From: Thermoplasmatota archaeon
Lineage (GTDB): Archaea > Thermoplasmatota > E2 > DHVEG-1
DNA length: 36,307 bases
Assembly: GCA_016932245.1 (NCBI GenBank)
Contig: JAFGDG010000018.1
Location: forward strand, 1-36,307
Direction: 5' to 3'
A program made the translations under genes and the position numbers. Below are positions 1-36,307 of the stretch, piece after piece (position 1 is the stretch's first letter; the number at the start of each line of letters is the position of its first letter). Under the pieces are notes generated by a model. The model was not told where the DNA came from and ran no database searches. It saw only the letters and a list, made by a program, of their open reading frames with translations.

Positions 1-2
1 CA

Positions 3-428
3 GTGATCATGGATGGAGAAACGGGCGAAGCTCTTGCGTTTTTAAAACCACCAGACCATTGGAGTTGGCGTATGCAAAAGGTAGAAGAAATTGCTGAAGC
101 ACTTGACCCTGAAATCTATGGAATCAAATCAATCTATTTGATTGGCAGTACGAAAGATGGAAGTGCTGGACCGGCAAGTGATATCGACCTCTTAGTTCAT
201 TTCCAAGGAACAGAAGAACAACGAGAAAAACTCCAAGTCTGGTTTGAAGAATGGGGTAAAAAACTTGATGAAGAAAATAAACAGCGAACAGGAATTGCAA
301 CTGGAGATCTTTTAGATGTGCATATTATTACTGATGAAGACATCAAGAAAAAAACCTCATGGGCATCACACATTACATCTCCCTATATGAGCGTGAAAAA
401 AATCAACCTCAAAAAAGAAAAGGCTTAG
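3..428 (+). CDS. Nucleotidyltransferase-domain protein, possibly truncated by the window edge
   Basis: Motif GSTKDGSAGPASDIDLLVHF is the minimal nucleotidyltransferase signature GS-x(n)-SDIDL. The ORF begins at base 3, so the true start may lie upstream. Confidence 0.65.
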   Translation: MIMDGETGEALAFLKPPDHWSWRMQKVEEIAEALDPEIYGIKSIYLIGSTKDGSAGPASDIDLLVHFQGTEEQREKLQVWFEEWGKKLDEENKQRTGIATGDLLDVHIITDEDIKKKTSWASHITSPYMSVKKINLKKEKA

Positions 429-1333
429 AGATCAACGAGTTCTTTTGATGCTTTGTTTAAATCATCAGTGTCAAAGCGAATAACTGCGAGTTCAGGTCCA
501 TCATGAGCTGCAGAAAAGGAATACGTACGACCAAATCGCTGTTTCCATTCACCAGTTAATCGAGCAGATTCATGAACATGGCCATGAAGGGTGAGAAGCG
601 GCTGTTTTTTTTTGATGAATCGTTGTATGGCAATGCTACCAACGTGAACATCTAGAGGTGCATGATCCATCATTTTACCATCTAATGCGGCTCGATCTAA
701 GTCTGACTGATAGGGCGGGGAATGAAAAAGCCAAATCGTTCGATCGGCAGGGGCGTTCTGAGAAAGTCGATCTAAGTCTTCTGCGATAGTTGTATAGCGT
801 ATATCGTCCACGGGGGCATCAATCGTTCGATACCCGCTCTCAGGAGAAACAGCACCAACATCAAGATGCCGAGAAACGTCATATCGTTCCCAATCCTTTA
901 GCTGAAAAGGAGTTGGCGGCACATAGGAATATCCAGTAACAAAAAAATCACCAAAGGAAACAGTTTTATTGTGGACGTATGTGACGATATTGTTACTATC
1001 TGCCTTAAAAAATAAGTCCTCGTATATTCGTGGATCGTCGTTACCAAGGATAAGGAAAAATCTGACAGGTTTTTTAACGGTAGCATTTATCTGCTGTATC
1101 TTAGAAAAGAGATGCCGAGAAATAAATGTTTCAAGAGAGTCGCTATTTGGATGAGAGTGTGGCAATAAATCTCCACCAAAAAAAATGCCATCTGGTTGCT
1201 GTTTTTGTATAAACTTGAACAGACTATCGTATCGCTTGATTTTCCCATGAATGTCAGAGACAAAGATACACTTCACATTTAACACCAGCAGTCTTCTCTT
1301 ATGGAACGCTTTGTGTCTAACTATGTTGTTCAA
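425..1333 (-). CDS. Calcineurin-like metallophosphoesterase
   Basis: Motifs FVSDIHGK, GGDL, LGNDD and LHGHVHES match the metallophosphoesterase pattern D-x-H, GD, GN[DH], GH-x-H. The N-terminal 15-20 aa overlap sucD, so the true start may be an internal GTG/TTG near 1280-1290. Confidence 0.8.
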   Translation of the reverse strand: MNNIVRHKAFHKRRLLVLNVKCIFVSDIHGKIKRYDSLFKFIQKQQPDGIFFGGDLLPHSHPNSDSLETFISRHLFSKIQQINATVKKPVRFFLILGNDDPRIYEDLFFKADSNNIVTYVHNKTVSFGDFFVTGYSYVPPTPFQLKDWERYDVSRHLDVGAVSPESGYRTIDAPVDDIRYTTIAEDLDRLSQNAPADRTIWLFHSPPYQSDLDRAALDGKMMDHAPLDVHVGSIAIQRFIKKKQPLLTLHGHVHESARLTGEWKQRFGRTYSFSAAHDGPELAVIRFDTDDLNKASKELVDL

Positions 1334-2183
1334 CTAAATCTGCGATATCAGTAGGGAATTGGGCTAAAGGCACATGTGCTTTTTTAAACGCTTGTATTTT
1401 TGATGTAGCGGTTCCCTTTCCTCGTGCAATAATAGCACCTGCGTGCCCCATCCTTTTTCCTGGCGGCGCCGTTCTTCCTGCAATAAATGCAAACACGGGC
1501 TTGTTGATATGCTCCTTGATGTGCTCGGCAGCATCCTCTTCAGCAGTACCACCAATCTCGCCGACTAGCACCACTGCTTTGGTGTCTTTATCTTGTTCAA
1601 AGGCGTCAAGGGCATCAATAAATGTTGTCCCAATGATCGGGTCGCCACCAAGACCGACACAAGTACTCTGTCCCATGCCTTTTTCACTCAGCGCATTCAC
1701 AATCTCATACGTCAGCGTACCCGAGCGGCTCGCAACACCAACAGTACCTTTTTTAAAGATACTGCCCGGCAAGATACCAATTTTTGTTTTACCAGGACTG
1801 GCAATACCTGGACAGTTGGGACCAATTAAGACTGCATCGTTGTATTTTGCATAATGGACAAATTCCATGGCATCATGAAATGGAATGTTTTCGGTAATGG
1901 TAACAACCGTTTTAATTCCTGCATCAAGTGCTTCAAACACCGCATCCTTAGCGAAGCGAGCAGGAACCAAAATAAGGGAAGTGTTTGCGCCAGTTTCATC
2001 AACAGCTTCCCCCACGGTATTAAAAATAGGTACACGATGAACATCCTGGCCGCCTTTACCTGGCGTTACACCAGCAACAACGTTGGTACCAAAATTTAGC
2101 ATTTCGCCGATATGAAAAACGCCTTGATGACCGGTTGCACCTTGAACAACAACAGTGTTTTTTTTGTCAACAAAAATAGACAT
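1317..2183 (-). CDS. sucD: Succinyl-CoA synthetase (ADP/GDP-forming) alpha subunit
   Basis: Typical sequence VVQGATGHQGVFHIGEML, IGPNCPGIASPGKTKIGI and GRTAPPGKRMGHAGAII, with the active-site His in GHAGA. Confidence 0.95.
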   Translation of the reverse strand: MSIFVDKKNTVVVQGATGHQGVFHIGEMLNFGTNVVAGVTPGKGGQDVHRVPIFNTVGEAVDETGANTSLILVPARFAKDAVFEALDAGIKTVVTITENIPFHDAMEFVHYAKYNDAVLIGPNCPGIASPGKTKIGILPGSIFKKGTVGVASRSGTLTYEIVNALSEKGMGQSTCVGLGGDPIIGTTFIDALDAFEQDKDTKAVVLVGEIGGTAEEDAAEHIKEHINKPVFAFIAGRTAPPGKRMGHAGAIIARGKGTATSKIQAFKKAHVPLAQFPTDIADLVEQHS

Positions 2184-3290
2184 TTATTCACCTCCTGCCA
2201 TCGTAGAAGATTGTTCAGCAGCATCTTGTAAAGTAGTTGCCGTGACGAGCCCAGCATCCTTTAAAATTTCCTTTGCTGCCTCTTCATTCATTCCTTTGAT
2301 TCGGGTGATAACCGGACAGTCAATACCCTCCTTCGTAATAACTGCTTTAACCCCTGTTGCAACAGTGTCACACTTAGTTATACCGCCAAACAAGTTTAAG
2401 AAAATAACCTTGGGTTTGGCTTTTTTCATGAGTTCAAATGCTTGTTTGACTTTTTCAGGATCATCGGTACCGCCAAGGTCTAAGAATACCCCTCCTTTCC
2501 CTTTATAATAAGTAAGGGCATCGAGCGTTGCCATAGTGAGACCTGCGCCATTGGCAATCACGCCAATGTTTCCATCGAGTTGAATGAATGAAATCCCTTT
2601 TTCCTTCGCATCTTTTTCAAGGGGAGTAAGCTCAACATGTTCAGGAATGATATCTTGATGGCGAAACATCGCATCGTCATTAATAATCACTTTAGAGTCG
2701 AGCGCCATTGCACTACCATCTGTCTTGATGATAAGCGGATTGATTTCAACGAGCTCACAATCATATTCTCGAAACATTTTGTAGCTCTTTGTAATTATCT
2801 TTGAAACTTCTTTTCCTTCTTCCTTCTCAAGACTGAGTTTAGAAACAAGGTTACGAATGTTGAACGATTGAATGCCAATCAAAGGGTTAATCCATTCCTT
2901 GAAAATTTTCTTATCTGGAACACTTTCGATATCCATGCCTCCTTCACCACTTATCATAATGAGAGGCATCCTCTTAGTTCTGTCAAGCATAATGCTCAAA
3001 TAGAGTTCTTTTTTGATAGAAACTTTCTCTTCAGCATATACTTTTTTTACTGTGTATCCTTTGATATCCATTCCTATAATTTTAGATAGTTTTTCTTTAG
3101 CATCTTTCATATTTTCAACGACTTTGATGCCACCAGCTTTTCCTCGCCCTCCAATAGGAATCTGTGCCTTAAGAACAAAAGGAAACTTCAAACCAGAAAG
3201 GTCTTTCTCGCTGTTTATCAGCTTACCATTTGGAACTGCAATACCATATTTATCAAACAATTCCTTCCCCCGATACTCAAAAAGTTTCAT
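2184..3290 (-). CDS. sucC: Succinyl-CoA synthetase beta subunit
   Basis: N-terminus MKLFEYRGKELFDKYGI, KAQIPIGGRGKAGGIK and FLDLGGTDDPEKVKQAF. The likely start is MKLF at 3290 rather than the ORF-track start 3314. It lies directly upstream of sucD. Confidence 0.93.
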   Translation of the reverse strand: MKLFEYRGKELFDKYGIAVPNGKLINSEKDLSGLKFPFVLKAQIPIGGRGKAGGIKVVENMKDAKEKLSKIIGMDIKGYTVKKVYAEEKVSIKKELYLSIMLDRTKRMPLIMISGEGGMDIESVPDKKIFKEWINPLIGIQSFNIRNLVSKLSLEKEEGKEVSKIITKSYKMFREYDCELVEINPLIIKTDGSAMALDSKVIINDDAMFRHQDIIPEHVELTPLEKDAKEKGISFIQLDGNIGVIANGAGLTMATLDALTYYKGKGGVFLDLGGTDDPEKVKQAFELMKKAKPKVIFLNLFGGITKCDTVATGVKAVITKEGIDCPVITRIKGMNEEAAKEILKDAGLVTATTLQDAAEQSSTMAGGE

Positions 3291-3327
3291 AGACTCAGAA
3301 ATACAAATTCTCATATATAATAGCTTT

Positions 3328-4422
3328 TTAAATTAGCAAATCAGAACCTAATACCTTCCTAGCAATAGGAGCAAACTTAAAATCTTTTATGAACACCAAC
3401 GTGTTCAACCCATACGTTCGTATCAGAGGATCCTTTGCGATCCACTTATTTTCTTTTAATACCTGCATAATCCTAGTCTTATCCTGTTTATACTCATCAT
3501 AATCACCATAGACAGAAATCATCACTGCTTCAAACATTCTCCTTGCCAAAAAAATGGTCGAATCACCCATCAATAACGAGGCTTCATATTTTTCCATATC
3601 CGGTTGGTTGCGTGGATCGAATCTGATGTGAAAAAATGTCAAAATTTCAAAACCCAATTTCTTGAGATTTGGCAAGTTAATCTTCCGTATGAGATTATCC
3701 TTCTCAAATCCTCTTCGTAACCTTGAGACCGTGTGACGTGAAACCCCCAATTCTGATCCAATAGCCCCATCTGATAACTCAGGATATCTGACCAACATAC
3801 AATACACATCTTTTTCAGTATCAGAAAAGGAAACATCCTCTTTATTTCTAAAACCAACGTCTCTTACCACGTCATCTATTTCTAAATCTAACGCAAAACT
3901 GCTTCTTAGCAAAGGCGCAAAATCAAAAAAATTATGGATTGCACTTATCTCAAAAGGAAACACCACCATATTTGGATATTCGTTCTCCAAAAGCCCACGC
4001 CCGCCAAATGTCCGTGTTCTAATGTCATTAATTTTTCCAATGGTAGCATAATCTTTTGCAAGACTTAGAGAGAATCCTTTATCTTGTTCACCAATAGAAA
4101 AAAATATTTCGTCAAAAACTTCGATAGTCTTTCCTGTAATTTCAACTCTTTCTTCTAAAGGTATCAAGGGACTAAAACTTGTATAAATTACAACCAACAT
4201 TTCACACCCCATATTCTGAAGTCTTGGAATAATAAGAGTTCTAAAATATTCATTTTTTCTTAATCGGTGTCTAATAGAAGTAACTGTAGAATGGTTCAAA
4301 TTAAGTTTTTCTGAGAGTTGTTTGTCTGTCATTCGAGGATAGTTTACTAGTCCATACAAAATGAGTTTTTCTTTGTTGGTCAGATCAAACTTTTTCATCA
4401 TTTGAGAATAAGTTTCTTTCAA
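3328..4422 (-). CDS. Tandem winged-helix (Lrp/AsnC-like HTH) transcriptional regulator
   Basis: Two internal HTH repeats: LTNKEKLILYGLVNYPRMTDKQLSEKLNLNHSTVTSIRHRL and FSDTEKDVYCMLVRYPELSDGAIGSELGVSRHTVSRLRRGF. Each is followed by a similar PRLQNMGCEMLVVIYTSFSP / PNLKKLGFEILTFFHIRFDP block. Confidence 0.75.
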   Translation of the reverse strand: MKETYSQMMKKFDLTNKEKLILYGLVNYPRMTDKQLSEKLNLNHSTVTSIRHRLRKNEYFRTLIIPRLQNMGCEMLVVIYTSFSPLIPLEERVEITGKTIEVFDEIFFSIGEQDKGFSLSLAKDYATIGKINDIRTRTFGGRGLLENEYPNMVVFPFEISAIHNFFDFAPLLRSSFALDLEIDDVVRDVGFRNKEDVSFSDTEKDVYCMLVRYPELSDGAIGSELGVSRHTVSRLRRGFEKDNLIRKINLPNLKKLGFEILTFFHIRFDPRNQPDMEKYEASLLMGDSTIFLARRMFEAVMISVYGDYDEYKQDKTRIMQVLKENKWIAKDPLIRTYGLNTLVFIKDFKFAPIARKVLGSDLLI

Positions 4423-4545
4423 TATAAACTTTTTCTCATTTTAACGAAAATAAAGTAATTAATTGTTAAAATGGATATAATTATGTCTAAATTTTAGCAA
4501 AAATACAATCATACCACTGCCTTTTGCTATTAGGAGAATTTTATC

Positions 4546-4559
4546 AAAAGATTTATATG
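4546..4559 (+). promoter_or_regulatory. Putative archaeal BRE/TATA promoter of the redox supercluster
   Basis: aaaagatttatatg: purine-rich BRE-like stretch followed by a TTTATAT box, about 47 nt upstream of the first SD-preceded start. It sits in the divergent intergenic region. Confidence 0.45.
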
Positions 4560-4605
4560 ATGCATTTTTCATACGAATTTAGATTTTAATTTAGGAGGAG
4601 TTGCC

Positions 4606-4719
4606 TTGTCTGATCTAATAGCAGGGAATGCCATCCATAAAAATATTAGAAGGGAAAAACTCTCCTTAGAATTTTTAGTTGAGATATTAAAAAATTCTGG
4701 TTCCGTTTTGTGGGGATAA
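4606..4719 (+). CDS. Small 37-aa leader-like ORF (LSDLIAGNAIHKNIRREKLSLEFLVEILKNSGSVLWG), TTG start
   Basis: Not in the ORF track. TTG at 4606 is preceded by GGAGG (4594-4598, 7-nt spacing); stop TAA at 4717-4719, 3 nt before the ATG of the next gene. Confidence 0.45.
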   Translation: MSDLIAGNAIHKNIRREKLSLEFLVEILKNSGSVLWG

Positions 4720-4722
4720 TGT

Positions 4723-5487
4723 ATGAGTAAAGAAAGTCAGGTCCTTGTGGAGAAGCCGGACGTAAAAAAAGCAGCAGATGTGGAAAAGAAAGCAGGAGTA
4801 TTAGAAGTATTCATAATGGGTAAAAGATACCAAGTTCCAACTGGTCTAACGATAATGAAGGCCATCGAATACGCAGGTTATAGATTCATTAGGAGTTGTG
4901 GTTGTAGGGCTGGATTTTGTGGTGCATGTTCTACAGTGTATAGGATAGAGGATGAACAGAAACTCAGTTTTGCGCTTGCCTGTCAAAAACTTGTAGAAGA
5001 CAAGATGTATCTTGTTCAGCTTCCTTTTGTTCCTGCAGCGAAGGCAGAATATGATATTGAGAAGCTTGAACCAAGTGAAAGCACCCTTTTGACCATCTAT
5101 CCTGAGATCGCCCGATGTGTTTCATGCAATACCTGTACAAAATCATGCCCTCAAGACATCGAGGTCATGAAGTATATCCAGATGGCAATTAGAGGAAACA
5201 TTACGAGATGTGCTGAAATTTCCTTTGATTGCATCCAATGTGGTCTTTGTGCTATGAGGTGCCCTGCCGATATTAAACATTATCATGTGTCGCAGCTTGC
5301 TAGAAGACTGCGCGGCAAATATATTGATAAAAAATCAAAAAATCTTGCAAAACGTCTAGAGGAAATTGAGAATAAAAAGTACGATGGAGATATTGAAAAA
5401 CTAATGAAAAAGGACAAGAAAGACATTATGGAGATGTACAGCGGTAGGAAGATCGAAGCAGAAGAGGGAAATGCGGGAGGCGATTAG
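4723..5487 (+). CDS. Succinate dehydrogenase/fumarate reductase-like iron-sulfur subunit (2Fe-2S plus 2x4Fe-4S)
   Basis: Plant-type 2Fe-2S motif CGCRAGFCGAC...C, then CVSCNTCTKSCPQD and CIQCGLCAMRCPADI. Followed immediately by the flavoprotein. Confidence 0.85.
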   Translation: MSKESQVLVEKPDVKKAADVEKKAGVLEVFIMGKRYQVPTGLTIMKAIEYAGYRFIRSCGCRAGFCGACSTVYRIEDEQKLSFALACQKLVEDKMYLVQLPFVPAAKAEYDIEKLEPSESTLLTIYPEIARCVSCNTCTKSCPQDIEVMKYIQMAIRGNITRCAEISFDCIQCGLCAMRCPADIKHYHVSQLARRLRGKYIDKKSKNLAKRLEEIENKKYDGDIEKLMKKDKKDIMEMYSGRKIEAEEGNAGGD

Positions 5488-7134
5488 TTGAAGATGATAG
5501 AGGGGTACCCAGACTACATGATGAAGTCCATAAAACTTGTTGAGAAAAAGCGGGATAAAAACATGTCTATTGCTGTCAAACCTATGAATATGAAAGAGCG
5601 AGATCAAGTACTCAAAAAATATCATCCTGATTATATGGAAAGTACGAAGAGAAAAGTAAAGGTGGGTGTTGACAAGGGAAAAGTGTTATATAATGGCATC
5701 GTTGACCTCCTTGAAGCCAAGTCAATCTTGGATCCAAAGGCTGTGGACCTAAGTAAAATAGATTATGACGTTGACCTACTAATTATAGGGGGAGGAGGTG
5801 CAGGAACAGTTGCTGCACTTTTTGCCTATGAATCTGGAGTTCCCGCAGAAAAAATATTGATTGTTACAAAGCTTCGTCATGGTGATGCGAATTCCATGAT
5901 GGCTCAGGGCGGAATACAAGCGGCTGACAGACCGCAGGATAGTCCAGTGTTGCACTATTTAGACATTTATGGTGGGGGACACTTCACCAACAAACCTGAG
6001 TTAGCGAGAGCACTTTCATTAGACGCTCCAAAGATCATCAATTGGCATGAAGACCTTGGTGTGATGTACGACCGCCAAGAGGATGGAGAATTTCAAGAGC
6101 TATCTGGAGGGGGTACCTGTAGAAATCGTATGCACAGTGCCAAGGACTACACGGGCATGGAACTATTGCGGAATATTAGAGACAAAGCAAGAAACTTAGA
6201 TATCCCCGTACTAGAATTTTGCCCCGTAATCGAGTTTCTCATGGACGATAAAGGACAAGTGGCTGGCGGTATCGCCTTCAACATAGAGACGTACGAGTAT
6301 TATGTAATTAGAGCAAAAGCTACTATTTTGGCTACGGGGGGAAGTGGACGATTACACCTCTCAAATTATCCAACTACCAATCATTATGGTGCAACGGGTG
6401 ATGGTCTTATCATGGCATATCATGTTGGAGCTAATCTTCTTGATCTAGATACCATACAAATCCATCCCACAGGAGATGCATACCCGGAACCAATAGTGGG
6501 AATTCTTTCAACAGAAAAGATACGTGGACTGGGTGCAGTACCACTCAACAAGAACGGCGATCCCTTTGTATTTCCGTTGGAACCTCGTGATGTAGAATCA
6601 GCAACATTTATTCGGGAATGTAAGAACGGAAATGGCCTTGTAACCCCTACAGGAATGCCAGGAGTATGGCTAGATTCACCTATGATAGATATCATTCATG
6701 GAAAAGGCACCATAGAAAATAAACTTGCAGGCGAGGTGAGGAAGTTTAAACGATTTGGCATTGACATGACAAAACATCCAATATTGGTATACCCAACACT
6801 TCACTACCAAAATGGCGGGGTGGAGATAAATGAGAAATGTGAAACAAAAGTCCCTGGTCTCTTCGCAGCTGGCGAAGTTACAGGAGGAGTACACGGTAAG
6901 AATCGCCTCATGGGAAATTCCCTTCTCGACTATAATGTATTTGGCCGTCGGGCTGGCATCTATGCTGCGAAATATATTAAGAAAGCCAGGATTGGAAAAC
7001 TCACGCTAAGCCATATAGAGAGATATAACAAAATGATAGAAAAGGCAAGCATCAAAACAAAGAATAAAGCACCTATACTATTACCAGAATATCGAGGGGA
7101 GATGGCAATTTCCAGAGCGCTTGACATATTATAA
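5488..7134 (+). CDS. Succinate dehydrogenase/fumarate reductase flavoprotein subunit family
   Basis: FAD motif DLLIIGGGGAGTVAAL, RHGDANSMMAQGGIQAA, SGGGTCRNRMHSAKDYTG and GGVHGKNRLMGNSLLDYNVFGRRAG. TTG start directly after the preceding stop. Confidence 0.88.
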   Translation: MKMIEGYPDYMMKSIKLVEKKRDKNMSIAVKPMNMKERDQVLKKYHPDYMESTKRKVKVGVDKGKVLYNGIVDLLEAKSILDPKAVDLSKIDYDVDLLIIGGGGAGTVAALFAYESGVPAEKILIVTKLRHGDANSMMAQGGIQAADRPQDSPVLHYLDIYGGGHFTNKPELARALSLDAPKIINWHEDLGVMYDRQEDGEFQELSGGGTCRNRMHSAKDYTGMELLRNIRDKARNLDIPVLEFCPVIEFLMDDKGQVAGGIAFNIETYEYYVIRAKATILATGGSGRLHLSNYPTTNHYGATGDGLIMAYHVGANLLDLDTIQIHPTGDAYPEPIVGILSTEKIRGLGAVPLNKNGDPFVFPLEPRDVESATFIRECKNGNGLVTPTGMPGVWLDSPMIDIIHGKGTIENKLAGEVRKFKRFGIDMTKHPILVYPTLHYQNGGVEINEKCETKVPGLFAAGEVTGGVHGKNRLMGNSLLDYNVFGRRAGIYAAKYIKKARIGKLTLSHIERYNKMIEKASIKTKNKAPILLPEYRGEMAISRALDIL

Positions 7135-7148
7135 GAAACGGTGAATTA

Positions 7149-7403
7149 ATGATTGAAATTAAAGACGACTGGTGCAAGGGCTGTAAAGTCTGCATCGAAC
7201 GATGTCCTGTTGGTGCCCTTGAGGAATCAGATAGGCTTAACAAAAAAGGCATTCGCCCACCTAAACTAAAAGAAAAGAATGAGTGTAATTTTTGCAGACT
7301 TTGTGAATTAATATGCCCCGATCTTGCAATAACCGTAATTCCTGACAGGGAAGTTAAAAAAGATGTTAAAAAAATCCTTCTAAGTCCAACTGGGGGAAAA
7401 TAA
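7149..7403 (+). CDS. korD: 2-oxoacid:ferredoxin oxidoreductase delta subunit (ferredoxin)
   Basis: Two 4Fe-4S motifs, CKGCKVCIERCP and CNFCRLCELICP. First of a korDABC arrangement. Confidence 0.88.
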   Translation: MIEIKDDWCKGCKVCIERCPVGALEESDRLNKKGIRPPKLKEKNECNFCRLCELICPDLAITVIPDREVKKDVKKILLSPTGGK

Positions 7404-8585
7404 ATGAAATATAAACGGGATCCTGAATTAATACGAGATGTTTTAGGTAAAAAAGTGCAATTTATACTTGGAGACATGGCCTGTGTCTATGGTGGTCTGC
7501 TCGCAGGTTGTTCATTTTTTGGTGGGTACCCCATTACCCCTGCATCGGAAGTTGCTGAGGGAATGGCACGAAGACTTCCAAGAGTAAAGGGAACATATAT
7601 TCAGATGGAAGATGAAATCGGCAGTATTGCCGCAGTTATCGGAGCTTCTTGGGGCGGTGCCAAATCTATGACTGCAACATCGGGTCCTGGTTTTTCACTT
7701 ATGATGGAAAACTATGGCTATGCTGTAATGACAGAAACGCCCTGTGTCATTGTTAACATCCAAAGGACTGGCCCTTCGACAGGCCAACCCACTCTTGGTG
7801 CTCAGGGCGATATGATGCAAGCTAAATGGGGATCACATGGTGACTTCGAAGCAATAGCGTTGGCTCCTAGCACTGTTCAAGAATGCATGGATTTTACAAT
7901 AGAGGCGTTTAATCTTGCTGAAAAATATCGTAATCCTGTTTGTGTCATGGCTGATGGGGAAATAGGGCATCTTAGGGAGAGGGTAGTTATCCCAGATGAA
8001 AAAGACTTGAAAATAGTTAATCGAGTCCGTGCTACAATTGATAAAAAGAAATTCATACCTTTTACAGATTCTCAGACTAGGAAAAGTAAGGTACCTGATT
8101 TCCCAACTTTTGGAACAGGTTATCGTACCTATGTTACTGGCCTTACCCATAATGAGAAAGGTTTTCCAGCAACTGACAAGCAACCAGATCATGAAAAACT
8201 TGTGAAACGAATTACTTCAAAAATCACCGATGATCTCGATAAGCTCACTAATGTTGAAAAACTGTATCTAGATGATGCGGAAACTGTTTTTGTTACCTAT
8301 GGTGCATCTGCTCGACCTGCAGAGTCGGCTGTGGAGATGGCAAGAGCCAAAGGCAAAAAAGTTGGCATGCTTCGTCTTAAGACTGTTTGGCCATTCCCAT
8401 TCAAAGAGATTCAAAAACTAGCAAATAAAGTTGATAAAATAATCGTTCCTGAAATGAATCTTGGGCAGATTGTTCATCCAGTTCGTGAATATGTGGAAGG
8501 TAAATGTAAAGTGGTTAGCGCTCCGAAAATTGGTGGAGAGATGCATCTACCTAGCGAGCTTTATAGATATCTGGAGGAAAAATAA
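7404..8585 (+). CDS. korA: 2-oxoglutarate:ferredoxin oxidoreductase alpha subunit
   Basis: GGYPITPASEVAEGMARRLP, QMEDEIGSIAAVIGASWGGAKSMTATSGPGFSLMMEN and NIQRTGPSTGQPT are 2-oxoacid oxidoreductase alpha signatures. Confidence 0.9.
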   Translation: MKYKRDPELIRDVLGKKVQFILGDMACVYGGLLAGCSFFGGYPITPASEVAEGMARRLPRVKGTYIQMEDEIGSIAAVIGASWGGAKSMTATSGPGFSLMMENYGYAVMTETPCVIVNIQRTGPSTGQPTLGAQGDMMQAKWGSHGDFEAIALAPSTVQECMDFTIEAFNLAEKYRNPVCVMADGEIGHLRERVVIPDEKDLKIVNRVRATIDKKKFIPFTDSQTRKSKVPDFPTFGTGYRTYVTGLTHNEKGFPATDKQPDHEKLVKRITSKITDDLDKLTNVEKLYLDDAETVFVTYGASARPAESAVEMARAKGKKVGMLRLKTVWPFPFKEIQKLANKVDKIIVPEMNLGQIVHPVREYVEGKCKVVSAPKIGGEMHLPSELYRYLEEK

Positions 8586-8586
8586 T

Positions 8587-9462
8587 ATGCCAGAGATTAG
8601 AACGGCAGATGAACTTAATAAAAAATACTTGCGTGAGGAAATGTGGCCCACTATTTTTTGTAATGGTTGCGGGCATGGCGTAGTATTGGACTATACCTTT
8701 TGGGCAATTGAAGAACTTAATTTAGACATGGATAAAACCGTTTTTGTTTCAGGCATTGGTTGTTCATCTCGTCTACCCGGCTACATTAATGCAGATGGTT
8801 TGCATACAACCCACGGCAGAGCTATAGCATTTGCAACTGGCATTAAGGCAGCAAACCCTGATTTGAACATCATTATTTTTACAGGAGATGGTGACTGCTC
8901 AGGAATAGGTGGTAACCATCTCATTCATGCAGCTCGGCGAAACATCGATGTGACCGTCATTATGATCAATAACTTTACATACGGAATGACTGGCGGTCAA
9001 CTCGCGCCAACGGCACCACTGGGAAGTATTGCAACAACTGCCCCATATGGAAATATTGAACATCCTTTTAACATATGTGAACTTGCAAAAGCACTTGGCG
9101 CCAATTATGTTGCTCGATGGACTGTTTCCCACCCATATCAACCGATAAAATCAATAAAAGAGGGAATACAGAAAAAGGGTTTTTCACTTGTTGAATTTTT
9201 AGCCCCTTGCCCAACTGCTTATGGTCGCCGTAATAAACTTGGCGACATCAAAAAACTTTGGCAATGGTATGACGATAATACAATCTTAATTGAAGACTAC
9301 GACAAGATAATGAGATACGGATCTGATGAAGAAAAAGAGAGAATAAAAAATAAAATACAAACCGGTGTTTTTCAGAATATAGAAAAACTTGGTTTTTTTG
9401 AACAATATGAAAAGCTTCTGGGAAGATTACAAGAAAAACAAGGCAAGGGGGAGAAGAAATGA
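8587..9462 (+). CDS. korB: 2-oxoglutarate:ferredoxin oxidoreductase beta subunit (TPP-binding)
   Basis: FCNGCGHG, GIGCSSR, HTTHGRAIAFATGIK and GDGDCSGIGGNHLIHAARRNIDVTVIMINNFTYGMTGGQ (TPP motif). Likely start is ATG 8587, not 8461. Confidence 0.92.
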   Translation: MPEIRTADELNKKYLREEMWPTIFCNGCGHGVVLDYTFWAIEELNLDMDKTVFVSGIGCSSRLPGYINADGLHTTHGRAIAFATGIKAANPDLNIIIFTGDGDCSGIGGNHLIHAARRNIDVTVIMINNFTYGMTGGQLAPTAPLGSIATTAPYGNIEHPFNICELAKALGANYVARWTVSHPYQPIKSIKEGIQKKGFSLVEFLAPCPTAYGRRNKLGDIKKLWQWYDDNTILIEDYDKIMRYGSDEEKERIKNKIQTGVFQNIEKLGFFEQYEKLLGRLQEKQGKGEKK

Positions 9463-10001
9463 AAAAAGAAATGCGTATTTGCGGTTTCGGTGGTCAGGGG
9501 GTAATACTATCCGGTTTCATTTTTGGTAAGGCAGCATCTGTTTTTATGGATTATAACGCAGTTCAAAGCCAGTCATACGGACCTGAAGCCCGCGGCGGGG
9601 CTGCTAGATCTGAAGTTATCATTTCTGATGAAAAAATAGGTTACCCTCGGCCGACAAGCGTTGATTTTTTTATTGCGATGTCACAGGAGGCTTTTGATAC
9701 GTATCGAAAGGATATCCGTAAGGATACCGTAATTGTTATTGACCCTGATCTAGTCCCTAAACATGATATTGGAAGACCAGTGTATAAGATTCATGCTCAG
9801 AAAATAGCTGAAAAACTAGGTAATAAGATTGTTACCAATATCGTCATGGTTGGCGCAGCCACAGCCATTTTTGATGTGCTAAAACATGATGCTGTGCAAG
9901 AAGCAGTTATCGATAGCGTACCAAAAAAGTTTGTGGATCTTAACAAAGAAGCTTTTGAACGAGGCCTTGAGGCAGGTAAGAATGCCAAAAATAAGCTATA
10001 A
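9459..10001 (+). CDS. korC: 2-oxoacid:ferredoxin oxidoreductase gamma subunit
   Basis: RICGFGGQGVILSGFIFGKAA and QSQSYGPEARGGAARSEVIISDEKIGYP. Overlaps the korB stop. Confidence 0.92.
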   Translation: MKKEMRICGFGGQGVILSGFIFGKAASVFMDYNAVQSQSYGPEARGGAARSEVIISDEKIGYPRPTSVDFFIAMSQEAFDTYRKDIRKDTVIVIDPDLVPKHDIGRPVYKIHAQKIAEKLGNKIVTNIVMVGAATAIFDVLKHDAVQEAVIDSVPKKFVDLNKEAFERGLEAGKNAKNKL

Positions 10002-13000
10002 CAAAAAAATTGATCACGATTTGGGAATTCCCCTTGAGGATGATTATTTTTATAATGAACCAGAAGAAATCTTAGAAGTAAATCAAATGGAAGAAGTAGA
10101 AAGCGAGGTAAAGCTTTCTGAAAAACTAAAAACAAAGAAAGAAAAAAGGGTGATAAATGCTGATGTTCTCATAGTGGGTGCTGGCATCTCTGGTATGCAG
10201 GCAGCGCTTGATATCGGGGACAAGGGTTACAAGGTTGTTCTCATCGATAAAACCTCCACGATTGGAGGGTCGATGGTTAAACTTGATAAAACATTTCCAA
10301 CAAATGATTGTTCTATTTGTACCGCTGCACCCAAGATGGTGGAACTTTCGCGTCATCCAAATATCGAATTAATCACATATGCTGAACTCAATTCACTTGA
10401 GGGTAAACAGGGGGATTTTACAGCAAATGTTTGGAAAAAAAGCAAATATGTTGATCCAGATAAATGTACAGGATGTAATGATTGCGCAGAAGTTTGCCCT
10501 GTTAATGTTGTAAGTTCTTTTGATGAAAAAATTACCACAAGAAAAGCAATATATATTGAGTTTCCACAGGCAGTACCAATTGTTTACACGATTGACCATG
10601 AAAACTGCGTGGGCTGCGGGTCATGTGACCGGGTCTGTGAGCCTGAAGCAATAAGTTTTCTTGAAAAATCTGAAGAAATAGAGGTAAACGTAGGGAGCGT
10701 TATTGTTGCAACGGGTTTTGAAGTATTTGAACCAATTGAAATGAGAAAAGAATATGGCTATGGCAAATACAAAAATGTAATAACTGCAATGCAGTTCGAA
10801 AGATTATTGTCTTCTTTTGGCCCTACTGAGGGAAAGCCTCTACGACTTTCAGATGGTAAAAAACCCAGGAACATTGCATGGATTCAGTGCGTTGGTTCTC
10901 GCAGTAAACAACTAGGTTTTCCATATTGTTCACGTGTGTGTTGTATGTATGCAACAAAAGAAGCATCCATTGTTAAAGAAGCAAATCCGGATGTCGGTAT
11001 TTCAATATACTATATGGACATCCGTGCGTATGGAAAGGATTTCCAGCAGTACTATAATCATGCCAAAGATCTAGGTGTTAATTACATCCGTGGACGGCCT
11101 TCTTCAATTTATGAAAACAAAGATAAAAGTCTCACGATCCGTTATAAGGATACACTTACTGGCGAGATAAAAGAAGATATCGTTGATATGCTTGTGTTAT
11201 CGACTGCAATCATTCCTTCAAAGGATAACAAAAAACTTGGCAAATCTCTTGGGATTGAAGTTGACGAAAATGGTTTTTTCAAACAACAGTCTTTACTAAA
11301 TAATCCAATTCAATCAACAAAAGAAGGGGTTTTTCTAGCAGGTTGCATTCAAGGCCCGAAGGATATTCCCGATAGTGTCTCCATGGCAAGCGGTGCTGCG
11401 GCAAAAGCCGTCGCTCCAATCAAAAATAGAAAAAGGCACATAGGTAAAGACTTCCCAAACGAAATGGATATTTCTGGTGATGAGCCTCGCATTGGCGTAT
11501 TCATCTGCCATTGCGGCAAAAATATCGCAAGTTACCTGGATGTTGAAAAAGTTACTAAAGCTACCGAAAAACTGCCAAATGTGGAGCATGCCGAACATGT
11601 GATGTTTGCCTGCTCCGAGGACAGTGGTAAAAAAATTAGAGAAACAATTAAAGAAAAAAAATTGAATAGAGTTATTGTTGCTGCTTGTTCACCGCGTACT
11701 CATGGCGGTCTATTTCAGGATACTCTTATGGAAGCTGGGCTAAATAAGTATCTTTTTGAAATGGCCAATATACGTAATCATTGTTCCTGGGTTCATTCTG
11801 ATGATTGGGACGCAGCAACTAAAAAAGCAACATCCCTAGTAAAGGCCGCTGTGGCAAAGGTTCGCCTGCTTGAACCACTCAGCGAAGAAGAGTTTTCAAT
11901 TATCCCTAAAACACTTGTCATAGGTGGTGGTGTCTCAGGTATGAAGGCTGCTCTTGCACTTGCAAGCATGGGTGTTGAATCTGTTTTACTTGAGAAAAAT
12001 TCAAAACTAGGGGGGAGACTTAGAGAACTTCATTCAATGTTTCCATCCGATATAAAAACTGAAAAGATTATTAACCCACTGATTAAAGAGGTCGCAAAAA
12101 ACAAGTTAATCAGCGTCATGACTGATGCCGAGCTTACCAATGTAGATGGTTTTATTGGAAACTATAAAGGAATTGTTAAACAGAAGGGTAAGGAAAAAAA
12201 AATAGAGTTTGGAACAATCATTGTTGCAACTGGGTTTAAGGAAATTGATCTTGAAGGAGAATATCAGTATCTTAAAAATAATAATATTTTGTCGCAAACT
12301 GAACTCGAAAAAAGAGTTAAAAATAACTCTTTGACTTTGAAAAAGAAGCTAAAAAATATTGTTTTTATTAATTGTGCTGGCGCAATGGATGAAAAACGTC
12401 CATATTGCTGTCGTGTTGGCTGTGGCGTATCAATTAAAAACGCGAAACTCGTTAGCGAGAAATTCCCAAGTTCTAAAGTGTATATTCTGTATAGAGATAT
12501 GAGGGTCTTTGGTAAGGAGGAAGAAGAATATTACTCAGATGTGTTGAAGACTCACCATGTTACTACTATTCGTTATGCTGGTGATAAAAAACCAACGATC
12601 ATCCTTGACAAAGACGATCCTAAGAACGGTCCTGTATCTGTAAAAGTCCTTGACGATACTTTAAACGAGGAGATAGAAATTTCTGCCGACCTTGTGGTTC
12701 TTACAATCAATACTGAGGGTGAGGTTTCAACAGAGGCGTTGAAAAACATGCTTAAAATACCAGCTGATGCAGGGGGGTTTTTCATGGAAGCACATGCAAA
12801 GATTCGGCCATTGGATTTTGCAACTGATGGCATTTATTTGTGTGGTGCTGCACATTATCCGAAAAACTTGGTTGATTCAATTGCACAAGCAGAAGGTGCT
12901 GCATCTAGAGCAGCCATCCCTATTATGCAAGAAACAATGAAGGGCGAGGGGGCTGTTTCAGAGGTTAATGAAGATCTTTGTAGTGGTTGTGGGACATGTA

Positions 13001-13206
13001 AGTCCATATGTACCTATTCCGCTATTGAAATCCTGCCTCGTTCTGACAACCCTGAACACGCTGTCGCGATTGTGAACAAGGCGTTATGCAAAGGATGTGG
13101 TGCGTGTGCCGGTGCGTGTCCATCTGGTGCAATAGACCAAAAAGGATACAAAAGCAATCAGATTGATGTAATGCTGGAAGCTCTCTTAAAGGAGGTGACT
13201 GCCTGA
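9982..13206 (+). CDS. hdrA: Tandem HdrA-HdrA protein (HdrA1, ~1074 aa), heterodisulfide reductase subunit A-like
   Basis: Two FAD-binding units (ADVLIVGAGISGMQAALDIG; TLVIGGGVSGMKAALALA), TFPTNDCSICTAAPKMVELSRHPNI, IGVFICHCGKNI, RVIVAACSPRTH, and several ferredoxin motifs. The ATG at 9982 is preceded by AGGT and is preferred over the ORF-track start 9886. Confidence 0.9.
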   Translation: MPKISYNKKIDHDLGIPLEDDYFYNEPEEILEVNQMEEVESEVKLSEKLKTKKEKRVINADVLIVGAGISGMQAALDIGDKGYKVVLIDKTSTIGGSMVKLDKTFPTNDCSICTAAPKMVELSRHPNIELITYAELNSLEGKQGDFTANVWKKSKYVDPDKCTGCNDCAEVCPVNVVSSFDEKITTRKAIYIEFPQAVPIVYTIDHENCVGCGSCDRVCEPEAISFLEKSEEIEVNVGSVIVATGFEVFEPIEMRKEYGYGKYKNVITAMQFERLLSSFGPTEGKPLRLSDGKKPRNIAWIQCVGSRSKQLGFPYCSRVCCMYATKEASIVKEANPDVGISIYYMDIRAYGKDFQQYYNHAKDLGVNYIRGRPSSIYENKDKSLTIRYKDTLTGEIKEDIVDMLVLSTAIIPSKDNKKLGKSLGIEVDENGFFKQQSLLNNPIQSTKEGVFLAGCIQGPKDIPDSVSMASGAAAKAVAPIKNRKRHIGKDFPNEMDISGDEPRIGVFICHCGKNIASYLDVEKVTKATEKLPNVEHAEHVMFACSEDSGKKIRETIKEKKLNRVIVAACSPRTHGGLFQDTLMEAGLNKYLFEMANIRNHCSWVHSDDWDAATKKATSLVKAAVAKVRLLEPLSEEEFSIIPKTLVIGGGVSGMKAALALASMGVESVLLEKNSKLGGRLRELHSMFPSDIKTEKIINPLIKEVAKNKLISVMTDAELTNVDGFIGNYKGIVKQKGKEKKIEFGTIIVATGFKEIDLEGEYQYLKNNNILSQTELEKRVKNNSLTLKKKLKNIVFINCAGAMDEKRPYCCRVGCGVSIKNAKLVSEKFPSSKVYILYRDMRVFGKEEEEYYSDVLKTHHVTTIRYAGDKKPTIILDKDDPKNGPVSVKVLDDTLNEEIEISADLVVLTINTEGEVSTEALKNMLKIPADAGGFFMEAHAKIRPLDFATDGIYLCGAAHYPKNLVDSIAQAEGAASRAAIPIMQETMKGEGAVSEVNEDLCSGCGTCKSICTYSAIEILPRSDNPEHAVAIVNKALCKGCGACAGACPSGAIDQKGYKSNQIDVMLEALLKEVTA

Positions 13207-13628
13207 AAAAAAAGTTAGAGAGCAATAAAGAAATCGATGCTATCAAGTTTAAAGAAGGTGGGCTTGCAACAGAAGTCGAGGAGCTCTCTGGAGAAAATCT
13301 TTTTTCATGCTATCAATGTGGAACTTGTTCAGCTGGTTGCCCATTTATCGAGGATATGGATTTAGGTCCCGATAAAGTCATTAGATATGTGGTATTGGAC
13401 AGAACAGAAGTGTTAAATTCGAATACAATTTGGATGTGCGCATCCTGCTATACTTGTGCAGAAAGATGTCCTCGTGATTTGAACATTACAAAGATTATGG
13501 AAGCGCTACGTCAAATAATTCTTAGAAAAAAAATTGATCGGACAAAAGTTGTAAAAATTTCTAAAAAGGAAAAAGAAACTATTCCTCAGTTGGCATTTGT
13601 TAGTTTATTTAGAAAAAATATAGGTTAA
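13203..13628 (+). CDS. hdrC: Heterodisulfide reductase subunit C-like (HdrC1), probable CTG start
   Basis: Reading upstream of the ORF-track start gives KKKLESNKEIDAIKFKEGGLATEVEELSGENLFSCYQCGTCSAGCPF, which restores the first CxxCGTCxxGCP cluster. The second cluster is CASCYTCAERCPRD. SD AAAGGAGGTGA is at 13188-13198. Confidence 0.85.
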   Translation: MKKKLESNKEIDAIKFKEGGLATEVEELSGENLFSCYQCGTCSAGCPFIEDMDLGPDKVIRYVVLDRTEVLNSNTIWMCASCYTCAERCPRDLNITKIMEALRQIILRKKIDRTKVVKISKKEKETIPQLAFVSLFRKNIG

Positions 13629-13660
13629 GACATATAAAAATATATATTAAAGGATATTTA
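13629..13660 (+). promoter_or_regulatory. Possible internal AT-rich TATA-like promoter upstream of hdrB1-mvh genes
   Basis: gacatataaaaatatatattaaag in a 63-nt gap between hdrC1 and hdrB1, inside an otherwise tightly packed cluster. Confidence 0.35.
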
Positions 13661-13691
13661 GAAAGACATGCTAATATAGTGGGGCAATATC

Positions 13692-14594
13692 ATGAAGCTA
13701 TTGTACTATCCTGGATGTACGCTTAAGACCTCTGCAAAAAACCTTGAGAGATCCGCATTTGCCGTTATGGAAGCTTTGGGCCACGAAATGGTAGAAATGG
13801 AGGATTGGAACTGTTGCGGAGTTGTTGCATCTCTTACTGATGATGATCTCATGCATCATCTTGCCCCATTGCGAAGTTTGATACATGTGGAAGATCAAGG
13901 AGAAGATAAGGTTGTAACGCTCTGTGATATGTGTTGTAATACACTTAAACAAACCAACTTAAGAGTGAAAGAAAACTCTGACGACCTTGAGACGCTCAAT
14001 GCGTTTATGGATAGAGAAAATGATTATAAGGGGACTGTAACGGTCATTCATTTTCTTGAGTTTTTACGTGATGAAATTGGTTTTGATGTGATTAAGAAAA
14101 AAGTAAAACGTCCCCTCAAAGGCATACGAATTATGCCGTATTATGGGTGTATGCTTCTCCGTCCACGTGAAGTAGCAATTGATGATGCAGAAGAACCTAC
14201 TATTCTAGGGGACCTTCTTTCTGCGCTTGGCGCAGAAGTTATTGATAATCCATTCAAAATTGAATGCTGTGGTTCATACCATACCGTAGATGAAAAAGAA
14301 TCGGTTTCTAAGAGAGCGCATAGAATTACAAATTTTGCAACTGAGGGGGGTAGTGACGCCATGGTGCTTTCATGCCCGCTTTGCAGGTTTAATCTCGACG
14401 CGCGAGGGAAAGAAGCGGAAAAAATGTTTAAGGACTACAAACAAATACCAGTATTTTACTATACTCAACTTATAGCAATTGCACTTGGTTTAGACCAAAA
14501 CGTGTGTGGTTTCGACCAACATGTTGTAGATCCGCTTCTATTGTTAAAGAAAAAAGGAGTCTTCGAAAAAGAGGATAAAATAATCAAAATTTGA
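13692..14594 (+). CDS. hdrB: Heterodisulfide reductase subunit B-like (HdrB1)
   Basis: Two CCG-domain motifs: NCCGVVAS...LCDMCC and ECCGSYHT...LSCPLC. Confidence 0.9.
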   Translation: MKLLYYPGCTLKTSAKNLERSAFAVMEALGHEMVEMEDWNCCGVVASLTDDDLMHHLAPLRSLIHVEDQGEDKVVTLCDMCCNTLKQTNLRVKENSDDLETLNAFMDRENDYKGTVTVIHFLEFLRDEIGFDVIKKKVKRPLKGIRIMPYYGCMLLRPREVAIDDAEEPTILGDLLSALGAEVIDNPFKIECCGSYHTVDEKESVSKRAHRITNFATEGGSDAMVLSCPLCRFNLDARGKEAEKMFKDYKQIPVFYYTQLIAIALGLDQNVCGFDQHVVDPLLLLKKKGVFEKEDKIIKI

Positions 14595-15622
14595 TAAAGA
14601 TGGTGTTAGCGATGGTTAAAGAAAAAAAGAAGGAAGAACCGACAAAAAAGAAAAAACTGCAACTTGCATTTTATTGGGCAGCAAGTTGCGGCGGATGCGA
14701 AATAGCAGTACTTGATATTGATGAAAAGATACTCGATGTCATCGGGCTTGCAGATATTTTATTTTGGCCTGTTGCCATGGACTTTAAGTATAAAGATGTT
14801 GAAGCGATGAAAGACGGAAATATCGACGTGTGTTTCTTTAACGGTGCAATCCGGACAGAAGAACAAGAACATATTGCAAAATTACTGCGAAAGAAATCAA
14901 AGGTTCTTGTTGCCTTTGGTGCTTGTGCAGTAAACGGAGGGATCCCTGGCCTTGCAAATATTGCAAACCGAGAAGAAGTATTTCATACTGCGTATCTTCA
15001 AAATCCATCAACTGACAACCCAAAAAAGACGGTCCCAAAAACCAGCGTAAAGGTCAAAGAGGGTACACTAACGCTACCAGAATTTTATGACACCGTAAAA
15101 ACGCTTGACCAGACCGTTGATGTTGATTATTATTTGCCTGGCTGCCCGCCAACACCTGAAATTATTATGACTGCTGTTGGCGCTATTGTCGAAAATAAGC
15201 TACCGCCAAAAGGATCAGTTATTGGCCCAATGAAGTCGGTGTGTGATGAATGCCGATTTGAAAAAAGTGAGAAAAAAATTACAAAAGTTAGAAGAGTCTA
15301 CGAAGTTGATAAAATCGAAGAGAAGTGTTTACTAGAACAAGGAATTATTTGCCTTGGCCCAGCAACTCGTGGCGGGTGTGACGCACGTTGTCTTGATGCC
15401 AATATGCCCTGCACTGGTTGTGGTGGCCCTACACCAAATTCTCTTGATCAGGGTGCAAAGATGATGTCGGCACTTGCATCCATACTTGGGCTTGAAGGGG
15501 AAGAAAAAATGAGTGATGAAGAAGTTGAAAAATTAATCAATCAAGTGGTTGACCCAGTTGGAACGTTCTACAAATATGGTTTGCCAAATGCTCTGATCAA
15601 CAGGAAGGTGATGAGAAAATGA
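14591..15622 (+). CDS. mvhG: F420-non-reducing (Mvh-type) [NiFe] hydrogenase small subunit
   Basis: FYWAASCGGCEIAVLDID, GACAVNGGIPGLAN and DYYLPGCPPTPE, plus further Cys motifs. The start may be ATG 14612 (GGTG upstream) rather than TTG 14591. Confidence 0.9.
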   Translation: MIKMVLAMVKEKKKEEPTKKKKLQLAFYWAASCGGCEIAVLDIDEKILDVIGLADILFWPVAMDFKYKDVEAMKDGNIDVCFFNGAIRTEEQEHIAKLLRKKSKVLVAFGACAVNGGIPGLANIANREEVFHTAYLQNPSTDNPKKTVPKTSVKVKEGTLTLPEFYDTVKTLDQTVDVDYYLPGCPPTPEIIMTAVGAIVENKLPPKGSVIGPMKSVCDECRFEKSEKKITKVRRVYEVDKIEEKCLLEQGIICLGPATRGGCDARCLDANMPCTGCGGPTPNSLDQGAKMMSALASILGLEGEEKMSDEEVEKLINQVVDPVGTFYKYGLPNALINRKVMRK

Positions 15623-17079
15623 AAACGATTACCATCGATCCGATTACCCGGCTAGAGGGGCACGGAAAAATTAGTATTTTCTTGAATAACAACGGCGATG
15701 TGGAAAATGCCTATCTGCAGATTCCCGAACTCCGTGGTTTTGAGCGGTTTAGCCAAGGGAGAAGAGCAGAGGATATGCCACAAATAACAAGTCGTATCTG
15801 TGGTGTGTGTCCTGTTGCCCATCATTTTGCTGCAACAAAAGCACTCGATGCTGCGTTTCACGTTGACCCGCCATCTGCTGCAAAAAAATTACGAGAGCTC
15901 ATGTATATGGGATACTACATCTACGACCACATCCTCCACTTTTATTACCTCGGTGGCCCTGATTTCGTTGTTGGTCCTGATGCACCACCTGCAAAAAGAA
16001 ACGTAATAGGAGTCATTGAAAAAGCAGGGGTAGAGATTGGAAAGGAAGTAATCAAACATCGTGCATATGGCCAGAAAATCACCGCGATACTTGGCGGAAA
16101 AGCAACCCATCCAGTCTGTGGTCTTCCTGGAGGCATTTCCAAAGGACTCGACAAGGATGAAGTCAAAGACATCAAAACAATGGTAGACTCATGCATAGGG
16201 TTTGCACAATTTTCGCTGAAACTCTTTGACGACATTGTACTCAAAAACAAATCCTATGTTGACCTTATTCTAAGTGATCCGTATCAACTAGCAACGTATA
16301 ATATGGGCCTTGTGGATAAAAACAATAAGGTCAACTTCTACGATGGCAAAATTCGGGTAACAGACCAAAAAGGAAACGAAAAAGTAAAATTTGAGGTGAA
16401 AGACTACTATAAAAACATAGCAGAACACGTCGAAGAATGGACCTACATAAAATTCCCTTATTTGAAAGCAGTGGGGTGGAAAGGTCTTCGGGATGGTAAA
16501 GAAAGTGGGATTTATCGAGTTGGACCTTTAGGTCGACTCAATGCCGCTGAAGGAATGGCGACGCCTCTTGCGGATAAAGAATACAAAAGATTCTACGAGA
16601 CACTCGGCGGTAGAGCAGTAAATTCAACACTTGCGTTCCACTGGGCAAGATTAATAGAACTACTCTATGCAACAGAGCGAGCAAAAGAACTGATTAACGA
16701 TCCTGAAATCACTTCTCAAAAAATCAGAAATCCCGTTGGTGAACCTGGTGAGGGAATGGGCGTTACCGAAGCAGCTCGAGGCACTCTCATCCATCACTAC
16801 AAACTCGACAAGAACGGATTAATCGAGAAAGCCAATCTTATCGTTGCTACAACGAACAACGCAGGAGCAATAAACATGTCAGTTCGAGACGCAGCAAAAG
16901 GACTAATTTCAAAAGGAAAAGTCAGTGATGCCACCCTGAACATGGTGGAAATGGCGTTCCGTGCCTATGATCCTTGCTTTGCGTGTGCAACCCATACGCT
17001 TCCAGGTGGTATGCCCCTAGAAGTGAAGATATTTGACCATAACAAAAAGTTATACAAAACACTGCACCAGAACCTTTAG
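15619..17079 (+). CDS. mvhA: Mvh-type [NiFe] hydrogenase large (catalytic) subunit
   Basis: N-terminal L1 motif RICGVCPVAHH and C-terminal L2 motif DPCFACATH, so all four NiFe ligand cysteines are present. A C-terminal extension follows ...ATH, expected to need protease processing. Confidence 0.95.
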   Translation: MKTITIDPITRLEGHGKISIFLNNNGDVENAYLQIPELRGFERFSQGRRAEDMPQITSRICGVCPVAHHFAATKALDAAFHVDPPSAAKKLRELMYMGYYIYDHILHFYYLGGPDFVVGPDAPPAKRNVIGVIEKAGVEIGKEVIKHRAYGQKITAILGGKATHPVCGLPGGISKGLDKDEVKDIKTMVDSCIGFAQFSLKLFDDIVLKNKSYVDLILSDPYQLATYNMGLVDKNNKVNFYDGKIRVTDQKGNEKVKFEVKDYYKNIAEHVEEWTYIKFPYLKAVGWKGLRDGKESGIYRVGPLGRLNAAEGMATPLADKEYKRFYETLGGRAVNSTLAFHWARLIELLYATERAKELINDPEITSQKIRNPVGEPGEGMGVTEAARGTLIHHYKLDKNGLIEKANLIVATTNNAGAINMSVRDAAKGLISKGKVSDATLNMVEMAFRAYDPCFACATHTLPGGMPLEVKIFDHNKKLYKTLHQNL

Positions 17080-17093
17080 AGGAATGCATTCAT

Positions 17094-17570
17094 ATGAAGA
17101 CCATAGTCCTTGGAATAGGGAACCTGATACTTAGAGACGATGGCGTAGGAATACATGTTGCAAATGAGGTGAAAAAACAAATCAATAATCCAGATGTAAC
17201 TGTGGACGAAGCAATAACTGGCGGAATGAACTTACTGGATTTACTACTAGGATATGACAAAGCAATACTAATCGATGCGGTAAAATCAGATGACGGGGCT
17301 CATGGGGAAGTAAGGAGAATACCTATCAAGGAGTTCAGCACAATGCATTCATGCAATCCTCATGATGTATCATTAATTGAAGCAATAGATATGGCTAAAA
17401 AACTAGGTGAATCACGAATTCCCAAAGAAATAATCATCATCGGTGTGATGATGAGAAAAATACCATGTGAATTTGGCGAAGATCTAAGTGATAAGATTGC
17501 AGCGGCCGTCCCGGAAGCTGTAAAATTAACATTAAATGAGATAAAAAAAGATATGAAAATTTCAAGTTGA
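17094..17570 (+). CDS. Hydrogenase maturation protease (HycI/HyaD family)
   Basis: VLGIGNLILRDDGVGIHVANEV and DAVKSDDGAHGEVRRI. Directly follows the large-subunit gene. Confidence 0.92.
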   Translation: MKTIVLGIGNLILRDDGVGIHVANEVKKQINNPDVTVDEAITGGMNLLDLLLGYDKAILIDAVKSDDGAHGEVRRIPIKEFSTMHSCNPHDVSLIEAIDMAKKLGESRIPKEIIIIGVMMRKIPCEFGEDLSDKIAAAVPEAVKLTLNEIKKDMKISS

Positions 17571-17582
17571 GGTGAAAAATAT

Positions 17583-18002
17583 ATGGCAAAAGAATTTGAA
17601 CCAAACATAATCGGGTTTTTGTGCAATTGGTGTTCCTATGCAGGTGCAGACCTTGCTGGCACAAGTCGCATCAAGTACCCGCCAAACATCAAATCCATAC
17701 GAGTGATGTGCTCTGGTCGCGTCGATCCAGTATTTGTACTCGAAGCACTCAAAAAAGGAGCAGATGGCGTACTTATTGCAGGATGCCACCCTGGAGATTG
17801 TCATTACCAGTCAGGCAACTACAAGACTAACAGACGTATTAAACTATTAAAGAAATATCTCAATGAAATGGGCATCGAGCCTGAACGTGTACGATTTGAA
17901 TATATCTCTGCTTCTGAGGGGCAAAAATTTGCGCAAGTAGTTACTGACTTTGTCGCTGAGCTGAAAAAACTAGGACCAAGCCCACTCACGGTAGAAGCAT
18001 GA
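17583..18002 (+). CDS. mvhD: MvhD-like [2Fe-2S] electron-transfer subunit (paralog 1)
   Basis: FLCNWCSYAGADLAGTSR, RVMCSGRVDPVFVLEALKKGADGVLIAGCHPGDCHYQSGNY and FEYISASEGQKFA are typical of MvhD. Confidence 0.93.
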   Translation: MAKEFEPNIIGFLCNWCSYAGADLAGTSRIKYPPNIKSIRVMCSGRVDPVFVLEALKKGADGVLIAGCHPGDCHYQSGNYKTNRRIKLLKKYLNEMGIEPERVRFEYISASEGQKFAQVVTDFVAELKKLGPSPLTVEA

Positions 18003-19429
18003 AGATTGACATACCAAAACTCAAACAAATAGTCGGCGAGGGCAACGTCCGAGATAACATCGCTGATCTTTATGTCTATGCATCAGATGCATCAGTGCAC
18101 AGCAAACTGCCTGATGTAGTGGTGCGACCGAGCTCTACAAAAGAAGTACAAGAAGTCGTGCGCTATGCCAATAAAAACAAAATACCCGTGGTTGCTCGAG
18201 GAGCAGGGTCAGGAATGAGTGGGCAAACCGTTCCCCTCAGTGGCGGTATCATCCTTGACATGAAAAAAATGGATAAAATTATTGACATTCGTTCCCAAGA
18301 TTTACTCTGCAAAGTACAGCCTGGTGTTATTAACGACGAACTAAACCGCGTATTGAAATCATATGGTTTCTTTTTCCCACCAACACCATCTTCTGGCAGA
18401 ATCTGTACCATTGGAGGGATGATTGGTACCAACGCCTCAGGAAATCGTTCTGTAAAATATGGAGCAACGCGAGATGCCGTATTAGGGATGAAGGTAGTAC
18501 TTGCCAATGGCGATTTGGTAACCCTTGGTTCAAATACAAAGGTCGACTCATCAGGGTATCAGCTGGCACGATTAATAGTGGGATCAGAAGGCACATTAGG
18601 AATTGTCGTCGAGGCCACTCTTCGAATATCCCCTGTACCAAAATATCGTGCAATGGGTGTCGCTAACTTTGCAACTCTTAGAGATGCAGGTAACATGATA
18701 AGTGAAACTATCGCCTCAGGGGTAACTCCATCAATGCTTGAATTGATGGACAACGTGGCAATAACAGCAGTAAACAACGCACAAAACCTAGGATTGCCTG
18801 ATGTCGCAGCAATTGTTATCTTTGAATGCAATGGCATGGTAAAAGAAGCGGTAGATTACGAAATAAATCAAATAAAGGAAATCTCGAAGAGCAACCATGG
18901 AACGGGAATAAAGGTTACCGATGATCCTGATGAGATGGTTCGCATCTACAATGGCCGGAAGAAACTTTTTCCCTCACTTTCCAAATATGCCGAAGGATTG
19001 TATACAACGGCACTTGCTGATGATATGGCAGTGCCGATGTCGAAAATTGCAGATACGGTTCAAAAAATTCATGAAATTGCAAAGAAAAATAATGTGGTTA
19101 TGAGCGCGTATGGCCATTGCGGTGCTGGACTGATCCATACAAAAATTCTCATGGATACGACCAAAAAAGCACAATGGCAAGGTGCAAAAAGGGCAGTGAA
19201 AGAAGTATATGAGTACGTGCAATCTATGGGGGGTACAACTTCCGGTGAACATGGTATTGGGTTTTCCAAAGGGCAATCGTTTAAGGAAGAAAAACAAGAC
19301 TCTCTTGCCATGATGAAAGCAATAAAAAAAGCACTTGACCCCAATAACATTCTTAATCCAAATAAATTGATGGATTCACCTGACGATTGGCTAACCGCAA
19401 CGCCATTACGTTATCAGGTGAGTGCATAA
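17999..19429 (+). CDS. FAD-linked 2-hydroxyacid oxidase (GlcD / D-lactate dehydrogenase family)
   Basis: PCMH-type FAD domain VVRPSSTKEVQEVVRYANKNKIPVVARGAGSGMSGQTVPLSGGIILDM and C-terminal GEHGIGFSKG...LDPNNILNPNKL. Confidence 0.88.
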   Translation: MKIDIPKLKQIVGEGNVRDNIADLYVYASDASVHSKLPDVVVRPSSTKEVQEVVRYANKNKIPVVARGAGSGMSGQTVPLSGGIILDMKKMDKIIDIRSQDLLCKVQPGVINDELNRVLKSYGFFFPPTPSSGRICTIGGMIGTNASGNRSVKYGATRDAVLGMKVVLANGDLVTLGSNTKVDSSGYQLARLIVGSEGTLGIVVEATLRISPVPKYRAMGVANFATLRDAGNMISETIASGVTPSMLELMDNVAITAVNNAQNLGLPDVAAIVIFECNGMVKEAVDYEINQIKEISKSNHGTGIKVTDDPDEMVRIYNGRKKLFPSLSKYAEGLYTTALADDMAVPMSKIADTVQKIHEIAKKNNVVMSAYGHCGAGLIHTKILMDTTKKAQWQGAKRAVKEVYEYVQSMGGTTSGEHGIGFSKGQSFKEEKQDSLAMMKAIKKALDPNNILNPNKLMDSPDDWLTATPLRYQVSA

Positions 19430-19451
19430 GAAATAATCTGTATTCGAGGGA

Positions 19452-20549
19452 GTGAATTTGGCAGCAAAAACAAAAAAAACGAGAAAGCATCTAGAGCAAT
19501 ATGAAAGAGAAATGAACATGTGCATACGTTGCGCATATTGTTTTGAGAAGTGCCCGGTCATTAAAGAAGTTCAGTGGGATACTGATGGCGCCCGTGGAAA
19601 GGTAATAATGAGTTACGGGCTACTCACTGGAGAATTAGAACCTTCACAATATATTGCTGACAAGCTCTTCCGTTGTACATTTTGCCGCGATTGTCTTGAC
19701 CGTTGCCCATCAAAAGTAAATATTCTGCATATCATCGCTTCAGCGCGGGCAGAAATTGTTGAGGCAGGGTTTGCATCTGATACTCATAAGTACATAATCG
19801 AGAACATTAAAAAAACGGGCAACATCTATGGTGATACTGAAGTCATCTCACAAGAACAAGAAGGAAAAATCCCACTTTTTATCGGCTGCCAGTATCTAGG
19901 ACGGCCAAACAAAACCAAGAAATATCTTAAAATTTTAGAAAAACTAGACATAAAACCTGCTGTTGTTAAAGAAATTTGTTGCGGCTTTCCCATGGAAGTA
20001 CTTGGATTCAAAGATGACTATGAAAAACATAAAGATAATTTCAAAAAACACTTTCCCTTCAAAGAGGCAATTACTCTTTGTCCAACTTGCACTGTTTTTT
20101 TAAAGGAAGGTCATGAGATTAAAGCAAAACATGTATTGCAAATAATACTCGAAAAGTTACCAAAGGCAAATCTTAACATGAAAGTCACCTACCACGATCC
20201 TTGTGATTTTTCTCGCGGATTAAAAATCATTGAAGAGCCGAGAAAAATACTTGAAAAGCTCGGTGTCGAAATTGTTGAGATGAAAAATAACAAAGAAAAC
20301 TCGCGATGTTGTGGCGGTGGTGGTGGTATTCTAATGACTGATCAGGAACTCTCAAACGATATTGCGAAAAAGCGAATACATGAAGCTTTGGAAACGGGCG
20401 TTGACACATTAGTTACTTCATGTCCTACTTGCGAGACAACACTGAAAAAAGCAGCACAAGAAATCGCTGAATCGGAAGGAAAAACCATCTCAGTCAGAAG
20501 TATTGAAGACATTATATGGAAGGGGTTACAAGATGCTGAACGTTCTTAG
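19452..20549 (+). CDS. Fe-S oxidoreductase, GlcF/HdrD-like (two 4Fe-4S plus two CCG domains)
   Basis: CIRCAYCFEKCPV, CTFCRDCLDRCP, ICCGFPME...LCPTC and RCCGGGGGI...SCPTC. GTG start at 19452 or TTG at 19458. Confidence 0.85.
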   Translation: MNLAAKTKKTRKHLEQYEREMNMCIRCAYCFEKCPVIKEVQWDTDGARGKVIMSYGLLTGELEPSQYIADKLFRCTFCRDCLDRCPSKVNILHIIASARAEIVEAGFASDTHKYIIENIKKTGNIYGDTEVISQEQEGKIPLFIGCQYLGRPNKTKKYLKILEKLDIKPAVVKEICCGFPMEVLGFKDDYEKHKDNFKKHFPFKEAITLCPTCTVFLKEGHEIKAKHVLQIILEKLPKANLNMKVTYHDPCDFSRGLKIIEEPRKILEKLGVEIVEMKNNKENSRCCGGGGGILMTDQELSNDIAKKRIHEALETGVDTLVTSCPTCETTLKKAAQEIAESEGKTISVRSIEDIIWKGLQDAERS

Positions 20550-21585
20550 GCTTGAACAATTGCCTGGCCAACAGTCAATGCTTGTGTTTCATGCACTTGC
20601 ACGAATGGGATTTGAAGGACTTGTTATAGTCTCACCAAACGTTCCTCTTGCATCAATAGGATATTTCCAAGATGCAACTAAAGAAATAGATCTCGAATAT
20701 TGCAAACAGGCAAAGATTCCAGTTATGCGGCGTGAGGTTGGCGGAGGCGCAACATATCTCGATCGCAATCAGATTTTCTATCAGCTCATTTGGCAGAAAG
20801 GTAATTCTCAGTTTCCGACACGAATTAAAGATGTCTTTCCGTATTTATCACAACCTGCTGTTGACACCTATGGTGATTTTGGGATTCAGACCATGTTCCG
20901 ACCAGAGAATGACATTATTACTAAAGACCATCGTAAAATTGCAGGTGAGGGAGGTGGCGATATCGGCGACAGCATGGTATTTGTCGGTGGCATTCTTATG
21001 GATTTTGATTATGTGACAATGAGTAAAATTTTGAAAGTACCCGATGAAAAATTTCGTGACAAGATCCACAAGTCAATGGAAGAAAATCTGACAACTATGA
21101 AGCGTGAATTAGGCTTTGCGCCAGAAAGAGAAGAAGTCGTCACATCTCTTGTAGGCAACTTTGAAAAGCTCATTGGCACACTCAAACCAATCACGCTAAC
21201 ACAAGACACAATTGATAAAATGATTGAACTTGAAAGGTGGTTCACGAGCGATGCTTTTTTGTATAAAAAAACCCCACGTATTCCCAAAGGTGTAAAAATT
21301 CGTGAAGGGGTGGAGGTTCTTTATAGCACGTATAAAGCTCGCGGAGGGCTCATTCGTACTGCACAAGAGATCAAAGAGAATATGATCGAAACAATCCATA
21401 TTTCTGGGGATTTTCAGTTTTATCCAAAATCAGAACTGTCTGATCTCCAAGAGAGATTAAATAAGACTAAACGTAAAGAGCGAGACATTATCTCAAAAAT
21501 TGAAGATTTTTACGAAAAACATAAGATTGAAAGCCCAGGTGTAGAACCTGAGGATGTTACTGAAGCAATTATGGAGGCGAAATAG
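20533..21585 (+). CDS. lplA: Lipoate-protein ligase A family with C-terminal accessory domain
   Basis: RREVGGGATYLDRNQIFYQLIW, DHRKIAGEGGGDIGDSMVFVGGILMDFDY (catalytic Lys region), and C-terminal YKARGGLIRTAQEIKENMIETIHISGDFQFYP. SD ggaagggg before ATG 20533. Confidence 0.82.
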   Translation: MLNVLRLEQLPGQQSMLVFHALARMGFEGLVIVSPNVPLASIGYFQDATKEIDLEYCKQAKIPVMRREVGGGATYLDRNQIFYQLIWQKGNSQFPTRIKDVFPYLSQPAVDTYGDFGIQTMFRPENDIITKDHRKIAGEGGGDIGDSMVFVGGILMDFDYVTMSKILKVPDEKFRDKIHKSMEENLTTMKRELGFAPEREEVVTSLVGNFEKLIGTLKPITLTQDTIDKMIELERWFTSDAFLYKKTPRIPKGVKIREGVEVLYSTYKARGGLIRTAQEIKENMIETIHISGDFQFYPKSELSDLQERLNKTKRKERDIISKIEDFYEKHKIESPGVEPEDVTEAIMEAK

Positions 21586-21586
21586 G

Positions 21587-22075
21587 ATGATCGATTCAAA
21601 AGAATTAGATCCGAAATTTAAATATGAAGTGGCAGCTGAAATGGGTGGCACGAACATTACACGGTGTTTTGCATGTGGTACATGTACGGCAGGTTGTCCA
21701 GTACGTGAGATTGATGACAAATATAATCCACGCAAAATCATTCGCATGGTACTTTTAGGTATGCGAGAAAAGGTACTAAAAAGTGATTTTATTTGGCTTT
21801 GCTCTACTTGCTACACCTGCTATGATCGGTGCCCTCAAGATGTACAGCTCACTGCCATTATGACTGCATTGAAAAATATCGCTGCTCGAGAAGGGCACAT
21901 CCACCCCTCATTCAAAGAGCAAGCAAGACTAGTGAGCACCTTTGGACGGTTGTATGAGGTCGAAGATTTTGACAATAAAAAGCGTGAGAAACTTGGTCTT
22001 CCACCCATACAAAAAACTTTTGATGATCTGACTAAGCTTGCTAAAGCATCTCTGCCTAAGAAGGTGATACAGTGA
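21587..22075 (+). CDS. hdrC: Heterodisulfide reductase subunit C-like (HdrC2)
   Basis: CFACGTCTAGCPV and CSTCYTCYDRCPQD. Start ATG 21587. Confidence 0.9.
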   Translation: MIDSKELDPKFKYEVAAEMGGTNITRCFACGTCTAGCPVREIDDKYNPRKIIRMVLLGMREKVLKSDFIWLCSTCYTCYDRCPQDVQLTAIMTALKNIAAREGHIHPSFKEQARLVSTFGRLYEVEDFDNKKREKLGLPPIQKTFDDLTKLAKASLPKKVIQ

Positions 22076-22953
22076 AATATGCGCTATTTTTAGGATGCAC
22101 AATTCCCGTTCGTGGACAAAATTATGAAATGAGCGCTCGAGAAGTTGCAAAAAAATTAGGGATTGATTTTATTGATATTGCTGAGTTTTCTTGTTGTGGT
22201 TTTCCGGTAAAATCATCGAATGCTGAAACATCGCGCATTATCGCGGCACGCAATATTGCCATTGCATCAAACAAGGGCGAAAACATTTGCACGCTTTGTA
22301 ATGCGTGTACATCTGTTCTCACCGAGGCAAACAAAGAACTTTCCGAGAATAAAGAACTTCGTGAAAAAGTAAATAAGGAGCTAGGGAAAATTGGTCTCGA
22401 GTTTAAACCTGGCGTCAAAATCAAGCATTTTTCACGGATTTTATATGAAGATGTTGGAATAGAAAAAATCCAGAAGAGCATTGAAAAGAACCTCAGCAAA
22501 CTCAGCATGTCCATTCATTACGGATGCCATTATCTGCGTCCATGCGAATTGTACGATGGTTTTGATGATGCAGAAAATCCCTCAACAGTAGAAAATCTTG
22601 TAGCAGTGACTGGTGCAGCAGTTATTGACTACAAAAACAAATTAGAGTGTTGTGGCGGTGCAATTCTCGGTGTTGAGGAAGATATTGCTCTAAAAATGGC
22701 GAAAGATAAGCTTGATAATGTAACAAAAAATAAGGTTGATGCATTGGTTACCATCTGTCCCTTTTGTTCTATTATGTATGAAGACAACCAGAAAAAAATT
22801 GAGTCGAAATTCAACGTTGAATATAATCTCCCAGTGTTATATTACCCACAAGTTCTTGGTCTTGCATTGGGCGTAGAACCAAAACAACTAGGATTTAGAT
22901 TAAATAAAGTAAAAACTAACCGGATTCTTGAAAAATTGGGGGTGGATATATGA
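22072..22953 (+). CDS. hdrB: Heterodisulfide reductase subunit B-like (HdrB2)
   Basis: SCCGFPVKSS...CTLCNAC and ECCGGAILG...TICPFC. Overlaps the neighbouring ORFs by 4 nt. Confidence 0.9.
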   Translation: MKYALFLGCTIPVRGQNYEMSAREVAKKLGIDFIDIAEFSCCGFPVKSSNAETSRIIAARNIAIASNKGENICTLCNACTSVLTEANKELSENKELREKVNKELGKIGLEFKPGVKIKHFSRILYEDVGIEKIQKSIEKNLSKLSMSIHYGCHYLRPCELYDGFDDAENPSTVENLVAVTGAAVIDYKNKLECCGGAILGVEEDIALKMAKDKLDNVTKNKVDALVTICPFCSIMYEDNQKKIESKFNVEYNLPVLYYPQVLGLALGVEPKQLGFRLNKVKTNRILEKLGVDI

Positions 22954-25900
22954 GTAACAAGAATACGAAATCTGACAAGGTTGGCTCTGTTCTCGTTGTT
23001 GGCGGCGGTATTGGTGGGATGCAAGCTGCCCTGGATCTTGCCGATTCTGGATTTAAAACATACCTCTTAGAACAGAACCCCGCCATTGGCGGAGTCATGG
23101 CCCAACTCGATAAAACCTTCCCAACAAATGATTGTTCGATGTGTATTATGTCACCAAAACTAGTGGATGTCGGTCGTCATCCAAATATTGATCTTATCAC
23201 ATACGCTCAGCTAGAAGATATTATCGGCTCAGCTGGGAATTTTAATGTCAAAATAAAGAAAAAGGCAAGTTTCGTTGATGCTGATAAATGTACTGGTTGC
23301 GGAGAATGCGCCGAAGTGTGCCCCGTGATTCTTGAATCAGAGTTTGACGAGGGTCTTGCTAATCGCCATGCAATTTATAAGATGTATCCACAGGCAATTC
23401 CCAATGTATTCACTATCGACAAAGTAGGCATTCCGCCATGTATGGATGCCTGTCCGGCTCATGTCAATGCTCAAGGATATGTTGCTCTTATTCGTCAAGG
23501 TAAATTTCAAGAAGCAGCAGATCTCATTAGAGAACGCAATCCCTTGCCTAGTGTATGCGGTCGAATTTGTACTCATGTTTGTGAAGACAATTGTAATCGT
23601 AATGAAATTGATCAACCCGTTGCCGTTCGAGCGTTAAAGCGTTTCGCCCTTGACTACGAACGTATTCATGGAAGAAAAATCAAAGAAAAAAAGAAGAATC
23701 CTGTGGAAATACGAGGAAAAGGCAGAAAGGTTGCAATCATCGGTTCTGGTCCTGCCGGTCTTACTGTTGCCTATGATCTGGCTAAAATGGGGTACAAACC
23801 TACTATTTTTGAAGCACTTTCAAAAGCAGGTGGCATGCTCCGTGTTGGTGTTCCAAAATATCGTTTACCGCCAGATGTCCTCGATTATGATATCAAGATA
23901 ATTGAAGAAGAGGGAGTCGAGGTTCGTACAAATACCCCCATCGGCCCAGATCTAACGCTCAATGACCTGTATAATGCAGGTTATGAGGCTGTTTTTATTG
24001 CGATTGGTACACACAAGAGTAAAAAGCTTGGAATCGACGGGGAAGATCTTGAGGGTGTTGTACATGCCGCTGGTTTCTTGCATGACCTTGGCATTGGTAA
24101 AAAAATTGATTATCGTGGAAAGATCGTTGCCGTTATCGGTGGTGGAAATGTTGCCATTGATAGTGTTCGTACAGCGCTTCGGCTAGGCGCAAAAACAGCT
24201 TTTGTATTATATCGTCGATCGCGAGCGGAAATTCTTGCTAACCGAGAAGAACTCGAAGAATGTGAGAAAGAAGGAATCTCATTCTATTATCTCACGGCTC
24301 CAACAAAAATCATTGGTGAAAAAGGAAAAGTAAAAGGAGTTGAATGCGTCCGAATGAAGCTTGGCGAGCCGGATGATACGGGTCGTCGACGACCAATACC
24401 TATTGAGGGATCAACATTTACTCTCGATGCTGATGTTGTCATTTCTGCTATTGGTCAAGCTCCCATACTTGAACCGCTTGCTGAGGCAGAAGTTGAACTT
24501 GGTTTAAACAGAGATGGCATCGTGTCTGTGCCAATACAAAACCTTCAACTCGAAGGAGTATTTGGATTCACCGCATTTCTCAAAGCACTTAGTATGGGAC
24601 AAAAGTTAGAAATTGGAAAAAAAGTCCTTGTTGTCGGCGGTGGAAATGTTGCCATTGATGTTGCTCGTTCTGCCGTGCGTATTGGCGGTGAAGATGTCCA
24701 CATGGTCTGTGTTGAATCCCGAGAGGAAATGCCTGCCTTTGATTATGAAATTGAAGAAGCAGAACAAGAAGGAATTGTGATTCATACCCGCCAAATGCCA
24801 AAAAGAATTGTTGGGGTCAGTGGCAGAGCGGTTGGTGTTGAAACTTTAAAAGTTACATCAGTGTTCGATGAAAAAGGAAGATTTAATCCTCAGGTAAAAC
24901 CAAATACTGAGAGGATCATTGAAGCAGATACCATCATTGTTGCTATTGGCCAAGAGGTCGATTATACCCTTTTAAAAGCCGCTGATGGAGTTCTGGTAAC
25001 CAGACGAGGATTATTGCAAGTCGATAACACAACGTATCAGACAAACATTCCATGGATATTTGCTGGCGGTGATGCAGTCGCCGGCCCGGGGCTTGTAATT
25101 GAGGCTATTGCTCATGCTCATGAAGCTGCAGTTTCAATAGATCGACATCTGAACAATGAAGATCTATATGAAGGACGATCTAAAAAGGACATTGTTGTTG
25201 CTCCAAAGCCCGATAAAATATTTGAAAAAATACCTCGTACACAAATACCAAAACGTACCGCTGAGGACAGAGTCACTAATTTTGAGGAGGTGGAACTTCC
25301 TCTGACAGAACAACAAGCCATAAAGGAAGCAGAACGTTGTCTGAGTTGTAACTTCTGCTCCATATGTAAACAATGTGTCGAGGCTTGTAAAGCAGATGCC
25401 ATTGATCATGACATGGTCGAAAAGACGCTTGATCTGAATGTCGGATCTGTCATCTTGGCACCAGGATATGAACTATTTGATGCCCGTCTTAAAAGCGAGT
25501 ATGGATATGGAAGATATCCAAATGTGGTAACATCATTGGAATTCGAAAGAATCCTCTCTGCATCTGGTCCATTCAGCGGTCATGTAGTGAGACCATCTGA
25601 CGAAAAAGAACCGAAACGTATCGCATGGATACAGTGCGTAGGAAGTCGCGATAATACCTGTGGCAATAATTATTGTTCGTCTGTCTGTTGTACGTATGCT
25701 ATTAAAGAAGCGGTGATTGCAAAGGAGCACTCTCCGAAGATAAAACCTACGATTTTCTACATGGATATGAGAACCTACGGAAAGGGATTTGAGCGCTACT
25801 ATAACAGGGCAGAAAACGAACAAGGCGTACGGTTTATTCGCTGTCGTGTATCTGCTGTTGAAGAGAACCCAAAAACAAAGAATCTCCATCTTAAATATGA

Positions 25901-27911
25901 AACAGAAGAGGGAAAACTTGAAACGGAAGAATTTGACATGGTTGTTCTTTCTTGCGGTCTTTCATCACAAGAAAGTATGAAAGAAATCACGAAAAAAATT
26001 GGCGTTAAACTTAATGAATTTGGTTTTTGCGAAACCCAAGAGTTTGATCCTATCTCTACCACAAAACGTGGAATATTTGTCTGTGGGGCATTCTCTGGCC
26101 CAAAAGATATTCCTGAAACTGTCATGGAAGCATCTGGTGCTGCTGCAAAAGCTAGTGGCATAATTGCATCAGAACGCAATACACTGATTGAAAAGAAGGA
26201 ATACCCACCAGAGCGAGATGTATCTGATGAAGAACCACGTATCGGGCTCTTCATATGCCATTGTGGCATAAATATTGGATCATATGTTAATGTGCCATCA
26301 GTGGTAGAATTTGCAAAAACATTACCGAACGTAGCATATGCTGAGGAAAATTTATATACGTGCTCCGATGACACGCAACATAAAATTGTTGAGAAAATAA
26401 AAGAGCACAAGCTTAACAGGGTTATTGTTGCGTCTTGTACACCGCGTACACACGAACCACTATTCCAGGAAACCATTCGTGAAGCTGGACTGAATCCACA
26501 TTTATTTGAAATGGCAAATATCCGTGATCAATGCAGCTGGGTTCATATGAAAGAACCAGAAAAAGCAACGGAGAAAGCTAAACAGTTGGTGAAAATGGCT
26601 GTTGCAAAAGCAGCACTTATTGAGCCATTAAAGACTATTGAACTCGATGTTATTCAGAAAGCTCTTGTAATCGGTGGTGGTCTTGCGGGTATGACTTCTG
26701 CCCTAAGCATAGCTGACCAAGGCTTTGAGGTATATCTTGTTGAAAAAGAAAAAGAGCTTGGTGGAAACCTTCGTAATCTGTATTGGACACTTGAAGATTA
26801 TGACATTCGTCCATATATGCGTTCTATTATTGAAAAAGTAGAGAAACACCCAAAGATAAACGTGTATAAAAAGGCACAGATAGACAAAGTTGAAGGATGC
26901 ATTGGCGGTTATAAAACGACGATTAAAAATGGCACTGCAAAACTTACTGTGGAACACGGCGTTATAATTGTTGCGACTGGCGCCGAGGAGTATAAACCAT
27001 CTGAATATTTGTATGGAAAAGATAATCGGGTGGTAACTCAGCTAGAGCTTGAGAAGAAGCTTGCTGGCGGACAAGATTTTGGCAAGAAAACAGTTGTCAT
27101 GATACAGTGTGTTGGTTCACGAGAAGATGACCGACCCTATTGCAGCAGAATTTGTTGCACAGATGCAATCAAAAATGCACTGAAGATTAAGGAGCGGCAT
27201 CCTGATGCAGAGATCTACATTCTCTATCGAGATATGAGAACCTATGCATTTAGAGAAAGCTATTATGAAAAAGCACGAGAAAAGGGAATTATTTTCATAC
27301 GGTATAACAAAGATAAAAAACCAAAGGTTAAAAAAGGCAGCAGAGGCATTGATGTTGAAATCAAAGATCTCATTCTGAGCGAAAATCTATTGATTCATGC
27401 GGATTATCTTGTTCTAAGTTCTGCCATTATTCCAAGAACAGAAAATATAGAGCTTGCACAGAAACTAAAAGTCCCCTTAAACGAAGACAACTTCTTTTTG
27501 GAGGCTCATGTAAAACTCAGACCAGTTGACTTTGCAACTGAAGGCATCTTCTTAACAGGTTTGGCCCACTCACCAAAATCAATCAATGAAACCATTGCAC
27601 AATCTTATGGCGCAGCATCAAGAGCACTTACCATCATTTCCAAGAACAAGTACTACACTGATGCACCGATTGCCCATGTTGACGAGGACCTTTGTAGCGG
27701 TTGCGGCGTCTGTGAAAAAATCTGCCCATACGGTGCGATTGAAATGATCGTCGAAACGGGAGATGGTAAAACGAAACGACTTTCAAAGGTACTGGAAGGA
27801 GTTTGTAAAGGATGCGGTAGCTGTGTATCTGCTTGCCCCTCAGGTGCAATAGAACAAAAAGGTTTCAAACGCGAACAGATTATTTCAATGATCGATGCAG
27901 CGGCAAAATAA
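22950..27911 (+). CDS. hdrA: Giant HdrA-GltD/NfnB-HdrA fusion (HdrA2, 1653 aa)
   Basis: HdrA FAD unit (VLVVGGGIGGMQAALDLA, TFPTNDCSMCIMSPKLVDVGRHPNI), then a GltD-like module (CMDACPAHVNAQGY...CGRICTHVCEDNC, KVAIIGSGPAGLTVAYDLA, VAVIGGGNVAIDSVRTALRLGA), then resumed HdrA sequence (SVILAPGYELFD...), IGLFICHCGINIGSY, and a second HdrA unit ending in two ferredoxin motifs. Confidence 0.9.
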   Translation: MSNKNTKSDKVGSVLVVGGGIGGMQAALDLADSGFKTYLLEQNPAIGGVMAQLDKTFPTNDCSMCIMSPKLVDVGRHPNIDLITYAQLEDIIGSAGNFNVKIKKKASFVDADKCTGCGECAEVCPVILESEFDEGLANRHAIYKMYPQAIPNVFTIDKVGIPPCMDACPAHVNAQGYVALIRQGKFQEAADLIRERNPLPSVCGRICTHVCEDNCNRNEIDQPVAVRALKRFALDYERIHGRKIKEKKKNPVEIRGKGRKVAIIGSGPAGLTVAYDLAKMGYKPTIFEALSKAGGMLRVGVPKYRLPPDVLDYDIKIIEEEGVEVRTNTPIGPDLTLNDLYNAGYEAVFIAIGTHKSKKLGIDGEDLEGVVHAAGFLHDLGIGKKIDYRGKIVAVIGGGNVAIDSVRTALRLGAKTAFVLYRRSRAEILANREELEECEKEGISFYYLTAPTKIIGEKGKVKGVECVRMKLGEPDDTGRRRPIPIEGSTFTLDADVVISAIGQAPILEPLAEAEVELGLNRDGIVSVPIQNLQLEGVFGFTAFLKALSMGQKLEIGKKVLVVGGGNVAIDVARSAVRIGGEDVHMVCVESREEMPAFDYEIEEAEQEGIVIHTRQMPKRIVGVSGRAVGVETLKVTSVFDEKGRFNPQVKPNTERIIEADTIIVAIGQEVDYTLLKAADGVLVTRRGLLQVDNTTYQTNIPWIFAGGDAVAGPGLVIEAIAHAHEAAVSIDRHLNNEDLYEGRSKKDIVVAPKPDKIFEKIPRTQIPKRTAEDRVTNFEEVELPLTEQQAIKEAERCLSCNFCSICKQCVEACKADAIDHDMVEKTLDLNVGSVILAPGYELFDARLKSEYGYGRYPNVVTSLEFERILSASGPFSGHVVRPSDEKEPKRIAWIQCVGSRDNTCGNNYCSSVCCTYAIKEAVIAKEHSPKIKPTIFYMDMRTYGKGFERYYNRAENEQGVRFIRCRVSAVEENPKTKNLHLKYETEEGKLETEEFDMVVLSCGLSSQESMKEITKKIGVKLNEFGFCETQEFDPISTTKRGIFVCGAFSGPKDIPETVMEASGAAAKASGIIASERNTLIEKKEYPPERDVSDEEPRIGLFICHCGINIGSYVNVPSVVEFAKTLPNVAYAEENLYTCSDDTQHKIVEKIKEHKLNRVIVASCTPRTHEPLFQETIREAGLNPHLFEMANIRDQCSWVHMKEPEKATEKAKQLVKMAVAKAALIEPLKTIELDVIQKALVIGGGLAGMTSALSIADQGFEVYLVEKEKELGGNLRNLYWTLEDYDIRPYMRSIIEKVEKHPKINVYKKAQIDKVEGCIGGYKTTIKNGTAKLTVEHGVIIVATGAEEYKPSEYLYGKDNRVVTQLELEKKLAGGQDFGKKTVVMIQCVGSREDDRPYCSRICCTDAIKNALKIKERHPDAEIYILYRDMRTYAFRESYYEKAREKGIIFIRYNKDKKPKVKKGSRGIDVEIKDLILSENLLIHADYLVLSSAIIPRTENIELAQKLKVPLNEDNFFLEAHVKLRPVDFATEGIFLTGLAHSPKSINETIAQSYGAASRALTIISKNKYYTDAPIAHVDEDLCSGCGVCEKICPYGAIEMIVETGDGKTKRLSKVLEGVCKGCGSCVSACPSGAIEQKGFKREQIISMIDAAAK

Positions 27912-27978
27912 TCACACCACAATAGTCTTATTTCCCTTATACTTTTGTTATTATGCTAGTATCTAACATGGGAGGACA

Positions 27979-28407
27979 ATGACAAAAGAATTTGAACCAA
28001 ACATAATCGGGTTTTTGTGCAATTGGTGTTCCTATGCAGGTGCAGATCTTGCAGGAACAAGTAGGATTCAATATCCGCCAAATGTAAAAATAATACGAGT
28101 GATGTGTTCAGGTCGCATTAATCCTATTTTTGTCCTTAACGCTTTACAGCAGGGGATAGATGGTGTGATTATCGGTGGTTGTCATCCTGGTGAATGCCAT
28201 TATGAAACTGGAAACTACCTCACACGTCGACGCATCACAGTTTTGAAGAAATTATTGGAATATATTGGAATTGATCCACGCCGTGTTCAGATGACCTGGA
28301 TTTCTGCATCTGAAGGCGCCAAGTTTGCTGATGTGATTAAAGCTGCTACAGATGAAATAAGAAATCTTGGCCCCATACAGAAAATCAAAAGGAGAAATGA
28401 ATGGTAG
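27979..28407 (+). CDS. MvhD/FlxD-like [2Fe-2S] electron-transfer subunit (paralog 2)
   Basis: FLCNWCSYAGADLAGTSRIQYPPNVK, GGCHPGECHYETGNY and WISASEGAKFA. GGGAGG SD upstream. Confidence 0.9.
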   Translation: MTKEFEPNIIGFLCNWCSYAGADLAGTSRIQYPPNVKIIRVMCSGRINPIFVLNALQQGIDGVIIGGCHPGECHYETGNYLTRRRITVLKKLLEYIGIDPRRVQMTWISASEGAKFADVIKAATDEIRNLGPIQKIKRRNEW

Positions 28408-29354
28408 ATAATAAAGAACTAAGGCAAGAAATCCAAAAGATCTTGAAACAGGATGATGTCAAATATGTGATTTGTTACAAGAAGGGAACATATGGTTTTC
28501 AAACTACTCCATATTTTGTTTCAAAAAAGGACAATATTACTGAAATCATTTTTTCTCCGTTATGCGTAAATAATCTCTCGTCGTATGTCAAGTCCGAAGA
28601 GGAAAATAAAAAAATTGGAGTAGTGGTAAAAGGGTGTGATTCTAGGACACTTGTACAGATGTTAAACGAAAAACGACTACCGCGTGAGAGGTTGATAATA
28701 ATTGGTGTTGCATGTGGGGGTGTAATAGATGTTAAAAAACTCCAAAAGAATATTTCTGAACCTTTAGAGAACATTGATGTTTTTGAAGAAAAAGACAAAT
28801 TTGTTTTGCAGTTCAATAATAAAAAACAAACTATTCGTAAAAAAGAAGTTTTACTTGATAAATGTCTTCATTGTGAATATCCGACACCACTCAATTATGA
28901 TGTCCTAATTGGAGAAAAAACTAAATCACTTGGCAATGAGGAATATAAAGACGTGAAAGATTTCGAAAAGAAAAAACCTGATGAAAAATGGAAGTTTTGG
29001 GAGGAGCAATTTAGCTGTTGTATTAGGTGTTATGCTTGTCGCAATGTCTGCCCAGTTTGTTACTGTGAGAAATGTATGGCTGAGCAATTGGATCCGCAAT
29101 GGCTTTGCCGTTCAGTGAACCTTTCTGAGAATGCAGTATGGCATATTATACGTGCTTTTCATTTGGCTGGCCGATGTACTGGCTGTGGAGAATGTGAACG
29201 TGCTTGTCCCATGGATATACCATTGATGTTATTAAATAAAAAAATGGAAAAAGATGTCAAAGAACTTTTTGATTATAGCGCTGGAGTGGAACTAGGCAGT
29301 AAACCTTTACTGGCAATATTTAAACCTGATGACCCTGAGGAGGATATCAAATAA
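28401..29354 (+). CDS. Fe-S protein with FrhB/FdhB-like N-terminal region and two 4Fe-4S motifs (Flx-like module)
   Basis: KGCDSRTLVQMLNEKRLPRERLIIIGVACGG, CIRCYACRNVCPVCYCEKC and CTGCGECERACPMDI. Confidence 0.72.
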   Translation: MVDNKELRQEIQKILKQDDVKYVICYKKGTYGFQTTPYFVSKKDNITEIIFSPLCVNNLSSYVKSEEENKKIGVVVKGCDSRTLVQMLNEKRLPRERLIIIGVACGGVIDVKKLQKNISEPLENIDVFEEKDKFVLQFNNKKQTIRKKEVLLDKCLHCEYPTPLNYDVLIGEKTKSLGNEEYKDVKDFEKKKPDEKWKFWEEQFSCCIRCYACRNVCPVCYCEKCMAEQLDPQWLCRSVNLSENAVWHIIRAFHLAGRCTGCGECERACPMDIPLMLLNKKMEKDVKELFDYSAGVELGSKPLLAIFKPDDPEEDIK

Positions 29355-29357
29355 AAA

Positions 29358-30383
29358 ATGCAAGAAATGATCATTGACAAGGGTAAAATTAATGATTTTA
29401 TCAATCAAATTATTCCAGACCATATTGTTTTTGCCCCAGTGAAGAACAAAGATATAATCTTATTTAAACCGATTAAAAAACCAGATGAAATGACGCTGGA
29501 TTACGAGAATAGCAGGATTCCCCCCAAATCGATTTATTTACCTCAAACCGAGACTTTATTTAGATTTTCAAAAGATAAAAATATAACTCTTGAAACACCT
29601 AAAAAGGATGAAAGAACGCTTATATTTGGCATAAGACCATGTGATGCCAAGAGCTTGAAAATCCTTGATCAAGTTTTCACCGGTGAACACGAAGATTCTC
29701 TGTATCTGTCAAAGAGAAAAAACTCAATTCTGGTTGGTTTAGCATGCCACAATCCCTGCTTAAACTGTTTTTGCACTTCTGTCAACGGTAGCCCAACTGG
29801 CACAGATGGCCTAGACGTTTTACTAACAGATATTGGTGACAGATACTATGTCGAATCAATTACTAAAAAAGGGGAAAAAATTGTGAAAAACTTTGCAGGT
29901 TTCAAGCCTGCAAATAAAGAGGACAAAAAGAAAAAAGAAAAAGTAACGAAAAAAGCCAAAGATAACATTAAAAGACATATAAAAAGCGAAAAACTAGTAC
30001 CCATTCTTGACTCAATTTTTGAAAATAAATATTGGGAGGAAATCGCCAGAACATGTTTAGGATGTGGCATTTGTACATTTCTGTGTCCCACTTGCCATTG
30101 TTTTGATATGCAAGACGAAATCGTAGGAGATAGAGGCGCTCGTATACGTGTTTGGGATTCATGTATGTACTCAGAATATACTATGCAAGCATCTGGCTAT
30201 AACCCTAGACCCAATCGGATGAATCGCATTAGAAATAGAGTGTTTCATAAATTTAACTATTTTCCTAAAAACAATCAGGTTTTTGGCTGCGTAGGTTGTG
30301 GAAGATGTATAACTGAATGTCCGGTAAACATCGACATAATTGAGATAGTGAATCAGGCACGGGAGGTTAAAAAAGATGAATAA
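29358..30383 (+). CDS. 4Fe-4S protein of the sulfhydrogenase beta / AsrA-like family (Flx-like module)
   Basis: FGIRPCDAKSLKILDQVF, CHNPCLNCFCTSVNGSPTGTDGLDVLLTDIG, CLGCGICTFLCPTCHCFDMQDE and CVGCGRCITECPVNIDI. Confidence 0.82.
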   Translation: MQEMIIDKGKINDFINQIIPDHIVFAPVKNKDIILFKPIKKPDEMTLDYENSRIPPKSIYLPQTETLFRFSKDKNITLETPKKDERTLIFGIRPCDAKSLKILDQVFTGEHEDSLYLSKRKNSILVGLACHNPCLNCFCTSVNGSPTGTDGLDVLLTDIGDRYYVESITKKGEKIVKNFAGFKPANKEDKKKKEKVTKKAKDNIKRHIKSEKLVPILDSIFENKYWEEIARTCLGCGICTFLCPTCHCFDMQDEIVGDRGARIRVWDSCMYSEYTMQASGYNPRPNRMNRIRNRVFHKFNYFPKNNQVFGCVGCGRCITECPVNIDIIEIVNQAREVKKDE

Positions 30384-31212
30384 TCCCTACAAGCCTTGGC
30401 TTGCCATTATAGAAAACATCACGGACGAAGTTGGCGGTGAACGTGCTATCAAAACTCTCAGACTGAAAGTTAAAGACAAAAAGATTCGGGAGAACTTTTC
30501 TTTTAAACCTGGTCAATGCATAATGGTAAGCCTGTTTGGCGTAGGAGAATGCATGTTTGCTATTGCCTCATCACCAACTGAAAAAGAGTATGTTGAAGTC
30601 AGTATAATGAGACATGGCAAAGTAACCAGTGCCCTTCATGATGCAAAGATTGGTGACACCCTAGGGATGAGAGGACCATATGGAAATAGTTTCAATGTTG
30701 ATGATTGGATTGGTAAAAACATGGTTTTCATTGGTGGAGGGATCGGCCAGGCGCCATTACGCTCTGTTATACATTACATAATGGCTAATCGTAAAAAATA
30801 TGACAGAATTGATGTCATTTATGGTGCAAGAAGTTCTAAGGATTTATGTTTTAAAGAAGAATTATTTGAATTGGAAAAAAGAAACGATATTAATGTTCAT
30901 CTATCTATTGATAAAGAAGAGCACGGGTGGGATCGTTTCGTAGGTTTTGTTCCAGATAATCTTCTAAAAGTCAGTCCTTCTCCAGAAAATACGATAGCTG
31001 TTACTTGCGGCCCACCTATTATGATAAAGTTTGTAATTGAAAAGCTGTTGAAACTAGGATTCCCACCCAACCAGATTTTTACCACTCTTGAGATGAGAAT
31101 GAAATGTGGCATAGGAAAATGTGGTAGATGTAACATTGGCAATGTATATGTCTGCAAAGATGGGCCTGTTTTCTCATATCAACAATTAAAAAGTATTAAA
31201 GGAGAAAAATGA
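30376..31212 (+). CDS. FAD/NAD(P)-binding oxidoreductase, PyrK/AsrB/sulfhydrogenase gamma/FlxA-like
   Basis: GMRGPYGNSFNVDDWIGKNMVFIGGGIGQAPLRSVI and C-terminal 2Fe-2S motif MKCGIGKCGRCNIGNVYVCKDGPVFSY. Confidence 0.87.
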   Translation: MNNPYKPWLAIIENITDEVGGERAIKTLRLKVKDKKIRENFSFKPGQCIMVSLFGVGECMFAIASSPTEKEYVEVSIMRHGKVTSALHDAKIGDTLGMRGPYGNSFNVDDWIGKNMVFIGGGIGQAPLRSVIHYIMANRKKYDRIDVIYGARSSKDLCFKEELFELEKRNDINVHLSIDKEEHGWDRFVGFVPDNLLKVSPSPENTIAVTCGPPIMIKFVIEKLLKLGFPPNQIFTTLEMRMKCGIGKCGRCNIGNVYVCKDGPVFSYQQLKSIKGEK

Positions 31213-34200
31213 GAAACAACACGAGTAAGAACCACAATGATTCAAAACCTGTTTCTAAAGTTTTAGTTGTAGGTGGTGGCATATCTGGTATACAATCTTC
31301 TCTTGATTTGGCAAACTCAGGTTTCAGAGTATATCTTCTAGATAAAAAACCCAGTATTGGAGGTGTGATGGCTCAATTGGACAAGACTTTCCCCACTAAC
31401 GATTGTTCCATGTGTATTCTTTCACCAAAGCTTGTTGAAGCAGGTCGTCATCCAAATATTGAAATTTTAACATGTTCCAATGTTGAACAAGTAGCAGGAC
31501 AAGCAGGTCATTTTCAGGTCGTTGTGCAAAAACACTCAAGATATATAGATATTGAAAAATGTAAAAGTTGCGGGGATTGTTGTGATGTTTGCCCTGTTGT
31601 TCTTCCGAACACTTTTGAAGAAAGTTTATCCGATCGACATGCTATTTATCAACTGTTTCCTCAGGCAAATCCTAGTGCGTTTATAATTGAAAAACAAGGT
31701 ACCCCTCCTTGCCGTGCTATTTGTCCTCTTCATGTTAACGCTCAGGGATATGTCTCCTTAGTTTCCGCTGGTAAATATCGGGAAGCTTTTGAGCTCGTAA
31801 GGGAAAAGAATCCTTTTTTGGGCATCACGGGTCGCATTTGTACTCGCCCATGCGAAGCTGCTTGCCGACGTGGAGATCTGGATGATCCAGTTGCTATTGA
31901 TTACCTAAAACGTTTTGTTTGTGATAGAGAATATAATGAAAAAATTCAACATCCTGAAAAAGCACCTTTAACCAGTAAGAAAGTTGCTATTATTGGTTCT
32001 GGACCTGCAGGACTGTTATCTGCTTATGATCTGGCATTAAAAGGTCATAAACCTACTGTTTTTGAATCTCTTCCAGTGGCTGGTGGTATGCTTGCCGTGG
32101 GAATTCCAAGTTATCGACTTCCTCGCAATATTTTGAAAAGAGAGATTGATTTAGTTAAGAACCTTGGCGTCGAGATTAAAACCAATGTTTGTATCGGAAA
32201 AAATGTAACTCTCTCTAACTTAAGAGACAATTTTGATGCGGTCTTTATTGCAGTGGGAACCCATATTGCTCGTAAATTGGGCATTCCCGGTGAAGAGTTA
32301 GAAGGAGTTATTTCAGCTACTGATTTCCTGAGAAAATATAACCTTACTAAAGATGTTAATGCAGGTCAACGGGTTGCAGTGATTGGTGGCGGCGATGCTG
32401 CCGTGGATGCAGCTCGAACATCGCTTCGCGTAGCTCAACAGAAATATGGCGATAGGGCTGAGGTTTTCATTATTTATCGTCGATCAATTGAAGAGGCACC
32501 TGCACAGAAATCAGAGATTGAAGAAGCTCAAAGAGAAGGCATACACTTTATTTTCCTATCGGCTCCCATTCGCATACTTGGAAAGAACAGTAAAGTTACT
32601 GGTGTTGAATGCCAGCGGATGAAACTTGGAAAACCAGATACTAGTGGCAGGAGGCGGCCTATCCCCATTCCAAATTCAGAGTTTACAATTGATGTTGATA
32701 TGGTACTGCCTGCAATAGGCCAGAAACCTGATATGTCTTTTCTCTCTAAAGGAGAAGCTCTTAACATTTCTGAGTGGGGCACTATTAAGGTTGACCCAGT
32801 TACTCTTGAAACAAATTTTTCTGGTGTTTTTGCTGGTGGTGATGCAGTTACAGGCCCTCAGACATATATCGAGGCCATGGCAGCGGGTAGAAGAGCGGCC
32901 GTTTCAATTGATCGTTATTTACGTGGAGAAAATCTTAGATTTAAGCGAGAGGAGGAGGGAACATCTGATGAATATGTAAAAGTTGATATTACGGAATTGA
33001 AGAAGATTCCACGCGTGGAGATGGCTTCTCTCCCCTTGAGGAAGCGTAAGGGATCTTTTGATGAAGTGGAACTCGGTTTTTCTGAAAAAGATGCAATATC
33101 TGAAGCAGGGCGTTGCCTGAATTGCGGCGGTTGCTGTGAATGCATGCAATGTGTAGGCGCTTGTGAACCTGAAGCGATTTTCCATGACATGAAGGACGAA
33201 CTAATTACCTTGGATGTAGGGTCCGTGATTCTTTCTCCAGGATTTGACGAAGTTAATCCACTAATTAAAAGTGAGTTTGGTTATGGTCGTTTTCCTAATG
33301 TCATCTCTAGTATCGAGTTTGAAAGGATCTTGAGTGCTTCAGGTCCATTCCAAGGTCGTGTGGTACGTCCTTCAGATGAAAAGGAACCTAAGAAGATTGC
33401 TTGGATACAATGTGTAGGAAGTCGTGATCCTCATATAAACAAGGGTTACTGTTCCTCAGTATGTTGTATGTATGCGGTTAAAGAGGCAGTAATTGCCAAG
33501 GAGCATGCACCAAATGTTGAACCCACCATTTTTTTTATGGATATGCGTGCTTTCGGAAAAGATTTCGATAAATATATTGACAGAGCAGAGGGAGAAAATA
33601 ATGTACGATTTATTCGCTCACGTATTTCGAATATCGATGAAGATCCAAAGACTCGTAATCTTATCATTAAATTTGAAAATGAAAAAGGTGGTCTGAGTAG
33701 TGAGGAGTTTGATCTTGCAGTATTATCTGTTGGTCTCAATCCTCCTGATGATTCGGTTCGGTTAGCAGATAAATTTGGAATAAATTTAAATAAATATAAC
33801 TTTGCAAACACCTCTACTTTTCGTCCTTTGGAGACCAATAAACCTGGCATTTATGTGGCTGGTACTTTTTCAGGTCCAAAGGACATTCCTGAAACTGTAG
33901 CTCAGGCCAGTGGTGTATCCGCCATGGTGTCTGGCTTACTCTCTGAATCGCGTGGTGAACATGTAACGATAAAACAGTATCCATCTGAGATGGATGTAAG
34001 ACATGAACCTGTTCGTGTTGGTGTTTTTATTTGTCATTGTGGAAGTAATATTGGGGGATATCTTGATGTTCCCTCTCTAGCTGAATATACTAGAACCCTT
34101 CCCAAGGTGGTATATGCTGAGGATAATTTGTTTACTTGTTCACAGGATACACAGACACATATCAAGGAAATGATTAAAGAACATACAATAAACAGGATAG

Positions 34201-35696
34201 TGGTGGCTTCTTGTACTCCTCGAACCCACGAACCATTATTTCAGGATACGATCAAAGAAGCTGGTTTGAACCCTTATCTTTTTGAGATGGCAAATATCCG
34301 TGATCAATGCAGTTGGGTTCATATGAAAGAACCAGAGAAGGCTACAGAAAAAGCACGCGATCTAATTAAAATGGCCGTCTCCAAAGCCGGTTTGTTAAAC
34401 CCTTTGCCAACCGTGAGATTGGATGTGAATCACAAAGGATTGATTATTGGAGGCGGCCTTACTGGTCTAACCAGTGCTTTGAAACTTGCTGAACAAGGAT
34501 TTGAAACATTTTTGATTGAGAAAGAAAAAGAACTTGGCGGAAACCTTAGAGATATTCACTATACCCTTTATGGTGAAAATGCCCAAGATTTTTTAAAGGA
34601 CTTGATTCAAAAAGTTAAAAATAATGATAAAATCAAAATTTTCACTGGTGCTAAGATTGAAAATATTTCTGGTTATGTTGGTAATTTCAAAACCATCATT
34701 AAAGACAAAGACGCAAAGATGGAAGTGGATCATGGTACCATCATTGTTGCTACTGGGGCTCGGGAAAATAAACCAAGAGAGTATTTGTACGGCAAAGATA
34801 AAAGAGTGCTAACACAGAGAGAATTTGAACAAAGAATATTTGCGGGTAATTTCAAAATTGATAATAATCAGAATGTAGTCATGATTCAATGTGTAGGTTC
34901 ACGTGATGCTGATCATCCTTATTGCAGTCGTATATGTTGCAGTCAAGCAGTAAAAAATGCTTTGAAAATTAAAGAGATAAACGAAAAAGCAAATGTGTAC
35001 ATTCTTTACCGCGATATGAGAACCTACGGCTTCAAAGAGGATTATTATCAAAAAGCTCGTGAGAAAGGAATAATTTTCATTAGATATACTCCAGAAAAAA
35101 AACCTATTGTTAGAAAAGATAGTGATAAGCTCCTAGTGACGGTTCACGACATATTATTGGATGAGGACTTAGTTATTGATACAGATATTTTAACTCTGAG
35201 TGCTGGCATCGTTCCATCGGAAGACAATCAGAGAGTGTCCCAGCTGCTAAAAGTACCCTTGAATGAGGATGGTTTTTTCATGGAGGCACATATGAAATTA
35301 CGTCCTGTGGATTTTGCAACTGAGGGCGTTTTCCTTGCAGGCATGGCCCATTCGCCTAAGTTTATTGACGAAAGTATTTCGCAGGCTTGTGCTTCCGTAT
35401 CAAGGGCTTGTACTATTCTTACGAAGGAGCATCTTGAGCTCCCTGGCAAGGTTGCAGAGGTTGATGAGAAACATTGCATAGGCTGTGGTTTATGTATCGA
35501 AGTATGCAGCTACAGAGCGATAGAACTTGTCACAAAAAAGGTTGGTGAAAAGGAAAAAATTGTTGCAAAGGTAAATGAAGCGTTATGCAAAGGCTGTGGA
35601 GCTTGCGCTGGTTCCTGTTACTCTGGTGCTATCCAGCATAAGGGATTCACAGACGGCCAAATTCTTACAATGCTTAAAACTCTTGGAGAAAAATAG
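31209..35696 (+). CDS. hdrA: Giant HdrA-GltD/NfnB-HdrA fusion (HdrA3, 1495 aa)
   Basis: Same architecture as HdrA2: TFPTNDCSMCILSPKLVEAGRHPNI, GltD module CRAICPLHVNAQGY / VAIIGSGPAGLLSAYDLA / VAVIGGGDAAVDAARTSLR, VGVFICHCGSNIGGY, RIVVASCTPRTHEPLF, and C-terminal ferredoxin pair. Confidence 0.9.
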   Translation: MRNNTSKNHNDSKPVSKVLVVGGGISGIQSSLDLANSGFRVYLLDKKPSIGGVMAQLDKTFPTNDCSMCILSPKLVEAGRHPNIEILTCSNVEQVAGQAGHFQVVVQKHSRYIDIEKCKSCGDCCDVCPVVLPNTFEESLSDRHAIYQLFPQANPSAFIIEKQGTPPCRAICPLHVNAQGYVSLVSAGKYREAFELVREKNPFLGITGRICTRPCEAACRRGDLDDPVAIDYLKRFVCDREYNEKIQHPEKAPLTSKKVAIIGSGPAGLLSAYDLALKGHKPTVFESLPVAGGMLAVGIPSYRLPRNILKREIDLVKNLGVEIKTNVCIGKNVTLSNLRDNFDAVFIAVGTHIARKLGIPGEELEGVISATDFLRKYNLTKDVNAGQRVAVIGGGDAAVDAARTSLRVAQQKYGDRAEVFIIYRRSIEEAPAQKSEIEEAQREGIHFIFLSAPIRILGKNSKVTGVECQRMKLGKPDTSGRRRPIPIPNSEFTIDVDMVLPAIGQKPDMSFLSKGEALNISEWGTIKVDPVTLETNFSGVFAGGDAVTGPQTYIEAMAAGRRAAVSIDRYLRGENLRFKREEEGTSDEYVKVDITELKKIPRVEMASLPLRKRKGSFDEVELGFSEKDAISEAGRCLNCGGCCECMQCVGACEPEAIFHDMKDELITLDVGSVILSPGFDEVNPLIKSEFGYGRFPNVISSIEFERILSASGPFQGRVVRPSDEKEPKKIAWIQCVGSRDPHINKGYCSSVCCMYAVKEAVIAKEHAPNVEPTIFFMDMRAFGKDFDKYIDRAEGENNVRFIRSRISNIDEDPKTRNLIIKFENEKGGLSSEEFDLAVLSVGLNPPDDSVRLADKFGINLNKYNFANTSTFRPLETNKPGIYVAGTFSGPKDIPETVAQASGVSAMVSGLLSESRGEHVTIKQYPSEMDVRHEPVRVGVFICHCGSNIGGYLDVPSLAEYTRTLPKVVYAEDNLFTCSQDTQTHIKEMIKEHTINRIVVASCTPRTHEPLFQDTIKEAGLNPYLFEMANIRDQCSWVHMKEPEKATEKARDLIKMAVSKAGLLNPLPTVRLDVNHKGLIIGGGLTGLTSALKLAEQGFETFLIEKEKELGGNLRDIHYTLYGENAQDFLKDLIQKVKNNDKIKIFTGAKIENISGYVGNFKTIIKDKDAKMEVDHGTIIVATGARENKPREYLYGKDKRVLTQREFEQRIFAGNFKIDNNQNVVMIQCVGSRDADHPYCSRICCSQAVKNALKIKEINEKANVYILYRDMRTYGFKEDYYQKAREKGIIFIRYTPEKKPIVRKDSDKLLVTVHDILLDEDLVIDTDILTLSAGIVPSEDNQRVSQLLKVPLNEDGFFMEAHMKLRPVDFATEGVFLAGMAHSPKFIDESISQACASVSRACTILTKEHLELPGKVAEVDEKHCIGCGLCIEVCSYRAIELVTKKVGEKEKIVAKVNEALCKGCGACAGSCYSGAIQHKGFTDGQILTMLKTLGEK

Positions 35697-35718
35697 AATA
35701 TGTGTCTTGACTTATTCT

Positions 35719-36282
35719 TCACAGTATTCCTTTATAACCTTCACAAAGAGGGCATCCAACACATCTGTTTTCTTTAAAAGATTTACAGTTAGGACAATCT
35801 GTTTTGAAGTCGCATTTCATTTTGCGTTTCTCATCTTCTGTAAAAAATCTGACGTGATGACATGTAGAAGAAGAAGTGGCGATAGGCATAACATTATATT
35901 TTGTGATATCAGTAAAATTAAATGAAAAACACTGTTCAATCATTGACTCCATGGTATCTGTGTTTTCGGCAACCGCAAGCATTACAAAATTATATTCTCC
36001 ATACGTGTTGAAGTAGCAAATTATTTTAGGACAGTTCTGCACATGGTTAATGACTTTACTTTTAAATCTTGCTTCTAAACAAATGAAAAACATTTTTAGT
36101 CCCAATTTTTCAATATCTATATTACAATTCACTTTTAGCATGTCTCTTTGAAGACGTTTTAGTCTTGATCTTACAGCCGTATGAGATAATCCTACTTGCT
36201 TCCCTATTTTTGTGGTTCCCTGCTGCCAATCTTCATTTATCATGTAGATAATTTTTTTATCTATCTCATCAAGATGCTTCAT
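35719..36282 (-). CDS. Lrp/AsnC-family transcriptional regulator with Cys-rich C-terminal tail
   Basis: N-terminal HTH LDEIDKKIIYMINEDWQQGTTKIGKQVGLSHTAVRSRLKRL. C-terminal CDFKTDCPNCKSFKENRCVGCPLC. Confidence 0.82.
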   Translation of the reverse strand: MKHLDEIDKKIIYMINEDWQQGTTKIGKQVGLSHTAVRSRLKRLQRDMLKVNCNIDIEKLGLKMFFICLEARFKSKVINHVQNCPKIICYFNTYGEYNFVMLAVAENTDTMESMIEQCFSFNFTDITKYNVMPIATSSSTCHHVRFFTEDEKRKMKCDFKTDCPNCKSFKENRCVGCPLCEGYKGIL

Positions 36283-36307
36283 TTTCTAATGTTATGCAAT
36301 ATGAATA

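What the first reader, a model, noticed from the sequence alone, without database searches (positions are those of the whole stretch)
12364..12440. Rearranged cysteine ligands in the second HdrA unit of HdrA1
HdrA2 unit 2 reads QCVGSREDDRPYCSRICC and HdrA3 reads QCVGSRDADHPYCSRICC. HdrA1 unit 2 reads NCAGAMDEKRPYCCRVGCGV. Aligned, S becomes C and the first C of the CC pair becomes G, so the spacing changes from C-x10-C-x3-CC to C-x10-CC-x3-C. HdrA1 unit 1 keeps the canonical pattern (QCVGSRSKQLGFPYCSRVCC). The cluster in this unit may have a changed ligand set and potential, making the two HdrA units non-equivalent.
Basis: partly seen in the sequence, partly recalled or inferred. Interest (0 to 1): 0.65.

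Follow-up and report, generated by a model that had tools for sequence, protein, structure and literature searches.

The report
Relocated iron-sulfur cysteine in archaeal HdrA
In an energy-conserving enzyme of a seafloor archaeon, one of the four cysteines expected to hold an iron-sulfur cluster has moved three residues along the chain, and the same paired swap has evolved at least four separate times, which makes it an apparently working alternative way to hold that cluster and not a defect.

Summary
Unit 2 of the fused HdrA1 (window 9886-13206) reads C-x10-CC-x3-C where other HdrA units read C-x10-C-x3-CC (12373-12423). In M. thermolithotrophicus HdrA numbering this is S400C plus C403G. The site is the flavin-proximal cluster (HA4) of the thioredoxin-reductase domain, on the high-potential route to HdrC/HdrB.

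It is not an error. The gene is syntenic in the window's family, and a 27-row HdrA1-unit-2 clade spanning two archaeal phyla keeps C400 and G403 without exception.

It is also not a mark of 'the odd unit'. The same pair of changes is in a complete single-unit type I HdrA encoded with HdrC and HdrB in this very genome, and in both units of another fused HdrA whose 73%-identical syntenic ortholog is canonical. One origin is rejected (AU p=2.5e-6); I infer at least four. Five-cysteine forms exist; a form that lost C403 without gaining C400 was never seen.

Best reading: a compensated ligand relocation that keeps a four-cysteine [4Fe-4S] cluster. A changed ligand set is well supported. A changed potential is untested. 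The two units are non-equivalent anyway, because of domain loss. New variant of a known kind.

The parts
9886..13206 (+). HdrA1, fused double HdrA (type II layout); first ATG after the previous stop is 9886, the true start is probably later (for example 9982), since the upstream Kor gamma gene ends at 10001
10135..11424 (+). Unit 1: TrxR-like FAD domain with inserted ferredoxin, no N-terminal HdrA domain; keeps the Cys197 equivalent (codon 10318-10320)
   Evidence: AF2 model pLDDT 88, pTM 0.89, HdrA cores among best PDB matches, TM to target 0.95
10888..10944 (+). Unit 1 canonical cluster motif C-x12-C-S-R-V-C-C (equivalents of C386/C399/S400/C403/C404)
11482..11880 (+). N-terminal HdrA [4Fe-4S] domain at the start of unit 2
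11881..12960 (+). Unit 2 TrxR-like FAD domain, without inserted ferredoxin and without the Cys197 equivalent
12373..12423 (+). Swapped cluster motif C-x10-C-C-R-V-G-C: C386 eq. 12373-12375, C399 eq. 12406-12408, S400->C 12409-12411, C403->G 12418-12420, C404 eq. 12421-12423
12307..12309 (+). E356 equivalent (holds K409), conserved
   Evidence: role from PMC12054007
12436..12438 (+). K409 equivalent (interacts with FAD N5), conserved
   Evidence: role from PMC12054007
12979..13122 (+). C-terminal ferredoxin domain (two 4-Cys sets)
13203..13628 (+). HdrC1 (TTG start overlapping the HdrA1 stop, TTGA)
   Evidence: TIGR03290 below cut-off; syntenic in relatives
13692..14594 (+). HdrB1 (CCG-type)
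14591..18002 (+). MvhG/VhuG-like, MvhA/VhuA-like, HycI-type protease and MvhD1: hydrogenase electron-input module
4723..10001 (+). FrdB, FrdA and the 2-oxoacid:ferredoxin oxidoreductase genes (Kor-type alpha, beta, gamma) directly upstream, conserved neighbours of HdrA1

Best explanation
HdrA1 is a fused (type II) HdrA acting as its own pseudo-heterodimer. In unit 2 the flavin-proximal [4Fe-4S] cluster of the TrxR domain (HA4 equivalent) is held by a relocated ligand set: Cys386, Cys399, Cys400 and Cys404 in place of 386, 399, 403 and 404. Gain of Cys at position 400 and loss of Cys at 403 form a compensated pair, passing most simply through a five-cysteine state, so a four-Cys cubane is kept. 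The cluster still carries the high-potential electron from FAD towards HdrC/HdrB or a bound partner. Shown: the substitutions, their strict pairing, repeated origin, conservation of the bifurcation residues K409 and E356, and presence of the swap in a complete HdrA encoded with HdrBC. Inferred: that Cys400 binds iron, that the cluster stays [4Fe-4S], and its role in electron transfer.
For: C400 and G403 are invariant in the HdrA1-unit-2 clade across two phyla. No unit with G403 and without C400 in 353 units, and none in the 283 sampled without reference to the motif. Swap set: parsimony needs 5 changes, starred branches force 4; one origin rejected at p-AU 2.5e-6, and a common origin of the HdrA1 clade with the type I clade at 5.1e-6. 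Five-Cys HdrA units (CC-x2-CC) exist. The swap is in a complete type I HdrA next to HdrB and HdrC in the same genome, G000:C19. In G074 both units of a fused HdrA are swapped while the syntenic 73%-identical ortholog in G063 is canonical; interior motif codons differ between its two units, which argues against gene conversion. Foldseek places the model on HdrA.
Against: No coordinates were available, so whether Cys400 can reach the iron that Cys403 binds was not measured. I found no spectroscopy for a swapped HdrA. A third position (Gln385) is also lost in the two old swap clades, so the site may have changed more than the cysteine positions. The trees used a short search with SH-aLRT support only, and the added swap/five-Cys examples were found by their motif.
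Confidence: 0.74

Rival explanations
1. The swap tunes the cluster: moving the third ligand to the loop before the helix shifts its potential or its contact with HdrC, and this was selected so that unit 2 handles a different electron branch from unit 1. This can be true together with the best explanation.
For: Strict conservation with changing codons; both units of the G074 protein changed at four ligand positions while 31 other Cys columns were unchanged, which is hard to see as drift; Gln385 lost with it in the older clades.
Against: The swap is not confined to unit 2 or to fused proteins: it is the only TrxR cluster of a complete type I HdrA. Other HdrA paralogs of G074 stay canonical. No measured potential exists.
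Confidence: 0.3
2. Neutral interchange: position 400 can supply a ligand as well as position 403, so five-Cys intermediates lose either one at no cost. This too can be true together with the best explanation.
For: Five-Cys forms exist; repeated independent origin; conservation of K409/E356 and domain layout.
Against: After fixation no reversal is seen within the HdrA1 clade or the type I clade; position 403 becomes Gly every time, never Ala or Ser; two swaps arose in one protein.
Confidence: 0.35
3. The cluster is lost or changed in kind (3Fe-4S, open site or non-cubane), leaving unit 2 as a structural or regulatory half.
For: Unit 2 lacks an inserted ferredoxin and the Cys197 equivalent, so it cannot be a full bifurcating unit alone.
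Against: Four Cys are kept without exception; degenerate sites drift, this one does not. The swap is also in a complete type I HdrA.
Confidence: 0.1
4. Sequencing or assembly error at 12406-12423.
For: None beyond the gene being from a draft MAG.
Against: Same residues in many genera, two phyla and separate assemblies.
Confidence: 0.01

Closest known systems
HdrA of Methanothermococcus thermolithotrophicus HdrABC-MvhAGD (PDB 5ODC) and of M. marburgensis (8RVU) and M. hungatei (7BKB)
   Same: TrxR-like FAD domain with a proximal cluster at the position of C386/C399/C403/C404; K409 and E356 kept; HdrC, HdrB, MvhAGD partners adjacent
   Different: Cys at 400 and Gly at 403 in unit 2; two HdrA halves fused; unit 1 lacks the N-terminal domain, unit 2 lacks inserted ferredoxin and Cys197
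Type II (fused A6+A12) HdrA of methane-metabolizing archaea (PMC12054007) and HdrA3/HdrA4 fusions of ANME (PMC9012536)
   Same: Two TrxR units, complementary Cys197 and N-terminal domain, C-terminal ferredoxin at the end
   Different: The passages of the held texts that I searched do not mention a swapped ligand motif; host is a Thermoplasmatota without McrA; neighbours are Frd and Kor genes in place of Fdh/molybdopterin genes
HdrA2 of Methanosarcina acetivorans (NCBIfam NF040770)
   Same: Best-scoring NCBIfam model for both HdrA1 (1031 bits, cut-off 1100) and the swapped type I HdrA (830 bits)
   Different: Below the curated cut-off in both; MvhD is not fused here

Membership tests
HdrA, soluble heterodisulfide reductase subunit A | TrxR-like FAD domain homologous to solved HdrA | tested here: met
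   E 8e-118 and 3e-151 for units 2 and 1 against HdrA chains; Foldseek top hits all HdrA
HdrA, soluble heterodisulfide reductase subunit A | Canonical proximal-cluster motif C-x10..12-C-x3-CC | tested here: not met
   Met in unit 1, not in unit 2, which has C-x10-CC-x3-C. So unit 2 is a variant of the motif; homology to HdrA rests on the rest of the domain
HdrA, soluble heterodisulfide reductase subunit A | K409 and E356 for bifurcation | tested here: met
   Both conserved in unit 2 and in the clade, except Arg at 409 in the L053/L138-L141 group and Asp at 356 in L049-L052
HdrA, soluble heterodisulfide reductase subunit A | Bound FAD and [4Fe-4S] clusters, bifurcating activity | not testable with these tools
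   No protein, no coordinates with cofactors
Type II (fused) HdrA | Two TrxR units in one chain | tested here: met
Type II (fused) HdrA | Complementary Cys197 (unit 1) and N-terminal domain (unit 2) | tested here: met
   NDCSIC in unit 1, absent in unit 2; HCG domain only before unit 2
Type II (fused) HdrA | Separate origin of the N and C halves | tested here: met
   Units 1 and 2 fall in separate branches of the unit tree
CoB-CoM heterodisulfide reductase in the strict sense | Host makes methane (McrA present) | tested here: not met
   No McrA match in an 89% complete genome, so the disulfide or other acceptor is unknown

The most novel reading that the evidence does not exclude
HdrA has two interchangeable ligand sets for the flavin-proximal cluster, and archaea switch between them under selection to set the potential or partner contact of the high-potential branch of electron bifurcation, sometimes in one half of a fused enzyme and sometimes in both.
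Probability: 0.28. Interest if true: 0.72.

Novelty: new variant of a known kind. Interest (0 to 1): 0.52.

Why it matters
How HdrA sends one electron up and one down in potential depends on the cluster next to the bifurcating flavin. Here nature has repeatedly made the same two-residue change to that cluster's expected ligands, with five-cysteine intermediates and a near-minimal pair of orthologs. That gives a direct way to ask whether ligand position sets the cluster's potential. It also warns that motif searches for C-x3-CC will miss a common and probably working class of HdrA.

Tried and rejected
Sequencing error or frameshift: rejected by conserved orthologs and ungapped alignments. Indel realignment of PYCCRVGC: rejected, flanks align without gaps. 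Variant confined to unit 2: rejected by type I HdrA and L122. My first count, with no five-Cys forms, was a sampling effect and was corrected. Bacterial pattern hits (L132, L143, L144) are not HdrA reading frames. Gene conversion between the two units of L122: disfavoured, as interior codons differ. Cys geometry from the AlphaFold model: not possible, no coordinate file is delivered. Literature: searches for the motif notation with HdrA gave nothing relevant, and the HdrA papers read do not discuss a swapped proximal-cluster motif in the passages found; subscription papers and supplements were not readable.

Full report
WHAT WAS CHECKED. The window (G000 contig 32) encodes a 1106-aa fused HdrA, HdrA1, at 9886-13206. 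Its second TrxR unit reads NCAGAMDEKRPYCCRVGC at 12370-12423. Against the solved HdrA chains the PYCCRVGC stretch and what follows align without gaps. Counting residues along the printed 5ODC chain, the canonical cysteines are C386, C399, C403 and C404; the window's unit 2 has Cys, Cys, Gly and Cys there, with S400 changed to Cys. Unit 1 of HdrA1 and both units of HdrA2 and HdrA3 are canonical.

WHAT THE SITE IS. The motif sits at the start of the helix that carries K409, in the second Rossmann half of the TrxR-like domain (AF2 model, mean pLDDT 88.2, pTM 0.89; best solved matches are HdrA). That these four cysteines hold the TrxR-domain [4Fe-4S] cluster of solved HdrA is established knowledge that I did not re-measure here. 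In the M. marburgensis complex, HA4' takes the high-potential electron from FAD to CoM-S-S-CoB (PMC12350162). K409 and E356, described as the residues that tell bifurcating from non-bifurcating proteins (PMC12054007), are both present in the window's unit 2.

DISTRIBUTION. HdrA1 orthologs in the window's family carry CCR[VI]GC in unit 2 and CSRVCC in unit 1; more distant ones in the order and class do too. The named relatives are Thermoplasmatota MAGs, including M9B1D, SM1-50 and SG8-52-3, which PMC6461988 assigns to Thermoprofundales, Marine Benthic Group D. A pattern scan of 390 genomes of the phylum gave 23 genomes with a match, against 4 matching the reversed control. The clade reaches a second archaeal group, six of 115 genomes. 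In 198 bacterial genomes of one phylum the two hits were chance frames. The locus is syntenic: FrdB-FrdA-KorABC-HdrA1-HdrC-HdrB-MvhG-MvhA-HycI-MvhD in many genera. Artefact is excluded.

IT IS NOT UNIQUE TO UNIT 2. A second pattern, allowing Gly or Cys at 403, found a single-unit, about 660-aa, five-domain HdrA with CCRIGCM in most of the family, including the window's own genome at C19. There it lies beside HdrB and HdrC genes and keeps the N-terminal domain, Cys197, both ferredoxin domains, K409 and E356 (sequence, table). A fused HdrA of genome G074 (L122) has the swap in both units. Its ortholog in G063, 73% identical and in similar gene order, is canonical in both. Of the cysteine columns shared by that pair 31 are unchanged; four of the changed ones are exactly the motif positions. 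The codons inside the two motifs differ between the units, so a gene-conversion tract is unlikely.

INTERMEDIATES AND COUNTS. Some 440-900-aa HdrA have Cys at 399, 400, 403 and 404 as well as 386: the five-cysteine form. In all 353 distinct units: 268 canonical, 71 swapped, 12 five-Cys, 2 others, and none with Gly403 but no Cys400. Because many of the 71 and 12 were found by their motif, the fair sample is the 283 units found by protein similarity: 253 canonical, 27 swapped, 1 five-Cys, 1 gapped, 1 with Gly at 386, none that lost C403 without gaining C400. On a tree built without the motif columns the swap needs 5 changes and starred branches force 4; on a smaller set, one clade for all swapped rows is rejected (p-AU 2.5e-6) and one clade for HdrA1 unit 2 plus the type I group is rejected (5.1e-6). 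Gln385, just before the first Cys, is kept in over 90% of canonical units and in none of the two old swapped clades, though still present in L122: a candidate second-step adjustment.

MECHANISM. Canonical: outer cysteines 399 and 404, third ligand at 403. Swapped: same outer cysteines, third ligand at 400. The strict pairing, the five-Cys state and the Gly at 403 in every case are what is expected if position 400 can take over the iron that 403 binds. I therefore infer that the cubane is kept and the third ligand is relocated. Since a whole HdrA encoded with its own HdrB and HdrC carries only this version, it is very probably competent for electron transfer. Whether its potential differs is open. 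In HdrA1, unit 1 (canonical, with the inserted ferredoxin) is the likelier classical bifurcation site; unit 2, lacking that ferredoxin, would pass electrons between its flavin, the C-terminal ferredoxin and a partner. This asymmetry comes from domain loss and was described for fused HdrA before (PMC9012536, PMC12054007). Electron input would come from the adjacent hydrogenase/MvhD module; the acceptor is unknown, as the genome has no McrA, and the conserved Frd and Kor neighbours suggest fumarate/2-oxoacid metabolism (inference).

VERDICT. Real, conserved, recurrent, and a new variant of a known kind. Limits: no coordinates, trees by quick search, the relatives are mostly MAGs, and papers behind subscription were not readable.

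Noticed in passing
window 22950-27911 and 31209-35696: HdrA2 (1653 aa) and HdrA3 (1495 aa) are fused double HdrA that also carry an NfnB/GltD-type NAD(P) module inside the ferredoxin region of unit 1; HdrA2 has an extra second piece of that module. This combines the published type II and type III layouts in one chain.
   Followed up: partly
window 4723-18002 and L032, L036, L040, L043-L045, L047, L050-L051: FrdB-FrdA-KorABC next to HdrA1-HdrC-HdrB-MvhGA-MvhD is conserved across genera, often with HdrC-HdrB directly beside FrdB-FrdA, which suggests that fumarate reduction or succinate oxidation is wired to the Hdr complex.
   Followed up: partly
G000:C19:24691-26685 (L187:4692-6686, minus strand): Own-genome single-unit 665-aa HdrA with the same swapped motif, beside HdrB and HdrC genes.
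   Followed up: yes
L154, L190, L196, L198-L202, L204-L206: HdrA6-like and related proteins with five cysteines (CC-x2-CC) at the flavin-proximal cluster, in several families of the phylum.
   Followed up: partly
window 13203-13628: HdrC1 appears to begin at a TTG that overlaps the HdrA1 stop (TTGA) and is truncated or missed by ATG-only gene calling.
   Followed up: partly
G074 and G063 (L207, L208): These two genomes hold an unusually large number of HdrA-like matches (35 and 28), in clusters with repeated MvhD genes.
   Followed up: no
window 17999-21585: GlcD-type FAD oxidase, HdrD/GlpC-like protein and a lipoate-ligase-like gene lie between the two Hdr clusters.
   Followed up: no
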